Assembly (NCBI GenBank): GCA_025656675.1
Contig: JAHXHN010000003.1
Location: forward strand, 620,001 to 684,000
From: Candidatus Thiodiazotropha sp. (ex Codakia rugifera)
GTDB lineage: Bacteria > Pseudomonadota > Gammaproteobacteria > Chromatiales > Chromatiaceae
Reading direction: 5' to 3'
Length of the DNA: 64,000 nt
Shown here: piece by piece, positions 1 to 64,000 of the stretch
Layout: each line of letters opens with the position of its first letter
Position numbering within the stretch: the stretch's first letter is position 1
The notes under the pieces: model-generated
Seen by the model: only the letters and a program-made list of their open reading frames with translations
What the model was told of the DNA's origin: nothing
Database searches by the model: none
Program-made: the position numbers and the translations under genes

Positions 1-1
1 C

Positions 2-829
2 AAAGGTCGCCATGCAAAGAGCAAGGCCCGCCTGCAACGTTTTGAAGAGCTGCAATCTCAAGAGTTCCAGAAACGTAATGAGACCAATGAACTCTATATA
101 CCACCCGGTCCGAGATTAGGTGATATGGTCATCCAGGCAGAGGGACTGAAAAAGGCCTTTGGTGACCGGGTATTGTACGATGACATTACCTTCAACCTTC
201 CCAAGGGTGGCATAGTCGGCATCATTGGTCCCAATGGAGCGGGTAAGACCACCCTGTTTCGTATCATCACCGGGCAGGAGCAGCCAGACGGTGGAGAGAT
301 GCATATAGGCGAGAGCGTGGAGATTGCCTATGTGGACCAGAGTCGTGACGCCCTGGACGCAGACAAGACGGTTTGGGAAGAGATTTCGGATAGCCAGGAC
401 ATCATCATCGTAGATCGGTTTCAGATGCCATCCCGGGCTTATGTTGGCCACTTCAACTTCAAGGGCTCCGATCAACAGAAACGTATCGGCGATCTCTCCG
501 GTGGAGAACGCAACCGGGTACATCTTGCGAAGTTGCTAAAGCGTGGCGGCAACTTGTTGCTGCTTGATGAACCAACCAACGATCTTGATGTAGAGACCCT
601 GCGTGCTCTGGAGGAGGCCCTGCTCTCTTTCCCCGGTTGCGCGGTAATCATCAGCCATGACCGCTGGTTTCTCGACCGTATCGCCACCCATATTCTTGCT
701 TTCGAGGGTGATTCAGGGGTGGTCTGGTTTGAAGGCAACTATGCCGACTACGAGGCGGACCGCAAACGCCGTCTTGGGGCCGAGGCTGATCAACCCCATC
801 GCATCAAATATAAGCGTCTGGGTGGTTAG
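2..829 (+). CDS. ettA: EttA-type ABC-F translational throttle ATPase, C-terminal half (5' end outside window)
   Basis: The reading frame is open from base 2, so the gene starts upstream; about 275 residues of a roughly 555-residue family are present. The visible part begins in the inter-domain linker, ending in the stretch [10 protein letters not shown] that is very typical of EttA, and continues with the whole second nucleotide-binding domain: Walker [10 protein letters not shown], signature [13 protein letters not shown], Walker [13 protein letters not shown] and the switch-histidine region [10 protein letters not shown]. EttA binds the ribosomal E site and couples the first peptide bond to cellular ATP/ADP status. 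A hairpin follows the stop codon, so the gene probably ends its transcript. Family assignment is secure; only the start is unseen. Confidence 0.95.
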
Positions 830-851
830 AATTACAGTCACAAAACGATCG

Positions 852-882
852 CCAGACGTTTACGCGTCTGGAGGTGGTTTTT
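852..882 (+). terminator. Probable Rho-independent terminator of ettA
   Basis: The arms CCAGACG and CGTCTGG (852-858 and 865-871) form a 7-bp stem with a 6-base loop, followed by a short T run at 878-882. It lies 23 bases after the ettA stop codon. Confidence 0.6.
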
Positions 883-1308
883 GGCATACTGTTAACCTGG
901 TAACCTAATTGTGTTGCCGGGTTAACAACAATCTGACGGTGTCCACATCGACGCCCCATCAAACTATCCACGAATAAATACACCCCACTCTGCTTCAACG
1001 CCTGTACTTCATAATCAACCCTCCCCTAGCACGTTATATTTAGAGGGTATGTACAGATTAATGTTTATCCTGGACAAGAAAAACACTACTGATCATATGT
1101 GAATCATTACCCGCTTTCTTAACCATTCCTTAAGCTTAAGTGGCTATTTCTATGAGTTGATACCCTACTTGTATTCAAGTACAGCGCCAGCATAAAAAGT
1201 CATCTGGCGATCTGTATTTATATGGAAATCTATCAAAAACAGATAGCGAAAAAGCGTACTGACCGTGGGGAATCAATGCACCATAACCAATATAATTTGG
1301 AGAAGAGG
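883..1308. other. Intergenic region before the rhodanese-like gene
   Basis: About 430 bases without a convincing gene. The stretch is AT-richer than its surroundings and contains the palindrome CTTAAGCTTAAG near 1131-1140. No FNR-type palindrome is seen. It presumably holds the promoter of the gene beginning at 1309, but no confident -35/-10 pair was identified. Confidence 0.5.
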
Positions 1309-2208
1309 ATGGGTATAGAGACACGCACGCACATACGTACACCAATACTCGCAACACTGGCCTTTACAATCAGCATCAGTGTTAACGACCAGGCCCTCGC
1401 TGCAGAGGGTGATTCAGACGGCAACCGTTATTATCTGCAACGCTACTATCTGGAGGATATCAGTGCAGCCAAGGCCTATTTGGGTATGCTCGGCAAGCAT
1501 CAGGACAAAGACCGAGAAAAGCATGAAGAGAAGAAGCATGATTTTGACAAACTAACCATCATCGATGTCAGGGATGCCACCGAATACCGTATGGGACACC
1601 CCAAAAAAGCGATTCACATGCCTTATCCCCGAATATATCGGGAGTGTGTCGATAACCTGCGTACCGAGGATGGTGCCTGCTCTGCAGGAACAGTCTATCA
1701 AGTCAGGCAGGATCCTGAATCGCTGTTTTTGCAGATTGAAGAGAAAATCGAAGATAAGGCCACACCTATTGCAACCTTGTGCCGCACCGGCTTTCGCAGC
1801 GTCCTCGCTGCAAACATCCTTTCCAAGCCAACCACACTCTGTGACCTAAAGGCATATACCGGTGTGGAGTATGATCAGTGCATCACTACCTATCAGGGAC
1901 GGGGATATGAAAATGTATCCAATATCTGGCAAGGTTTTGTTGGCCAGCCTATGGCCGGCATCGTCAGCACTGGGGGCAATCGCTTTGTTGTCGGGGATGA
2001 TCAGATTTTAGCGGACCTGATCCTCAATGATGGATCATCAGCCAAAGGATTCGTCGCCTTCGACCTGGATCTGAATAATGATGGAGCCATTGGCGCTAAT
2101 GATAAGGATGGTTGGCGCTATCACCAGGGACTGCCTTATAACACCAAGTTGCAGAAGAAACGCATCAATAGCGAAGTCGATGCAATGGGCTATTACGATT
2201 TACCTTGA
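1309..2208 (+). CDS. Exported rhodanese-like protein with a C-terminal EF-hand-like loop
   Basis: From the ATG at 1309 (GGAG six bases upstream) the protein has 299 residues. It opens with a Sec-type signal peptide ending near DQALAAEG, so it is probably periplasmic. The rhodanese domain shows the entry motif IIDVRDATEYRMGHP and the active-site loop LCRTGFRS, whose cysteine would carry a persulfide. About 35 residues from the end, DLNNDGAIGAND fits an EF-hand/dockerin-type calcium loop. An earlier ATG at 1276 (with GGGG upstream) would lengthen the n-region but hide the signal peptide. Likely role: sulfur-carrier or sulfurtransferase chemistry in the envelope; the substrate is unknown. It stands alone between two terminators. 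Confidence 0.75.
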   Translation: MGIETRTHIRTPILATLAFTISISVNDQALAAEGDSDGNRYYLQRYYLEDISAAKAYLGMLGKHQDKDREKHEEKKHDFDKLTIIDVRDATEYRMGHPKKAIHMPYPRIYRECVDNLRTEDGACSAGTVYQVRQDPESLFLQIEEKIEDKATPIATLCRTGFRSVLAANILSKPTTLCDLKAYTGVEYDQCITTYQGRGYENVSNIWQGFVGQPMAGIVSTGGNRFVVGDDQILADLILNDGSSAKGFVAFDLDLNNDGAIGANDKDGWRYHQGLPYNTKLQKKRINSEVDAMGYYDLP

Positions 2209-2224
2209 AACGCTATGTTGTCAA

Positions 2225-2250
2225 CCTGAACCCTCCCTTGGGGGTTCAGG
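2225..2250. terminator. Strong hairpin after the rhodanese-like gene
   Basis: CCTGAACCC and GGGTTCAGG (2225-2233 and 2242-2250) form a perfect 9-bp stem with an 8-base loop, 17 bases after the stop codon at 2208. There is no good T run on the plus strand, so termination efficiency is uncertain. It may also serve the convergent ParA gene. Confidence 0.5.
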
Positions 2251-2355
2251 TGTAGTAGAAAAATAACTGAATACGTAGTAAATATTGTAAGCGGTTTTTA
2301 TTGCTCAATTTTTAATTATATTTTTTAAATTGCGGTTCAGCACACGTCAGATTTA

Positions 2356-3108
2356 TTAAGATTGCCTTAAATCTATACTATGCTGCATCTGTTTCGGAGT
2401 CGGAGGGATGGGGGATGGAAGCTGACCTGTCTCAAGCCAGTTAATCAACATAGACCATTGTTGCTGATCTTTTTTGAACGCGGGCTGTTTTAATTCAGCA
2501 ATTGCACAGCCAGTCTCAGCTGTATGAACATAGTTTTGAGAATCTCTCAGATAGGCGACAAGGGGGATATCAAAATCCTCCAATGTCTCTTTGAGCTGTT
2601 TGAATGAACGCGTATTGATACGCACACGATTGGCCACTATTCCAATCGGTAAGTTGATCGCCATCTGGCGACACAGTGTTGTCAGCTCATTGAGAAAATC
2701 CAGTGTGACATGGCGATCGATGGCTGAGGGTAGAACAGGCACAATAACGGCCGAGGCTGTCCTCAGCATCTCCATCATTTCCAGGCGTTTCATCGACGCG
2801 GGTGTATCGACGACGATACGCCGGGTATCCCCAGGGACACGGAGTGCAAATGAACGTGTTACCCCACCCTGGGTAGGCTTGCCGGCAAAAACACCATGAA
2901 TATTCGAGCACTTGTCAGGACGTAGCTCCAGCCAGCGCTGACTTGAACCTTGAGGATCGAAATCGAGCAAAGCAGTCGAAGTACCTGAAGAGGCATAATG
3001 CCCCGCCAGATTTGTCGCAATGGTTGTCTTCCCACAGCCTCCCTTGCTGTTAAGGATCAATAGCCTTTTCATCACACGGAACCTGTTCCAGTGGTGAGTT
3101 GCTGGCAT
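2356..3108 (-). CDS. ParA/MinD-family P-loop ATPase
   Basis: A 250-residue ParA-type ATPase with the deviant Walker A SKGGCGKTTIATNLA near the N-terminus, a Walker A' region LLDFDPQGSSQRW and the DTPAS switch. Such proteins position cargo (plasmids, chromosomes, carboxysomes, flagella, chemoreceptor arrays) by ATP-dependent DNA or membrane binding. The ATG at 3108 is preferred because AGGAGG lies just upstream; an ATG at 3072 would begin directly at the P-loop domain but has no ribosome-binding site. No ParB partner or parS-like repeat is adjacent, so the cargo is unknown. It is transcribed away from the TlpA gene group with its own upstream spacer. Confidence 0.85.
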   Translation of the reverse strand: MPATHHWNRFRVMKRLLILNSKGGCGKTTIATNLAGHYASSGTSTALLDFDPQGSSQRWLELRPDKCSNIHGVFAGKPTQGGVTRSFALRVPGDTRRIVVDTPASMKRLEMMEMLRTASAVIVPVLPSAIDRHVTLDFLNELTTLCRQMAINLPIGIVANRVRINTRSFKQLKETLEDFDIPLVAYLRDSQNYVHTAETGCAIAELKQPAFKKDQQQWSMLINWLETGQLPSPIPPTPKQMQHSIDLRQS

Positions 3109-3203
3109 ATTCCTCCTATTGGAGACTAAATACAACCTAATCCTTGGGTTCAGGTTCTAGTCAACATCCATACGAAGAGGACTCTATAACCTATTTAGCA
3201 ACA

Positions 3204-3737
3204 TCACTCTTTGAGTAAATCCAACAACTGCTGTAACAGTGCAGGATGATTAAACTCACGGCCGCCTACAGCTTGGTAGACAAGATGACCATCCGGACCC
3301 ACCACAAAGGTTGTCGGAAGCCCTCTCACCTTCCATTCAGACAGGCTATGGGAGTCGTTGTCGAGCAGTATCGGAAAACTGGGTGACGGATCGACCGTAC
3401 CGAGAAAGGGGAAGATAGTGTCGACATCTTCACCGATATTCACCGCCAGCACGACCAGCCCCTTCTCTTTGCTCACCTGGTAAAGCCGTTCGAGAGATGG
3501 CATCTCCCTTCGACAGGGTGGGCACCAGGTAGCCCAGAAATTAACCACGACAACCTTTCCCTTGAGTGCCGCGATATCGATTGTCTCATCGTCCATTGTA
3601 GGCAGTCGCAGAGCGGGGGCTGCACGGGGCTGTGGTACTAACGTCAATCCGTGTGTCAGTGGGGGTAGATCGGCATAGACAGGCAGCAGCCATATGCCCA
3701 GCAGTAACCCGATCCATTTCAACCGGTCAGGGTGCAC
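3204..3737 (-). CDS. TlpA-like periplasmic thiol-disulfide oxidoreductase
   Basis: A thioredoxin-fold protein with one N-terminal hydrophobic segment (signal peptide or anchor) and the active site WCPPC within VVNFWATWCPPCRREMPSL, followed by the cis-proline region GLPTTFVV. TlpA/ResA proteins reduce disulfides outside the membrane, for instance in apocytochrome c or copper chaperones. I chose the GTG at 3737 because GGAG precedes it by eight bases and it gives a clean signal peptide; a GTG at 3773 would add 12 residues. It overlaps the end of the preceding gene, so it is the last member of the mcl-mtkA-mtkB operon. Many cytochromes c and copper proteins in this window could be its clients. 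Confidence 0.85.
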   Translation of the reverse strand: MHPDRLKWIGLLLGIWLLPVYADLPPLTHGLTLVPQPRAAPALRLPTMDDETIDIAALKGKVVVVNFWATWCPPCRREMPSLERLYQVSKEKGLVVLAVNIGEDVDTIFPFLGTVDPSPSFPILLDNDSHSLSEWKVRGLPTTFVVGPDGHLVYQAVGGREFNHPALLQQLLDLLKE

Positions 3738-4296
3738 AACGAACACTCCGTAAGACGCCTTGATATGGCTCACCTGCTACATCCCAGCGGGCAACCAAGT
3801 CAAAAACAGTGTCTGCCTCGAGTCCAGTCGTAAGCATGCCTTGATTCCAATCACCACCTGGCTGGTACGCATGCTCAGGGGGAAATTGAGCCCACCGGAA
3901 TGCAATCGTTGCAGCCTGGGTCAGATCATACGCCTCTAAGCGTTTGAGCCACGCCTCAACACTCAATGGCGGACGTGACTGGTCAGCACTGACCACTGAC
4001 CAGTCCTCCAGCTGAAAATGGACCACACCTGGCGCTGCATCATTTCTCAATATCGTCATATAGACACAGGCTTTGGCATAGGTTTCGGTTGCGACCGCCG
4101 GAAGACCTCGATTGAGATAGAAGGCCCTCGCTTGATCAGGCAGGATTTGTGTCAATGACAAGGTCACACCGTGCATCTGAGTTTCCCATGAAACAGCCCC
4201 TGTAGTCGGATCGACACGCTTTGATTGAGCCGATGCAGTACTGCTCGTCAATAGCATTGACAGCAAAACAAGGCTGAATCGGATTGCTGGATTCAC
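3727..4296 (-). CDS. Exported protein of unknown function in the mcl-mtkAB operon
   Basis: A 189-residue protein with a clear Sec signal peptide (SMLLTSSTASAQS). I do not recognise the mature part. It contains two cysteines (one in KACVYMT, one in the C-terminal SVRCAP) and several Trp-rich stretches. It starts with GTG in a GTGA overlap with the mtkB stop codon, so it is translationally coupled to that gene, and its 3' end overlaps the TlpA-like gene. The two cysteines and the TlpA neighbour suggest it could be a thiol-redox client or partner, which is inference only. Confidence 0.7.
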   Translation of the reverse strand: MNPAIRFSLVLLSMLLTSSTASAQSKRVDPTTGAVSWETQMHGVTLSLTQILPDQARAFYLNRGLPAVATETYAKACVYMTILRNDAAPGVVHFQLEDWSVVSADQSRPPLSVEAWLKRLEAYDLTQAATIAFRWAQFPPEHAYQPGGDWNQGMLTTGLEADTVFDLVARWDVAGEPYQGVLRSVRCAP

Positions 4297-5162
4297 TTCA
4301 GGCTTCTCTGCACTGTCTTACCTATCTCTGCGGCATTCTGTACCACACTGACACCCAGTTCCGCCAAACGTTGCATTTTTGCCTGGGCCGTATCCGCCTC
4401 ACCGGAAATGATCGCACCGGCATGGCCCATGGTACGCCCTGGAGGGGCTGTTGCCCCGGCAATAAAACCGATTAACGGTTTCTTCAGATGATCCCTTGCC
4501 CAGGCAGCCGCCTCAACCTCCTGGGAACCGCCAATCTCACCAATCATCAACACCGCATCGGTATCGGCATCCTCGGCAAATTTTTTCAACAGTGTAAGGA
4601 AATCACAACCGTTCACCGGGTCCCCCCCGATACTGATACTGGTGGAGATCCCCAGTCCCAGTTCACTCATCTGATCCACTGCCTCATAGTTCAGGGTACC
4701 GGAACGGGAGACCACACCGATCCGCCCCTTGGGGTAGATATGCGCCGGCATGATCCCGACCTTGCACTCCTCCGGGGTGATGACTCCTGCAGTATTGGGA
4801 CCGATAATAATGGCATCATGACCGATCAGGTAGCGTTTCACACGCACCATATCCTGTACCGGCACACCATCGGTAATCACCACAATGACCTTGATACCGG
4901 CCTCTATGGCCTCCATGATTGCATCGGCACTGAATGGTGGCGGCACAAAAACGACACTGACATTCGCGCCGGTCTGCACCACGGCATCCTTTACCGTATC
5001 GAATACAGGCCGGTCGATATGGGTCTGCCCACCCTTGCCTGGTGTGACACCACCTACAACCTGAGTGCCTATATGGATTGCATCCTGGGCATGAAAGCTG
5101 GCATGTTGCCCGGTAAAGCCCTGAAAGATGACCCGAGAATCTTTATCAACCAGGATACTCAT
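4293..5162 (-). CDS. mtkB: Malate-CoA ligase (malate thiokinase), alpha subunit
   Basis: A 289-residue SucD-family protein: N-terminal CoA-binding Rossmann domain (FQGFTGQHASFHAQDAI, GGVTPGKGG) and the ligase domain with the phosphohistidine loop MGHAGAIISGEADTAQAKM. The paired beta subunit and the adjacent malyl-CoA lyase favour malate-CoA ligase over succinyl-CoA synthetase: malate + CoA + ATP gives malyl-CoA + ADP + Pi. The gene starts in an ATGA overlap with mtkA. A succinyl-CoA synthetase identity cannot be fully excluded from sequence alone, but the three-gene order is that of serine-cycle methylotrophs. Confidence 0.88.
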   Translation of the reverse strand: MSILVDKDSRVIFQGFTGQHASFHAQDAIHIGTQVVGGVTPGKGGQTHIDRPVFDTVKDAVVQTGANVSVVFVPPPFSADAIMEAIEAGIKVIVVITDGVPVQDMVRVKRYLIGHDAIIIGPNTAGVITPEECKVGIMPAHIYPKGRIGVVSRSGTLNYEAVDQMSELGLGISTSISIGGDPVNGCDFLTLLKKFAEDADTDAVLMIGEIGGSQEVEAAAWARDHLKKPLIGFIAGATAPPGRTMGHAGAIISGEADTAQAKMQRLAELGVSVVQNAAEIGKTVQRSLK

Positions 5163-6331
5163 ACTGCTCCCCCATTCACTGCCTTCACCGATTTCTCCGC
5201 TGCATCACTGAGCCGATCGGCATGAATATAGTTAAGTCCCGACTGCTTCAGGATCTCCCTGCCCGCCTCCAGATTGGTGCCCGCCAATCTCACGACAACG
5301 GGTGTACTGACAGCCAGATCCGTCATGGCCTTGACAAGGCCTTCCGCAATCCAGTCACAGCGGTTGATACCGGCGTAGATATTCAACAACACGACTTTCA
5401 CATGCGGATCCTGCAGCACAATGCGGAAAGCATTGGTGATCTTTTCGGGTGAGGCGCCACCTCCGACATCGAGAAAGTTGGCAGGTCTGCCGCCGTAGAG
5501 GCTGATGGCATCCATCGTAGCCATGGCCAACCCGGCACCATTGACAATGCATCCAACGCTGCCATCCAGGGCGATATAGTTGAGATCATGGCCCGATGCC
5601 TCAACCTCTTTCGGGTCCTCCTCCTCGAAATCCCGCTGATCGGCTATCTCCGGCTGACGAAACAGCGCATTGCCATCAAAAGACATCTTCGCATCGAGCG
5701 CCAGGAACTGGCCATCCCTGGTTGTCACTAAAGGATTAATCTCGACCATCAACGCGTCTTTATCACGAAAACAGCGATAGAGGCTCTTCATGATACGTCC
5801 CGCTTTGACAATCTGTTTACCACTGAGACCGATGCCAGCTGCAACTTTACGGCACTGGAAATCCTGTAACCCTACGGCAGGATCGATAAGTTCGTTGATC
5901 ACTTTTTCCGGTGTTGCGGCAGCGACCTCCTCAATCTCCATGCCACCGGAGGCTGAGGCAATAAGGGTGATGCGCTGACTGGCACGATCGATCACCAGTC
6001 CAAGGTAGTATTCTGTCTCGATCTGATGAATCTGCTCAACCAGTACCCGGTTGACCATGCGACCAGACTCTCCTGTCTGTTTGGTGACCAGCCTTTTACC
6101 GATTAGATTCTCTGCATGCTGCTGGACCTCGTCTGGAGTCTTTGCTAACTGCACACCACCCGCCTTTCCCCGACCGCCGGCATGGATCTGTGCCTTGACG
6201 ACCCAACCATCGCCCCCCAATTGCTCCGCCATTGAGAGGGCCTGGTTTGCTGAGTGAGCCATACGCCCATCCGGGACCGGGATCTTGTAGCTGCGAAACA
6301 ACTCCTTTGTCTGATACTCGTGGATATTCAT
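5159..6331 (-). CDS. mtkA: Malate-CoA ligase (malate thiokinase), beta subunit
   Basis: A 390-residue ATP-grasp protein of the SucC family, with the N-terminal [12 protein letters not shown], the nucleotide-binding [16 protein letters not shown] and the C-terminal [14 protein letters not shown] and [15 protein letters not shown] stretches. The [11 protein letters not shown] region, as I recall the family, resembles MtkA of methylotrophs more than classical SucC (which has GGIVRCD). It forms a heterotetramer with the alpha subunit encoded immediately downstream. Both junctions are 4-base ATGA overlaps, so mcl, mtkA and mtkB are tightly coupled. Confidence 0.88.
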
Positions 6332-7308
6332 GCAACTGCCTCTCGGCCGGTGATGCGTTCAATCTGCGCCATCTTTTCAATCACCACCTCCGCTTGCCGG
6401 ATCGAAGCGGCATCGATCATACGACCATCGAGACTGACAGCCCCCATACCCGCTGCAGTGGCTTCCTGCATCGCCGCTATGATGCGTCCGGCCCTTTCCG
6501 TCTCTGCCTTACCGGGCGTGAACACCTGGTTGGCCAGTGCTATCTGTGACGGATGAATGGCCCACTTCCCCTCGCCACCAAGGGCGGCAAACGCCCTTGC
6601 AACAGCCAGATAACCTTCCGGATCATTAAAATCACCAAATGGACCATCAATAGGCCTGAGTCCATAGGCACGGCAGGCCACGATCATGCGTGACATGGCA
6701 AAGTGCCACTGATTACCCAGAAACGCGTGGCGATGACCCTCTCCATCAGGGTCTCCAAGTACCAGATAGTCCGGATTGATTCCCCCCATACTGACAGTGC
6801 GCGCCTGCGTAGAAGCCGCATAGTCGGCAACACCGAATACCAGTGCCTCCAGCCTGTCGGGACAACTCTGCGCAATCGCTTCCACGTTTGCCATACCCAT
6901 CGCCGTCTCGATCAAGGCGTGTAAATTGATCGGCTTAAAGCCTTTTGCCGCCTCGATCTGTTCCAGTAAAAGTGCCACAAACTGTAGATCGGAGGGTTGA
7001 TTGACCTTCGGTACCAGGATGGTATCGAGCTTATCTCCAGCCTGCTCGACCACATCGATGATGTCCCTATAGCAAAAATGGGTATCTAAGCCATTGATTC
7101 TGATGGAAACAGAACAACTTGACCAATCATAATGATTAAGTGCATGGATGATGTTTTTCCTCGCCTGTTCCTTATCCTGAACGGCCACTGCATCTTCCAG
7201 ATCGAGAAAGACCAGATCAGCACCTGCATCAGGGGCCTTTTCCAGCATTCTTGTATTACTGCCTGGTACAGCCAGCTCGCTCCTATGTAGGCGATTCTTA
7301 TAGGCCAT
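6328..7308 (-). CDS. mcl: Malyl-CoA lyase (HpcH/HpaI-CitE superfamily)
   Basis: A 326-residue TIM-barrel CoA-ester lyase. Diagnostic stretches are RSELAVPGSNTRMLEKA, DLVFLDLEDAV (metal-binding acidic residues), RINGLDTHFCYRDI, GVADYAASTQAR and GKWAIHPSQIALAN. It cleaves malyl-CoA to acetyl-CoA and glyoxylate, or runs in the condensing direction. GGAG precedes the ATG at 7308. As first gene of the operon it supplies, with MtkAB, a malate-to-glyoxylate route. In a Calvin-cycle autotroph this could recycle glycolate-derived glyoxylate (glcDE is encoded 40 kb away) or feed C2 units. Beta-methylmalyl-CoA activity is also known in the family. Confidence 0.92.
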   Translation of the reverse strand: MAYKNRLHRSELAVPGSNTRMLEKAPDAGADLVFLDLEDAVAVQDKEQARKNIIHALNHYDWSSCSVSIRINGLDTHFCYRDIIDVVEQAGDKLDTILVPKVNQPSDLQFVALLLEQIEAAKGFKPINLHALIETAMGMANVEAIAQSCPDRLEALVFGVADYAASTQARTVSMGGINPDYLVLGDPDGEGHRHAFLGNQWHFAMSRMIVACRAYGLRPIDGPFGDFNDPEGYLAVARAFAALGGEGKWAIHPSQIALANQVFTPGKAETERAGRIIAAMQEATAAGMGAVSLDGRMIDAASIRQAEVVIEKMAQIERITGREAVA

Positions 7309-7481
7309 ATGTCATATCTCCGTAGTTATTATCGGTTACTAAGTATTTACCTGCCCTATTATGAGAATTGATAAATCCCATAATGAAGGCATGTTATTTA
7401 CCACAGGAACCAGACGATTTACAGACAAGGTTGTTTATCTGCCCATGTAATTGACTGTTTAATCGATACAGGTAGACAGAA

Positions 7482-7495
7482 TTGATTGAAATCAA
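7482..7495. promoter_or_regulatory. FNR/DNR-type box
   Basis: TTGATTGAAATCAA is a perfect match to the TTGAT-N4-ATCAA palindrome. It lies about 104 bases before the cytochrome gene at 7593 and about 180 bases before the divergent mcl start, so it could act on either, more likely the cytochrome. Confidence 0.75.
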
Positions 7496-7592
7496 AGCCT
7501 TATTCTTTAAGAATGATGAAATCACGCAATCGCTTGCAGTCTTTGGCGATTGAACCCGTTCCTCTCAATACAAACCTGAATCCATACAGACC

Positions 7593-8258
7593 ATGCAACG
7601 ACTCAAGCAGTTGTGCTTCAGCCTATTAATCATTCCCACACTCGCGTTTGCCATCGACATGGAAAACGGTGAAGAGATCAATGAAGTGTGCGCGGGTTGC
7701 CACGGCGAGTATGGGCAGGGAGGTAAAGAGGGTGAATATCCCAGATTGGCGGGGATGCCGAGTGCCTTTATAGCAAAACAACTTCACCTGTTTCGTGACC
7801 GCCTGCGCCCGAATCTTGCAATGGTTGAGTATGTAGACGATCGTCAGATGCCCGATGCGGACATCCAGGACATCGCTCACTATCTCGAACAGATTGTACT
7901 CAAGACAAAACTGCCGCCTGCCGATGAAACCTCACCCGATTTCAATGCCTACCAACGTCTGCTCGAATCGAAACGCCTGATGCAGATACCCCTTGCTCCG
8001 GGCGATGTTAAAAGTGGCAAGAAACGTTACAAGAAAGAGTGTGCCTCCTGCCATGGCCGTGAAGGCCTGGGAGATATGAAAAAGGCCGTGCCTATGCTGG
8101 CTGGACAATACACCAACTATCTTTGGCGGCAAGTGAAGAAGTATCGTGAGAATATCCGAATCCACGACGAGGATGCACCGGATGATGAGTTATTGTTGGA
8201 ATTCAGCGATCAGGAGCTGACCGATATTTTTGCCTATCTGTCCACTGTGGATGATTAG
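7593..8258 (+). CDS. Exported dihaem cytochrome c (cytochrome c4-like)
   Basis: A 221-residue protein with a short signal peptide (LCFSLLIIPTLAFA) and two CXXCH haem sites, CAGCH near residue 34 and CASCH near residue 150, each followed by a Gly-rich loop and PRLAGM / PMLAGQ segments typical of the two-domain c4 family. These proteins carry electrons from the bc1 complex to terminal oxidases or N-oxide reductases. An FNR box about 100 bases upstream implies induction at low oxygen or with nitrogen oxides. No strong Shine-Dalgarno sequence precedes the ATG. It is monocistronic. Confidence 0.9.
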   Translation: MQRLKQLCFSLLIIPTLAFAIDMENGEEINEVCAGCHGEYGQGGKEGEYPRLAGMPSAFIAKQLHLFRDRLRPNLAMVEYVDDRQMPDADIQDIAHYLEQIVLKTKLPPADETSPDFNAYQRLLESKRLMQIPLAPGDVKSGKKRYKKECASCHGREGLGDMKKAVPMLAGQYTNYLWRQVKKYRENIRIHDEDAPDDELLLEFSDQELTDIFAYLSTVDD

Positions 8259-8755
8259 CCTAAATTAGGCTCTTGTGTCCATTTTACCGGGGAGTGTTCA
8301 GTGGTAATTCTTGAGTGTCAACGATACCGGGGGAAGTCCATACCATTCTATCATCCCTTATACAAAATTTTGGGTTTTTCTACAGCCTCAACGTCAAGGT
8401 AACGGGCAGCCAAAGCACAGTGTAGGCTGTCCTAGCAAGCAAATTCCAGCGGTGTTTAGCACCTTCTTATGAGCTGCGCGGCACATAGACAACCCCCTTC
8501 AATTTTTTAATACCTTGCTGCCATCTAGTTCACTTAGAGTCTTCTTGAAAACCCCTTCACGCTAGTATCACAATGAGAAAGCATAACTTCAGGATCGATA
8601 CCCTTGAGTCGCAGGAAGATGGCTAGGGAATAACTATACTCAGCCTCCGTGAGGGAACCCCCACCAGATGTTCGCCAACCAATGGCAGGGAGCGCCTGCA
8701 CTTGATCGTATAGGCGTCATTGACTGTTGAAACCGGGTGCTGATGCAAGTGCCGT
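8259..8755. other. Gene-poor stretch with a possible coding remnant
   Basis: About 500 bases without an intact gene. On the minus strand a frame is open from 8716 to a stop at 8534; it lacks a start codon and is preceded by an in-frame stop, yet its translation (including ALPAIGWRTSGGGSLTEAEY and AIFLRLKGIDPEVM) looks protein-like. I interpret it as a possible decayed gene fragment of unknown family. Nothing else is supported here. Confidence 0.3.
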
Positions 8756-9199
8756 CTATCTTATTTTCCACAAGAAATGGTCAACGGAAATCTTACCGCC
8801 TCCAAACCGGATGAGATAGAGCAACACCAGTGCCCACCACATGTGCACATTCCATGCATCAGGGTAGACAAACAGCTGGATAACTGCGGTCATCATCAAT
8901 AATGAGAGGGCGGCAAAGCGGGTAAAAAGACCCAGTACCAGCAGTATGGGAAAGATGTGTTCGGCATAGGTCGCCATATAGGCGGCGATAGTGTGCGGGA
9001 TCAACGGCACACCATATTCATGTTCGAAAAGTAAAAAGGTCGAGTCCGATAAATCCAGAAAACCGGATACCTTGCTGCGACCCGATGTCCAGAACGTATA
9101 GGCTATGGTTCCCCTGGCCAGCAGTGACAATCCCCATTCGGGAACCAGTCTACTGATCAGATCGAAGAGACGTTGCAGATTGTCTATGAATACGTTCAT
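8756..9199 (-). CDS. DoxX-family membrane protein of the bufferin operon
   Basis: A 147-residue protein with four predicted membrane segments and the DoxX-type core (LLARGTIAYTFWTSGRSKV, AEHIFPILLVLGLFTRFAAL). DoxX proteins commonly close operons of the DUF2282-DUF692-DUF2063 type, which is the arrangement here. The biochemical role in metal-buffer operons is unresolved; a redox or quinone-linked membrane function has been suggested for other DoxX members. It follows bufC after about 70 bases on the same strand. Confidence 0.85.
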   Translation of the reverse strand: MNVFIDNLQRLFDLISRLVPEWGLSLLARGTIAYTFWTSGRSKVSGFLDLSDSTFLLFEHEYGVPLIPHTIAAYMATYAEHIFPILLVLGLFTRFAALSLLMMTAVIQLFVYPDAWNVHMWWALVLLYLIRFGGGKISVDHFLWKIR

Positions 9200-9270
9200 G
9201 GCGAAATCAACCTTGTTTTATTGATTATGAAACTTTGAAAGGTAATACGTGGCGATGCGGGATTTGGATG

Positions 9271-10041
9271 CTATGGCTCTATCGCGCAAAAGGTACCGTC
9301 GAACAGATGCTCGGCAAAGAAGCGGTTCAGATCGAAGTCAGGCACGCTCTCCAGCGTGTGTGCATAGGCAGAGCCGATGGTTTCATTTGAAGCGAGTGAT
9401 TCCAAAAACCGCAACTCGCCGAGCCCGACTTCCCTGACCTCCACTTCCCGTTGTGGGCGGATGACAACGATGTGTGACCCACCTTCATCCAGAGAGATGA
9501 CATCATCCATCGGTTCACCCTGATTGACAGCCCAGATCCGATAGACCGGATAGCTGGAGTTGATAAAGTGAATCGATGGGTGAGGGCGCAGACGAAGATC
9601 CCCTTGCGTCTCAGCCGGTATATTGACCATTTGTACCTCGTCCAGCCTAGTGGCATCCTCGGCATGGTAAGCGGCGGTCCAGGCATATTCGATCCTGGCG
9701 ACATCCGCAAGGTATGGGGCGCCGGATAGTTCCGGTATGCCTTTAAGAAAGTCGGGGAATGCCTCTCCGTATAACAGCAACGCACGATCCATTGGGGGAA
9801 AGGTCCGAACATAGGCCGTTGCCAGCATGCGGAAAGCCTCATCGCCCACCAGTTGTTTGATCACCGGGTACATGTCGGCCAGGGCGTCACCGTTCAAAAC
9901 AATGAAATTGTTGCGGTAGACGTTGAATCGTTCAATCCGCAGTCCGTCATCCTCGATCTCATCAAGCAGTGCCTGGGGCGGTGAGTCTGAGGAACGTAGT
10001 GCATCGCAGAACAGTTGCTGCAGTTCAGACAATGGCTTCAT
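9271..10041 (-). CDS. bufC: Bufferin-maturation partner protein (DUF2063 family)
   Basis: A 256-residue protein whose N-terminal part (LQQLFCDALRSSD, then RFNVYRNNFIVLNGDALADMY and YPVIKQLVGDEAF) is the DUF2063 'putative DNA-binding' domain. Despite that name, in DUF692-containing systems the domain acts as peptide-recognition partner of the maturation enzyme. The start at 10041 lies inside the end of bufB (17-base overlap), which indicates coupling. The longer frame upstream would only add residues read from bufB sequence. Its immediate DUF692 and DUF2282 neighbours make the assignment firm. Confidence 0.88.
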   Translation of the reverse strand: MKPLSELQQLFCDALRSSDSPPQALLDEIEDDGLRIERFNVYRNNFIVLNGDALADMYPVIKQLVGDEAFRMLATAYVRTFPPMDRALLLYGEAFPDFLKGIPELSGAPYLADVARIEYAWTAAYHAEDATRLDEVQMVNIPAETQGDLRLRPHPSIHFINSSYPVYRIWAVNQGEPMDDVISLDEGGSHIVVIRPQREVEVREVGLGELRFLESLASNETIGSAYAHTLESVPDFDLNRFFAEHLFDGTFCAIEP

Positions 10042-10912
10042 CGTATCGATCTCTGGTTGTCTGCAAAAACTTCTCGGCAAAACAGACTTCACGGTAGAGT
10101 TCCGGGAATTCAGGAATGTTGGTGTCCCACTCGATCAGCGTGGGTACAGTGCCATGGGTATTGATGTAGTCCCGGTAGAGCTGCCAGACTTCCTGACAAA
10201 CCGGTGAACCGTGATCGTCTACCCGCAGCTTTGTGTCACCGAGGTCCTGTATGGAGTGCCCGGCAAGATGTATCTCTCCCACAAGCTCGTGAGGCACAGC
10301 TGACAGATATTCCTGAATTGACCATCCATGATTGCTGCAGGAGACAAAGACATTATTGATATCGACCAGCAGTCCCGCACCGCTGCGTTTGGCGGCTTCC
10401 ACGTAAAATACCTGTTCGGGTATTTCGTTCTGTTTGAACTGCAGATAACTGGACGGATTTTCGATGAGAATCTCTCTACCCAGAAAATCCTGCACCTGTT
10501 CGATATGCTCGACAATCAGGCTCAATGTCTCTTCCGTATAGAACAGAGGAATCAGGTCGTGGGTATACCATTCGTAGCCATGACTCCAGGAGAGATGTTC
10601 TGAGATCAGGCCCGGTTCGAAACGATCGACCAGGGCCTTCAACTTCTTCAGGTGGTCGAGATCCACCGGCAGATGGCTGCCGAGCGAGGTACCCACACTG
10701 TGCAGTGACAGCGGGTAGTCTGCACGGATTCTCTCCAGATAGTGCAGCGGCGGTCCACCTCTGCCCATATAGTTTTCGGGATGAATCTCGAACCAGCCAA
10801 TGTCAGGCAGTTGTTCAATGATCGATTGATAGTGTTTCGGCTTAAGGCCGGCCCCGGCCCTTTTGGGTACTGGAGCCGCCACCGATCCAAGTGTGTTTAT
10901 TGTATCCTGCAT
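10025..10912 (-). CDS. bufB: DUF692-family multinuclear iron peptide-modifying oxidase
   Basis: A 295-residue TIM-barrel protein with conserved metal-ligand stretches: WFEIHPENYM, LHSVGTSLGSH, SEHLSW, ILIENPSSYL, VDINNVFVSCSNH, GEIHLAGHS and DDHGSPV. Family members (MbnB, TglH, BufB-type) are iron enzymes that oxidise cysteines in ribosomal peptides, for example to thiooxazoles or oxazolones. The expected substrate is the four-cysteine peptide encoded just upstream. I place the start at the ATG at 10912, which gives a normal family length; the Shine-Dalgarno sequence is weak. Upstream readings overlap the bufA terminus. Confidence 0.92.
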   Translation of the reverse strand: MQDTINTLGSVAAPVPKRAGAGLKPKHYQSIIEQLPDIGWFEIHPENYMGRGGPPLHYLERIRADYPLSLHSVGTSLGSHLPVDLDHLKKLKALVDRFEPGLISEHLSWSHGYEWYTHDLIPLFYTEETLSLIVEHIEQVQDFLGREILIENPSSYLQFKQNEIPEQVFYVEAAKRSGAGLLVDINNVFVSCSNHGWSIQEYLSAVPHELVGEIHLAGHSIQDLGDTKLRVDDHGSPVCQEVWQLYRDYINTHGTVPTLIEWDTNIPEFPELYREVCFAEKFLQTTRDRYDEAIV

Positions 10913-10928
10913 CGGTAATCTGCCTGGG

Positions 10929-11186
10929 TTATTTCGCAGCCATGCTACCGCCAACGATCTTTTCACAGGTACCCTTCAGTACCAGCATCCAGGCATTGCC
11001 TTGGGCATCAACAGTCGAGGTGCCGGCACAGCTGGTACCTGGACCGGCAGCACAGTCGTTCTTACCGGCTTTGGCGACGCCGAAACACTTCTCTGTGTCA
11101 GCTGCGGTTGCCATACTCAAGGGAGACATGGTCAGTGCAGTGGTAATGGCGCCGGCAACGATTGCGGAAGTAGTAGACTTTTTCAT
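10929..11186 (-). CDS. bufA: Bufferin precursor peptide (DUF2282), metal-binding RiPP
   Basis: An 85-residue precursor. The N-terminus ([20 protein letters not shown] to MATAAD) is a Sec signal peptide, and the core carries four cysteines at residues 34, 45, 53 and 74 in the contexts [20 protein letters not shown] and GTCEK. This is the DUF2282 pattern of bufferins, periplasmic copper/zinc-sequestering peptides modified by the DUF692 enzyme before export. GGAGGAG lies at ideal distance before the ATG. It is first of the operon bufA-bufB-bufC-doxX. The metal served here cannot be read from the sequence; copper would fit the NosZ-rich surroundings. Confidence 0.9.
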
Positions 11187-11593
11187 TTTTTCTCCTCCAA
11201 TAAGGATTCAATGTGTTGATAATCATAGCGGCGAAGTGGCTGTCACATTCGCCGTTGAAATTATTGTATATCAAAAAAATGCCGTTCAACTTGAGGGTAC
11301 ACTGCGTGTTAAGGAGCAGTCAGTGTGCTTAATATACGGTTGATATAACATTAAAGATTCATAAAAACATATGCTTACTAAGAGCCACTGATCTCTCATG
11401 ATAAACAGGATTTAACTGAGAGAGGTGGTGTTGTGATACTTTCGTTATTTAATTGTTATAACCCTATGACCTTCGGTCTAATTAAATAGAGGGCATGTCT
11501 GCTTTAGTTGTCATTATGCAACGCTTGAAAAAGTTGAAGACCAGTACAGTGACACGCGAGTGTGTACAACAATAACAATATCCGGAGACGCTG
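11187..11593. other. Divergent intergenic region between bufA and the ThDP-enzyme gene
   Basis: About 400 AT-rich bases between divergent transcription units. It must hold promoters for the bufferin operon (minus) and for the gene at 11594 (plus). I see no FNR palindrome and no convincing ECF-sigma or metal-repressor palindrome, and no gene. Confidence 0.5.
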
Positions 11594-13258
11594 ATGAAAG
11601 CTTCTGATCTAATGGTAAGGTGTTTGGAAAATGAAGGCATTGAATATATCTTTGGCGTGCCCGGAGAAGAGAATGCTGACTTCATGATGTCGCTGGAGCA
11701 GTCTGAGAAGATTAAATTCATCCTCACGCGGCATGAACAGGGCGCGGCATTCATGGCGGAGATCTACGGTCGATTGACAGGGAATCCGGCTGTTTGCCTG
11801 GGTACGCTGGGACCCGGTGCAACCAATCTCATAACCGGAGTGGCGGATGCCAATATGGATCGTGCTCCCATATTGGTTTTGACCGGCCAGGGATCCACTG
11901 CCCGGCTGCACAAAGAGTCGCATCAGATCATGGACGTGGTGGATATGTTCACCCCCGTCACAAAGTGGGCGACAAGTATCTACAACGCCATAACCATACC
12001 TGAGGTGGTACGCAAAGCCGTGCGTCTGGCCCGTACCGAAAAGCCGGGTGCCGTTCATATCGAATTGCCCGAGGATATCGCCAAACACCATGTCGAAGCT
12101 GAGCCGCTCGAGCCCCGCCGGTTTCGCCGTTCTGTAGCCGACGACAAGATAGCCGATCAGGCGTTTGAGTTGATCGCTAACGCCAAGAGACCGGTCATCA
12201 TTGCCGGTAACGGTGCCATTCGACGTCGTGCTGCAAAACAGCTGCGGTTATTTTGTGAGAAGACAGGGGTGGGAGTCTTGAGTACCTTTATGGCCAAAGG
12301 TGCCGTCGATATGGATGCCGATTACTGTCTCTATACCATCGGACTCGGCAGCAAGGACTATCCAACGTTGGCCATCGACGAATCCGATCTGGTGATCACG
12401 CTGGGCTTCGATATGGTCGAGTACCATCCGAAGTTATGGAATCCCCAAAAGAGCAAGACGATCATCCATGCCGATTTCATGCCTGCGGAGATTGATGAGT
12501 ATTATCATCCAAAGGTGGAATTGGTCGGTGACCTCGCTCACACGCTTTGGATGCTAAATGAGCGTCTGGCGACTCGGGGTAATTTTCAATTCGACCTGAC
12601 GCAACAGGCAGAGACGCGACGTTTGATGCAGGAAGAGCTGGCCGAACATGCCGATGACGATACTGTAGGGACGATTCGCCCACAAAAGATGTTGTGGGAT
12701 ATCCGCAATGTATTGGGTGAGAGGGATATAGTTCTGTCTGATGTGGGTGCACATAAAATGTGGATTGCACGTCACTACCATTGTCATGAACCCAATACCT
12801 GCCTGATCCCTAACGGCTTCTGTTCCATGGGGTTCGCGCTGCCCGGTGCCATCGCTGCCAGCCTGGTCATGCCGGATCGGCGTGTTCTCGGCATCTCCGG
12901 GGATGCAGGATTTCTAATGAATGTACAGGAGATGGAGACGGCCAAGCGACTCAACAGCAATCTGGTAATGCTGGTGTGGGAGGATCACGCTTACGGACTC
13001 ATCGCCTGGAAACAGGAGAGCGAGTTCGGACGGCATACCGATCTTGCATTCAACAACCCTGACTGGATGCAGTTGGCAGATGCATTCGGTTGGCATGGCT
13101 TTCGGGTCGAGCGGAGTGGAGACTTCAGCGACACACTGGAGAGAGCATTCCGTCAGCAGGGGCCGTCACTGGTCATTGTGCCTGTCGACTACCGGGAAAA
13201 CATGGCGTTGACAAGGCGCCTCGGCGAGATGACCGAGCCCTGTCCAGTCGCCAGCTGA
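11594..13258 (+). CDS. Acetolactate-synthase-like ThDP-dependent enzyme
   Basis: A full-length 554-residue ThDP enzyme of the IlvB/AlsS type: Pyr domain with GVPGEENADFM and the catalytic glutamate in RHEQGAAFMAEIYGR, central Rossmann-like domain (PVIIAGNGAIRR), and PP domain with the ThDP/Mg motif beginning ISGDAGFLMNVQEMETAKRLN. The closest recollected group is AlsS, which condenses two pyruvates to acetolactate. No ilvN regulatory subunit follows, and the partner gene is an FMN-dependent GltB-like protein, so the true reaction may differ from branched-chain synthesis. GGAG precedes the ATG. The intact active-site residues argue for an active decarboxylase or carboligase. Confidence 0.85.
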   Translation: MKASDLMVRCLENEGIEYIFGVPGEENADFMMSLEQSEKIKFILTRHEQGAAFMAEIYGRLTGNPAVCLGTLGPGATNLITGVADANMDRAPILVLTGQGSTARLHKESHQIMDVVDMFTPVTKWATSIYNAITIPEVVRKAVRLARTEKPGAVHIELPEDIAKHHVEAEPLEPRRFRRSVADDKIADQAFELIANAKRPVIIAGNGAIRRRAAKQLRLFCEKTGVGVLSTFMAKGAVDMDADYCLYTIGLGSKDYPTLAIDESDLVITLGFDMVEYHPKLWNPQKSKTIIHADFMPAEIDEYYHPKVELVGDLAHTLWMLNERLATRGNFQFDLTQQAETRRLMQEELAEHADDDTVGTIRPQKMLWDIRNVLGERDIVLSDVGAHKMWIARHYHCHEPNTCLIPNGFCSMGFALPGAIAASLVMPDRRVLGISGDAGFLMNVQEMETAKRLNSNLVMLVWEDHAYGLIAWKQESEFGRHTDLAFNNPDWMQLADAFGWHGFRVERSGDFSDTLERAFRQQGPSLVIVPVDYRENMALTRRLGEMTEPCPVAS

Positions 13259-13302
13259 ACGCTGCATCCACTAGAGCTCACATAAACCGGAGAGAGATAC
13301 TC

Positions 13303-14814
13303 ATGATGACAGCCGTGACAGAAAGCTGGGTATTTACCTTGCTAGAGGTGCTATCGGTCATATTTATATTCCTGATAGGACTGGGGCTTCTTACCGTCAC
13401 AGTGCTCTATATCATCGATGTCACACAGACTCAGCAGACGATCAGGCGCAACTACCCAGTGATCGGCCGCTTCCGCTACTTCTTTGAACATATGGGGGAG
13501 TTTTTCCGTCAATACTTTTTCGCCATGGATCGTGAGGAGATGCCGTTCAACCGAGCCGAAAGATCCTGGGCCTACCGTGCCGCGAAAGATGAGAACAACA
13601 CTATCGCCTTTGGTTCGACACGAGATCTTCGCCCCGCCGGCTCCATACTGTTCGTCAACTGCCCCTATCCAACCTTGGGAGAGGACGCAGTACCTGCGAG
13701 AGAGGTTGTCATCGGACCGCAATGCGCCAAACCCTATGCAACTGACTCTCTGATCAATATATCCGGCATGAGCTTTGGCGCTTTGTCGGTACTGGCGGTA
13801 CGCGCGCTCTCCACCGGGGCAAGCAAGGCCGGCTGCTGGATGAATACCGGAGAGGGGGGACTCTCTCCCTATCATCTTGAAGGTGGTGCCGATCTTGTGT
13901 TCCAGATCGGTACGGCGAAATTTGGTGTGCGCGATGAAGCGGGCAATCTGTCCGACGATAAACTCAAGGAGATCGCAGCGCATGAATCGGTTCGTATGTT
14001 CGAGATCAAGCTCAGTCAGGGGGCCAAACCCGGAAAGGGGGGAATACTGCCGGGCGCCAAAGTGACGGAAGAGATTGCCCGTATCCGTGGTATCAAAGTG
14101 GGTCAGGATGCCCTCAGCCCCAACCGACATCCTGACATCAACAATGCAGACGAGCTGTTGGATATGATTGAGGGGATACGTCGTGTCACCGGCAAGCCGG
14201 TGGGTTTCAAAACAGTGGTCGGTGCTTATGGCTGGTTGGAAACCCTGTTTGAAACAATCAATCGAAGGGGCAAGGAGAGTGCACCCGATTTTATTACCGT
14301 GGACGGTGCTGACGGTGGTACCGGTGCAGCACCCATGGCGTTGATGGACTATGTGGGACTACCACTCAATGAAAGTCTGCCGATGATGATCGACATGCTG
14401 TGTCGATTTGGTCTCAGGGACCGAGTCAGGGTTATCTGTTCGGGCAAGTTGATTACACCCGCTGGTGTTGCCTGGGCACTGGCGGTCGGGGCCGATTTCG
14501 TTGTTTCCGCCAGAGGATTCATGTTCGCACTGGGCTGTATTCAGGCGTTACAGTGTAACAAGAATACCTGTCCAACCGGCATCACCACTCATAACCCCAA
14601 GTTACAGCGTGGGCTTGTTTCCAAAGATAAGGCGGAACGCGTTGCCAACTATGTCAAAAACATGAACTACGAAGTCGGCCTGCTGGCTCACTCATGCGGT
14701 GTCAGGGAACCGCGTGAGCTGAAACGTTTTCATGCGCGTATCGTGATGGAGAATGGTAAATCCGTTCCGCTTGATGAGCTCTATCCACCGGTCACGCAGG
14801 ATGCCGGGGCATAG
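13303..14814 (+). CDS. Membrane-anchored FMN-binding glutamate-synthase-like protein
   Basis: From the ATG at 13303 (GGAGAGAG upstream) the protein has 503 residues. Residues 15-40 form a membrane segment; the rest resembles the FMN/iron-sulfur alpha-subunit core of GltB: NISGMSFGALSVLA, NTGEGGLSPYH, KPGKGGILPGAKV, TVDGADGGTGAAP and the 3Fe-4S motif CIQALQCNKNTCPTGI. It lacks the glutaminase domain. Such stand-alone proteins are annotated as glutamate-synthase-related but their substrates are not established. It lies 44 bases after the ThDP-enzyme gene, so the two are probably co-transcribed, an arrangement that suggests a shared pathway. Confidence 0.85.
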   Translation: MMTAVTESWVFTLLEVLSVIFIFLIGLGLLTVTVLYIIDVTQTQQTIRRNYPVIGRFRYFFEHMGEFFRQYFFAMDREEMPFNRAERSWAYRAAKDENNTIAFGSTRDLRPAGSILFVNCPYPTLGEDAVPAREVVIGPQCAKPYATDSLINISGMSFGALSVLAVRALSTGASKAGCWMNTGEGGLSPYHLEGGADLVFQIGTAKFGVRDEAGNLSDDKLKEIAAHESVRMFEIKLSQGAKPGKGGILPGAKVTEEIARIRGIKVGQDALSPNRHPDINNADELLDMIEGIRRVTGKPVGFKTVVGAYGWLETLFETINRRGKESAPDFITVDGADGGTGAAPMALMDYVGLPLNESLPMMIDMLCRFGLRDRVRVICSGKLITPAGVAWALAVGADFVVSARGFMFALGCIQALQCNKNTCPTGITTHNPKLQRGLVSKDKAERVANYVKNMNYEVGLLAHSCGVREPRELKRFHARIVMENGKSVPLDELYPPVTQDAGA

Positions 14815-15059
14815 TGCGCTCGCCACCTCGTATCATTCCTATCCGACTTGAGAAACACGATCACACCAGACGGAAAATAGATTTGTTGCTGGCGTGTATC
14901 GTGCTTCGATGTGACAGACCGGTTAAGTATCTGTTATTTTTTTGTGTATCTTCCGTGAACGATTACTGATCTTTCTCCCTTTTAATTGGTGTTGAAACCG
15001 GCCGGTCATTGCCCCCGGATCAATACACAGTCACAACTCGATAATTAGGAGAAATCAAT

Positions 15060-15524
15060 ATGAAAACCCAACACCCCAAACGGCTGAAACTGGCAGCCTC
15101 TGTAGCTGCACTGTTTGCAATGCCGCTCTCTCTCAGCGCCGAGACGATCACCGGCAAAATCAATGGTCATGAGTGCGCCCACCACGGTGCAAGCTGCCCG
15201 GTGGAGAAGCTCGATCCGCATATCGCGCTTGAATCGGACTTCGTGCTGATGATGGATAACGGCGAATATACCTTCATGCCCAACCTGAGCCGCGATATCA
15301 AGGTCAGGTATGTTCTGGATACCGTTCAAGTGGAAGGGAAAAAACACCCCAGGTTCAATGCGATCAAGGTCGATGTCTTTCGTGTCAAGCAGGGCGACAA
15401 GTTCGTCACCGTATGGACCCAAAAGCAGGCGGACTTCGAATACAAGGCGCTTTACGAAGACGGATATGCTTGGCCGGGTCAGCAAATTGAGTCACTGAAA
15501 AAGTATGACAAGCCAGCGAGTTGA
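15060..15524 (+). CDS. Exported protein of unknown function with a His/Cys cluster
   Basis: A 154-residue protein with a clear signal peptide (VAALFAMPLSLSAE) and a good GGAG upstream of the ATG at 15060. The mature protein begins with a conspicuous HECAHHGASC cluster that could bind a metal, then a region with YTFMPNLSRDIKVRYV. I do not recognise the family. It is bounded by a hairpin downstream, so it appears monocistronic. The preceding 245 bases carry no gene and probably contain its promoter. Confidence 0.75.
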   Translation: MKTQHPKRLKLAASVAALFAMPLSLSAETITGKINGHECAHHGASCPVEKLDPHIALESDFVLMMDNGEYTFMPNLSRDIKVRYVLDTVQVEGKKHPRFNAIKVDVFRVKQGDKFVTVWTQKQADFEYKALYEDGYAWPGQQIESLKKYDKPAS

Positions 15525-15542
15525 GCTGGATATAACAGGATT

Positions 15543-15574
15543 GCGTCAGACCCGGATCGATCTAGGTCTGACGC
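15543..15574. terminator. Hairpin after the HECAHH protein gene
   Basis: A perfect 10-bp stem, GCGTCAGACC and GGTCTGACGC, with a 12-base loop, 19 bases after the stop codon. The T run is missing. Confidence 0.5.
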
Positions 15575-15823
15575 TGGAACAATAAAGGACAGACCACGAT
15601 TGTTAAAAAACTTCCTGATTACCCACCAGATGCAGCTTTCGCTGCTTGGGCTACGTCTGGCGGAGAAACGGCAGTGTTGCTTCGGGTTGATCAGGCTGGT
15701 TTTTCAAAGAAAAGGGGGGGTATACATCCTATACTTCCTCCTTGACCGTACCCCAGCCATTCCGTTAAACATTTTTTCGTTGCGATGGCAGTCTGTTATG
15801 TCTGACAAACCAGATTCGATATC

Positions 15824-16129
15824 ATGAAACTATACGACCTATTCTATCGTCTCCCGATCATCACCTTCTTTATATTGATCGCATCCGGTTTCGTTTTCGG
15901 GGCGATGACGCTGAACATTTTTCGCCTTTTTGCGGCCAACTGGAACTTCATAAAAACCTACGGGATTATCGCGCTACACGAAGGTGCACTGATACAGACG
16001 ATGGAACTGCTCCTGACTGGCATACTCTCGATGATCATGTTCCTGACCTTTAAATTTTGCGAGAAGATTCTGATCGATCGGATGAGTGCGATAAAGCTCA
16101 AGCGTCGCAAGGCATCATCAGAAGACTGA
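15824..16129 (+). CDS. Small two-helix inner-membrane protein, unknown function
   Basis: A 101-residue protein with two membrane segments (FFILIASGFVFGAMTL near residues 15-32 and TMELLLTGILSMIMFL near 59-75) and a basic C-terminus, LKRRKAS. The family is unrecognised. The ribosome-binding site is weak. A hairpin follows. The hydrophobicity pattern and the acidic/basic tail make coding plausible, but there is no domain support. Confidence 0.6.
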   Translation: MKLYDLFYRLPIITFFILIASGFVFGAMTLNIFRLFAANWNFIKTYGIIALHEGALIQTMELLLTGILSMIMFLTFKFCEKILIDRMSAIKLKRRKASSED

Positions 16130-16148
16130 AAAAACCAAGGCAGACAAC

Positions 16149-16170
16149 GCCAGAGCCTGTTGACTCTGGC
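16149..16170. terminator. Hairpin after the small membrane protein gene
   Basis: GCCAGAG and CTCTGGC (16149-16155 and 16164-16170) form a 7-bp stem with an 8-base loop, about 20 bases after the stop codon, followed by AGCTTT. The next 295 bases hold no supported gene. Confidence 0.45.
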
Positions 16171-16465
16171 AGCTTTGGTCATGTCTGCGCAGTGACTCAC
16201 TTCGTCAATGGTGCAATGCTGTCCAAGGAAATAGCATAATCTTGGCTGTCTCTTTCTTCTGCAAGCGTTGCACTGAGAGCAATACGTGGAGAGTCTTCGA
16301 AGAACGGATAATCGACGATCCTAGAAAATTCAGCGAAGAGATTCTCAACTTGGTTCAGTTCCATTGCAGCGGAGTACCCTTTTCATTTAACACTACAATA
16401 AGCGGCGCTGAGCAACAAGGCTGCGGAGCGTCCAAGCGAGCATAGCGAATGACTTAATTGAGTGG

Positions 16466-16803
16466 TTATTGCTTGCTACGTAATTCACTTGGTTTCTTGT
16501 AACAATTATCAACGCACTCACAGCATATGCTTAGGTTCTTCTTTTCATGTTTAAATATGTGTTCTACCTCATTTGTTTTTATGCCGCAGTATGTATAAAT
16601 CGGATTCTTTTCTCGCTCTTCTAGTTCCTTTTGTGCTTTTGCTGCTATTTCATGAATCTTAAGCAAGATTCTTCGGATTTGGTGTTCTGTGAATCTTCAG
16701 GCGTTCTACCTAGCTGTTCATTCAAGTCTTGAAGCAATACCGCTTCTTTTCGTTTCATTGTGCCTAGCAACTTTCTAATTCTGTCATCCGTATTGATTAG
16801 CAC
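16466..16803 (-). pseudogene. Frameshifted small protein with a ClpX-type zinc-finger-like C-terminus
   Basis: Two minus-strand frames join into one plausible protein of about 112 residues. The first runs from GTG 16803 (or ATG 16758) and reads KRKEAVLLQDLNEQLGRTPED. Near 16670-16690 it must shift by one base to the second frame, which reads KIHEIAAKAQKELEEREKNP and then a region resembling the ClpX zinc finger: CGIKTNEV, followed by ICCECVDNC. The first cysteine of the classical CxxC pair is replaced by tyrosine. In the assembled sequence the upstream frame ends early and the downstream frame has only a TTG start, so the gene is either broken or carries a sequencing error. AT-rich composition sets it apart from its neighbours. 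Confidence 0.45.
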
Positions 16804-17006
16804 ATTCTTAGTATTTATAGGTGATTATCTAGCCAGCACTGATATGGGATATGCTGCTGGCACTGTCATTGGAATATAAAGCTCCGTAGATAATTCTCAT
16901 TTAGGTGTAACTGGCAGGACGCCGGGGGTATTGGATATCTTATTTAACAGTCCTAACGTAGCATTATAAATACCAGACTTAACAAAGACTGCTACGTCTA
17001 TTGAAC

Positions 17007-17513
17007 CTACTCTGCACCCGGTAACGGCACACCGGGACGAACGGTAATAAAACGATACGGGACCGAAACCAATCCTTGTTGAGTGTCGATCAGAACCTGG
17101 GCTTCCCACTCCATGGCATCCCAGACACAAACAGGCAGCATGCCGCTACCGGTAAATTCACCCGCTGAGCCATTCTTCAGCTTTATCCGATTGAATCCCA
17201 TGTTCATATCCACGCCACTGAAGTCGACTTCGATTTGATCCGCCTCCAGACCCTGCAGACTCACTTGTAACTGAAGCGGTTTCACAACCGGGAGTTCTCT
17301 GGGTTCGATGGAGAAACTGACAAGACTGCCATCCTCCAATTGTGTCACACAGGGTCCTGCTCGCAGATCGCATGCGGGGTCTACTGCAGCTTTTATGTTG
17401 ATTGTGGGAAATAGCATGGGCCAGGCTTTGTAGATGGCCACTGTGCAGACAGCGGCAATCAGCAAACCGAGAAGCACCCATAGGGTTGTATTGCTTTTGT
17501 TTGAGACTTCCAT
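17007..17513 (-). CDS. Membrane-anchored FixH/YtkA-like protein at the end of the nos operon
   Basis: A 168-residue protein with one N-terminal membrane helix (LWVLLGLLIAAVCTVAIYKAW) and a periplasmic beta-rich domain with VDMNMGFNRIKL and LPVCVWDAMEWEAQV. The Met pair, the conserved cysteine and the small Ig-like fold recall FixH/YtkA domains, which are associated with cytochrome oxidase and copper assembly. It starts 10 bases after the nosY stop codon with AGGA at the right distance, so it belongs to the nos operon. It could help deliver copper to NosZ or be a NosX-like helper; this is inference. Confidence 0.65.
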   Translation of the reverse strand: MEVSNKSNTTLWVLLGLLIAAVCTVAIYKAWPMLFPTINIKAAVDPACDLRAGPCVTQLEDGSLVSFSIEPRELPVVKPLQLQVSLQGLEADQIEVDFSGVDMNMGFNRIKLKNGSAGEFTGSGMLPVCVWDAMEWEAQVLIDTQQGLVSVPYRFITVRPGVPLPGAE

Positions 17514-17522
17514 CAATCGATC

Positions 17523-18350
17523 CTATGGCAGATCACTCCGCTTAAACAGAACAAACCCCAAACCGGCACAAACCGTACCCAGAGCAATGGGGTAAAGAAC
17601 GGCATAGGCGATGTACCCTAGCTGCCCGAAATTATCCAGTATCACATAGGCGGTAGGACCCAACAGCACCAGTTGCGGATCAAATAACATCATCGTGGCG
17701 GTACGAAAAACCTGCATCGGATTCGCCAGGGCAATCGCAACGGCTGTTTCCGGTGGAAGATGTTCCTGAATCAATACGCCCAGCAGTATAAGATCGAGGA
17801 ACAACAACAGGGTCAGCCATACTACAAAAGCAGCACCTTGTGCCACATCGGCACTTCGTGCCAGGGTGGAGATCAACATGCCGATGCCCAAAAAGCACCA
17901 GGCCAGGGCCATCAACAGGCCTGTGTAGTAGATCAACAGCTGCCAGGGTACATCAGCACCCTTTGCCATACCCCAGACCGTTGCGCCTATCATGGCAAGA
18001 AATACCGGTAGAAAGACCACAAAGAAGCGGCCGAACACACGTCCCCAAAACCAGGCACTGAGCGTGATAGGCAGGGAGAGAAGGTATTCAAACACACCGG
18101 CCTCACGATCGCCTGCCACCGATCTGACGGTTGTGATCAACACGAAGATGGGCAACATGGCCATGGAAAGCTGGATATAGGTAATCAGCAAGCGTGACAG
18201 GCCCGTAAAGCCCATGATACGCGACTCAGCAAGACCAAAGGCAAACAGAATCACGACCAGACCGCCAAATACCATGGCGTAGACCATGAACCAACGGGCA
18301 CGTAGGGATTCGATGATATCGGTATAGGCCGCCAGCCAGAGATATTTCAT
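17523..18350 (-). CDS. nosY: NosY, ABC-2-type permease of the NosFY maturation transporter
   Basis: A 275-residue protein with six predicted membrane helices and the ABC-2 permease motif ITTVRSVAGDREAGVFEYLLSLPIT near residues 75-100. NosY pairs with the ATPase NosF and the periplasmic NosD in maturation of the CuZ site of NosZ. The order here is nosF-nosL-nosY, with nosY about 125 bases downstream of nosL. Family assignment rests on the ABC-2 signature plus genomic context. Confidence 0.9.
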   Translation of the reverse strand: MKYLWLAAYTDIIESLRARWFMVYAMVFGGLVVILFAFGLAESRIMGFTGLSRLLITYIQLSMAMLPIFVLITTVRSVAGDREAGVFEYLLSLPITLSAWFWGRVFGRFFVVFLPVFLAMIGATVWGMAKGADVPWQLLIYYTGLLMALAWCFLGIGMLISTLARSADVAQGAAFVVWLTLLLFLDLILLGVLIQEHLPPETAVAIALANPMQVFRTATMMLFDPQLVLLGPTAYVILDNFGQLGYIAYAVLYPIALGTVCAGLGFVLFKRSDLP

Positions 18351-18474
18351 AAGCTATCGATTCTCGGTCAGTTATGTACAGCAGTTTATTTGTGGGTCCA
18401 GCGTCATCCCGGTGCAGACCGGATTGATGATTAAGCTGTTTGAGTAGGTCTACCTTAAATCAGTATCCTGTTGA

Positions 18475-19020
18475 TCAGTGTTGATTGTGGCGATGATCAT
18501 TCTGCTTCTCAGCTTTCCTGATCTCTGCCTGCTCTTTCAGTCGTTCCAAGAGGTGTACGCCATGTACATTGAAGCGCTTTTCCACCTCATTGATATGTTG
18601 CTTGGCCTGATCGAAAGTGAGTCCGTCTGATATTGTTTCGGACTGCGCACCCAAACCATACTCCATGGGCGTGAGATTACCTTTCACATAGGTTGCGAGA
18701 CGTGCGTCAATCCACTCACCTGTACGATGATCGGCAACCCAGATCTCGGTCTGTTGATCCCTCTCCCAGGGTTTGTCCGCCAACCATAGGACAGCGCAAC
18801 CGATATCATCAAAAAAGGCAACCACTGATCTTTTTTTCTCGGCTGGAAAGTAGCGTATCTGTGCCGCATGAAATCGATCACTCAATACCATACGACAACG
18901 TTCACAGGCATCCCTGTCCCACTTCACTTCTTTGGGGCCAGTGCCACTATCCCCGGAACAGGCAACCAGCAACAGCAGCGAAAGCAATGCGTAATGCAGT
19001 AATAGCGCTTTAGACCACAT
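18475..19020 (-). CDS. nosL: NosL, copper-binding lipoprotein chaperone
   Basis: A 181-residue lipoprotein: signal peptide ending in the lipobox LLVACSG, then the NosL signature DACERCRMVLSD followed by FHAAQI and FFDDIGCAVLWL. NosL binds Cu(I) and delivers it to apo-NosZ. The C-terminal tail is charged and ends in a His-rich stretch, NDHRHNQH, a possible extra metal site. The start at 19020 overlaps the nosF stop codon by 11 bases; any longer reading would extend into nosF coding sequence. Confidence 0.9.
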   Translation of the reverse strand: MWSKALLLHYALLSLLLLVACSGDSGTGPKEVKWDRDACERCRMVLSDRFHAAQIRYFPAEKKRSVVAFFDDIGCAVLWLADKPWERDQQTEIWVADHRTGEWIDARLATYVKGNLTPMEYGLGAQSETISDGLTFDQAKQHINEVEKRFNVHGVHLLERLKEQAEIRKAEKQNDHRHNQH

Positions 19021-19891
19021 TGACAGAGGGCTCCTTGTCCTCGGCCTCGATAATCTCCATGCCAGACAACAAAGCGGCATAGCGGGAAAGCAGGCCGAGA
19101 AAACGCAAACGGTCCGGTCCGGCGATAAAACCATCCCATACGAGCCCGCCATCCGATCCGTTGAATCCCCATTCACCAATCGCCTTGGCAAAGGCCGCTT
19201 CAGGTTGTATCAGTCGGATACGGCAATAGAGACGCGAAGAGAGATCCACAAGATCAGCCACCTTGTCGTCCAGCACGATCTCCCCCTGGTCCATCTCGAC
19301 AACCCGATTCACCAAGCTTGCCACCTCGTCGAGGCGATGGCTGGAAATCAACATCGCAGCGCGCTCTTTTTTCTCTGCCAGCAGGGTAAAGAAGATATGC
19401 CTTGCCTCAGGATCGAGATTGGCGGCAGGTTCATCCATCACCAGCAGCTCACTCTCCCGGCCAAGGGCAATCGCAATCAGCAGTTTCTGCTTCTGACCGC
19501 CGGAGAGTTTTACAAACGGCTGGCTGTGGAAGTGATCAGCATCGAAACCGAGTTTTCCCGCCACCGCCACCATCCTTCCCGGGTCGGTGTCACAAAGGCT
19601 GGCGGCAAAGCGTATCAGCTGCCCGACCGGCATCCGCAAGGGGGGTGGTAACTGCGGTACAAAGCCAACCTTTGACAGAACTTCACGGCGATACTGCCTG
19701 GGATCCTGGCCATCCACCGAAACACTGCCCTCGCAGTTGTATTCACCCAGGAGGCAACGGATAAGGGTGGTCTTGCCCGCACCATTCGAACCGACCAGTG
19801 CAACCCGGTGGCCACGTTCAATGGTCAGATTGACACCCTTCAATACCTGGTGCCGTCGAAAGCGCTTGACGATATTTTCAAATTGAATCAT
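19010..19891 (-). CDS. nosF: NosF, ABC ATPase of the NosFY transporter
   Basis: A 293-residue ABC ATPase: Walker [16 protein letters not shown], signature KLSGGQKQKLLIAIALGR, Walker B LLVMDEPAANLDPEA and the H-loop region ISSHRLDEVA, with a C-terminal ~90-residue domain typical of NosF/CcmA-like proteins. It energises NosY and, with NosD, is needed for CuZ assembly. The ATG at 19891 (MIQFENIVKRF) follows the nosH stop codon by about 20 bases; the ribosome-binding site is weak, so translational coupling is likely. Confidence 0.92.
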   Translation of the reverse strand: MIQFENIVKRFRRHQVLKGVNLTIERGHRVALVGSNGAGKTTLIRCLLGEYNCEGSVSVDGQDPRQYRREVLSKVGFVPQLPPPLRMPVGQLIRFAASLCDTDPGRMVAVAGKLGFDADHFHSQPFVKLSGGQKQKLLIAIALGRESELLVMDEPAANLDPEARHIFFTLLAEKKERAAMLISSHRLDEVASLVNRVVEMDQGEIVLDDKVADLVDLSSRLYCRIRLIQPEAAFAKAIGEWGFNGSDGGLVWDGFIAGPDRLRFLGLLSRYAALLSGMEIIEAEDKEPSVNVV

Positions 19892-19914
19892 TGGATGTTT
19901 GGAACTCTCATCAT

Positions 19915-20889
19915 CTACTTGAGCATCTTGCTCAGACCTTTGACCTCGTAGGTCAATGAATCTGTGGGACAGACATCCACGCACATACCACAGCGAGTAC
20001 AATCAGCGGCCACATCCTGATTAACGTCTTCAGCACCGCCACGGATGGTCAAATCCAACACATGCGGCACCAGGCAGACCTTACGGCAATCACCCTCATG
20101 GTGACAGGCTTCCGCATTGTATTTTACCCGTACCGGTGAAAAAAGACCGACCATGCCATAAGTGACACCAATCGGACAGACATACCGGCACCAGGCCCGA
20201 CGTGAGTAGAAGACTTCAACCAGCAACAGCAACCCGACCCAGACCAGCGCGATACCGGGACCATAGATCAATGCACGACTGAGGATACCTGTTGGCGAGA
20301 TGGTTTCGAACACGGTGTAACCCGTCAACAGTGCGAGCAAAGCAAAAATGATATAAAAAACACTGCGTACCTTACGACTGAAGGTATGGTTTTTGACGAT
20401 TTTCTTTTTCGCCAACCAGAGATGGAGATACTCAGCCCACTCTGACAACAGATGATAGGGGCAGACCCATGAACAGAATGTACGCCCACCGAGCAGCATC
20501 CACATCAGGAATACGGTCACCATACCGATGACCAGATTGAGCACAATATGTTTATAGGCCAGTGCAACCTGCAGGGCGGAATTGAGATCCGCAAAATGGA
20601 AACCGATAACACGTGCGCCGGTGAGTGACCCCTCCACCAGTTGCACGTCAAAATAGAATGAGGCGACAAACAGCAAATTGACAAAAATCAGGGTCGCCCA
20701 GCGACGCTTCTGCCATTTGTTGAAAAAGGTGCCCTTGTGTTCATGTCGAACCGCCTCGACATCCGCCTTGGAGAGCTTGCCTACTTTACCTTCATAGATC
20801 TCACGTACGGCCGGACTCAGTTGATCCTTTGTGGGTCTGGGAACCTTGTAGCCAAACAGCTGTACCAGAGAACGCTTGATATATCGCAT
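19915..20889 (-). CDS. nosH: NosH, NapH-like membrane iron-sulfur quinol-oxidising subunit
   Basis: A 324-residue protein with four or five membrane helices, two CxxxCP motifs at membrane edges (CSWVCP, CRYVCP) and a C-terminal ferredoxin-type CTRCGMCVDVCP cluster, plus a partial CHHEGDCRKVC site. This is the NapH/NosH architecture. In clade II nos clusters NosGH is proposed to oxidise menaquinol and pass electrons to NosC cytochromes in place of NosR. The ATG at 20889 has GGGAGG five bases upstream and lies just after the nosG stop codon. Confidence 0.92.
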   Translation of the reverse strand: MRYIKRSLVQLFGYKVPRPTKDQLSPAVREIYEGKVGKLSKADVEAVRHEHKGTFFNKWQKRRWATLIFVNLLFVASFYFDVQLVEGSLTGARVIGFHFADLNSALQVALAYKHIVLNLVIGMVTVFLMWMLLGGRTFCSWVCPYHLLSEWAEYLHLWLAKKKIVKNHTFSRKVRSVFYIIFALLALLTGYTVFETISPTGILSRALIYGPGIALVWVGLLLLVEVFYSRRAWCRYVCPIGVTYGMVGLFSPVRVKYNAEACHHEGDCRKVCLVPHVLDLTIRGGAEDVNQDVAADCTRCGMCVDVCPTDSLTYEVKGLSKMLK

Positions 20890-20890
20890 G

Positions 20891-21781
20891 CTAGCCTCCC
20901 AATGTATCCGCGTTCTTATCCAGATCGACCACAATGGCAGCACTTTCAACTGGACAGATCATTTCACATACACCGCAGCCGACGCAGCCCTCTTGTACAA
21001 TTGGTTTCATGCGATCAATGCCATCACCAAGATCTACAGGTTCAAGGGTTATGGCATGCTTGGGCGGACACTCGTTACCAACTTGCTGCGCAACCCGTGC
21101 CACCTGTTGCTCCTGGTCATCCGATGCAGCAGCGGTCTCACACTGGGTAATACGGATCTCTATCGGACATTGACGCACGCAGAGATCGCATATTTCCAAG
21201 TCATAAGGATGTTCTGATACTGGAATGGGCGTCCAACGATCGACCTCCTCATAACGCAGCAATCCTTTATAGTCCGGCCCCCTGGCCTGCCCTTTAAAAC
21301 CTTTTCCTTGCATCGCCAGGCAGGCTTTTGGACGTGACAGACGTGCAAACCCCATACGCGTATCCGCAGGATAGTCGAGCTCATGCGTCAAAGCACCCGT
21401 TGGACAAGCCAGCACGCACTGCAAACCGTCACATGAGAAGTCACAAGCCTGCTCCCGTGCATCGATATAGGGTATGCCGATCCCGAAGCCTTCAGGCAGG
21501 TCCGCCAGCTTGATTGCTTCCACAGGGCAGACCTGCACACACTGGCCACATTTGATGCAGGAGGCAAAGAACTCCTGCTCGTCTTCCGGCGTCTTCAAGG
21601 CACCGGGGGGGCGCAAGTGCAGGGTTTTTCCCTGCATGACGGGGATGAATCCCATCAAAGAGATACCCACTACACCGACAGTCAGTGCCGATGCTCGCAG
21701 GAACTCCCGGCGGCTCTGTGCTTTGCGTTTAGGTGTCAGTGGTTGTTTTTGGCGTTTGCCGACAGACTTTTTTTCACTCAT
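20891..21781 (-). CDS. nosG: NosG, NapG-like periplasmic four-cluster ferredoxin
   Basis: A 296-residue protein with a twin-arginine-type N-terminus (RREFLRASALTVGVVGIS) and four [4Fe-4S] motifs: CIKCGQCVQVCP, CDFSC with CVLACP, CDLCVRQCP and CVGCGVCEMICP. It is the electron-transfer partner of NosH. The Tat signal is consistent with cofactor insertion in the cytoplasm before export. It is followed immediately by nosH. Confidence 0.92.
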   Translation of the reverse strand: MSEKKSVGKRQKQPLTPKRKAQSRREFLRASALTVGVVGISLMGFIPVMQGKTLHLRPPGALKTPEDEQEFFASCIKCGQCVQVCPVEAIKLADLPEGFGIGIPYIDAREQACDFSCDGLQCVLACPTGALTHELDYPADTRMGFARLSRPKACLAMQGKGFKGQARGPDYKGLLRYEEVDRWTPIPVSEHPYDLEICDLCVRQCPIEIRITQCETAAASDDQEQQVARVAQQVGNECPPKHAITLEPVDLGDGIDRMKPIVQEGCVGCGVCEMICPVESAAIVVDLDKNADTLGG

Positions 21782-21801
21782 TTTGACGCTATCCTTTCAA
21801 C

Positions 21802-21993
21802 CTAGAATCCGCAGTTGAACATGGACTTGTGGGAAATCCCGGCGTGCCCGGCAAGATGTCGTTTGCCGTTATTGGCTATTCCCTTAACAAGAACGACAGC
21901 ATCGCTGGGTTCGTTGGAATTTTTCACAAATTCATGTAGCCCGCCACAGCTCACCCAAGGAGTGGGAGAAAAATCCAGTTTTTGATTCAGCAT
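21802..21993 (-). CDS. Possible small protein between nosD and nosG
   Basis: A 63-residue frame lies in an otherwise unexplained 260-base gap of the nos operon. It starts at ATG 21993 with AAGG at suitable distance and contains two cysteines (VSCGGLHEF, MFNCGF) and several histidines. There is no signal peptide and no recognised family. The position inside the operon and the plausible ribosome-binding site are the only support; it may be non-coding. Confidence 0.3.
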   Translation of the reverse strand: MLNQKLDFSPTPWVSCGGLHEFVKNSNEPSDAVVLVKGIANNGKRHLAGHAGISHKSMFNCGF

Positions 21994-22040
21994 TTCATTA
22001 CCTTACGACAGATATCAGCGGTCAACTGCGGATTCTAGAT

Positions 22041-23522
22041 TCAACGTCCCAGCGACTCACGTAGCGCCTTATAGGCATCGAAGATCTCCTCGGTCTGTTT
22101 CATCTCACTATCCAGTATTTTTTCAGATTGGGTAGATTTAGAGGACTCTCCCGACGACGCCGAATCAGACAGGATGGTTGACCTGCTCGCAAGTTCTGCC
22201 GTCATATAGGGTTTTTCATCACGCACCAGCATATTGGGCTGTGTGAACGGTGCCAGACGCTCAAGAAAGTCCATCACTTCCAGCACCGGCGAGCCTTTGA
22301 AAAATCGTGCTGATGGCACATCCATCCAGATTCTATCCGCGTAACTGAAAAGCTCATAGGGTTTGTCTCCTACCTGATCCTGGTTCAGGTCGAAACCTTC
22401 ATAGTCATCCCAGTAGTTAGCCTGCCAGAGATTGCGGTTTGCAGTCTTGCCGCCACCCGAGACAGCCACCTGAGTGATATTCCCCTTAAAACTGTTTCCG
22501 ATCAAATTATTACCGGTCCAGTCATTCAGAAACAGTACCCCGATACCGCTGTAGGCAATTAAATTATTTTCGATACGATTGATGGTATCCGGTTGAAATG
22601 GTGATACATCGAGATAGAGCCCGGTTGCACAGTAGAGTATCTGATTTCCGATCACCTCCACGTCCGAGGTCTCCTTGAAGCCTATCCCCATCCCGGTGGC
22701 GCCGGTTGCATGGGCAATGTAGTTGTTCTTCAAGTGAACTCCGTCACTGTACATGACAAAGATACCCACGGAATTGTCCTCATAATGATTGTCCACCACC
22801 TCATTGTATTGCGCATACATGAAATGGAGTGAGTAGCGACCACCTCTGGCATCGTTACGAGCAATCAGATTATCTCTCGAATACCAGACCACAGTATCCC
22901 TTGAGTCTCTGATGATATTGTCTGTTATCTTGTTTTCAAAGCTGTACCAGAGTCGTATCGCGTCACCACGCACACCCAATTCAAATGGCTTGGAAGAGAT
23001 GTGATTACCACGCACGATATTGTTTTCTGACTGTTGCAGATCAATACCGAACAGGCTGTTGTCAATCACATTATCCCTGATGACATTGAAATTGCCCCGT
23101 ACCTGCACACCGGAATCGATATCGTTGTGCGATTCACCGGAGTTGGTCAAACGTAGGTTTTTTAAGGTGGCGCCATCGGTTTCAAGATAGATGACTGAAC
23201 CTTTGCCACCTGCATCGATCGTCACCTCTCCCTGACCATCAATTGTAATGGGTTCACTAATCGTTACGGGACCGGCATAAGTACCCGCTGGTGGAATCAG
23301 AACCCCTCCCGACTCGGTGTCATCTATGAGGTCCTGAAATGAGGGATACTCTGCCGATTGGGCAAATGATTGAAATAACGTAATAGATAGCAGCAACGCA
23401 ACTACTGCATTTAAGAATAAACTATGAATGGTGAATGTTGAATGTTGAATTGATGGGTGTGTATACACACACAACTTCTTAAATAAACCCGAACGAAGTG
23501 AGCTCTTCAATTCATAATTCAT
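22041..23522 (-). CDS. nosD: NosD, periplasmic beta-helix copper/sulfur maturation protein
   Basis: The mature part is a right-handed beta-helix of CASH/NosD repeats (for example VIRDNVIDNSLFGIDLQQSENN, NEVVDNHYEDNSVGIFVMYSDG). NosD docks on NosFY and NosZ for CuZ assembly. The signal peptide (FLNAVVALLLSITLFQSFAQSAE) is preceded in frame by about 38 residues read from a heptamer inverted-repeat element, and the ATG at 23522 lies inside that repeat with no Shine-Dalgarno sequence. The true start is therefore uncertain. The C-terminal 80 residues after the helix are Ser/Lys/Glu rich, unlike the core. Confidence 0.88.
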   Translation of the reverse strand: MNYELKSSLRSGLFKKLCVYTHPSIQHSTFTIHSLFLNAVVALLLSITLFQSFAQSAEYPSFQDLIDDTESGGVLIPPAGTYAGPVTISEPITIDGQGEVTIDAGGKGSVIYLETDGATLKNLRLTNSGESHNDIDSGVQVRGNFNVIRDNVIDNSLFGIDLQQSENNIVRGNHISSKPFELGVRGDAIRLWYSFENKITDNIIRDSRDTVVWYSRDNLIARNDARGGRYSLHFMYAQYNEVVDNHYEDNSVGIFVMYSDGVHLKNNYIAHATGATGMGIGFKETSDVEVIGNQILYCATGLYLDVSPFQPDTINRIENNLIAYSGIGVLFLNDWTGNNLIGNSFKGNITQVAVSGGGKTANRNLWQANYWDDYEGFDLNQDQVGDKPYELFSYADRIWMDVPSARFFKGSPVLEVMDFLERLAPFTQPNMLVRDEKPYMTAELASRSTILSDSASSGESSKSTQSEKILDSEMKQTEEIFDAYKALRESLGR

Positions 23523-23543
23523 AATTCAACATTCAAAATTCTA
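23421..23543. repeat. Heptamer-based inverted repeat straddling the nosD start
   Basis: Both arms consist of imperfect heptamers of the TGAATGT / TGAATTA kind: 23422-23453 reads (TGAATGG, TGAATGT, TGAATGT, TGAATTG) and 23505-23543 contains the complementary series (TTCAATT, CATAATT, CATAATT, CAACATT). Between them lies a ~50-base spacer containing the perfect palindrome GTGTGTATACACAC (23457-23470). The whole can fold as a long hairpin and resembles a small non-autonomous repeat element. Confidence 0.65.
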
Positions 23544-24719
23544 GTTCTTTAGCTGCTTGAACCGAATCAGTGCCGCCACTGCAAGAATCAATGAAGTCAG
23601 TCCCATCAGTCCAAAACCCTTATAGGGATAGGAGTGGGTCGTAAACTGTGCCACCTTGCCATCGCCGAATACGGTTGGCATAAAGGGCTTGACAGAGAAG
23701 GCACCCATATCATTCAACGTATGCCCGTACCACCAGAGCCAGGCCGAATAATCGATGAGAAAAAACAGTGGCAAGGCAATAGGTACCAATATCAGTAACC
23801 AATAGAGCAGACCACCGTTCTTACGTGAGCCAAACACAACCAGTACCATTGCGCCCAGTATGCCAACGAATACCACATGAATCGCCAGCTCGAGGTTTTT
23901 CACCATCGGCACGATCTCTTCCTGGTTGTTGAAATAGCGACCCAGGCTCTTGGCATAGTGCCATGACATTACCTGAAAAGCACTGCCGTCCCATGGTGAC
24001 AAAGCATCTGATTTTACCTGATCGATATCGTAGGTGAGTTTTAGCTGTTTAATCAGATGCGCTTTTTCTGCACCGGTCGACTTGTCCTTGGACTTATTCG
24101 CCGCCGCCACTTGAGAAGGGAGAATGACTTCAACCCCTGACTCTTCCAATGAATCTTTGAGAACCCCGGCCACACCACCGATGACTATCTCAGGTTCACT
24201 TGTCTCACCGGATGCTTCCTGATCCAGGGATGTTACCAAAGCACTGACATAACCCGCATTCTGAAGGCTGAATCCATCTTTTCCATAGAGTGTGGCCGCC
24301 ATCCAAACTGCAATTCCAGCAAACCCCACACTTAACAGGGTCATGCGTAACTTTGGTTTCGTGCAGATAAAACCAATCAGCATCACCCCCATAAAGGCCA
24401 TAAGAAATTGACCAAATCCTCTTTCTACAGGACCACCAGCCGCAATTGGATACATGCCGACATAGTGGTTAATGGTATCCATCTCATGTACACAGTCCAG
24501 CGCTTCATCCTCAACGATTTCAGTCTTTACCTGTTTCTGACAACCATTAAATACACCATTCATGTGAAAATGGATGCGTACACCATCCGGGAACGACTCT
24601 TCCGGATAGTTGGGGGCTGTCAGCGACACCCACCAGATCGGTGTGTAGAAAATGACGGTTAGAAGTCCCAGCGCCACCAGGGTGAGTACTGCAACTTGAA
24701 GGGTTTGCTTAGACTGCAT
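23541..24719 (-). CDS. nosB: NosB, polytopic membrane protein of clade II nos clusters
   Basis: A 392-residue protein with one N-terminal helix, a periplasmic loop containing FHMNGVFNGCQKQV, then two further helices, a ~100-residue soluble loop, and three or four C-terminal helices with SAWLWWYGHTLNDMGAF and FTTHSYPYKGFG. This pattern is that of NosB, found only with clade II nosZ; its role is unresolved. The gene ends inside the repeat preceding nosD. A conserved His/Met-rich periplasmic face could bind copper. Confidence 0.85.
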   Translation of the reverse strand: MQSKQTLQVAVLTLVALGLLTVIFYTPIWWVSLTAPNYPEESFPDGVRIHFHMNGVFNGCQKQVKTEIVEDEALDCVHEMDTINHYVGMYPIAAGGPVERGFGQFLMAFMGVMLIGFICTKPKLRMTLLSVGFAGIAVWMAATLYGKDGFSLQNAGYVSALVTSLDQEASGETSEPEIVIGGVAGVLKDSLEESGVEVILPSQVAAANKSKDKSTGAEKAHLIKQLKLTYDIDQVKSDALSPWDGSAFQVMSWHYAKSLGRYFNNQEEIVPMVKNLELAIHVVFVGILGAMVLVVFGSRKNGGLLYWLLILVPIALPLFFLIDYSAWLWWYGHTLNDMGAFSVKPFMPTVFGDGKVAQFTTHSYPYKGFGLMGLTSLILAVAALIRFKQLKN

Positions 24720-24776
24720 AACGGTTCTCTTGAATACGACTCATTATCCGACACCGCGAAAGGATGCTAGACATGT

Positions 24777-24813
24777 GGGTAGGTTGGGCTGAGGAAACAA
24801 GCCCAACCTACCT
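24777..24813. repeat. REP-like 12-13 bp perfect hairpin
   Basis: GTAGGTTGGGCT and AGCCCAACCTAC form a perfect stem of 12 bp (extendable by one G-C pair) around a 9-base loop. Sequences of this GTAGGTTGGG type recur as dispersed intergenic repeats in many bacteria (recollection). It sits between nosC2 and nosB and could attenuate or stabilise the operon transcript. Confidence 0.6.
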
Positions 24814-24856
24814 ACGGCACGGACCAATAGATCAACAGATAAGACAGGTCGTCGAA

Positions 24857-25606
24857 TCAATCGTAGTCGGGATTCTGGTAATCCTTTGAAGGAGCAAGCA
24901 TCTCTTTAGGTACCTCGATTCGGGATACATAGTTAACAACCATCTGCATATCCTTGTCTGAGAACCCTTTGATCTGTTTGACCATGTCTGGGTTGGCATT
25001 ACGCCGCTTACCGTCACGGATCCATTCGAACTGGCGCAGCATGTAGGCATAGTGCTGGCCGTGAATCTTGGGATAGAATTTTTCGTCATCTCCCTCACCG
25101 TTATCACCATGACACTGCACGCAGTTATCGTCATACAGTTTCTTGCCCTGGGCAAACTCCGGAAACAGCTTATTCCAGGGACCTTTACCGTTTTCAGGAT
25201 TCATCGGTAACTTGGCGATGTAAGCGGTGACATCGGCAACCAGTTGAGCAGGATTTATTTCCCCCTCGTGGTAACCGGATGCAGCCAGTATCTGATCATC
25301 CAGCGCGAATGGATACATGGTTGGATTGTCACGATTCTGGGCACGGATATCAGACAGCTGTTTGATCAAAACATTACGATGCTGACCTGCGAGCTGTGGG
25401 AATGTACCATCATCAAGGCCCCAACCCTCCAGCAAGTGGCAGGCAGAACAGACCTCATAGACAGCAATACCTCGTTCACGATCCGGGGTCAGCAGCATCG
25501 CCTCATCCTTTTCGCCGCCAGCTTCGTTCCATCCAGCCAACGCACTGCTGCAAATCACAGCACTCAAAGTGGCAGTCAGCGTTTTCAACATCGGTTTCAG
25601 ATTCAT
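24857..25606 (-). CDS. nosC2: Dihaem cytochrome c of the nos cluster (NosC2-like)
   Basis: A 249-residue exported protein with two haem sites, CSACH near residue 50 and CVQCH near residue 155, and the second-domain motif YPKIHGQHYAYMLRQF typical of the c4 family. It presumably carries electrons from NosGH or the bc1 complex to NosZ. The start at ATG 25606 (GGAGAA upstream) gives a normal signal peptide (MLKTLTATLSAVICSSALAG). A perfect FNR box lies 145 bases upstream, so it has its own promoter inside the cluster. Confidence 0.9.
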   Translation of the reverse strand: MNLKPMLKTLTATLSAVICSSALAGWNEAGGEKDEAMLLTPDRERGIAVYEVCSACHLLEGWGLDDGTFPQLAGQHRNVLIKQLSDIRAQNRDNPTMYPFALDDQILAASGYHEGEINPAQLVADVTAYIAKLPMNPENGKGPWNKLFPEFAQGKKLYDDNCVQCHGDNGEGDDEKFYPKIHGQHYAYMLRQFEWIRDGKRRNANPDMVKQIKGFSDKDMQMVVNYVSRIEVPKEMLAPSKDYQNPDYD

Positions 25607-25744
25607 AATTTGCTTCTCCAGTCCCAACATTTATCGAAGGGAACAATTTGGATATACCATGAGCACCTAACAGACCCAGCAGTCATGCCGATGTAGGTGC
25701 ACACGAGAGATGCTGCAGTGTGTCATAAGGTATATTAGGACACT

Positions 25745-25758
25745 TTGATATACATCAA
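25745..25758. promoter_or_regulatory. FNR/DNR-type box
   Basis: TTGATATACATCAA is a perfect TTGAT-N4-ATCAA palindrome in the 205-base gap between nosC1 and nosC2, so it probably drives nosC2-nosB-nosD and downstream genes. Confidence 0.75.
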
Positions 25759-25811
25759 CTGTCTAAGCCAGACGTATCTCAGGATGGTCTATCCAGGTAA
25801 TATAATACTCT

Positions 25812-26135
25812 CTACAGCGTACCCAACCAGTCGGCGATGGCACGCATCTCCTCTTCAGTCACCAGACCCATCACACCCTTCATCGCCGCTGTCATACCAT
25901 TACTGCGGGCACCTGACTTGATGTCCTTCATTTGATTAAAGGCGTAGTCGGCGCTCTGTCCTGCCAACCGGGGATAGACCGGCATAATCGGCGTATTGGC
26001 ATCTTTACCATGGCAGGACCAGCAGGTCTTGGTCATATAGAGTTCTGCGCCATCAGCAGCTTGTGCATTTGTAACAATCCCGGTAGCAAACAGGAGTGCA
26101 GCGGCTGACAAAGTGAGTTTTGCAAATTTTTTCAT
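25812..26135 (-). CDS. nosC1: Monohaem cytochrome c of the nos cluster (NosC1-like)
   Basis: A 107-residue exported class I cytochrome c: signal peptide LSAAALLFATGIVTNAQAAD, haem site CWSCH near residue 39 and a distal-methionine region around NGMTAAMKGVMG. GAGG precedes the ATG at 26135. Likely a direct electron donor to NosZ. It lies directly downstream of nosZ behind a hairpin terminator, so it may be expressed partly by read-through. Confidence 0.9.
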   Translation of the reverse strand: MKKFAKLTLSAAALLFATGIVTNAQAADGAELYMTKTCWSCHGKDANTPIMPVYPRLAGQSADYAFNQMKDIKSGARSNGMTAAMKGVMGLVTEEEMRAIADWLGTL

Positions 26136-26290
26136 ACTGATTACCTCATAATTGTGAGAGGGCCACATGGGCCATGACTATCCAATGGGTCAACTTTAAG
26201 ATATTACACGTTTAGTCAACTTGAGCTATGTTAATTCACAATTTGTAAAAAACCTTGGCTTTTTCAAGTGAATGGTAGGGTTAAACGTAG

Positions 26291-26312
26291 AAAGGGGCCA
26301 ACAGGCCCCTTT
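26291..26312 (-). terminator. Hairpin terminator downstream of nosZ
   Basis: AAAGGGGCC and GGCCCCTTT form a perfect 9-bp stem with a 4-base loop, 28 bases after the nosZ stop codon at 26340. It probably makes the nosZ message more abundant than the downstream genes. Confidence 0.65.
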
Positions 26313-26339
26313 CTTCCTCTTACACTAGACTATTAGTGA

Positions 26340-28637
26340 TTACTTGACCTTTTTAGCTCCATGCTCTTCCAGGAAGGTCTTGGCACGTAGTCCCAAATCA
26401 GCGGTCTTAACCTGATACTGCCACCATTGACCGGCCCATAGAGTGGCATTCTGATAGTCACCCTTGCCAGCAAAGGTCTCAGACTTCTTCTTCGCCTCTT
26501 CGGCAAATCCCAGCTGATCAGTGGCATCTTCCACCAAGGCTACAACTTCAGGGAAGTCCTTATAGTTGTGACTGGTGATGAAGCCGACCACAGAGTCGAT
26601 GACTGCCTGCGTATCCACATTGGTCTTAACCTGCTTGTCGTAGTCAGCCTGAGTATATTTGGTACCTTCCTGGAGCTCAGTTGTCTTGGCGACATACCCC
26701 TTAGGCTTGACCAGCAGATAACCCTGCATCTCCAGATGCAATGCTGAGCAGAACTCGGTGCAGTAGTACGGGAAGACGCCGGCCCTTTCCGCCTTGAAGG
26801 TGGCTGATACGGTCTTACCGGGCTCGATGGAAAGGTTCACGTTCTGGCTATAGAGCGCAAAACCGTGGGTCTCATCCTCTGCACGTTCGAGATTGGTGAG
26901 GTGAATGGAAACGGTTTCACCCTCTTCCACTTCGATAATCTCGGGCGTGATATGCGAGCGAATCACTGTACCGTAAACATGCACCACACCGTCTTCGCCA
27001 CGCACCACCTTTTCACGACCTGCACGGGTCTTGTAAGGAGATTTGGTATCTGTACGGCTGTTCCAACCTGATTTGTAGCGCACCGCAGGCTTCAGCTTAT
27101 CGGCCTTGATCGCTACCACATAGTGGGGTTCGCCCAGAGGTAGTGGCATATCGTAGAGCAGTTGCATCTTATCGCCGCTGATATCAATCAGCTGATGATT
27201 CTGTGGATGCAGCGGACCGACCGGATTAAAACGATCAATGGCCAGCTTGTTCAGAGAGACCAGGTATTTACCATCAGGTGAGACAGAATCACCCTCCATC
27301 GCAACCAGATGGCCGATGTTGTAATGGATGTGCAGTTGATCCAGCACCTTGCCTTCACAGTAGTCCCACTTGGTCACCATCGAATCCACGTAGATCGAGG
27401 TATAGACCACACACTTCTTGGCATCGTACTGAGTATGCAGCGGCCCCAGTCCCACCTGTACCTGGGTGTGCAGCGCATCTTTCATGGCGATGATTGGAAT
27501 ACCATAGGGGTCTTTGCCTTCGAACTTCTTGTTCTTGATGGCTTTTTGGATCTTATCCCAACTATAGACCCAGGCATGGCTGTCCAGTTTACCGGAAACG
27601 ATGATATGTGTTCCGTCAGGGCTGACATCGACACCATGTGGACTCTTAGGCTCTGGAATCAGATAGAGCAGGCCCTCTTTCACAGCCTGGTCCATGGGAA
27701 TCATATAGGAGCCTTTGGACTTCTTGATCTTGCCGGCAGCAACCAACTCGGCAGCCTTCTTCCAATTAGTGACATGCAGGAAGTCGGTATCCTTCTGAGA
27801 ACAACCCGCCTCAAACGGAGGACGTCCGCGCTCGATACCGCCCACATAGCGCTCTGAGCAGAAAGAGTTGGTGAAGCCCCATCCCATGGAAGGTCCCTTA
27901 CCTGCATCGGAGAGATCCTGGCTGTAGGGTGGCAGTTCGAAGGTGAAAGACATTTCCGGATCGAGGCGACCCTTCTTGTCGTCGAACTTCCAGTAGGTTA
28001 CGGCACCACGATACTTTTCGTTGAACTGTTCCAGCGGCACGAATTCATCTTCGAAAGGTGCTGCATATTGTGCCGCTTCCATAACATATTCGGTATTCGG
28101 TGTTACGAAAGCGCCGCCATGCTCAGATTTCATGAACGGGTTGACAACAATCTGCTTAGTCTCGAAGTCGTGCAGATCGATCACAGCTAAGCGCGGATTG
28201 GCCTTGTCATTGATGAACAGGTAGCGGCCGTTGTACTCGCCTTTAGTTTCAGAGAATGCCGGATGATGCGTATCGCCGAAGTTAATATCCTTACCGTGAA
28301 TTCTACCCTGTGCCAGTACGGCTTTGGATTCATCATCGAACCCATAACCCTGCCAGGGTTCCGGGGTAAAAACACCAATATACTTCAGGATCCTCATGGA
28401 GGGGATACCGTATACAATCACCTGTCCACTCTGGCCACCCGAGCTGAAGGCCAGATACTCGTCGCGTCCACCCGTTGGTGTGTAAGTTTTAGCGGCAGCC
28501 AACAGATCCTTTTGTGTCAGGCCACGCTCCTTCATGACCTCCTCAAGCGACGATTTGGCAAAGGCATTGGAAGCGGCACCCATGCCGATCCCCAACCCTA
28601 TAGCTAGCGCGGTTATGCGTTTAAAGCTGTTTTTCAT
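26340..28637 (-). CDS. nosZ: Clade II nitrous oxide reductase with a C-terminal extension
   Basis: From ATG 28637 the protein has 765 residues. The N-terminal MKNSFKRITALAIGLGIGMG is a Sec, not a Tat, signal, as in clade II NosZ. The seven-bladed propeller carries CuZ histidine stretches (GDTHHPAFSET, SEHGGAF, KSPHGVDVSP, HIHYNIGH, GEPHYVV); the cupredoxin domain has the CuA motif CTEFCSALHLEM. After CuA comes a 120-residue tail without a haem motif, absent from clade I enzymes. It reduces N2O to N2 in the periplasm. Longer readings upstream (to 28793) are rejected because they cross the FNR box at 28725. Ligand-rich regions look intact. Confidence 0.97.
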   Translation of the reverse strand: MKNSFKRITALAIGLGIGMGAASNAFAKSSLEEVMKERGLTQKDLLAAAKTYTPTGGRDEYLAFSSGGQSGQVIVYGIPSMRILKYIGVFTPEPWQGYGFDDESKAVLAQGRIHGKDINFGDTHHPAFSETKGEYNGRYLFINDKANPRLAVIDLHDFETKQIVVNPFMKSEHGGAFVTPNTEYVMEAAQYAAPFEDEFVPLEQFNEKYRGAVTYWKFDDKKGRLDPEMSFTFELPPYSQDLSDAGKGPSMGWGFTNSFCSERYVGGIERGRPPFEAGCSQKDTDFLHVTNWKKAAELVAAGKIKKSKGSYMIPMDQAVKEGLLYLIPEPKSPHGVDVSPDGTHIIVSGKLDSHAWVYSWDKIQKAIKNKKFEGKDPYGIPIIAMKDALHTQVQVGLGPLHTQYDAKKCVVYTSIYVDSMVTKWDYCEGKVLDQLHIHYNIGHLVAMEGDSVSPDGKYLVSLNKLAIDRFNPVGPLHPQNHQLIDISGDKMQLLYDMPLPLGEPHYVVAIKADKLKPAVRYKSGWNSRTDTKSPYKTRAGREKVVRGEDGVVHVYGTVIRSHITPEIIEVEEGETVSIHLTNLERAEDETHGFALYSQNVNLSIEPGKTVSATFKAERAGVFPYYCTEFCSALHLEMQGYLLVKPKGYVAKTTELQEGTKYTQADYDKQVKTNVDTQAVIDSVVGFITSHNYKDFPEVVALVEDATDQLGFAEEAKKKSETFAGKGDYQNATLWAGQWWQYQVKTADLGLRAKTFLEEHGAKKVK

Positions 28638-28724
28638 TATTCCCCGTCCCCGTGGTTGGAAGAGATGTGAGATGCCTATCGGCATTACAGCGATAATGGT
28701 CGCAATATTGCGTGATATGCCACA

Positions 28725-28738
28725 TTGATGTAGGTCAA
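28725..28738. promoter_or_regulatory. FNR/DNR-type box upstream of nosZ
   Basis: TTGATGTAGGTCAA matches the FNR palindrome with one change in the right arm (GTCAA for ATCAA). Its centre lies about 95 bases before the nosZ start at 28637. Confidence 0.7.
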
Positions 28739-28920
28739 AACACACACTTATTGGTTTTAGAATTTTTCGTGAGAAACCTGAATGGATATTCACAATGAGA
28801 TAGGCGAGTTATTCCATTACCTATTAATAGGTAGAAATGGCTAGCGCTCCAGAAAAACAAAGCCGATCCGTATAACCACCCGATTGAACGTCATCGTACG
28901 GTGCTTTCCAGGTGGCGTCA

Positions 28921-30372
28921 CTATTTATCTACAAAATCCGTCAAACGTCGAGCAAGTTCCTCAGGAGAGATGCCATGGGCAAACTTGGTTATAAACCGGC
29001 CTTCCGGATCGAGCAGATAGAGACTCGCCGTGTGATCCATGAGATAGATATCCGGTTCCATCGCATCCTCCACAACCTTCTCATATTTCGCCTTGAACTG
29101 ACTCGCCACGCGATCGATCATTTTTTGTGAACCTGTGACACCGATCAATCGCTCATCATAATAGGTGACATAGTTTCGCATCACCTCAATTGAATCCCGT
29201 TGTGGATCGATGGTGATGAAGTAGGGCTGAAACAGGTCGGCGCTCTCCCCCAACAGGTCGAATGCCTGGAATAGAATCTGCAGCGAGGTCGGGCAGATAT
29301 CCGGACAAAAAGTGTAACCAAAATAGACAATCTGGTACTTTCCCGACATTGTCTGCTTGGTAACCAGACGACCCAGATGATCGGTCAAGAGAAATTGTCC
29401 ACTTCCAATGCCATCAATCACCTTTTTCGCATCCTGTTCGGCCAACTCCCGAGCAGCTCCTGCAGCCTGCATATCTGCATTCAGACAGCGTTTTATCTCA
29501 TCGGTATTGTGGTCCATCAGGTTGAAATAGAGATCAGGACCCACTGTCAAACCGACCCCGAAACTATTGAGAATACCGTGATTGATCTGGCTTCCCTCTA
29601 TGATCAACTCCATATTATCAGTCGGCAATCCCTTCTCCGATAGCAGACAGATGGCCTCTCCGGATATAATCCTCTCTCTCACCTTCAGCAGAGAAGCGGC
29701 ATTGATTGACTCTCGAGGCGAGCCCGATACACGTTCAAGTACCTTCAGTGCATAGGCCTGCTCAAAATATTGCAGGGTATCGAAGTATTGGACACCCAAT
29801 CCGGCTTTCATCCCTCTGTAACCGTATTCATACTCCCTGTCGATGCGTGCCAGCCGCGCCAACACCTTTCTTCTGTTACCTTCATACAGGTGTGAGCGTT
29901 TTGGATCGGCCTGCTGTAACAGACGGGTCATATCATCAAGAATGATCATGACATTACGGTTATCAAGCCAAAAGAAGGGATCTCGCTGATCAGAGGCTAT
30001 TCGTGAAGGTAGAATCTTCAGTCCCTCATGGGAGAGAAGTTCAATAACCTGGACCTTGGGTGGTAGCGCTTCAATCGTACCGACAAGCCCCTGTTCAAGT
30101 TCCGCTCCAACCCAGAATAATAAATCCGCTTCTTTTATCAGCTGTTGTTGTGCCTGAGTGGGAACATAGCCATAAGGTGTACGCTCTGTCCCGATCAGCA
30201 GCTCAGGGCCATCAGTACCCTCCATTAAGCCGGCCACAATGGAATGGATCGGCTTGATACTGACAACCACACGGAATGAGTCGAGTTTCTCTGCCGAATA
30301 GACGACAGAGGACGAGATAACCGAAACAAGAAATAATAGGGCTCCAGACCAACGCATGCTGTTACTGCTCAT
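28921..30372 (-). CDS. Fusion of a ZnuA-type metal-binding domain with an SCO copper chaperone
   Basis: A 483-residue exported protein. Residues ~30-320 resemble periplasmic solute-binding proteins of metal ABC transporters (VVVSIKPIHSIVAGLM with H43). The usual second His is a Tyr at residue 67 (RTPYGY), and the His of the third motif seems lost (GVQYFDTLQYFEQAY). Residues ~335-483 form an SCO domain with FCPDICP (C356, C360) and the distal His447 in LMDHTAS, so the copper/thiol centre is intact. It presumably handles copper for NosZ or CuA-type sites. It is preceded by a coupled gene (ATGA overlap) and followed by the nosZ promoter region. Confidence 0.85.
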   Translation of the reverse strand: MSSNSMRWSGALLFLVSVISSSVVYSAEKLDSFRVVVSIKPIHSIVAGLMEGTDGPELLIGTERTPYGYVPTQAQQQLIKEADLLFWVGAELEQGLVGTIEALPPKVQVIELLSHEGLKILPSRIASDQRDPFFWLDNRNVMIILDDMTRLLQQADPKRSHLYEGNRRKVLARLARIDREYEYGYRGMKAGLGVQYFDTLQYFEQAYALKVLERVSGSPRESINAASLLKVRERIISGEAICLLSEKGLPTDNMELIIEGSQINHGILNSFGVGLTVGPDLYFNLMDHNTDEIKRCLNADMQAAGAARELAEQDAKKVIDGIGSGQFLLTDHLGRLVTKQTMSGKYQIVYFGYTFCPDICPTSLQILFQAFDLLGESADLFQPYFITIDPQRDSIEVMRNYVTYYDERLIGVTGSQKMIDRVASQFKAKYEKVVEDAMEPDIYLMDHTASLYLLDPEGRFITKFAHGISPEELARRLTDFVDK

Positions 30373-30710
30373 TGTGTTGCGTATGCCGCCTCCAGTCTTT
30401 CCAATGCCTCATCCACCTGTTGAGCGAGCGACTGCGGACTGGGGCAAGTGCCTTTCTCATTGATGAATGCCATGAATGACTTATTGGTGTGATAATCAAA
30501 AAGTTCCCCCAACTGACGCCGTTTGGGAAGCGCTAATACCAATGCACGCTTGATACGCTGGGTATCCGGCAGCGCATTGCACTGCAATGCAATCCCATTC
30601 AGTTCACCCAGTGCCTTGATGGCTGCCAGTTGCGTGTCGTTTACCCCGTATGCCTGAATCTGCCAGAAGAACAGCAGGAGCAGTGAAATTAGTCTAAAGC
30701 GTTGAAACAT
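30369..30710 (-). CDS. Exported small protein coupled to the ZnuA-SCO fusion
   Basis: A 113-residue protein with a signal peptide (LISLLLLFFWQIQAYG), two cysteines (ALQCNALPD, GTCPSPQS) and an otherwise helical composition. It resembles no family I can name. Its stop overlaps the start of the ZnuA-SCO gene by four bases, implying coupled translation and joint function, perhaps metal or thiol handling. Confidence 0.7.
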   Translation of the reverse strand: MFQRFRLISLLLLFFWQIQAYGVNDTQLAAIKALGELNGIALQCNALPDTQRIKRALVLALPKRRQLGELFDYHTNKSFMAFINEKGTCPSPQSLAQQVDEALERLEAAYATQ

Positions 30711-30869
30711 ATTGGTGCTTATCCTTTTTGGATCAAGTCTCTAATCATTACCTGCTTGTAAACAACAATGCCCGCCAATCCGGCGAACAGCGGAGTAATC
30801 TTGCATGGTTGCACCGTTTACGGCATACAGGATGCAATCCAGTAAGATGTAGCACTCGGTAAGCAAGGC

Positions 30870-31769
30870 TCATAGGGCAATATCAGACATGATACCTATA
30901 ATAACCAAGATTGGCGTCATCAATGTAACAACAACATTTTTGCCCAATTGGGGTACCAGTTTCTTAACATCTCCCTGATAGACACTGATATTTTTAAAAA
31001 TCTGGAAAGTAAATCCTGCTGTCAAAAGCCCGAGCAATGCAGTCAAGGGTAAGCTATCCACCAACACGCCAAGAATAATCACCAAATGAGTCATCATCCC
31101 AAAACCCAGAAAAATCCAAGCGCTCTTTGCTGGACTCCATGCGATCATAAAGTTATCTCTACCCACGCTGCGATCCGCATCTACGTCCGGCATCTGATTC
31201 AACAGCAGTAAATTGTTAACTAAAAAAAAGGGTATGAGCGACAACAGAAAAGCGATTGGACTGTAAACACCGGTTAAGGTGTAGTGTGTTCCAACCACCA
31301 TCAAGGGACCAAAACTGAGGCCCGGGGTAATGAGCACTAACAGCCGATGACGATTGATCCAGGTGGTATAGGAGATAATGATAAGTATCCCCACGATCCC
31401 AATAGGCATCAGACCCCAGCCTGTCCGCTGTAAAAGATAGAGGCCGCATATCAACGTAACAATCAATGATGTGACCCCTATGGCCAACGCATAAGGCGCC
31501 AGGCGTGGTTGAATAATCAGTGTTCCGCTGCCACCACTGAATGGTGTACGATCTGTCTTGAAATCAAGCCCTGATTGGAAATCGGTATACTCATTGAGGG
31601 CATTTACGCTGATATGTGCCATCAGTGCTCCCAAAAACACAACAGTGAGTAGATTCCAATCGACATCGTGACCAACCAATAGGACGCTGGACAGGCCCAG
31701 TGAGATGCAGATTGGTGTCAACATCAGAAAGCTGGGTCTTGCAACACCTAGTACGGGAAATGGGATCAT
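30870..31769 (-). CDS. UbiA-superfamily prenyltransferase, MenA-like
   Basis: A 299-residue protein with eight or nine membrane helices and the two Asp-rich prenyl-diphosphate sites of the superfamily: NEYTDFQSGLD (N-terminal motif) and DADRSVGRD (second motif). The TPFSGGSGTL stretch is typical of 1,4-dihydroxy-2-naphthoate polyprenyltransferases (MenA) rather than UbiA or haem-O synthase. Menaquinone or a related low-potential quinone would suit NosGH, which is thought to oxidise menaquinol. A perfect FNR box lies 130 bases upstream. The exact aromatic substrate cannot be read from sequence. Confidence 0.8.
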   Translation of the reverse strand: MIPFPVLGVARPSFLMLTPICISLGLSSVLLVGHDVDWNLLTVVFLGALMAHISVNALNEYTDFQSGLDFKTDRTPFSGGSGTLIIQPRLAPYALAIGVTSLIVTLICGLYLLQRTGWGLMPIGIVGILIIISYTTWINRHRLLVLITPGLSFGPLMVVGTHYTLTGVYSPIAFLLSLIPFFLVNNLLLLNQMPDVDADRSVGRDNFMIAWSPAKSAWIFLGFGMMTHLVIILGVLVDSLPLTALLGLLTAGFTFQIFKNISVYQGDVKKLVPQLGKNVVVTLMTPILVIIGIMSDIAL

Positions 31770-31892
31770 CGATATTCCTGTTTTTACCCAAATTTCAGCA
31801 CTACAGCCTACTGCAAAAAATCGGTAGCATCAAAACCCACAACGCTAAATAAAACAGTCATACAATTAGAACGCAACTCCATTATTGTGTGC

Positions 31893-31906
31893 TTGATCGA
31901 TATCAA
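31893..31906. promoter_or_regulatory. FNR/DNR-type box upstream of the prenyltransferase gene
   Basis: TTGATCGATATCAA is a perfect FNR palindrome. The only gene it can serve is the prenyltransferase gene starting at 31769; the neighbouring pentapeptide-repeat gene ends at 31952. Confidence 0.75.
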
Positions 31907-31951
31907 ATCTAACCTGTTGATATGCTCAAGTGCGCAAAGATATTGCGCTGC

Positions 31952-32698
31952 TCACTCCCCCTTATCTGGGGGTAAATCGGTGGGGATATCCTCTGCATCG
32001 GTAAAATCGACAGCTTGTAACCGTGCATTGACAAAACGGGTACCGCTGAGTTTTGCACCGCGAAAACTGGTATCTGTCAAGGTTGCACCATTCAGTAGTG
32101 AACCGGACAAATCCGCATTAGAAAAATTCGCCTGTTCCAGGGCAGCACCGGTTAAGGTCACCTGACGAAGTGAGGAACCTGCCAGATCACTACCGATAAG
32201 CACTGCACGCATCATGAATGCCTGATCAAAATGGCAGTTTGTTAACTGACTCTCCTCCATCGAAATATCCTTTAGATTTGCATGGGCAAAATTTGCGCTG
32301 TCTGCCTGGGCTTCATTGATGCTGGCACCGAACATGTAGGCTTTATGGAAATTCACACCATTTAAACTCGTCTCATCGAAATTGGTGTGAAACAGATCCG
32401 CATCGGAAAAATCAGCTGTATCCGCTACGCAACCTGCCAGAACGGCCCATTTAAAATCTGCACCTGTCAGGTTTGCCCCAGTCAACTTACAATCCAAGAG
32501 CTTGGTATTCTGAAAATTGACACCCTGAAGGTTACTCCCCTGGAGATTGGCGCCAGTCATGTCTCTGCCATTGAAATCGCAGTGCCTGTAGTCATGAAAA
32601 GCTTTGGGGGCAGCACACTCCCCTTTGGGTAGCAACTCCATCGAGTGCACATTGGCATGACATACTATTGCCAATGTGATTGACAACAGATATCTCAT
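31952..32698 (-). CDS. Exported pentapeptide-repeat protein
   Basis: From ATG 32698 (GGGGA upstream) the protein has 248 residues: a signal peptide (LLSITLAIVCHANVHS), then almost entirely pentapeptide repeats of the A(D/N)LXX type (ANLQGSNLQGVNFQ, DFSDADLFHTNFDETSL, GSDLAGSSLRQ, ADLSGSLLNG). The fold is a quadrilateral beta-helix. Function is unknown; the export signal argues against a gyrase-protection role. It follows the membrane-protein gene by 77 bases and may belong to the hemerythrin operon. Confidence 0.85.
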   Translation of the reverse strand: MRYLLSITLAIVCHANVHSMELLPKGECAAPKAFHDYRHCDFNGRDMTGANLQGSNLQGVNFQNTKLLDCKLTGANLTGADFKWAVLAGCVADTADFSDADLFHTNFDETSLNGVNFHKAYMFGASINEAQADSANFAHANLKDISMEESQLTNCHFDQAFMMRAVLIGSDLAGSSLRQVTLTGAALEQANFSNADLSGSLLNGATLTDTSFRGAKLSGTRFVNARLQAVDFTDAEDIPTDLPPDKGE

Positions 32699-32774
32699 TG
32701 CATCATCCCCGTACTTTGTCATGTTTTGTCGATATGCCTCTAGTATGGTGTCTCGCCCTATACGATCTGGTGCA

Positions 32775-34046
32775 CTACGAACAAAGAATGTTTTGCTCCT
32801 CATGATAGGCAATATAGGCGTACAGAATGTTTTTAAACAGATAAAGCGATGAGCAGGTAAAAAGCACACCGACCAATATTATAAGTTCACTCGATATCAG
32901 CAATGCTCCAAAAAACAGACAGAGCGCCGAAAGATGCAGAAAGTATTGGTACTTGGCATGCTTCTCTTTAATGAAATACTTCATCGATGGCGCTGAATAG
33001 TCCAGTTTTCTTTTCTTTATCTGTAACGCTTGCAAATGAAACCAACAAAGAAAGGGAATAACCTTATAGATAATCCCAATCGGAATCGTCATACAGACAC
33101 CGCCGAGCAGTAGTCCACCAATCAGGAGATCACTTCCGGCACTCAACCAAACGACAGTTGCTATAAGCAGGCTGGCAATACCAGTCCATATGTAGAGTAA
33201 TGTTGTATCAATGATAAGGCGTTTACGGTTATAGATATTTTTTAATACTGAAAGCCCAATAATGAAGAACACCAGTGCAATCAGTAGCAGACTATTGTCT
33301 AGATATTCACCTAAAAAATAGTTCGAAACGGTAAAGATAACAAGACAGAGAAAGACAACAGGCAACAGCCACTGTTTTAGGACCTTGTTAAATGTTGGCG
33401 TGACATAGAACATCGGTACCAATTCAAATATTGTTGCAAAAAGAATAATACCTACCCAGCCCAATATACCCCATGACAAGTGCAGGGTAATGATTGGCTG
33501 TAAATCATCGACATGAATTAATCCAGACAAACTGGCAACCAGATAGCCACCGAACATCACTGTTGGGATTATCGACACCCAACCTATACCTAATGAACGC
33601 GCTCTGCTCTGTTGCCGCACAGATTTCAGTAACGCAATACCAGTACTGGTAAACAGCACTATGAAGGCCGTGGTAAGAATACCAGCACCCAGGATTAACA
33701 TCAGGTGCTGTGACTGCAAAAAACCTATAACCAATACGCCTGTCCCAGCCAACAGTGTAATATGTATGATCCAGTTTACGGCAACCACAGCGGAAACCGG
33801 CGTACCGGCGAGTACCGGTAGTAATTGCATCATTGCACCAGTCATTACCTGAGCAAGAAAACCTGTAGTAATCAAGTGTGTCAGGCCTAAAGCTGCAGGA
33901 CTCCATCTTGAGGTCACCAGGTCACTACCCTGCACAACCAGTAATAGACTTGCCACAATTAATAGCAGCGATGCAGTAAAAAAGTATTTAAAGGGTATGG
34001 AAATGGGTGGGGCCTGTTCCAATGACAAACCGGCGGTCTGCAACAC
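32775..34046 (-). CDS. Polytopic membrane protein, haem-copper-oxidase-subunit-I-like or NnrS-like
   Basis: A 423-residue protein with about 12 membrane helices. Conserved-looking His residues sit in LGLTHLITTGFLAQVMTGA and THLSW-type contexts (TLHLSWGILGWVGIILF). This resembles the uncharacterised membrane proteins next to hemerythrin and DUF2249 genes in denitrifiers, which are sometimes called NnrS-like or subunit-I-like. A true catalytic haem-copper site is not evident. GTG start at 34046, three bases after the DUF2249 stop codon, within the same operon. Confidence 0.65.
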   Translation of the reverse strand: MLQTAGLSLEQAPPISIPFKYFFTASLLLIVASLLLVVQGSDLVTSRWSPAALGLTHLITTGFLAQVMTGAMMQLLPVLAGTPVSAVVAVNWIIHITLLAGTGVLVIGFLQSQHLMLILGAGILTTAFIVLFTSTGIALLKSVRQQSRARSLGIGWVSIIPTVMFGGYLVASLSGLIHVDDLQPIITLHLSWGILGWVGIILFATIFELVPMFYVTPTFNKVLKQWLLPVVFLCLVIFTVSNYFLGEYLDNSLLLIALVFFIIGLSVLKNIYNRKRLIIDTTLLYIWTGIASLLIATVVWLSAGSDLLIGGLLLGGVCMTIPIGIIYKVIPFLCWFHLQALQIKKRKLDYSAPSMKYFIKEKHAKYQYFLHLSALCLFFGALLISSELIILVGVLFTCSSLYLFKNILYAYIAYHEEQNILCS

Positions 34047-34049
34047 AAC

Positions 34050-34289
34050 CTAACCTACTTTCATTGGCTGTGAAGAATCAGCATGCCAAATACGGATAAT
34101 ACATTCACCGTTTTGCCAATACGTATCCCAGGAAAAGTCCATCTCCTTTAACAGGCTATAGAGCGGGTATGGCTCACGGCTATGCTGAACTCTTAACCAA
34201 TCATCTTTGGCAAGATCAGCCAAAGCATCCAGGATACGCTCTAACGGAACCGGTGGCTCCAATGCTCGCACATCGAGTCGCTGCTCCAC
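34050..34289 (-). CDS. DUF2249-domain protein
   Basis: A 79-residue protein beginning MEQRLDVRALEPPVPLERI, the hallmark of DUF2249, with HSREPYPLYSLL in the middle and CIIRIWHAD at the end. DUF2249 proteins occur beside hemerythrin or ScdA/NorA-like genes and are linked to NO and iron-sulfur stress. Starts with GTG in a TAGTG overlap with the hemerythrin stop codon. Confidence 0.85.
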   Translation of the reverse strand: MEQRLDVRALEPPVPLERILDALADLAKDDWLRVQHSREPYPLYSLLKEMDFSWDTYWQNGECIIRIWHADSSQPMKVG

Positions 34290-34726
34290 TAAGCCGACTC
34301 CGTGAAGCTATGAGCAATCTCCTCTGCCAGGTTGGAAACAAATCTGTCCGCCAGAGGATAGAGAATATTCTCCTCTTTCATATTGTGTTGCTGCATGGTA
34401 ACAAGCAGTGTTTCTGTGATACCAAGGGCGGTCTCTTTTGACTGCTGTGCAATTGCGTCACTGAGCTTATTGAACAAGTGTCTCATCTGATCGTGCTCCA
34501 TCACCATAACCCTAACAGGTCCATCCGCTTGACTCGTTTTCTCTTCCAACGCAGGAAACAGTTTCTGCTCTTCGACCTGAAAGTGACGTGTCATAGCAGT
34601 AATAAAATGTTCTGCAATCGTTTCCGTTTTACGCCATTCACCCCGCACGACAGCTTGCTCCAAATCCATGAAAATCTCATCACAATGACGATGATCCTGG
34701 CTCATTGGCTTTGAAATATTTTCCAT
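34289..34726 (-). CDS. Hemerythrin HHE-domain protein
   Basis: A 145-residue four-helix hemerythrin: diiron ligand motifs SQDHRHCDEIF, TRHFQVEEQKLFPALE, EHDQMRHLF and QHNMKEENILYPLAD. It binds O2 or NO at a di-iron site and may sense or scavenge NO. It is first in the operon with DUF2249 and the polytopic protein. An FNR-type box about 60 bases upstream fits the control of NO detoxification. Confidence 0.9.
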   Translation of the reverse strand: MENISKPMSQDHRHCDEIFMDLEQAVVRGEWRKTETIAEHFITAMTRHFQVEEQKLFPALEEKTSQADGPVRVMVMEHDQMRHLFNKLSDAIAQQSKETALGITETLLVTMQQHNMKEENILYPLADRFVSNLAEEIAHSFTESA

Positions 34727-34778
34727 GGTGTGGCTCCCTAGTGTTTGCTCTATTCTCTTAGCTGAAACCTATCACTCC

Positions 34779-34792
34779 TTGACATGCATCAA
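34779..34792. promoter_or_regulatory. FNR/DNR-type box upstream of the hemerythrin gene
   Basis: TTGACATGCATCAA matches the FNR palindrome except for one arm position (TTGAC). Its centre is about 60 bases upstream of the start codon at 34726. Confidence 0.65.
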
Positions 34793-35263
34793 TCACTCAC
34801 CATAAGCATATTATGATTAGTCGGTATAGGTTCTGCGGGTTATCCAGCAATATAGTCATCAATTGAACAGATTAAGAATCTCCACTCACCCAGATATAAT
34901 GTCTCAAAGAGAAAGAGATTGAACGAAATGTACAACCTGCGCCAGGAAAGACAGGATGATAAGAAAAAGGAATTACGCCAAACCACAAGGATGCTGGACA
35001 GTCTGTGAATAAATTATCGATAGCTATTAAACAGCGCTAAGAACCTCTATTTTCTCATTTTTTCAAATTGATCATTGAATCATTGAGCGTAGTGAGGTGA
35101 GACAGGCACCCTGCGTGCTTTCGCTCACCAGACCCAGTGAGGAGCTGCCTATTGATCACAAACCATTCATTGCACTGCTAGCACAAATCGCTTTCTATCT
35201 ACGGTGATATAATTGAGATATAAAAAGAATCCACTGGCTATAACGAATGCAGTATCGAGTCGA
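34793..35263. other. Intergenic region, no supported gene
   Basis: About 470 bases. A 26-codon plus-strand frame begins at ATG 34928 and reads MYNLRQERQDDKKKELRQ, but it is too short to support. The segment between 35088 and 35155 has a compositional pattern (GTGAGACAGGC and similar) suggestive of a repeat. Nothing else was recognised. Confidence 0.4.
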
Positions 35264-37096
35264 TCACTCTCGAGTAAGCCGGGCATACAGCAAAGGTAAT
35301 TTTCGAGGCAGCTCCTGCGGTTTATGTATCACCACATAACCACCACTGCCAAACAGGTAAGGCAGGTAGTCATTACCCTTTTCGTCGATAGTGACACAAA
35401 AAGGTTGAATACCCGATTTTCGCGCTTCACGAATAGCCTGCCGGGTATCTTCCACACCATAACGCCCCTCATACTTATCCAGATCATTGGGTTTTCCATC
35501 ACTCAATAAAAGTAGCAAGCGTCGCTGTGCAGGCTGACCATTCAGCAGCTGATGTGCATATCGAACAGCTGCTCCCATGCGCGTATAGTATCCCGGCTTT
35601 ATTGCATCAATACGCCCCCGTGAAAAGGCTGAATAGGGCTCATCAAATGATTTGATTTGATGAAAACGGACAGGATTACGTTTTCTGGATGAAAAGCCGT
35701 ACAAACCAAAACGATCCCCTGTAGCAGAGAGGGATTCGGCAAACAGATACAGACTGTCCCGAATGACATCGATTACCCGATGATAATTGTCAATCCAGCT
35801 GTCAGTTGAAAGTGAAAGATCAGCCAGCATTAGACAGGTCAAATCTCTCGCACCTGTACGCAGTTCCCGATAGAGATTATCCGGATTGGTCAGATGACCA
35901 CTGTTTCGTTCTGTGGAGAAACGCAGGAAGGCATCCAGATCAATTTCACTGCCATCTGCCTGACCACGTACCCAGACACGAGCAGGCATAAGTTGCTGAA
36001 ACTGTGCTCTCAACTGTTTGGCTGTTTTTTTTAAGTGCGCAGGCAATTCTCGAGGTAGTGCATCAGTAGCCTGCAGGATCTTAATTCGGCAGTGCTCCTG
36101 TTGCATGACCTGGCGTCTCCAATCCCACTCAGGTAGCAGTATGCCCTCATTCAACACTTCGTCATCACATGCATCGGATGGTAGATCAAGGTCGAATCGT
36201 AACTTTGAGGCAACGGATTTGCCATCGCGGGTCACATTGAACTGCTCCATCTGCTCAGCTGCATCCTTGGCTTGATCGAGGTCCTCATTCTCCTCAGCAC
36301 CTCTATCGAGACTGGCAAACTCTCCCCAGGTCAGGATATTTTCCATACGGATTGTGATTAAACCACGGTCTGATTCTTGCGATTCCGTCCGTTTACCGCG
36401 TCGACTACGTTCATCGTCAAGTCGCTTCGCATCGCCACCAGAAGCACTTTCCGGTTCAGCACTGTCTGACCCCCCCCAAATGACACCCGGCGGGGAGGGA
36501 TGCAGCCAAAGTGGCACCGGCCAGGGTGCATGACTCGCCGGTGACAAACCTGAAACACTGTCAGGCTGAATCAGTGCCGCTCTAACCGTGGTTTCCTGAT
36601 TTGCCTCATCAGGCTTCATATGTTCTGGATCGGGACGTTGTAAGAGATGCATCTCCAGCAAACGCCGGTAACGCCCTATCATGCCTGGATATCGTTCCAG
36701 TGTGATCTGTGTCAAGCGTTGGTTTTTCTCAAGCCAAGGTTCAATCCCCCCTTGATCACAGGATGCCAGTGCCGCAAGCCAAAAATAGAGATCGCGATTC
36801 AATGATTGCTGGGGAAATAGATCAATCACCTCAGGCAGCCTGAGAGCGTGTTCATCCCGCCAAGCAAGCTCGATCTTGGTTGAACTGCCCGCGATACGTT
36901 GCATAATGCCACGCCGCGCATGATGTTGGGTTGCCTCTGCCGCCTCCACCCTTAACCCACCATCACCGCCAAAGGCACGAAACACGATACCCAGGGTATT
37001 GTTAAGATCAGATAAATGTACAGCCGCTTGTGGATAGCGGTCCTGTGCAAGTCTTGTGATCAGTCTGTGCCAGAGCTCACCTACCTTCTCTTCCAT
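35264..37096 (-). CDS. norD: NorD, von Willebrand A-domain NO reductase activation protein
   Basis: A 610-residue NorD/CbbO-type protein. The C-terminal ~200 residues form a vWA domain with the MIDAS motif DLSLSTDSW and the later DGKPNDLDKYEGRYGVEDT; the N-terminal half is helical and the middle is acidic. NorD works with the AAA+ NorQ to activate or insert the non-haem iron of NO reductase. It is the last gene of the nor accessory operon, 44 bases after the membrane protein gene. Confidence 0.9.
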   Translation of the reverse strand: MEEKVGELWHRLITRLAQDRYPQAAVHLSDLNNTLGIVFRAFGGDGGLRVEAAEATQHHARRGIMQRIAGSSTKIELAWRDEHALRLPEVIDLFPQQSLNRDLYFWLAALASCDQGGIEPWLEKNQRLTQITLERYPGMIGRYRRLLEMHLLQRPDPEHMKPDEANQETTVRAALIQPDSVSGLSPASHAPWPVPLWLHPSPPGVIWGGSDSAEPESASGGDAKRLDDERSRRGKRTESQESDRGLITIRMENILTWGEFASLDRGAEENEDLDQAKDAAEQMEQFNVTRDGKSVASKLRFDLDLPSDACDDEVLNEGILLPEWDWRRQVMQQEHCRIKILQATDALPRELPAHLKKTAKQLRAQFQQLMPARVWVRGQADGSEIDLDAFLRFSTERNSGHLTNPDNLYRELRTGARDLTCLMLADLSLSTDSWIDNYHRVIDVIRDSLYLFAESLSATGDRFGLYGFSSRKRNPVRFHQIKSFDEPYSAFSRGRIDAIKPGYYTRMGAAVRYAHQLLNGQPAQRRLLLLLSDGKPNDLDKYEGRYGVEDTRQAIREARKSGIQPFCVTIDEKGNDYLPYLFGSGGYVVIHKPQELPRKLPLLYARLTRE

Positions 37097-37140
37097 GATT
37101 TAGAACCGATTGGGTCGATGTGAGCTGGTGGAAAGAATCA

Positions 37141-37566
37141 TTACAGCATCCCTTTGCAACCTGCTGGCAGCGCTCTACCAATAAGCGGATAGCGAAAACA
37201 CTTACCGGCTAATGCCTTTGCCAAACCGAACATCCCGATCAGGATCAGAGTGGAGTGACAGAGGGTAAAGTAGATGATGACAGCCATCCAGGTGTTGGGA
37301 CCCTCATAGCCACCCATCAGGATAATAAAGAGATTCACCAATACCAGCAGTACCCCTGCCCAAAGAGAAGCGGAGAAGGTCTGCTGCAGATGGGATAACG
37401 CCAGTGGAGGGGTCTCTTTGCCGTGTTTGAAGAAGATTACCATTAATAGGACAAAGGCAAGTCCGGGCACCAGCAACAGATTGGCCAGATAGAGTGACTC
37501 TGCAATGATCGCCAGGCGGGTACCCGGAGGATTCTGTGAGGGATCGTCACTGCCCGATTGTGGCAT
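37141..37566 (-). CDS. Membrane protein of the nor accessory operon
   Basis: A 141-residue protein with three membrane helices (residues ~25-45, 65-85, 95-115). Family not firmly recognised; it resembles small DUF4870/Tic20-like membrane proteins. Its start lies 20 bases inside the norQ 3' end, so it is translationally coupled to norQ and probably takes part in NO reductase assembly. Confidence 0.65.
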   Translation of the reverse strand: MPQSGSDDPSQNPPGTRLAIIAESLYLANLLLVPGLAFVLLMVIFFKHGKETPPLALSHLQQTFSASLWAGVLLVLVNLFIILMGGYEGPNTWMAVIIYFTLCHSTLILIGMFGLAKALAGKCFRYPLIGRALPAGCKGML

Positions 37567-38365
37567 ACACCACCTCCATCAAGGCTGCAGCTGTTTCGGT
37601 ATCATCTGTCAGAGGCTCGACCAAAGCTGCCCGACAGGCTTCAACCGGTTCATAGCCACCTAGAATCAGGGTTGCCGCATAGACCAACAATCTTGTCGAA
37701 GCGGCCTCTTCCAGGTCATGATCTTTAAGGGCACGCATGGCATTGGCCAGTCGCACCAGATACTGAGCCATCTCAGTATCGATGCCTGTCTCACCGATAA
37801 GAATCTCTTGTTCCAGGTCAGGTGCAGGAAAATCAAATCGAACTGCGATGAATCGTTGTCTTGTGCTGGGTTTCATTCCCTTCAAAAGATTTTGATAACC
37901 GGGATTGTAGGAAACCACCAGCATGAATTCCGGTGGAGCCTTAAGTGTCTCTCCAGTACGTTCCAAGGGCAGAATACGTCTGTCATCGGTAAGTGGATGC
38001 ATCACAACTGTTGTATCCTTACGTGCCTCGACAACCTCATCCAGATAACAGATGGCACCCTCTCTGACAGCGCGGGTCAAAGGACCATCCGACCAGTAGG
38101 TGCCTTTGTCGCCAATCAGGTGACGACCCACCAGATCTGCAGCACTCAGGTCATCGTGACATGCCACTGTATAAACAGGCCGATTGAGCCTGGCTGCCAT
38201 ATAGTTGATAAAACGTGTTTTACCGCAGCCTGTAGGCCCTTTGATCAATACCGGTAATTGATGTCGATAGCCATACTCAAACAGCTCCACCTCTCTTGCT
38301 TGAGGCTTGTAGAACGGGAGATCCTGATGTAGATCCCTAGCTGCTGCGTTTATGGAATCATCCAT
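37547..38365 (-). CDS. norQ: NorQ, MoxR-type AAA+ ATPase
   Basis: A 272-residue MoxR/CbbQ-family ATPase: Walker A GPTGCGKTRF, Walker B ICYLDEVVEARKD, sensor VVSYNPGYQNL and arginine-finger region STRQRF. It forms a ring that remodels NO reductase together with NorD. I prefer ATG 38365 because GAGGAG lies six bases upstream; a TTG at 38386 would extend by seven residues into the upstream gene. Confidence 0.92.
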   Translation of the reverse strand: MDDSINAAARDLHQDLPFYKPQAREVELFEYGYRHQLPVLIKGPTGCGKTRFINYMAARLNRPVYTVACHDDLSAADLVGRHLIGDKGTYWSDGPLTRAVREGAICYLDEVVEARKDTTVVMHPLTDDRRILPLERTGETLKAPPEFMLVVSYNPGYQNLLKGMKPSTRQRFIAVRFDFPAPDLEQEILIGETGIDTEMAQYLVRLANAMRALKDHDLEEAASTRLLVYAATLILGGYEPVEACRAALVEPLTDDTETAAALMEVVYATIGQ

Positions 38366-38375
38366 CGCCATCTCC

Positions 38376-38651
38376 TCATCCAACAAGCATAAAGGCGGCG
38401 CTGATTAAGCCGCCAGGTAGAAACAGCCAAAGGCTGACGGGCCAACGCCAAAAACCGCTAAGTCGCTTCAAACCCATAAAATAATCACCAAGCATCTGCC
38501 CTTTTATCAAGGCAAAACCCAATACTGTCATAGAGGCACTCACGCCTCCAACACCAACCTGCCCAATCATGTAGGTAATCAGTGTCAGGCTCATCATCAA
38601 TAGCCACACCCAGGTGCAGGCACGGATACCCAAAACAGTCCGCTTCTTCAT
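38376..38651 (-). CDS. NorF-like small membrane protein (cytochrome oxidase subunit IV type)
   Basis: A 91-residue protein with three membrane helices, including VLGFALIKGQMLGDYFMGL, a pattern typical of subunit-IV/CyoD-like and NorF proteins. It sits between the NorE-like gene and norQ, where norF is normally found. Confidence 0.75.
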   Translation of the reverse strand: MKKRTVLGIRACTWVWLLMMSLTLITYMIGQVGVGGVSASMTVLGFALIKGQMLGDYFMGLKRLSGFWRWPVSLWLFLPGGLISAAFMLVG

Positions 38652-38723
38652 TTCACTAACCCGGTAACCAGATAGATTGCATTCAACTGACGTGTACCTC
38701 GGAAAAGATTCCGTATCATTCTG

Positions 38724-39305
38724 CTATCTCATGACATAGACAAGTGGAAACAGAATCAACCAAACGAGATCAACCATATGCCAGTAGGATGCACCTGTCT
38801 CTACACCAGTATGTTTATCTGCACTATAGCATCCCCGTTTCGCCTTCACTGCCACTGCAGCCAGTATCACCATACCCATGATGACATGCATAAAGTGAAA
38901 AAAAGTGAGGGACAGATAGAACATATAGAAGGTGTTCGTACTCAGGGTAATACCCTCTCCTATATGATGGGCGTACTCCTGTGATTTCACGACCAGGAAG
39001 ATCGCGCCCATGACAAGTGCTGCCACCAACCAACGTACACACCCCCGGCTATCACTGTCACGGATGGCGGCAACCGCCCTGACTACAAAATAACTACTGG
39101 TAATCAATGCAAATGTATTGATCAATGCAGCATCTTTATCAAGGGTCAACTGATAGTGATTGAACAGTTCGACGTTATTCATGCGTGTGAAAGCATAGGA
39201 GCCGAAAAAAGCGGCAAATGCCCCTAATTCAGCCAGGATAAAGACCCAGATAGCCAGATCCCCTGGGGGATATCTACCAGACTCAACTACTGCGTCTGTC
39301 TGCAT
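38724..39305 (-). CDS. norE: NorE-like cytochrome c oxidase subunit III homologue
   Basis: A 193-residue protein with five membrane helices and the subunit III features FILAELGAFAAFFGSYAF, SLTFFHFMHVIMG and YWHMVDLVWLILFPLVYV. In denitrifiers NorE increases NO reductase activity without being catalytic. AGGAG is upstream of the ATG at 39305. It is the first gene of norE-norF-norQ-membrane protein-norD; the structural norCB genes are absent from this window. Confidence 0.85.
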   Translation of the reverse strand: MQTDAVVESGRYPPGDLAIWVFILAELGAFAAFFGSYAFTRMNNVELFNHYQLTLDKDAALINTFALITSSYFVVRAVAAIRDSDSRGCVRWLVAALVMGAIFLVVKSQEYAHHIGEGITLSTNTFYMFYLSLTFFHFMHVIMGMVILAAVAVKAKRGCYSADKHTGVETGASYWHMVDLVWLILFPLVYVMR

Positions 39306-39401
39306 GAGTCTGTCAACTCCTGTCGTGAAGTGTTACTGATCATTTCCGCAGCGCGATGAGACCTCAAGTCAAGGCTCAATGCGCACGTAATGCTAAATCA
39401 G

Positions 39402-39430
39402 AGGTCATCAATGACCTTGATGAATATCAA
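39402..39430. promoter_or_regulatory. FNR/DNR box abutted by a second palindrome upstream of norE
   Basis: TTGATGAATATCAA (39417-39430) is a perfect FNR box about 118 bases before norE. Its first base is also the last base of AGGTCATCAATGACCT (39402-39417), a separate perfect palindrome with a 2-base centre. Two regulators could share or compete for this site. Confidence 0.7.
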
Positions 39431-39921
39431 GCTTATCACCTGACGAAAATGTGGTTGTGACAACTTCGAACTGCACTTTTTGACTGTAGTCAACGTGTTA
39501 CCGATAGATCATACGACAAGGGTCGACGCAGTAAAGTGTCAAAGTTGCCAGGAGCCTGTCTGAGAATAGCGAAGGCAAGACTGATCGAGCCAGATTTTCG
39601 ATCATTTGCAGGGAATAGTGGGCCTGTATTAGCAAGAATGATCGTTGACCGATTTTTGGAACTGGAAAATTCCAATCGGTTGCAGCGTGACTGTTTACGT
39701 CATTAACTTTTATGTCATACCTTCATTGATTGTTCTGGTCTGCCACTTTCCAGATCTGATATTCCGCATCACATCACTGTCGGGATGATTGACCTGACTC
39801 CATTGGATGGCTTGAATCGGTGCATCCCTGCACCCACTACCCTGTCTTCGCCGATGTGAAACAGCGGAAAGATAATTTTCGCTTTAGACAGAATAAGTTA
39901 GATCCTTTTAATGACACTCGA
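39431..39921. other. Intergenic stretch with an unassigned open frame
   Basis: About 490 bases between the nor promoter region and the copper receptor gene. On the plus strand a frame is open from 39461 to the stop at 39704-39706 (81 codons) but has no ATG until late (MIVDRFLELENSN); its translation (PDFRSFAGNSGPVLARMIV) looks protein-like, suggesting a decayed fragment of unknown origin. No intact gene is supported. Confidence 0.35.
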
Positions 39922-42009
39922 TCAAAACTTCAGACTGCCTCTCACCCAGGCTTCGCGACCAGGCTCATTGACCTGTATGGCTTCCGGGTTGAAAGGGTCG
40001 ACGTTGGCGCGGTTCACATGATAGGCGAAATTTTTATCGAGCAGGTTGTCTATACCAAACCGAATATCGGCATTCTTCGCGATATCATATTTGCCGTACA
40101 GGTCCAGAACACCCCAACCGGGTGTCTCCTGAACATCCTGACCACTTCCGTTTTCCAGATCCGCCCGGGTCTGTTTGGCATTCATCCTCAAGGTGCCCCC
40201 CAACTCCCAGTCACCACGCGTGTAATCCAATCCCAGGGTTGCTTCGAGAGGTGCAATTTGGGCAAGCGCCCTGTCGTCAGTGGTGTTTTCAGCCCGCACA
40301 TAAGCCAGACTGGCTTTTGCCGCTAGCGAGTTCGACACCTGATAGCCCCCTTGCCATTCGATACCATACAGTTCTGCATCCACATTGCGATAGATGGTTG
40401 CTGTACCGTTCGAGACCAGGATACCATCCTGCCCTCTCGCTCTATCTCTCAGGATAAAGTCTGAAACATCATCGTAGTAGAGCGTGATATCACTGTCCCA
40501 GCCAGCACTTTGCCATTTATACCCTACCTCCAACTGATGATGTAACTCTGGCTCCAACTCAGGATTACCCACCCAGCTGGTATCCATGCCAGTCATCATG
40601 TTGCGTGCAAAACTAGCCAGGTAGCGTTCGCTTGCATCTGCGGTTCTGACACTGCGACTGAATCCGGTAAACAGGGTGCCACCGCCCAGCGAGTGCTCAT
40701 AGTGAATAAACCCACCCACATTGTTTTCCGTCTGACTATCCGAGCTGTCCGCATAGTAGACGGCATAGAGATTATTGGGTGTCGGACTCGGCCCCAGAGT
40801 CGGCTTTTCATCGCCACGGGAGATAGAAGCATCGACCTGATCGTAGCGTAGTCCGATCTTCAGCGTATTCTCAGCCCCAACCGGCATGGCAAGTTCGGCG
40901 AACAGACCGGTCTGTTCCAACTCTGCACCCGGCCACATGATCGACTGAAGTGTTGATGGCTCCATTGTCGGCATGCCGGAAAGACGATCGGCATCCCGTT
41001 CATTGTTCTGGTAGTCGATACCAACGGTGAGACTGTTTTCCCCTATCATCAAATCACCGAGCAATCGGCCACCTGTCGTATCCGAACTCGACGGCACACT
41101 CATGCGCATCGGAGCGGTCAGCTCTCTGAGAGAAAAGTTATCCATCACATGATCTACCTGACTGGAGTAGATCTCAGCTTTCACACCAGTGAATGGCCCC
41201 AGCTCATCATTTTGTTCATACTTAAAGCGCAGATTATCTGCATCACTCAGAGGCGAGTCCATACCCGCACCGGCATACAGGGTGTCATCTTCCCGTGTAG
41301 CTTCCACATTGAGTTCGAGACGCTTCGACTGATCGGGTGTGTATCCCAAGATCAAGTTACCACTGTTGTTCTCGTAGGCTGAGCGTACCTCATTGCCGTC
41401 ACCATCTTCATAGTTGTCAGCATCCTTGTAACCCACAACAGCTCGTATATAGCCAGACGCATTACCGGCAGCGATATCAGCGGATAAATCCTTGGTCTGG
41501 GAGTTACTTTTGTAGCCGGCATCGATTTTACCCAGGTAGTTTTTCCCCTCTTCAAATTGTGGGGGGATACGCTCAAACAACACGGTGCCACCACTTCCAC
41601 CACCACCGTAAACTACAGTCTGGGACCCTTTGATCACTGTCACACTGTCGTAGCTCTCCATGGCTGAATAGGCAGTTGGCGGGTCCATACGATTCGGACA
41701 ACCACCATGAATATAGGCACCATCGAGAATGATATTGAGTCGATTCTGGCTCTGCCCGCGGATCACAGGATCGATGCCGTGTCCCCCCATACGAATACCT
41801 GAGACACCATTGATATTGCGCAGAAAATCTCCCCCATCCGCAGGAATACCCTGTGAACCAGTATCTATGGGTAATACCGTAACGGCTGGCGCAGTCTCGG
41901 CATCTCCTTCGACATGTACGTCGGTGAGTATTTCAGTCTGTTTTTCGGCCAACAGGGAAGGGGAAACCAGTAAGGAGCTGATCGCTAAAGAGAGCGCTGT
42001 AAGTCGCAT
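39922..42009 (-). CDS. nosA: NosA/OprC-type TonB-dependent copper receptor
   Basis: A 695-residue outer-membrane receptor: signal peptide, plug domain with GVSGIRMGGHGIDPVIRG and the copper motif GGCPNRMDPP, in which C104 and M108 form the CxxxM site known in OprC/NosA. The barrel ends with WVRGSLKF, an aromatic terminus. It imports copper for NosZ across the outer membrane. The adjacent minus-strand operon encodes a dedicated TonB-ExbBD energiser. No FNR box precedes it; copper-responsive control is likely but unseen. Confidence 0.93.
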   Translation of the reverse strand: MRLTALSLAISSLLVSPSLLAEKQTEILTDVHVEGDAETAPAVTVLPIDTGSQGIPADGGDFLRNINGVSGIRMGGHGIDPVIRGQSQNRLNIILDGAYIHGGCPNRMDPPTAYSAMESYDSVTVIKGSQTVVYGGGGSGGTVLFERIPPQFEEGKNYLGKIDAGYKSNSQTKDLSADIAAGNASGYIRAVVGYKDADNYEDGDGNEVRSAYENNSGNLILGYTPDQSKRLELNVEATREDDTLYAGAGMDSPLSDADNLRFKYEQNDELGPFTGVKAEIYSSQVDHVMDNFSLRELTAPMRMSVPSSSDTTGGRLLGDLMIGENSLTVGIDYQNNERDADRLSGMPTMEPSTLQSIMWPGAELEQTGLFAELAMPVGAENTLKIGLRYDQVDASISRGDEKPTLGPSPTPNNLYAVYYADSSDSQTENNVGGFIHYEHSLGGGTLFTGFSRSVRTADASERYLASFARNMMTGMDTSWVGNPELEPELHHQLEVGYKWQSAGWDSDITLYYDDVSDFILRDRARGQDGILVSNGTATIYRNVDAELYGIEWQGGYQVSNSLAAKASLAYVRAENTTDDRALAQIAPLEATLGLDYTRGDWELGGTLRMNAKQTRADLENGSGQDVQETPGWGVLDLYGKYDIAKNADIRFGIDNLLDKNFAYHVNRANVDPFNPEAIQVNEPGREAWVRGSLKF

Positions 42010-42319
42010 CGTTTTTACCTCATATTTTCGTTATTCGAACCGATGAGGAAATGCAAATTACGCACCAAATCATTAACTAGTTGATTTAGAAAATGAAGTA
42101 ATGAATAAGGGGAAGAAGTAATCGATTATATCGAGTCATATGACATAGACTCCCTGGCAAATGACTCAATTCGAAACCTGGAAACTCACCATGCTCAGCT
42201 ATTGTTTAGGTACCTAATGAGATCTGAATCGTCAATCAGGGGGCTTGTGTGGACCTCCAGTGTTACGGTGGGGCCCTGCCCCACCAATCCCGGCTGAGTG
42301 ATCAGGCACTGAAGAGACC
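42010..42319. other. Intergenic region with a strong hairpin
   Basis: 310 bases between the TPR gene and the receptor gene. It contains the hairpin GGTGGGGC/GCCCCACC (42267-42274 and 42278-42285; 3-base loop) downstream of the TPR stop codon at 42320, a probable terminator for the TonB operon, and the receptor promoter. No gene is seen. Confidence 0.5.
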
Positions 42320-43567
42320 CTACTGCGCCTGATCATGCGGTGTGAGGTATTTAAGCCAGCTATCAGCCAGTTCACGCTGCTTCGTGTTACCTGCCAGTAA
42401 CCGAGCAGCCTCGAAAGCTGACTTTGCAGCAGCATGTTTTTGAATACGGTAATTGGCATTACCAAAAATCACCCAGTCATCAAATGAAGGTTTGTCAGAC
42501 AACTCAATGCCCCGCTTAAGCTGAGCCGCAGCGGCCTTCCATTGTTCGCTCTCCATCAATACCCTACCCGCCCTGAGTTGCGGTTTACCGGAGTTATCGA
42601 TAGTTGCGAGCTGCTCAAGCACAACCAGGGCCTGCTGTTGATCCCTGGCCAACATCCAGGCATCCACCAGGAGGTTGAGATTTTTACTGGAATATTTGAT
42701 TTCACGGCTGACCAGTTTGGACTGCAACAACTCTGCAGCATCCATCGGTCTGTTTTGCGAGATAGTCAGGCGTGCCAGGCGCAATAGACCCTCCTCTTTT
42801 AACAGTCCCTTTTCAGCGGCGAGCGACAGCATCGCTGTGGCCTGGGAATCTCTACCAAGATGTAATAACACCCCTGTCAGTTGCTGCCAATACTGCGCCT
42901 TATCGGGAAACAGTTTGACCATCTTCTGCAGTATAGGCGCCGCCTGCTTTAGCCGTTCCTTCTCAAGATAGATACCAACCAGCATTTGATACCAAGATTC
43001 ATTGGGTTGATCTACTTCGGAGATGGCGATTTTTAATGCTTTCACCGCTTTTTTCCAACGATTCAAGGCATGGTAGAGACGTGCCTGCAATACTCGGGAT
43101 TGGGGATGTGGCTTTTTTTCCTGAACAAACCATTTATCGAGTTGCTCCAATCCCTCCCTGGATCGTCCTTCTTGATAGAGTAGCTGTGCCAGGGTATAGC
43201 GTAAGCTGTGCTTGATATTTTCAGGCAGCACACCCGAATCGATAGCAAACAGAAAGTGATCAATCGCCGCCTTATAGTCATTCACGCCGATACTCAGATA
43301 GCCATAGGCCTGTCTTACCAAGGCGGTCTCATCGGGTTTTTGTTTCACTCTATCCAGCAGCGCATCCAGCTCTTCTCTCGCCTTCTGGTAACGTTCACTG
43401 CGTATCAAGGCATCGATCATAAACAGATAGTCGTAGGTGTATCGATAGGCTTCCGGCTCATCTTTGGGTTGTTTGGCTGCACAGAGAGGCATCCCAAACC
43501 CAGTTATCAGGCAACACAGCAGGAGTGACACACCCCTGAATGACGTGAAAGAAGAATCCCTGGTCAT
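42320..43567 (-). CDS. TPR-repeat protein of the TonB-ExbBD operon
   Basis: A 415-residue exported protein (signal peptide LLLCCLITGFGMPLCAA) made of tandem tetratricopeptide-like helical hairpins (AYGYLSIGVNDYKAAIDHF, LYHALNRWKKAVKAL, LLHLGRDSQATAMLSLA). This gene is a usual companion of DUF3450-type TonB operons, where it is thought to assist transport across the envelope. Its ATG overlaps the tonB stop codon. Confidence 0.85.
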   Translation of the reverse strand: MTRDSSFTSFRGVSLLLCCLITGFGMPLCAAKQPKDEPEAYRYTYDYLFMIDALIRSERYQKAREELDALLDRVKQKPDETALVRQAYGYLSIGVNDYKAAIDHFLFAIDSGVLPENIKHSLRYTLAQLLYQEGRSREGLEQLDKWFVQEKKPHPQSRVLQARLYHALNRWKKAVKALKIAISEVDQPNESWYQMLVGIYLEKERLKQAAPILQKMVKLFPDKAQYWQQLTGVLLHLGRDSQATAMLSLAAEKGLLKEEGLLRLARLTISQNRPMDAAELLQSKLVSREIKYSSKNLNLLVDAWMLARDQQQALVVLEQLATIDNSGKPQLRAGRVLMESEQWKAAAAQLKRGIELSDKPSFDDWVIFGNANYRIQKHAAAKSAFEAARLLAGNTKQRELADSWLKYLTPHDQAQ

Positions 43568-44184
43568 TTCTTTAAACTGAACTTGATTGTTTGTGTTGCG
43601 GTACGGGCAACGGCTACACCATTCTCAACCTTTGGATGGAACTGCCAACGTCTGATTGCACGTAGTGCAGACTGCTCAAAATAACCAGGCGGATCTGCAT
43701 CGACCACCTCCGCCTGACTCACCGTACCATCCGGATTAATTGTAAACTTCAGCACCACTCTGCCTTCAACATGACGCATCAGCGCACGCTGTGGGTAGCT
43801 TGGAGGAAAACGAAGACGGGGGATGGCCTCACCGATCTCAGCCTTCGGCAACATCGGTCTCGAACCAATATAGGGACCTGATCCAATATCCAATGGAATA
43901 TCAAACTCAGGTATCTGCCATTCAGGCAGTTCAGGTCTCGACAGGCTGACCTGCTTCAACAGAGGTTTGGGTGTCGAGGGGGGAGGCTCAGGTTTTTCAT
44001 CGGCAGGTTCAGGCTCCTCTTCCGGTAGTGGCTCCCGCTCCCGCTTTATCCGGACAAATTCAACCAGCTCGGTATGCCTCACCCGTTCTACCTGGATCTC
44101 TTTTTCCTTTAGCATCTGTTCGAGTAACCAGAATAACGCCAGGTTTATAACCAAGGCGATCAGCAGTGCTGTCACCAATCGCAT
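43564..44184 (-). CDS. tonB: TonB-family energy transducer
   Basis: A 206-residue protein with an N-terminal membrane anchor (VTALLIALVINLALFWLLEQML), a Pro-rich spacer (EPLPEEEPEPADEKPEPP) and a C-terminal TonB domain (RYPPSYPQRALMRHVEGRV-like region, VLKFTINPDGTVSQAEVV, RWQFHPKVENG). It transmits proton-motive energy to outer-membrane receptors, here most likely the copper receptor. It overlaps exbD at its start and the TPR gene at its end. Confidence 0.9.
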   Translation of the reverse strand: MRLVTALLIALVINLALFWLLEQMLKEKEIQVERVRHTELVEFVRIKREREPLPEEEPEPADEKPEPPPSTPKPLLKQVSLSRPELPEWQIPEFDIPLDIGSGPYIGSRPMLPKAEIGEAIPRLRFPPSYPQRALMRHVEGRVVLKFTINPDGTVSQAEVVDADPPGYFEQSALRAIRRWQFHPKVENGVAVARTATQTIKFSLKK

Positions 44185-44594
44185 TAGCCATCTTCCAGTG
44201 ATGCCGCAATGGAGACACTCTCCACGCCTGCCAAGCGTGACTGATCCAAGACCCGAATCACTATCCCAGTGGGGGCCTTCTGGTCTGCCAGAATGACAAC
44301 GGCACCCTCTGGGTTCTCTGCATGCAACCGCTCTACATTGGCCCTGACAGCCCGGACATCCACTCGCCGTTTATCGATCCACACCTCACCCTGCTCGGTT
44401 ACTCCAATCAGAATGGTTGCCTGCTGTTTAAGCACTGCGGTAGCTGCACTGGGGCGATCAACATCAACACCGGTCTCTTTAACAAATGAGGAGGTCACCA
44501 TGAAAAAGATCAGTAGGATGAATACCATGTCGATTAATGGGGTCAAATTAATCGCCACCTCTCCACTCTCATCATCCACATGACGATGGCGCAT
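44184..44594 (-). CDS. exbD: ExbD/TolR-family proton-channel subunit
   Basis: A 136-residue protein with one N-terminal helix containing the essential aspartate (INLTPLIDMVFILLIFFMV) and a periplasmic domain of ExbD type. Forms the proton channel with the ExbB-like proteins encoded upstream. Starts directly at the exbB stop codon. Confidence 0.92.
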   Translation of the reverse strand: MRHRHVDDESGEVAINLTPLIDMVFILLIFFMVTSSFVKETGVDVDRPSAATAVLKQQATILIGVTEQGEVWIDKRRVDVRAVRANVERLHAENPEGAVVILADQKAPTGIVIRVLDQSRLAGVESVSIAASLEDG

Positions 44595-45022
44595 CAGATA
44601 CCCTCCTGCCGGCTGGTGTCAGATGCCATTCGATGCTGCAGGTCGCTGCTGAAGTAGTACCCTGACAATGATGCAACCAAACCGGCCATGGTAGTGATCA
44701 ATGCCTGTGAGATACCCCCTGCCATGCCACGGATATTGCCGGTACCATGACGGGAGATGACATGGAACAGGTCAATCATCGCCTCAATTGTCCCCAACAG
44801 GCCTACCAGAGGGAGTATCTGTACCAGGGAGGTGATTAGTGGCAGCCATACCTGGTCGCTGTTAAACGGATGACTTGTACCCTGACGCCGGAATTGCAGA
44901 TAACTGTAGATGATCAGCGTCCACATCACCATCGACAGGATCAGAATCACTGAAAGGATGAATCCTCCCCGTTCAAAAAGGGTGATGGCATCCACCGGCA
45001 GCCAGAGCATTAGCCTGTCCAC
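44594..45022 (-). CDS. exbB: ExbB/TolQ-like protein, short form
   Basis: A 142-residue MotA/TolQ/ExbB-domain protein with three membrane helices and the conserved LPLVGLLGTIEAMIDLFHVI and GGISQALITTMAGL segments. The start at 45022 is GTG; ATG codons follow within a few residues. It is shorter than canonical ExbB (about 240 residues), consistent with this operon type where it acts with the larger ExbB2 protein. Confidence 0.88.
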   Translation of the reverse strand: MDRLMLWLPVDAITLFERGGFILSVILILSMVMWTLIIYSYLQFRRQGTSHPFNSDQVWLPLITSLVQILPLVGLLGTIEAMIDLFHVISRHGTGNIRGMAGGISQALITTMAGLVASLSGYYFSSDLQHRMASDTSRQEGI

Positions 45023-45023
45023 A

Positions 45024-46364
45024 TCAAATGCCTGCCCGGGCTGCGACCAACGCAGCGCTTTGCTGATCCATCAGCTGAACCAGACGATTGCTACGGCCGG
45101 ATAAATAGCTGTGCAGCAACACCAGAGGGATCGCCACAGCCAACCCCAATTCGGTCGTCACCAGGGCCTGGGATATTCCACCGGACATCAGTTTCGGATC
45201 CCCTGTGCCAAAAAGCGTAATCGATTGAAATGTCTCGATCATGCCGGTCACAGTTCCAAGCAGACCGAGCAGCGGTGCAACAGCGGCAAAGATTGCCAAC
45301 AACCGCAGCCCCCTCCTGATAGCGGGTATCTCACCTAAGATGGCTTCATCGAGATGCATTTGCAGGGCATCGGGAGAGATCGACTTGTGCTGTGCGTCGA
45401 TAGCGAGCAACCTGCCAAGTGGATTGTCTTTAGATGGTTCGGATTGACCCTGTTGCTTTCTTACCCGTCGACCAAGAAGCGAGAGCTTCAGTAACCGCTC
45501 TATAACCACAATAAATCCGAGCAATCCAAGCACAAGAATAACGTAACCGATGTATCCTCCTTGTTTGATACGCTCCACAAAGGTTGGCGATTGTACCAAC
45601 AGAGAGAGAATAGCGCCGCGAGAGGGATCCACTGCCACGCTGACCAATGCCTCATTGCTCTGCTGCATATTTTTTGCCATCAATTGAAAGCGTGGAGCGG
45701 GTTGTCGCCCCAACTCAACCAGCCTGGCTGTATCGGGAAGGTAGCGAAGATAGCGTCCGTCGGAGATGGCATTGAAAAGGCCGATGACAGTCACCTGCTC
45801 CTGAAACTCTTCACCTGATGTACGAATCACCGGCAGTGTTTCCTGCCAGATTTGCCCGGAGGCCACTGTGCGTTGTAAGAAAATCTCCCACAGTGTCTCA
45901 AGACGCTCTATGGAAGGTAGTGAACGACTTGTGGCAATTTCTTGTAGTACCGTCAGATCATTCTGCCGGTTAGCCGAGGTGAGATCATTCTTGAACAAGT
46001 TGAGGTTCTCGGAAGCTACCTGTCTGACCACACCGAAGAGTTCACCAAAGGTTCCAGTCTTCTCCTCCAGCTGTTGACGTTGTGCTGTCAATTCCGCCTG
46101 TTGTTGATCATGGGTCGACTGCAGCACCTGTTGATGTTGCATTGCTGCTTCCAGTTTCTCCTTAATCGTTTTCAACTGGATCGCACGCTCACTGTGTAAT
46201 GCAAGAAAGTGCTCCACTCTGGCCTGATCCCGTTTTTTTTCCGCCTGTCTTGATTCACGTACCTGTTGTAGCAGATCCTGTAAAGGATCGCGCTGTGCGG
46301 CATACGCATCGGGTAGTTGCATGACACTGAAAAACAACCCGAATCCTAGTAGTAACGCCCTCAT
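45024..46364 (-). CDS. exbB2: Large ExbB/MotA-domain protein with N-terminal coiled coil
   Basis: A 446-residue protein: signal peptide, ~150-residue coiled coil (RQAEKKRDQARVEHFLALHSE, MQHQQVLQSTHDQQQAELTAQ), a periplasmic region and a C-terminal ExbB domain with ATPLLGLLGTVTGMIETF-like and SGGISQALVTTELGLAVAIP segments. The coiled coil presumably interacts with the DUF3450 protein encoded immediately upstream. Adjacent to exbB by one base and to DUF3450 by a four-base overlap. Confidence 0.88.
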   Translation of the reverse strand: MRALLLGFGLFFSVMQLPDAYAAQRDPLQDLLQQVRESRQAEKKRDQARVEHFLALHSERAIQLKTIKEKLEAAMQHQQVLQSTHDQQQAELTAQRQQLEEKTGTFGELFGVVRQVASENLNLFKNDLTSANRQNDLTVLQEIATSRSLPSIERLETLWEIFLQRTVASGQIWQETLPVIRTSGEEFQEQVTVIGLFNAISDGRYLRYLPDTARLVELGRQPAPRFQLMAKNMQQSNEALVSVAVDPSRGAILSLLVQSPTFVERIKQGGYIGYVILVLGLLGFIVVIERLLKLSLLGRRVRKQQGQSEPSKDNPLGRLLAIDAQHKSISPDALQMHLDEAILGEIPAIRRGLRLLAIFAAVAPLLGLLGTVTGMIETFQSITLFGTGDPKLMSGGISQALVTTELGLAVAIPLVLLHSYLSGRSNRLVQLMDQQSAALVAARAGI

Positions 46365-47134
46365 GGTTGTACCCCATTTCCAGGCACAATCAGAGGTAGT
46401 GTCATCAGATCGGGGGGGAGTTGCTTGCGGGCAATACGAATAGCATAGGCAATATCAGGTAAGAAGCCTCTATCCAGGTGTTGCCAGTCCCGCTTGCGAT
46501 TATCCCAGATAGCGGCTTGTTCGCCATCCAGGGTAAGATAGAACAGTGCGACCCTGCCTAAACGTAGGAAATCGACCATTTTCGGACTACCGTCCAGCTG
46601 TAGATTCCCTTGATAAGCCTCTATGTTGCGCCCATAGTCCGCCTCGATCTGATAAGCCTCAAGCAGACGACGGAACCGCTCCGATATCGTGCTGCTACCT
46701 TTATCGAATTCCTGTTTCAGAGAGGCATACCTGGCCCCCCTCTCTTCAGCTAAAAAAGGGCTGTCCAGCTCAATGAACTTTCCAAGAGTTTGCAGCATAT
46801 TGTCCATTAAGGGGTCTATTTCACTGCGTATCTCATCAATTTCATTCAGCTCTTGAGCGATCCTGTTGATCTCAGCGTGCTGCTGATCAATTCTGGATTG
46901 CAATGCTTCATTTGTCTGATTGGTACGCTCAAGGTCACTTGACAGTTTGCGGTACTGTTCAAGCATTTGACGGGACTCATCATCAAGATCATCGATCTTC
47001 TGCTGTGAGATTTTAGCTGCTTTGTGTGCCGCAACCTCTACCCCTATCGCCTGATCCAGGGTATCTTTTGCATAACTACTGCTACCGCTGAACAGGAGCG
47101 CAAGGGTAGCTCCAATTGTTATAATTTTTCTCAT
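46361..47134 (-). CDS. DUF3450 coiled-coil periplasmic protein
   Basis: From ATG 47134 the protein has 257 residues: signal peptide (IGATLALLFSGSSSYA), a long coiled coil (RQMLEQYRKLSSDLERTNQ, QHAEINRIAQELNEIDEI) and a C-terminal domain with LRLGRVALFYLTLDGEQAA, the DUF3450 core. It is the first gene of the six-gene TonB operon. Upstream readings up to 47263 run into the divergent glcD promoter region and are not favoured. Confidence 0.88.
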   Translation of the reverse strand: MRKIITIGATLALLFSGSSSYAKDTLDQAIGVEVAAHKAAKISQQKIDDLDDESRQMLEQYRKLSSDLERTNQTNEALQSRIDQQHAEINRIAQELNEIDEIRSEIDPLMDNMLQTLGKFIELDSPFLAEERGARYASLKQEFDKGSSTISERFRRLLEAYQIEADYGRNIEAYQGNLQLDGSPKMVDFLRLGRVALFYLTLDGEQAAIWDNRKRDWQHLDRGFLPDIAYAIRIARKQLPPDLMTLPLIVPGNGVQP

Positions 47135-47337
47135 CTTGTGTGCTATAACCGTATTAATCTGAGATGTGGTTTTGACATGCATCATACGGCCCTGTTTCAT
47201 TATGCTCAAACTGGTCGAATATCGAGATGAGGTTACAACACCTCCCGTGCCGATTAAAAACACCTTATCAGCAGGTGGTTAATCTCTATCTGGTTTTCTG
47301 AAACAATCTGATTCTATATAAAACGGAGATGCCGGCC

Positions 47338-48795
47338 ATGCATGATCGCCAATCCCTTGCCAGAGCGTTTCGCCAGTTGTTGCCTGACGAGTGCGTAATT
47401 TTTCGTGAGGAGGAGCTGATCCCCTACGAGTGCGATGGCCTGTCCGCTTACCGTCAGGTACCTCTGATCGTGCTCATTCCTTATACAGCCGACCAGGTTC
47501 AGGGAATCCTGAAATACTGCAATCTACATCAAGTACCTGTTGTAGCGCGCGGATCAGGCACAGGATTGTCAGGTGGCGCACTCCCCCATGAGCAGGGTGT
47601 GTTGCTCAGCCTGGCAAGGCTCAATCAGATTCTGGAAGTCGATTGCGACAATATGCAAGCGCGGGTACAACCCGGGGTGCGCAATCTGGCCGTCAGTGAA
47701 GCAGTAAAAGCCTACGGTCTCTATTATGCACCTGACCCATCATCCCAAATTGCCTGCTCCATTGGAGGCAATGTGGCTGAGAATGCAGGTGGTGTTCACT
47801 GTCTCAAATATGGATTGACCCTACACAATGTTCTGCAGGTCACCCTGCTCACCATCGATGGTGAGCAAGTAACACTTGGATGTGGAGGATACGATGCACC
47901 TGGACTGGACCTGTTGACTCTGATTACAGGGTCTGAAGGGATGCTGGGCGTTGTAGTCGAAGTGCTGGTCAAACTGTTGCCGATCCCGGAACGCCAGCAG
48001 GTGGTGCTTGCTGCCTTTGATGACATCGAAACGGCAGGAGATGCTGTTGCTGAAATCATTGCGCAAGGGATTTTGCCTGCCGGATTGGAAATGATGGACA
48101 ACCTCTCGATTCGTGCATCAGAGGATTTTGTACACGCTGGCTACCCCACTGACGCCCAGGCAATCCTGCTGTGTGAAGTGGATGGAACCGATGATGAAGT
48201 ATCAGAGGAGATCTTGCAGGTTCGAGAGATACTGCTCCAGGCAGGAGCCACGCAGGTCAGGACGGCTGTGGATGAACAGGAGCGCACACGATTCTGGGCA
48301 GGAAGAAAGAATGCATTTCCGGCGGTAGGACGACTTTCACCCGACTACTATTGCATGGACGGCACGATCCCCCGCAGCCAATTGGGCAAGGTATTGAAAA
48401 TGATCGGTGAGATGTCCGAGCGCTACAACCTGCGTTGCGCCAATGTCTTCCACGCGGGTGATGGCAATCTACATCCGCTGATTCTCTACGATGCAAACAA
48501 CCCGGGCGAACTGGAAAAGGCAGAGACCTTCGGTGGTGAAATCCTCGAGCTCTGCGTTGCTGTGGGTGGCACGATTACCGGTGAACATGGGGTTGGGATG
48601 GAGAAGATTAATCAGATGTGTGCCCAGTTTCCGGATGAGGCATTGCAAACCTTTCATGACGTTAAAGGGGTGTTTGATCCACACAGTCTATTGAACCCGG
48701 GCAAGGCAATCCCAACACTGGCTCGCTGTGCTGAGTTCGGGGCGATGCATGTACATGCCGGGAAGTTGCGCTTTCCTGAACTGGAGCGTTTTTAA
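47338..48795 (+). CDS. glcD: Glycolate oxidase FAD subunit GlcD
   Basis: A 485-residue FAD-linked oxidase of the GlcD/D-lactate dehydrogenase family: FAD-binding VARGSGTGLSGGALP, NVAENAGGVHCLKYG, and the C-terminal FHAGDGNLHP and GTITGEHGVGMEK motifs. It oxidises glycolate to glyoxylate with GlcE (and usually GlcF). ATG 47338 is preferred because GGAG lies nine bases upstream; an ATG at 47329 would sit directly on that site. It is coupled to glcE by a TAATG overlap. Glycolate arises from RuBisCO oxygenation, which would fit an autotroph. Confidence 0.92.
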   Translation: MHDRQSLARAFRQLLPDECVIFREEELIPYECDGLSAYRQVPLIVLIPYTADQVQGILKYCNLHQVPVVARGSGTGLSGGALPHEQGVLLSLARLNQILEVDCDNMQARVQPGVRNLAVSEAVKAYGLYYAPDPSSQIACSIGGNVAENAGGVHCLKYGLTLHNVLQVTLLTIDGEQVTLGCGGYDAPGLDLLTLITGSEGMLGVVVEVLVKLLPIPERQQVVLAAFDDIETAGDAVAEIIAQGILPAGLEMMDNLSIRASEDFVHAGYPTDAQAILLCEVDGTDDEVSEEILQVREILLQAGATQVRTAVDEQERTRFWAGRKNAFPAVGRLSPDYYCMDGTIPRSQLGKVLKMIGEMSERYNLRCANVFHAGDGNLHPLILYDANNPGELEKAETFGGEILELCVAVGGTITGEHGVGMEKINQMCAQFPDEALQTFHDVKGVFDPHSLLNPGKAIPTLARCAEFGAMHVHAGKLRFPELERF

Positions 48796-49859
48796 TGACT
48801 ATGGATAGGGACTGTTCAGAAGCATTGCAAACAACAGTTTTGGATGCCATGAACAACACAGAGGCCTTACAGCTTGTCGGTAGCGGCAGTAAGCAGTTTT
48901 TTGGCAGGGAAGCTCAGGGAGCGATACTGTCACTGGCCGATCACCGGGGAATCATCAGCTACGAGCCGACAGAGCTAGTCATCACCGCACGTGCCGGGAC
49001 ACCGCTGAATGAGATAGAAGCGGCACTGTTGGAAAAGGGACAGATGCTCCCTTTCGAACCCCCACATTTCGCTGGAAGAGGAACTATCGGAGGGGCCATA
49101 GCCGCGGGACTCAGTGGCCCAAGGCGTCCATGGGGTGGTGCCCCCCGGGACCTGCTCCTGGGGATCAAACTCCTTGACGGTAGAGGCCGTATTCTCAGTT
49201 TCGGCGGCCAGGTGATGAAGAATGTTGCCGGTTACGATCTTTCTCGTTTAATGGCAGGCGCCTTGGGGACTTTAGGCATACTGCTTGAAGTATCGATCAA
49301 GGTGCTGCCCAAACCACCGCTCGAACACACCCTGACATTCTCATCTAAAGAACAGGATGGCTGGTCCCTGATTCACACCCTGCTGCGTAAGGCGATACCG
49401 ATCACAGCAACCTGCAGCCACGGAGAGCAACATAAACTGCGTCTTGCCTGTAATGAACAGCGTCTGAAACAGATTCAAGGGAGCTATGGCATGCTCACGG
49501 TTGATCCACAAGATGGGTTCTGGCAGGCATTACGCGACCAGGAGCTGGACCTGTTTCAGCAACAGAAGCCCTTGTGGCGACTCTCAGTGCCGCCGGCAGC
49601 CAAACTCAATCTGCCAGGAGAGCATTTGAACGAATGGTCAGGGGGTTTACATTGGCTCATCTCCGATCATCCCGCCAGCGAGATACGCACGCTGGTGGAA
49701 AAACAGGCAGGCCATGCCATACTTTTTCGCAATGGTGATCGGAGTAGTGAGGTATTTCACCCACTCCAGCCAAAGGTAGCTGAGTTACAGCAGAAGCTAA
49801 AACAAGTATTTGACCCAAAAGGGATATTCAATCCGGGGAGGCACTACTCCCACTACTGA
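48795..49859 (+). CDS. glcE: Glycolate oxidase FAD-binding subunit GlcE
   Basis: A 354-residue GlcE: FAD domain with FEPPHFAGRGTIGGAIAAGLSG and MKNVAGYDLSRLMAGALGTLG, and the C-terminal VFDPKGIFNPGRHYS typical of the family. Forms glycolate oxidase with GlcD. The iron-sulfur subunit gene glcF would normally follow; instead a small exported-protein gene comes next, so glcF must be elsewhere or replaced. Confidence 0.92.
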   Translation: MTMDRDCSEALQTTVLDAMNNTEALQLVGSGSKQFFGREAQGAILSLADHRGIISYEPTELVITARAGTPLNEIEAALLEKGQMLPFEPPHFAGRGTIGGAIAAGLSGPRRPWGGAPRDLLLGIKLLDGRGRILSFGGQVMKNVAGYDLSRLMAGALGTLGILLEVSIKVLPKPPLEHTLTFSSKEQDGWSLIHTLLRKAIPITATCSHGEQHKLRLACNEQRLKQIQGSYGMLTVDPQDGFWQALRDQELDLFQQQKPLWRLSVPPAAKLNLPGEHLNEWSGGLHWLISDHPASEIRTLVEKQAGHAILFRNGDRSSEVFHPLQPKVAELQQKLKQVFDPKGIFNPGRHYSHY

Positions 49860-49913
49860 GGAGAAGGAAATTGTCTCGACAAATTGGCTGCCCCGGTTAA
49901 CACAATTTGTACG

Positions 49914-50246
49914 ATGAGCAAATCACGAAATAGATCAATCATCATCTTAGTGATGTGTTGCTGGCACCTTCCTGCAGAGGCATTCTTCTGCCTCTCTTTC
50001 GGCAGCCATACAGGCTCCCGTGATTATCGTCCCCCTCATCGGCCTTTTATCCTTCCTCCGCATAGGGTCTATCATCCCGATACATACGTCTATCCTGCTG
50101 ACGAACGACTATCCCAGCAAACGGATGTAATTCCTGTCCAGCAAACGCCAGAAACCATACAGGGTTATAGATTCAGACCTGTGCAGAAGCGCAGTGCACC
50201 CCGGAAACAACCACTACCCACATTCACAAAGCCGATTAACAATTGA
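49914..50246 (+). CDS. Small exported protein, Pro/Arg/His-rich, unknown function
   Basis: A 110-residue protein with a possible signal peptide (IIILVMCCWHLPAEAFF) and a low-complexity remainder rich in Pro, Arg, His and Tyr (PPHRPFILPPHRVYHPD). No ribosome-binding site is obvious before ATG 49914, and a TTG at 49884 is an alternative. The family is unrecognised; the call relies on the signal peptide. Confidence 0.45.
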   Translation: MSKSRNRSIIILVMCCWHLPAEAFFCLSFGSHTGSRDYRPPHRPFILPPHRVYHPDTYVYPADERLSQQTDVIPVQQTPETIQGYRFRPVQKRSAPRKQPLPTFTKPINN

Positions 50247-50277
50247 CATAAACCATCAGGAAAAAAAGCCATAAACG

Positions 50278-50730
50278 TCATTGCTTCGGTCTGGCCGCCT
50301 GCATACAACTTTGCATCTGCTCCATCGTGCTGCTTCCTGTGAAGCACTTGGTCATAACCGAGCCGATCATGATTGATCGATCAAGAAACTGCATCATACT
50401 TTTTTTGGTTTCTGCATTGAATTTGATATCTTTCGGACTCTTGACTGGTGCAGCTTGCCCTTCCGGCATACCCGGGACAGGCCCCATCTTCTCCTTAATC
50501 TCCTTCTCCATGGCCGTCATTATCTCGGCACACTTTTCAAATCCTGCCTGGTCCTCCACCTTTTCAAGGCAACGCTTGGTCTCTTTCATGGCTGGTATGC
50601 TCTTCTCCATCATCGGTAACATCCGTTGTTTCGACCGTTCAAAAAACTGCTGCTGGTCCATTTGCGTACCAACCGGTTGCTGCGCGAAGGCCAACACGGG
50701 TAGCAGCAGAAAAAATTGAAGCCATTTCAT
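50278..50730 (-). CDS. Exported methionine-rich helical protein, unknown function
   Basis: A 150-residue protein with a signal peptide (LQFFLLLPVLAFAQ) and GGAG before ATG 50730. The mature part is helical and Met-rich (MLPMMEKSIPAMKETKRC, MEKEIKEKMGPVPGMP) with four cysteines in two spaced pairs (KRCLEK, EKCAEI; TKCFTG, QSCMQA), suggesting two disulfides or metal contacts. No known family recognised. Confidence 0.7.
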   Translation of the reverse strand: MKWLQFFLLLPVLAFAQQPVGTQMDQQQFFERSKQRMLPMMEKSIPAMKETKRCLEKVEDQAGFEKCAEIMTAMEKEIKEKMGPVPGMPEGQAAPVKSPKDIKFNAETKKSMMQFLDRSIMIGSVMTKCFTGSSTMEQMQSCMQAARPKQ

Positions 50731-50901
50731 TTGATATCTCCTCACCATTGTCATTCAGAAATAGGACCATACCGCAATCAGCTTGGCTGAAACAGACACA
50801 TCTGGATAACCCGAGGGTATTAACCCAGAATGCAATGGGCTGTATTTTATGCGTCGAGCCGTTAGAATCCCGAACTGCAGCCATCATCGCAGGAGATTTC
50901 C

Positions 50902-52308
50902 GTGGCAGAAAAACAAGTAGACGTCGCCATCCTCGGTTCGGGAACCGCCGGACTGAATGCAACCAGCCAGGTTGGACCGAGTGGTAAAAGCTTTCTCCTC
51001 ATCAACGGTGGTGAGCCAGGAACCACCTGTGCACGGGTTGGGTGTATGCCATCCAAGGCCTTGATTCAGGTCGCTGAGGACTACCATCGACGTACTCACC
51101 TCAATCGCTATGGTGTCGATGGCCACACTGAATTAACCATCGATATTCCAGAAGCCTTGGAGCATGTTCAGGATCTGCGTGACAATTTCGTCGATCGGGT
51201 GCTAACCAACAGCACCGATAATATGGGGGAAAAATTTGTCGAGGCCTACGCGAAATTCACCGATCCACACACACTGGAATTGGATAATGGTGATAAAGTG
51301 ATAGCGAAGAATATCGTTATCGCCACAGGATCTCGTCCTATTATTCCTACTGCCTGGGAGGCCTTTGGCAACAAAGTATTGACCACTGATACCTTCTTCG
51401 AATTGGAAGACCTGCCAAAATCGGTTGCCGTCATCGGTTTAGGTGTAATCGGTCTGGAACTGGGACAATCACTCAGCCGCCTGGATATTGATGTTTGTGG
51501 TTTTGATATGGCACAGACCATAGGCGGCACCAGTGATCCCGAAGTTTCGGTGATGGCCTTTGAGGCCCTACAGCGGGAATTCCCAATCTACTTGGGAGAG
51601 ACTGTGGAAATTACTGAAGAGGGCCAACAGTTACGGGTTACTGCCGGAGAAATCTCAGTTGTAGTCGATAAAGTACTGGCGAGCCTGGGTCGAACCCCCA
51701 ACGTAGATAACCTAGCGCTGGAAAATGCAGGCATCGAACTCGACGAACAGGGTATACCCCTATTCAATCCCAACACCATGCAGTGTGGCAGTTCCCATAT
51801 ATTTATCGCAGGTGATGTCAATGGTGAGCGTCCCATACTGCACGAGGCCGGTGATGAAGGCAAAATAGCCGGCTACAACGCCGCCCATGATGAGGTTGTT
51901 GGATTCAGACGCAAGGTGCCTTTGGCGATCAATTTTTGTGATCCCAACATTTGCCTTGTGGGTGCTAGCTATCATGATCTGGATCTGGAAAAAACAGCCA
52001 TTGGCGAAGTCAAACTGGCTCCTGTGGGTCGTGCCCAGATTATGGGCCAGAGTCGGGGTATCATTCGTGTTTACGGCGATAAAACCACTGGCGTTATTCT
52101 TGGTTCGGAGATGATCACCACCCGTGGCGAAAACCTGGCCCATCTGCTCAACTGGGCAATTTCACAACAACTCACAGTGGGTGATCTGATCCGCCTGCCC
52201 TTTTACCACCCGGTCATAGAAGAGGCACTACAGGCTGCGCTCAACAATCTCTATGCCCAGGTAGACACAAAAAACGAAAGCCCAATAAAAGAACTCTATC
52301 CACTATAA
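50902..52308 (+). CDS. Dihydrolipoamide-dehydrogenase-like pyridine nucleotide-disulfide oxidoreductase
   Basis: A 468-residue class I flavoprotein: FAD motif ILGSGTAGLNA, redox-active pair TTCARVGCMPSKAL, NAD motif VIGLGVIGLELGQSLSR, second FAD motif FIAGDVNGERPILHEAGDEG and the dimer-interface HPVIEEAL with the catalytic His-Glu. It resembles Lpd, but the CARVGC pair departs from the usual CLNVGC, and no E1/E2 genes are adjacent. The start is GTG 50902 with AGGAG upstream. Substrate may be lipoamide, a bound lipoyl protein or another disulfide. Confidence 0.85.
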   Translation: MAEKQVDVAILGSGTAGLNATSQVGPSGKSFLLINGGEPGTTCARVGCMPSKALIQVAEDYHRRTHLNRYGVDGHTELTIDIPEALEHVQDLRDNFVDRVLTNSTDNMGEKFVEAYAKFTDPHTLELDNGDKVIAKNIVIATGSRPIIPTAWEAFGNKVLTTDTFFELEDLPKSVAVIGLGVIGLELGQSLSRLDIDVCGFDMAQTIGGTSDPEVSVMAFEALQREFPIYLGETVEITEEGQQLRVTAGEISVVVDKVLASLGRTPNVDNLALENAGIELDEQGIPLFNPNTMQCGSSHIFIAGDVNGERPILHEAGDEGKIAGYNAAHDEVVGFRRKVPLAINFCDPNICLVGASYHDLDLEKTAIGEVKLAPVGRAQIMGQSRGIIRVYGDKTTGVILGSEMITTRGENLAHLLNWAISQQLTVGDLIRLPFYHPVIEEALQAALNNLYAQVDTKNESPIKELYPL

Positions 52309-52322
52309 GCGATACGCCAATC

Positions 52323-52721
52323 ATGGAATCTATACAAGTCGAATTCCCTGGAGGAAAGTGCATCGAAGCCAACGTCGGTGCATACACCATCCAGACAGAT
52401 CAACCGGTCAAGTATGGTGGAGAGGCGAGTGCCCCAGCACCCTTTGATCTGTTTCTCGCTTCGTTGGCAACCTGTGCAGGGATCTATGCCTGGAATTTCT
52501 GTGAATCACGCAAACTCTCTACAGAAGGTCTGGGATTGCGCATGGAATGCATTGATGATGAAAAGAAGAAGATGATCGTACAAATCAAATTTCATCTATC
52601 GTTACCGGAAGGGTTTCCCGAAAAATACCGTAGTGGCATTATCAGGGCAATGGAACTCTGTGCCGTCAAACGACACATGCAGGATAGCCCTGACTTCACC
52701 ATCGAGGTCACTATGCCGTAG
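52323..52721 (+). CDS. OsmC/YhfA-family protein
   Basis: A 132-residue OsmC-fold protein with VKYGGEASAPAPFDLFLASLATC and the C-terminal CAVKRHMQDSP containing the second conserved cysteine. OsmC proteins reduce organic hydroperoxides, often using lipoyl or thiol donors, which fits the lipoamide-dehydrogenase-like gene 14 bases upstream. It converges with cmoB; the two stop codons overlap by 11 bases. Confidence 0.88.
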   Translation: MESIQVEFPGGKCIEANVGAYTIQTDQPVKYGGEASAPAPFDLFLASLATCAGIYAWNFCESRKLSTEGLGLRMECIDDEKKKMIVQIKFHLSLPEGFPEKYRSGIIRAMELCAVKRHMQDSPDFTIEVTMP

Positions 52722-53685
52722 CGACAAAAATCGCCCTGCGGGGTGCGGGATAACCCTCAATGGTCAAACGCTGTTCAGCCGGATCGAGATAATCTGCCAG
52801 GGATTCAAAGTGCATCCACTCTGTAGCACGCTGCTCTTCGGTTGTTGTAGCAGTAACATCGATCAATCTTACATGAGTGAAGCCCGCTCGCTGCAGCCAA
52901 TTCTGTAAGGTCTTGGGTGTCGGTATAAACCATACGTTACGCATTTTTGCATAACGTCCTTTTGGCACCAACACCTCATTTTCACCACCTTCCATCACCA
53001 ACGTCTCCAACACCAGCTCCCCGCCTCTGCGCAGCGCACCCCTCAGTTCGGCAAGATGGGTAAACGGAGACTGTCGATGGTAGAAGACACCCATTGAGAA
53101 AACCGTATCGAATGCCTTCAAATCAGGTGGCATCTGTTCAATACCGAGCGGAAACAGGTGTATTGGATGATGCTCACCTAGAAAGTACTTGATCGCCTTA
53201 AATTGCATGATAAACAGTTGAGTCGGGTCGATACCAATGACCAACTTTGCCCCATCTCCAAGCATACGCCATGCGTGGTAGCCATTCCCACAACCCACAT
53301 CCAGCACAATCCGGTCATGCAACGGTTTAATCTGTGACTGAAGTCGATCCCACTTGAAATCGGACCGCCATTCACTATCCAGGTGGACGCCGCAAATCTC
53401 ATAGGGTCCCTTTCGCCAGGGATGAAACGCTTGTAATCCATGTACCAGACTGTGCCTGCTTGACTGGTCACAATCATCCACTTCGCCCGCTCTTATTCTT
53501 GCTGTTCGAAGGTCGATCGATGATATATTCAAAGCTGGTAATTGAGATAAGATTTGGTGCCACCCAGCCAAATCCCCATGAGACCTTTCGCGCCAGACAG
53601 AATCAACTTGCTGTGGTAGTTGTTCCAGCCATGCAGCTAGCGGTCCATCCATGAAGGATTGTCGCCATTCCCACGGTTGCTTCAT
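52711..53685 (-). CDS. cmoB: CmoB, tRNA U34 carboxymethyltransferase
   Basis: A 324-residue enzyme with the SAM-binding motif VLDVGCGNGYHAWRM and the CmoB-specific HPIHLFPLGIEQMP and LRGALRRGGELVLETLVM segments. It transfers the carboxymethyl group of carboxy-SAM to 5-hydroxyuridine-34 of tRNA. The start overlaps the cmoA stop codon (ATGA). Confidence 0.95.
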   Translation of the reverse strand: MKQPWEWRQSFMDGPLAAWLEQLPQQVDSVWRERSHGDLAGWHQILSQLPALNISSIDLRTARIRAGEVDDCDQSSRHSLVHGLQAFHPWRKGPYEICGVHLDSEWRSDFKWDRLQSQIKPLHDRIVLDVGCGNGYHAWRMLGDGAKLVIGIDPTQLFIMQFKAIKYFLGEHHPIHLFPLGIEQMPPDLKAFDTVFSMGVFYHRQSPFTHLAELRGALRRGGELVLETLVMEGGENEVLVPKGRYAKMRNVWFIPTPKTLQNWLQRAGFTHVRLIDVTATTTEEQRATEWMHFESLADYLDPAEQRLTIEGYPAPRRAIFVATA

Positions 53686-54428
53686 TTTATTGCCAGTAAG
53701 GAAGCAAAATTAAAACACTGAAACCAGACTTCAACGGTCGTAAAACCCACCTTTTGCAGCCGTTCCTTGTGACAAACCAGGGTCTCTGGTATGAGTACAT
53801 CTTCTAACGCTGTCCGTTTCTGACTGATCTCCAATTCAGAATAGCCCTGGGCCTTTTTAAACCCATGGTGCATCGCTATGAATATTCGCTGAGCCGTATC
53901 GTTCGGTAATGCTATTTTCTCCGACAGGAGCAGCAATCCACCTGGCAGCATACCCGCATGAATGTCTGTCAATAGCGTGAGGCGGTCAGCCGCAGGAACA
54001 AACTGCAAAGTAAAATTCAACACGACCATAGATGCCAGACGAATCTGAATATCCCTGATATCAGCGCAAATTAATTCTACAGTCGGACCTCCATCCTGTT
54101 CAGCAAGATAGTGTTTGGCCTTGGACAACATCGCTGACGAATTATCAACTGCAATAAGGTGACAATCGAGATCTTCCACCGCACGCCGGATCGCCAGTGT
54201 TGCCGCACCGAGCGAACAACCCAGATCGTAACAATTTGAATCTCGCTTGATGTATTGAGCAGCCAGTGTCCCAATCATATTGATGATCGTTCCATAACCA
54301 GGAACCGAGCGGTTTATCATGTCAGGGAAAACACGGGCAACCCGCTCATCAAACACGAAATCAGGAATGATTTCATGCGCATCCGCATATAGCTTGTCTT
54401 TAGTCACATTAATCAGCCATGAATGCAT
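53682..54428 (-). CDS. cmoA: CmoA, carboxy-SAM synthase
   Basis: From ATG 54428 the protein has 248 residues, which matches the family length. It begins near VTKDKLYADAHEIIPDFVFDERVARVFPDMI, the CmoA N-terminus, and has the SAM motif CYDLGCSLGAATLAIRR. It makes carboxy-S-adenosyl-methionine from SAM and prephenate. A longer reading to 54503 exists, but the added 25 residues do not resemble the family. The ribosome-binding site is weak for all candidates. Confidence 0.92.
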   Translation of the reverse strand: MHSWLINVTKDKLYADAHEIIPDFVFDERVARVFPDMINRSVPGYGTIINMIGTLAAQYIKRDSNCYDLGCSLGAATLAIRRAVEDLDCHLIAVDNSSAMLSKAKHYLAEQDGGPTVELICADIRDIQIRLASMVVLNFTLQFVPAADRLTLLTDIHAGMLPGGLLLLSEKIALPNDTAQRIFIAMHHGFKKAQGYSELEISQKRTALEDVLIPETLVCHKERLQKVGFTTVEVWFQCFNFASLLAIK

Positions 54429-54542
54429 AGAAATATGTGTAGAGAAATTTTGTATTCGATGATAATTTTTTTGGCTCTTCACCTGATCGGGTGGGTAGGC
54501 CATCTAAACCGCAACAAGTCATTTTATCTGTTTATGGGATTT

Positions 54543-54730
54543 GTCCGCAAATAAACGCGAATGCACGCAAATAGGATTAGGAGTTTTCTCTCGTGTGTCA
54601 TTTTAACCGGAAAGGTAAATCTTAAACCGCAAGTGTTTAAGATACCTCGTATCATCGGCATGACACAGGACTTGAGCACCGTAACTTGAGGTCATTGAAA
54701 CAATTGCGTTGTTTGGCGTTATTTGCGGAC
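54543..54730. repeat. Inverted repeat pair flanking a ~160-base spacer
   Basis: GTCCGCAAATAAACGC (54543-54558) and GCGTTATTTGCGGAC (54716-54730) are near-perfect inverted copies (one base indel). The 157-base interior has no gene. The ends could make it a small non-autonomous element. It occupies most of the 400-base gap between cmoA and the MFS gene; the rest holds nothing recognised. Confidence 0.55.
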
Positions 54731-54836
54731 ATTCGACAGAGCCATTGAATAAAGCCGCTGTATGTGTCCATTCTTACCCATGTGACCAGGGAAAGAGCCA
54801 TTTTATGACTTGCATCTATAGACACAAGGTTAAATG

Positions 54837-56114
54837 TTACTTCTCTGCTTGAACAGCGAGCTCTCCTTCTGTTACATCTACAAAGCTGAGTAACACACCG
54901 CCTATAATAAACAGTATACTGACCGAGAGGATCGATAGACGGGTATCGCCTGTCAGTACCCCAATCCAGCCCATCAACATCGGCCCAACCACCACCGCAA
55001 ATTTCCCCAGCATATTGTAAAACCCAAAAAATTCTGCAGACTGATCATGAGGAATCAATCGTGCATAGAGTGAGCGGGAGAGCGCTTGTATACCACCCTG
55101 CACCAGGCCAATTGAGATTGCCAGCAGGTAGAACTCCCATACATCCTCCATATGATAGGCCCATAGCAGGATAAGCAGATAGACGAAAATCGCCAACATG
55201 ATCCCCTGCTTCGGTCCATGTTTATTACCTATCCTTCCAAATACGATAGCAGCCGGAAAACCGACAAACTGGGTAATGAGCAGAGCCACCATCAGATTGT
55301 TTGCATCAAACCCGATAGAGAGCCCGAAATCTACAGCCATCCGGACAATAGTATCGACACCATCGATGTAACACCAATAGGCTAAAAGAAAAAGAAAGGT
55401 CATTCGCAACTGTTTGAGTTTACCGAAGGTGCCGATCAGCTGGCGAAACCCTGCTACTAACCACCCCTTTTGAGCAGAGCCTGTAGAAGGTTCCTTAACC
55501 AGCAGGAACAGGGGAATGGAGAAAACCGCCCACCACACTGCAACAGTCACAAATGAAACTCTTACCGCCTCAGCCGCATCTGCGAGACCGAATGATTGAG
55601 GATAGAGCGTCATCAGGACATTGAACGCAAACAATAGACCACCACCCAGATAACCAAATGCAAAACCGTAGGCGGACACCTTGTCGTAGTGTCGCTTATC
55701 TGTCACCGACACCATTAACGCATCATAAAAGATGTTACCACCGGAAAAGCCAAGTAAGCTCAGGCCATACAGAATCAGGGCCATCATCCAGTTCCCCATC
55801 GCCACCAGATAGAGCGCCCCGGTCATGACAATACCCATTCCGGCAAAAAACAGCAGAAAACCTTTTTTTGCACCGGCCTGATCAGCCAGCGCCCCAAGTA
55901 GTGGAGCCAGGCATACCACGATCACACTTGCGAGAGAGTTAGCCATTCCCAAACGGAAAGTACTATCAGTGACAGCTGCGTCCACGCTCCAATACTGTTT
56001 GAAGAAGATCGGAAAAAAACCAGCCATTACAGTTGTGGCAAAAGCCGAATTAGCCCAATCATAGAGACTCCATGCGAAGACCCCGGGTTTGCGTAGAAGA
56101 GCGTGACCTCGCAT
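54837..56114 (-). CDS. MFS transporter, UMF1/Atg22-like
   Basis: A 425-residue permease with about 12 helices, starting with RKPGVFAWSLYDWANSAFATTVMAGFFPIFFKQYWS, the signature of the UMF1/Atg22-like group, and containing ALADQAGAKKGFLLFFAGMG and YARLIPHDQSAEFFGFYNMLGKF. Substrates are unknown, possibly amino acids or small metabolites. It starts 21 bases after the response-regulator stop codon, so it may be part of that operon. Confidence 0.85.
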   Translation of the reverse strand: MRGHALLRKPGVFAWSLYDWANSAFATTVMAGFFPIFFKQYWSVDAAVTDSTFRLGMANSLASVIVVCLAPLLGALADQAGAKKGFLLFFAGMGIVMTGALYLVAMGNWMMALILYGLSLLGFSGGNIFYDALMVSVTDKRHYDKVSAYGFAFGYLGGGLLFAFNVLMTLYPQSFGLADAAEAVRVSFVTVAVWWAVFSIPLFLLVKEPSTGSAQKGWLVAGFRQLIGTFGKLKQLRMTFLFLLAYWCYIDGVDTIVRMAVDFGLSIGFDANNLMVALLITQFVGFPAAIVFGRIGNKHGPKQGIMLAIFVYLLILLWAYHMEDVWEFYLLAISIGLVQGGIQALSRSLYARLIPHDQSAEFFGFYNMLGKFAVVVGPMLMGWIGVLTGDTRLSILSVSILFIIGGVLLSFVDVTEGELAVQAEK

Positions 56115-56135
56115 GCTATTAAATATAAATAATAT

Positions 56136-56771
56136 CTATTCTTCCTGCTGAGGTTCTGAGAGTGTGAGATTGGCATTGATCGCCATCCTCACCAATTCAG
56201 CAAGTGAATCAGCCTCCATCTTCTCCATCACTCTGGCCCGGTGTGCCTCAACGGTTTTTGCACTGACACCCAAACTCGTTGCAATCTCCTTGTTCGCCTT
56301 GCCATTGGTCACCATCACCATGACTTCATGCTCTCTTGGCGTCAGACGAGCCAGGCGGGTCGCTATTTCAGCCCTTTGAGACTGCATGTCCCGCTGTCTC
56401 ACATCCAATGCCAGGGCATGACGAATACTCTCAAGCAACAGTTCATCATTAAACGGTTTTTCAATGAAATCGATCGCTCCCGACTTCATCGCCCTTACAG
56501 CCATGGGCACATCACCATGACCCGTAATGATAATCACTGGGATGGCTATCTGATTGGCCCTCAAATACTCCTGCAGCTCAAGACCACTCATACCAGGCAT
56601 ACGAACATCAAGTAACAAACAACCCGAGCGTCCCGGATAGTAGCTATTAATGAACGCATCAGCTGATTCAAAGGTCTCCACTTGCATGGAAACCGATTCA
56701 ATAAGCCATTTGAGAGAATTCCGCATAGCCTGATCGTCATCTACTACAAATACTGTCGGTCGTTTACTCAT
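56136..56771 (-). CDS. FixJ-type response regulator
   Basis: A 211-residue regulator: receiver domain with acidic pocket VVDDDQ and the phospho-acceptor D55 in CLLLDVRMPGMSGLE, followed by a LuxR/FixJ helix-turn-helix (LTPREHEVMVMVTNGKANKEIATSLGVSAKTVEAHRARVMEKM-type). Cognate partner of the kinase encoded immediately upstream; separated by only two bases. Target genes unknown; the nearby MFS gene is a candidate. Confidence 0.93.
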   Translation of the reverse strand: MSKRPTVFVVDDDQAMRNSLKWLIESVSMQVETFESADAFINSYYPGRSGCLLLDVRMPGMSGLELQEYLRANQIAIPVIIITGHGDVPMAVRAMKSGAIDFIEKPFNDELLLESIRHALALDVRQRDMQSQRAEIATRLARLTPREHEVMVMVTNGKANKEIATSLGVSAKTVEAHRARVMEKMEADSLAELVRMAINANLTLSEPQQEE

Positions 56772-56773
56772 TG

Positions 56774-59326
56774 CTAAAAACCTGGTAATTCGAGTGTTGA
56801 ATCGGTTGGCAGGATGACATGAAAAGCCGCGCCTTTACCCACTTCAGAGACGACTTCAATCATACCCTGGTGATCCTGCATAATTTTTTGGCTGATCCTC
56901 AGCCCCATACCCATACCGCTCTCCTTGGTAGAGAAAAATGCATCAAATAAATGGTTGAGTGTTTCTGCCGGTATACCTGGACCTGTATCCTTAACCAGGA
57001 CTTGCACCATCTTGCTATTCATCTTCTCAGTCTGCAACAAGAGTCTTCGCTGGCTGGTATCAACCTGCTTCATAGCATCAATCGCATTTCTTACCAGATT
57101 CAGTAAGACCTGTTCAATCTGTACTAGATCGACCCTTACCGGTAACACCTCATCACTTAACTCAACAGAGACTTCAACTTTCTGCCGATTGGCTTCAAAT
57201 TCGATGAATGATGCCACTTCCAGGACCAAGTGATTGAGGTTTGCCACCTCTCGTTCCTGTGGTCGTTTTCCTACCAGGGCGCGCAGTCGCTTGATGATCT
57301 CTCCGGCCCTCTCCGCCTGTACTGTTATCTGGGCCATCGCATCTACCAGTTCGGCTTCTCCACCACGGCCCGATTGCAGACGCCTGACACAACCACTGGC
57401 AAAATTGATAATAGCCGAGAGTGGCTGGTTAAGCTCATGCGCTAAGCCAGTTGACATCTCCCCCATTGTACTGAGCCTACAGACATGTACTAATTCAGAC
57501 TGATGCTGCCTACTCTGCATTTCAGCCATGCGCATTTGAGTAAAATCTCGTCCGTAGATATTGACATAATCCAGCTCTTTGATAGAAGCCAGTTGCAAAG
57601 AGAAGATCTGATCATCCAGATTTATTTCATATTCTTTATTGACGCCCTCTTTAAGTACACTCGCTACCAGGTTTCTCCAATACAGGGGCAAGGTCTGGCC
57701 ACGCTCACAGCCCCAATAAGCCATCAGCGGCTCACTGGCAAGATTCGCATAGACGATGACGCCACGGTTGTTGATACGCAAAACGGGATTAGGGTTTTCA
57801 CTGGCAAGTTTTGCCAAACTGGTAATCTCACGCTCGGCTTGTTTGCGTCCTGTTACATCATGCAGGTAGACATTGAAGACCATCTGCTGTTGTAGATGAA
57901 TCGAAATAACTGAGCACTCGACAGCCCTCTCTTCACCATGGATGGTTTCTGCAAGCAAAGGTTGGCCACGACATATGGCGCTACTGGCACTCTTCCTGAT
58001 GCATCTACCCAGCATAGAGCGAAAGCGCTCACGGTGTTGGGGATGTATCGCAATTTCCTCCAGTCGCCGGCCAATCATCAAATCCCTGGGGTAGCCGAAT
58101 GTTTTCAAGGCCGTGCCATTCACCTCGACGACAATGCCTTGTTCATCCAAGGTAACAATTGAGTCCATTGAGTTGTCGAACAGTGCACTCTTCAGGACTT
58201 CAGTCTCCCTTATCCGCTTCTCCTGCTTATCACGCATAGAGTCCCGTGCTGTAATCAACTGCCGAAAAAATGCCTTTACCCAGTCCTCCAGCAATAGCAG
58301 TTGATTACCTTTTATAATAACCGGCTGCTCAACACCCAAAGCCTGCTGTCCATAGCGGGAAATACGCTTCAGAACATGACTGATCTTGGTCGAAATCAGA
58401 TAAAAGATGATGGAAAAAGCAATCACATAGACCAATGCAGCCAACAAACGATCCAACTGAGCGAGTTTAGTGATATTGCGGATGGTCTTCTGCACGACAT
58501 CACGGGATACAAGGGTAGAGAAGAGCAAACTCTGTTCCATGGACTGATAGCGGGTTAGCGCCTGCGATGTCAGTAGATAGCTTTCCCGCCAATCCCAAAG
58601 ATAGGAGTCTTGGGGTATTTGCTGGCTGTTGCTGCTGACCAACAGCTTTTGATTCTCCGCATCTATCAGTGCGATCAAGGTATCTGTGCCATGTGCCATT
58701 TTCTGGGACTCAGCAAGAAACTCTTCATCAACAGCAACAATCAACAGAAGAACAGCAGGATCAGATGTACGCTGATAAGTTATTTTCGACCATACCAACA
58801 GATAAGGTGACTGATCGATCAGGGTAACCACAGCCTCGTCATGCCCGGTATACAGCTCAATAATACGCTCCAGTTCGAAAGGTAATGGTTTTTTTTGGTA
58901 GATCTCCCTGGCATCACCCTGGCTATCCAGCAAAACAACATGACTGGGCTCAATCGAACTCAGATTGGGGTGTCCAGGCTCTAGCCACCGGGGCGTTAGC
59001 TCGCGATAGTATTTGGGATCGAGTTCTGACTCCAGCCATTGATAGGAGTTGAGGTAGGTAATGATCTGCCAGTGATTGGAGAGACCATGCCCAGCCAATT
59101 GCCATTCACGTAAAAACTGTTCAAAACGGTGTCTTGTCTCTACGGCTCGAATATCCAGTCGTCTGACTAATTCATTGTGAAAAACCTGTTCCAGGCGTTT
59201 ATCTTGAACAGGATCCAACAACAGCCAGGTGACCAGACCGCATAGAATACCGACGAATAAGGATAGCGCAGGCAAGGGGATGCTGATCAGCCAGGCACGC
59301 CACTTTGATGATCGGTTAGTACTCAT
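56774..59326 (-). CDS. Membrane-bound PAS-containing sensor histidine kinase
   Basis: An 850-residue kinase: membrane helices near residues 17-38 and 293-312 enclose a ~250-residue periplasmic sensor region of Cache type; then two PAS domains (around 385-505 and 510-610), HisKA with the H-box STGLAHELNQPLSAI, and HATPase_c with NLVRNAIDAM, DTGPGIP and GMGMGLRISQKIM. The catalytic core is FixL/DctB-like. The periplasmic sensor suggests an external small-molecule ligand. No haem-binding PAS residues can be asserted. It is first in the operon with the FixJ-type regulator. Confidence 0.92.
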   Translation of the reverse strand: MSTNRSSKWRAWLISIPLPALSLFVGILCGLVTWLLLDPVQDKRLEQVFHNELVRRLDIRAVETRHRFEQFLREWQLAGHGLSNHWQIITYLNSYQWLESELDPKYYRELTPRWLEPGHPNLSSIEPSHVVLLDSQGDAREIYQKKPLPFELERIIELYTGHDEAVVTLIDQSPYLLVWSKITYQRTSDPAVLLLIVAVDEEFLAESQKMAHGTDTLIALIDAENQKLLVSSNSQQIPQDSYLWDWRESYLLTSQALTRYQSMEQSLLFSTLVSRDVVQKTIRNITKLAQLDRLLAALVYVIAFSIIFYLISTKISHVLKRISRYGQQALGVEQPVIIKGNQLLLLEDWVKAFFRQLITARDSMRDKQEKRIRETEVLKSALFDNSMDSIVTLDEQGIVVEVNGTALKTFGYPRDLMIGRRLEEIAIHPQHRERFRSMLGRCIRKSASSAICRGQPLLAETIHGEERAVECSVISIHLQQQMVFNVYLHDVTGRKQAEREITSLAKLASENPNPVLRINNRGVIVYANLASEPLMAYWGCERGQTLPLYWRNLVASVLKEGVNKEYEINLDDQIFSLQLASIKELDYVNIYGRDFTQMRMAEMQSRQHQSELVHVCRLSTMGEMSTGLAHELNQPLSAIINFASGCVRRLQSGRGGEAELVDAMAQITVQAERAGEIIKRLRALVGKRPQEREVANLNHLVLEVASFIEFEANRQKVEVSVELSDEVLPVRVDLVQIEQVLLNLVRNAIDAMKQVDTSQRRLLLQTEKMNSKMVQVLVKDTGPGIPAETLNHLFDAFFSTKESGMGMGLRISQKIMQDHQGMIEVVSEVGKGAAFHVILPTDSTLELPGF

Positions 59327-59496
59327 ATTGCAGGCTTATCGAGATGAGTAGAGACACCGTACAGATGTACTAAAACTCTCTGCGTATACTTTTTAATTAA
59401 ATTCATGGAATAGTTTCACAAGGCTTTCTTTTTACTCTTGTTGTTACCTTGAATCCAGTCCGATGCACAACAAACACATATACCCAATGCAGAGAT

Positions 59497-59522
59497 AAAA
59501 AAAAAGACGCTGAATGCGTCTT
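59497..59522 (-). terminator. Rho-independent terminator downstream of the PilZ gene
   Basis: AAGACGC and GCGTCTT (59504-59510 and 59516-59522) form a 7-bp stem with a 5-base loop; on the minus strand it is followed by a run of eight or nine T. Confidence 0.8.
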
Positions 59523-59581
59523 CTTACAAGTGATATCCAGCTAGCTGGAGATTATTATTGTTTTCAGGAGGTTCTGTCAGT

Positions 59582-59977
59582 TCAATAGCGTACAGTGGCC
59601 TGTTTAGGTAAAGTATGGGAAGTACCACTATAACCTTGATACATATAGGCTCTTTCGGCAACTGTAGCGTAGCCATACAGCATCTTGCGCAGCATCTGTC
59701 TAACGCCGGCATCAAGTTCACTGAACATCAGGCCCAGACAGCCGGATTGTTGGTGTACAACATAGGCCTTGGCCTGGCACTGTTTGGTGCCGCCACAGGC
59801 TTCAACCGGGAAGGAGACATCAACAATCGTGTTCAGCTGCTGCGAACTGTCGCCAATATCGACTAACATGCCGCTCAGGCTGATATTTCGTATCTTTCCA
59901 TTTAATATGCCGAGATTTCGATCGTTGATGACGATTTCTAAAGATAACAACTTGCGATGGTCACGTCTGTGTTCCAT
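59582..59977 (-). CDS. PilZ-domain protein
   Basis: A 131-residue PilZ protein starting MEHRRDHRKLLSLEIVIND, with the c-di-GMP-binding RxxxR motif (RRDHR) and the second motif IRNISLSGMLVDIG (D/NxSxxG). Likely a single-domain c-di-GMP receptor affecting motility, surface polysaccharide or type IV pili. Monocistronic, with a terminator downstream. Confidence 0.88.
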   Translation of the reverse strand: MEHRRDHRKLLSLEIVINDRNLGILNGKIRNISLSGMLVDIGDSSQQLNTIVDVSFPVEACGGTKQCQAKAYVVHQQSGCLGLMFSELDAGVRQMLRKMLYGYATVAERAYMYQGYSGTSHTLPKQATVRY

Positions 59978-60134
59978 GCTTTCGCTCCCTAATAATCGCT
60001 GTTATATCGGGGTCTAAAAGTATGGACCCTGTTGGAAAAATTACAAATCGGGAGTATCGCTCCTGGATATTAGGGTTTGCCCTAGGTTTTACTGTTCTCT
60101 TATGCAGAAATCATGCTCAATGAAGTGAGAAAAT

Positions 60135-60575
60135 ATGACAGGAAATCCATCTATTGACCTCGCAGATTACGTGGCTCCGGGTTTTCTACGTCGCTTGGCA
60201 GCTATCCTCTATGACAGCTTGCTATTGGTGGCCCTGCTTTTCGTGGCAACGGCGGTTATCACCTTACCCCTGGGTAGTCTGGAAGGAAGCAATCTACTGT
60301 TATTCCAGTTTTTTATCTTTGAAATCATACCCTTGTTATTCTTTACCGGGTTCTGGACCTGGGGTGGACAAACACTTGGCATGCGGGCTTGGCGACTCAG
60401 ACTGGTGCGTACGGATGGTAAAGCAGTCAATTGGGGGGACGCCATGAAACGTCATATGGCTGCGCTTTTATCACTCTTGTTATTTGGTCTTGGTTTTATT
60501 TGGATTCTATTCGACTCACAAAAACTTGCCTGGCATGACAGGATCTCAAAGACTCGACTAATAGTTGTCAAATAA
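60135..60575 (+). CDS. RDD-family membrane protein
   Basis: A 146-residue protein with three or four membrane helices. The R-D-D pattern is seen in APGFLRRLAAILYDSLLLV (Arg and Asp in the first helix) and in GQTLGMRAWRLRLVRTDG between later helices. Function is unknown, possibly transport or ion exchange. It converges with pabB. Confidence 0.85.
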   Translation: MTGNPSIDLADYVAPGFLRRLAAILYDSLLLVALLFVATAVITLPLGSLEGSNLLLFQFFIFEIIPLLFFTGFWTWGGQTLGMRAWRLRLVRTDGKAVNWGDAMKRHMAALLSLLLFGLGFIWILFDSQKLAWHDRISKTRLIVVK

Positions 60576-60612
60576 GTGAACTGGATCACCTTTTTCAATC
60601 GGGCCCTGATGG

Positions 60613-61995
60613 TCAATTCATCAATGACGGTTCAGCACCCAAGGCCGTGAAAATCGCTGACGCCTTATCCAAAATCTCCTGAAATTCATCCTCTTCGTCG
60701 GAATCGGCCACGATGCCACCACCGGCCCAAAATTGGAGATCCTGGCCCGCTATAACCAAGCTACGAATGGCGATATTACTGTCCATCGAGCCATCCATGC
60801 CGATATAAGCGATACTGCCGCAATAGAGTCCGCGTCGGCTCTCTTCCAGCTCATCGATAATCTCCATTGCACGCAGTTTTGGCGCCCCTGTGATTGAACC
60901 TCCAGGAAAGCAGGCGCGCAAAAGATCTGCGGTATCCTGACCGGTATCCATTTCACCCGATATGGTACTCACCAGATGGTGCACTTGGGCAAAAGATTCC
61001 ACCTCAAAAAGAGCAGGCACCTTCACACTGCCTGTCCTGCAGACCCGGCCCAGGTCATTGCGCAGCAGATCGACAATCATCAGATTTTCGGCCCGATCCT
61101 TTTCACTATTTACCAGGCTTGCACGTAACAACTTGTCCACTTCAGGCTCTTCACTGCGTGGCCGGGTACCCTTGATCGGGCGAGTTTCCACCTTGCCATG
61201 CCGCAGATTTAGAAATCGCTCAGGGGAGGAGCTGAGAATAGACGCAAATGGATAGTCCAAAAAAGCACTGAATGGAGCTGGATTAGCTTCGCGTAGCTGT
61301 CGATAGAGCGCCCAAGGATCGCCTTCGACTGTCGCGCTGAACCATTGGGCGAAATTCACCTGATAGCAATCACCTTCACGAATATAGTGCTGAATCCTGT
61401 CAAATCGTTGAGCATACTCCTTACGAGTGAGATGACTTTTAATGGGTGAGGTCAGTTTAAAGGATGCCGTGAGCTGGCGGAGGGGGTTGGAAAATCCTTC
61501 CACCAGGTCAGACCAGGCCTGCAGGGTTCTGGGGTCTTTTCCACGGCTGACCAACCAGCTTTTTTTAAACTCGTGATCAACCACCAATGCCCAGTCATAA
61601 AGAGCAACAGCCATCTGCGGTAGTTTTTCCTTGTCCGCATCCAAGGCAGGTAGTCGCATCCAGCGACGGGCAAGATCATAGGAAAAATAACCTATCGCAC
61701 CCCCGGCAAAAGGTATCTCCGGGTGTTCCTGAATATCAACTGATTGCAGGTATCCCCTCAATAGATCCAAAGGGTCCTGATCCGATAGCTGAGCGCTGTT
61801 TCGATCCCGTATCTCAGTCTCATCTCCCTGTGTTGTCAAAGTGAGATATGGCGATGCCGAGAGGATGTCATATCTACCCTGACTCACCATCGGCCTGCCA
61901 CTGTCGAGAAATACCGGCCAATCCAGGTGCCGGATCGTTTCGAATAAGTCTGCGCTATCGGTATGATAGGGCAGGCGTTGAATATGGATCGTCAA
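60613..61995 (-). CDS. pabB: Aminodeoxychorismate synthase component I
   Basis: A 460-residue chorismate-binding enzyme: N-terminal RLPYHTDSADLFETI, middle IREGDCYQVNFAQWF, and the catalytic core with PIKGTRPRSEEPE, DRAENLMIVDLLRNDLGRVC, CFPGGSITGAPKLRAMEII and GGGIVADSDEEDEFQE. The PIKGT lysine is characteristic of PabB rather than TrpE (Ala). It makes aminodeoxychorismate for folate. The TTG start lies three bases after the purA stop codon. Confidence 0.92.
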   Translation of the reverse strand: MTIHIQRLPYHTDSADLFETIRHLDWPVFLDSGRPMVSQGRYDILSASPYLTLTTQGDETEIRDRNSAQLSDQDPLDLLRGYLQSVDIQEHPEIPFAGGAIGYFSYDLARRWMRLPALDADKEKLPQMAVALYDWALVVDHEFKKSWLVSRGKDPRTLQAWSDLVEGFSNPLRQLTASFKLTSPIKSHLTRKEYAQRFDRIQHYIREGDCYQVNFAQWFSATVEGDPWALYRQLREANPAPFSAFLDYPFASILSSSPERFLNLRHGKVETRPIKGTRPRSEEPEVDKLLRASLVNSEKDRAENLMIVDLLRNDLGRVCRTGSVKVPALFEVESFAQVHHLVSTISGEMDTGQDTADLLRACFPGGSITGAPKLRAMEIIDELEESRRGLYCGSIAYIGMDGSMDSNIAIRSLVIAGQDLQFWAGGGIVADSDEEDEFQEILDKASAIFTALGAEPSLMN

Positions 61996-61998
61996 TAG

Positions 61999-63309
<1,311 letters not shown>

Positions 63310-63377
63310 TTATATCCAGCTGATGCCGGAATAGTATTGTCACAAGGTTAGTGATTTTTGCAGAATTCCTTACAGAA

Positions 63378-64000
63378 TCAAACAGAAATCAACTGCCACT
63401 GATCGGCCTTCAACACCAGCCGTTGATCACACCCCATCTCTTTGGCCTCTCCATGCTGTCCAGGCAGAGCACAGATTACCCTTCGTCCCTCAGCCCGCAA
63501 TCGTGCTATCGCTTGCTGTAGACGAGTATCGTCTGACCAGGGAGCAAAGATGGCGGTCGGCACTTCGCCCTGCACGACCGGCTGTGCTACTCGAATAAGG
63601 GTTTTCAAATCACTGCTGAAACCGGTAGCTGGCCTCGACCGACCAAAAACACGCCCAATCGCATCATATCGCCCCCCTCTGGCGATCTCCTTACCACTGC
63701 CAGGGACGAATGCCGCAAAAACAACACCGGTATGGAAGTGGTATCCCCGAAGTTCTGCAAGATCAAAATGGACAGGTATATCAGGGAGCCAGACGGCAAT
63801 CAGATCGGCCATCTTCTGTAGATAGTCCAGTGCCTGCATGACCGGTGGAGCGGCGTCCTTCAATAACTCCCTTGCCTGCAGTAAAGCATCGTTGCCGCTC
63901 AATTCACCCAGGCCAGCGAGCATATCGGCATGCAGCGGGGCAATTGAAAAGGAGGTCAGGAGTGATTCGATCTCAGGCATGGCCTTGCGCTGCAAAGCAT
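63378..64000 (-). CDS. hisZ: HisZ, ATP phosphoribosyltransferase regulatory subunit (5' end outside window)
   Basis: The C-terminal ~206 residues of HisZ, a catalytically dead histidyl-tRNA synthetase paralogue that activates HisG. Visible features are HFDLAELRGYHFHTGVVFAAFVPG and ARGGRYDAIGRVFGRSRPATGFS, which correspond to class II synthetase motifs without tRNA-synthetase specificity. The frame runs off the window edge, so the start is unseen. Located upstream of purA as in related genomes. Confidence 0.93.
   Translation of the reverse strand, partial: ALQRKAMPEIESLLTSFSIAPLHADMLAGLGELSGNDALLQARELLKDAAPPVMQALDYLQKMADLIAVWLPDIPVHFDLAELRGYHFHTGVVFAAFVPGSGKEIARGGRYDAIGRVFGRSRPATGFSSDLKTLIRVAQPVVQGEVPTAIFAPWSDDTRLQQAIARLRAEGRRVICALPGQHGEAKEMGCDQRLVLKADQWQLISV

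Follow-up and report, generated by a model that had tools for sequence, protein, structure and literature searches.

A two-gene unit next to nosZ was found in a 64,000-nucleotide stretch of DNA from Candidatus Thiodiazotropha sp. (ex Codakia rugifera), referred to here in its full length as the window. One gene encodes a polypeptide that joins a ZnuA-like domain to an SCO-type copper chaperone domain, and the other encodes a 113-residue protein with two invariant cysteines (p113). Because this unit goes with the capacity for nitrous oxide reduction among the genomes examined, it is probably a helper for the copper sites of nitrous oxide reductase (NosZ), and on balance we favor the reading that p113 and the fusion help to build the copper sites of the clade II (Sec-type) enzyme, most plausibly CuA. 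NosZ is the only enzyme known to destroy nitrous oxide, and its action is limited by the supply of copper. SCO proteins serve the CuA site of cytochrome oxidase and can function as thiol reductases as well. Small, linked to NosZ and with a partner of an unnamed family, the pair offers a candidate that lends itself to experiment; as clam and tubeworm symbionts carry it, it is also connected with the removal of N2O in the sea.

The fusion was encoded at positions 28921 to 30372 on the minus strand in a single uninterrupted ORF of 483 amino acids, and p113 (113 amino acids) at 30369 to 30710 on the same strand, so that 4 bp were shared between the two frames. The gene immediately downstream of the fusion was nosZ (26340 to 28793, minus strand), the product of which matched the Sec-type family TIGR04246 with 878 bits against a cut-off of 625; its listed GTG start merely marks the longest frame, and the true start is likely near 28640. 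Upstream of p113 was a gene for a UbiA/MenA-like prenyltransferase (30870 to 31769, minus strand; Pfam and NCBIfam). A NosL-like protein (18475 to 19191, minus strand; PF05573, 25.0 bits against a cut-off of 24, listed frame overlong at the 5' end) was encoded between nosF- and nosY-like genes.

Both parts of the fusion were recognized by Pfam: residues 35-296 (positions 29485 to 30270, minus strand) matched PF01297 with an E value of 3.3e-32 and 112.5 bits (cut-off 29), and residues 325-460 (28993 to 29400, minus strand) matched PF02630, SCO1-SenC, with an E value of 4.3e-44 and 150.2 bits (cut-off 22.8). The fusion missed every NCBIfam cut-off, the best being AztC with 82.7 of 350 bits. An AlphaFold2 model had a mean pLDDT of 89.2 and a pTM of 0.65, with a weak linker (pLDDT below 50 at residues 316-322). 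In Foldseek comparisons the ZnuA part matched E. coli ZnuA (2osv_A, TMt 0.91) and the SCO part matched ScoI (4wbj_A, TMt 0.88), and a chance domain match was rejected on the basis of these folds. An earlier note on this DNA, made from the sequence alone, had described one polypeptide composed of a solute-binding domain and an SCO domain, and the single ORF, the Pfam matches and the Foldseek matches bear this out, as the predicted ZnuA fold does for the solute-binding fold in residues 30-320. The residue numbers given there (H43, Y67, C356, C360 and H447) were correct.

The same note had asked whether two separate genes with a missed stop might lie behind the fusion. Loci were collected from named genomes with the patterns YFEQAYAL and [FYH]FWLD[NST]RN, and the best 80 of 84 were kept. 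The ZnuA and SCO parts lay within one ORF in 77 of these 80 loci (best 80 of 84), and a missed stop or an assembly error was therefore rejected. Two of the three remaining loci of the best 80 of 84 (L115 and L118) are cut off by the contig end within the ZnuA part; the third (L111) has two ORFs. In this locus, from the Lamellibrachia anaximandri symbiont (9567-20774), the ZnuA and SCO parts are in separate ORFs, and the sister record L058 has one ORF; the two-ORF state may reflect either a gene that has split or an error in the sequence.

The ZnuA domain of the fusion has lost its canonical zinc ligands. Alignment to Salmonella ZnuA (2xh8), whose three canonical histidines we take to be the zinc ligands, placed Y67, F133 and F197 of the window fusion at these positions, so all three were replaced. 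The substitution of Tyr67 for histidine had been noticed earlier and stood; the accompanying claim that H43 was a retained ligand did not. H43 sits in a KPxHS motif that the alignment puts outside the three-histidine site, Salmonella and E. coli ZnuA read KPLGF/KPVGF there, with glycine at the H43 position, and H43 was rejected as a leftover zinc ligand. Among 64 fusions (that of the window plus 63 of 75 ORFs of 440-520 amino acids, with rows left out by hand), none of the canonical histidines was kept in 46, one or two in 14, and all three in 4. In the 46 the positions were mostly occupied by tyrosine or phenylalanine; the spread at residue 133 was partly pre-selected because one of the scan patterns required F, Y or H there. 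All 11 rows of ordinary ZnuA, which were selected manually and with a KPxH-type motif and ten of which were from the same genus as the window, had all three histidines. H43, C242 and C296 were invariant in all 64 fusions, and the positions of the C242/C296 pair are cysteines in ZnuA too.

The four fusions with all three histidines formed one clade inside Thiodiazotropha, surrounded by histidine-poor relatives in a tree with open forks, and under parsimony the three canonical sites changed 5, 3 and 8 times. This nesting means that the site was either regained in that clade or lost many times. The solute-binding part of the window fusion has, judging from its residues, probably lost canonical metal binding, as the earlier note proposed, and this description suits 46 of the 64 fusions. 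It fails as a statement about every member, because a clade of the same genus carries all three histidines.

A role as the binding protein of a zinc transporter is unlikely, since the genome has a separate ZnuA-Fur-ABC-ABC-3 zinc cluster elsewhere. Pfam found no ABC-3 transporter among the ten window proteins scanned. The fusion resembles ZnuA and AztC (PF01297) in its fold, its KPxHS-type motif and its C242/C296 pair, and differs from them in its three replaced zinc ligands, its C-terminal SCO domain and the absence of transporter genes among the scanned window proteins. One could suppose that a reshaped site in the domain still holds zinc or copper, and that the domain thereby supplies or controls the SCO domain as a metal acceptor or sensor. 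The invariance of H43, the partial or complete histidine sets in 18 fusions and the repeated changes at these positions are in keeping with such a site, but the complete loss in most fusions, the lack of an ABC-3 match and the existence of a genome, G159, with p113 and SCO and no ZnuA part at E values up to 1e-45 all speak against it, and we regard it as quite unlikely. Because the zinc ligands are mostly gone and no transporter gene was present among the scanned window proteins, the ZnuA part is best seen as a docking domain. Descended from a zinc-binding protein, it seems to work without an ABC transporter, and it probably serves to dock or position its partner, with the invariant His43 presumably still in use.

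In the SCO domain, by comparison, the copper site is intact, as had been noted for C356, C360 and H447 in the window. These three residues and D389 were invariant in all 64 fusions, so that a CxxxC pair and a distal histidine were present in every one. The SCO part was 38% identical to ScoI over 157 columns. The fusion is like SCO/SenC chaperones (ScoI, SenC2 and human SCO1) in fold (TMt 0.82-0.93) and in the CPxxxCP motif with its distal histidine, and unlike them in that its SCO domain stands behind a ZnuA-like domain, is coupled to p113 and is tied to NosZ; its only candidate for an anchor is its signal peptide, which was recognized by eye as a Sec signal peptide without a lipobox. Besides the fusion, the same genome encodes four SCO proteins (the gene for one lies behind CtaA, that for another among cytochrome and peroxidase genes) and one PCuAC. 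A tree with the fusion and p113-linked SCOs as one clade was not rejected (p-AU 0.721) in a test that had one row (L153 'nosSCO', which is the fusion of G529) on the wrong side, and a free quick tree mixed the fusion and p113-linked SCOs with long-branched SCOs.

The partner protein, p113, has a signal peptide (by eye) and is helical. Its cysteines C44 and C89 were invariant in 65 sequences (that of the window and 64 of 77 p113 ORFs, with rows left out by hand). The predicted structure was a four-helix bundle after the signal helix (pLDDT 91.8), for which Foldseek gave no match at E values of 0.001 or below, the best being 3.4. No useful match to the family was found in Pfam, NCBIfam, PHROGs, PDB sequences or Foldseek, and assignment to a known family was rejected; the best of the weak Pfam matches was DUF3218, with an E value of 0.00029 and in 2 of 65 members. 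No tblastn match to p113 was found in 72,556 plasmid records, and none of 379 plasmid records that matched the fusion covered 80% of it.

The two genes are regular partners, and the earlier description of an exported two-cysteine protein translationally coupled to the fusion agrees with the 4 bp overlap in the window. Among the best 80 of 84 loci, p113 was present in 77, the fusion in 77, and both in 74; the three loci without p113 (L066, L070 and L071) all begin at or near the ZnuA part. With starts chosen by script, the junction in the 74 loci was an overlap of 4 bp in 29, of 1 bp in 3 and of more in 8, and a gap of 3-185 bp in 34. No other constant neighbor was found at 36 loci examined, nearly all of which were without nos genes. 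The gene that follows p113 in G048 and G159 encodes SCO with no ZnuA part, and in G352 a single ORF of 297 residues (L041, G352:C91, 1105-1998, plus strand) joins p113 directly to SCO. The ZnuA part is usually fused; it is separate in G048 and in G352, where it lies on another contig (L039), and none was found in G159 at the threshold given above. Since p113 adjoins or is fused to SCO where the ZnuA part is missing from the protein, p113 and SCO are likely the core of the unit.

A core of this kind might instead be a thiol-disulfide system, in which SCO and p113 keep the cysteines of NosZ (CuA) or of a nos cytochrome c reduced before insertion of metal or heme. The two invariant cysteines of p113 would suit this role, as would the likeness of the SCO part to ScoI, for which a mixed disulfide complex with TlpA has been solved according to the title of the structure. 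In G048 the stand-alone ZnuA-like gene is behind a DsbD_TM (CcdA-type) gene, and in G529 the p113-fusion is behind DsbA-like and DsbB genes, but in an unsystematic reading these were the only two places in which thiol genes were noticed beside the unit. The distal histidine of the copper site is also invariant in 64 of 64 fusions, and a pure reductase should not need one. We consider a purely thiol-disulfide role unlikely, if well worth keeping in mind, and retain help with the copper sites of NosZ as the preferred reading.

The link between p113 and NosZ is strong. In a class sample of 369 genomes, 59 had a NosZ match (at 1e-60), and in 21 the Sec-type enzyme was over the cut-off. All 11 of the genomes with p113, which spread over seven families, had a NosZ match, ten of them the Sec-type enzyme, and none of the 310 genomes without a NosZ match carried p113. 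Fisher tests gave p values of 3.3e-13 for p113 against Sec-type NosZ and 7.5e-10 against any NosZ, from hand-entered counts and without correction for kinship. The exception, G241 (87% complete), has p113 and a NosZ match below the Sec-type cut-off, which is probably of the TAT type. In a second class, both genomes with p113 (G529 and G547) have Sec-type NosZ; the NosZ check covered these two, and the phylum sample was made up of them and 296 other genomes. Neither p113 nor the fusion was found in 11 of the 21 class genomes with Sec-type NosZ. In other words, NosZ can mature without the unit, which is an aid and no requirement.

The position of the unit beside nosZ, which the earlier note had taken as part of its description, holds for the window and for some of its relatives. 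In the flanks of the best 80 of 84 loci, many of which end with the contig, nosZ was found in 30, other nos genes in 8 and no nos gene in 42, and this last number counts against the reading of the unit as a NosZ helper. A NosZ match was present in 39 of the 49 genomes whose locus lacked nosZ, and in 36 it was over the cut-off. In the other ten no NosZ was found at E values up to 1e-40; nine of these are MAGs by title and the tenth is the Solemya velum symbiont. In two of the ten (L105 and L121) the unit adjoins nos genes. In L121, from the S. velum symbiont (3529-11362), transposase genes reach to a point shortly upstream of NosY-p113-fusion, and the locus looks like a decayed nos cluster.

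Control by an FNR/DNR-type regulator was examined by motif search. In the window, a box with one mismatch (28725 to 28738) was found upstream of nosZ. A perfect one (31893 to 31906) preceded the UbiA-like gene and lay about 1.2 kb from p113, which had no box of its own among those with zero or one mismatch. A terminator-like hairpin between the UbiA-like gene and p113 (30789-30769) was no more than expected by chance. The starts of p113 were compared (220 bp upstream plus 20 bp of the gene) with random windows of the same loci for 72 of 77 p113 loci, five with less than 200 bp being dropped and the window itself lying outside the set. A perfect TTGAT-N4-ATCAA box was found near the start in 11 of the 72 loci against 0.8 expected; when one mismatch was allowed, the count was 17, with 2.8 expected. 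Both numbers are inflated by near relatives. The boxes are thus enriched, but 33 of the 72 starts had none better than three mismatches, and this, together with the placement of the window box before the UbiA-like gene and not before p113, again argues against a NosZ helper.

These same observations bear on whether a different copper enzyme used in denitrification or microaerobic growth, such as cytochrome oxidase, is the client of the pair, with life style behind the shared occurrence with NosZ. FNR-type control is not specific to nos, genes read as nor-type are present upstream in the window, and more than half of the flanks lacked nos genes; however, p113 was absent from every NosZ-less genome of the class sample, many of which are expected to respire with copper oxidases, and in lucinid and tubeworm symbionts the pair is tightly adjacent to nosZ. 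We therefore think service to another enzyme very unlikely.

For the pair as a helper of NosZ, the following mechanism is proposed. The two periplasmic proteins would be made from what is probably one transcript. The work itself would fall to the SCO domain, whose CPxxxCP motif and distal histidine would take up a copper ion, reduce the CuA cysteines of NosZ, or both. With its two invariant cysteines, p113 would be the dedicated partner of this domain as copper donor, thiol partner or docking protein. NosL and NosDFY would serve CuZ, and the pair would act alongside them, in addition to NosL, on CuA. Three points make CuA the likelier target: the similar site of cytochrome oxidase is served by SCO proteins, NosL is for CuZ, and senC2 offers a precedent. 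In its most specific form, which we put forward as tentative and somewhat doubtful, the unit would be a dedicated two-protein device for loading CuA, with p113 as a new family of SCO partners handing over copper or electrons, and with the ZnuA domain as a docking module that aims SCO at NosZ, its zinc site perhaps regained in one symbiont clade.

The precedent is from P. denitrificans: according to section 6.4 of the review PMC7558416, this bacterium reduces less N2O at low copper once senC2, pcuC or Pden_4445 has been deleted. On that account, both systems would combine an SCO protein with accessory proteins for NosZ at low copper, a function that in the window pair is a supposition; the accessory proteins appear to be other than p113. 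NosL is described in PMC6530538 as a dedicated NosZ copper chaperone, for CuZ, encoded in the nos cluster. The window pair is of another family, with no NosL match in either protein (P0001 or P0002; Pfam), and the NosL-like gene is separate in the same window. The same paper reports that CuA can be reconstituted by copper alone and that nosL mutants lose both copper sites at low copper; from the latter, NosL may feed CuA too. Both findings speak against a separate route to this site.

The spread of the fusion was examined at several levels of relatedness. Within the genus it was found in 21 of 22 genomes, including the window's own, the exception being a genome of 2.6 Mb. Among 56 relatives a match was found in 25 (own counted), 24 of them near full length in one frame and the 25th split. 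At 1e-45, 10 of the 369 genomes of the class sample had a match: seven full-length, two split and one to SCO only. The closest of the named-genome loci (best 80 of 84) were from Ca. Thiodiazotropha MAGs, which are lucinid clam symbionts, with 91% and 90% identity. Carriers among the best 80 of 84 loci included Thiodiazotropha, Escarpia and Lamellibrachia symbionts, Sedimenticola, Ca. Thioglobus perditus, Thiohalomonas and the Solemya velum symbiont, besides others. In the second class, p113 adjoins the ZnuA part in both G529 and G547, the locus of the latter ending inside the ZnuA part, and in G529 this ZnuA part is fused to SCO. Literature searches found no paper with the ZnuA-SCO fusion or the p113-fusion pair in its title.

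Several other observations were made in these loci. Sedimenticola selenatireducens BK-1 has two copies of the p113-fusion pair (L075 and L082). In L081, L091 and L109 the p113-fusion adjoins, by reading, apparent menaquinone genes and nos-type diheme cytochromes, and a cupredoxin-like gene was read near the p113-fusion in L081 and L091. A protein of 392 residues in the nos cluster of the window (23541-24719, minus strand), which we take to be NosB, had no Pfam or NCBIfam match and occurred in 12 of the 17 regions compared, nosZ being the basis of 16 of these. Behind NosY a protein of 169 residues is encoded (17007-17516, minus strand), and its relatives adjoin SCO genes near nosZ in L140 and L146. 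Further FNR/DNR-type boxes with zero or one mismatch were found in the window at 3841, 7482, 25745, 34779 and 39417, and several of these precede nos or nor genes.
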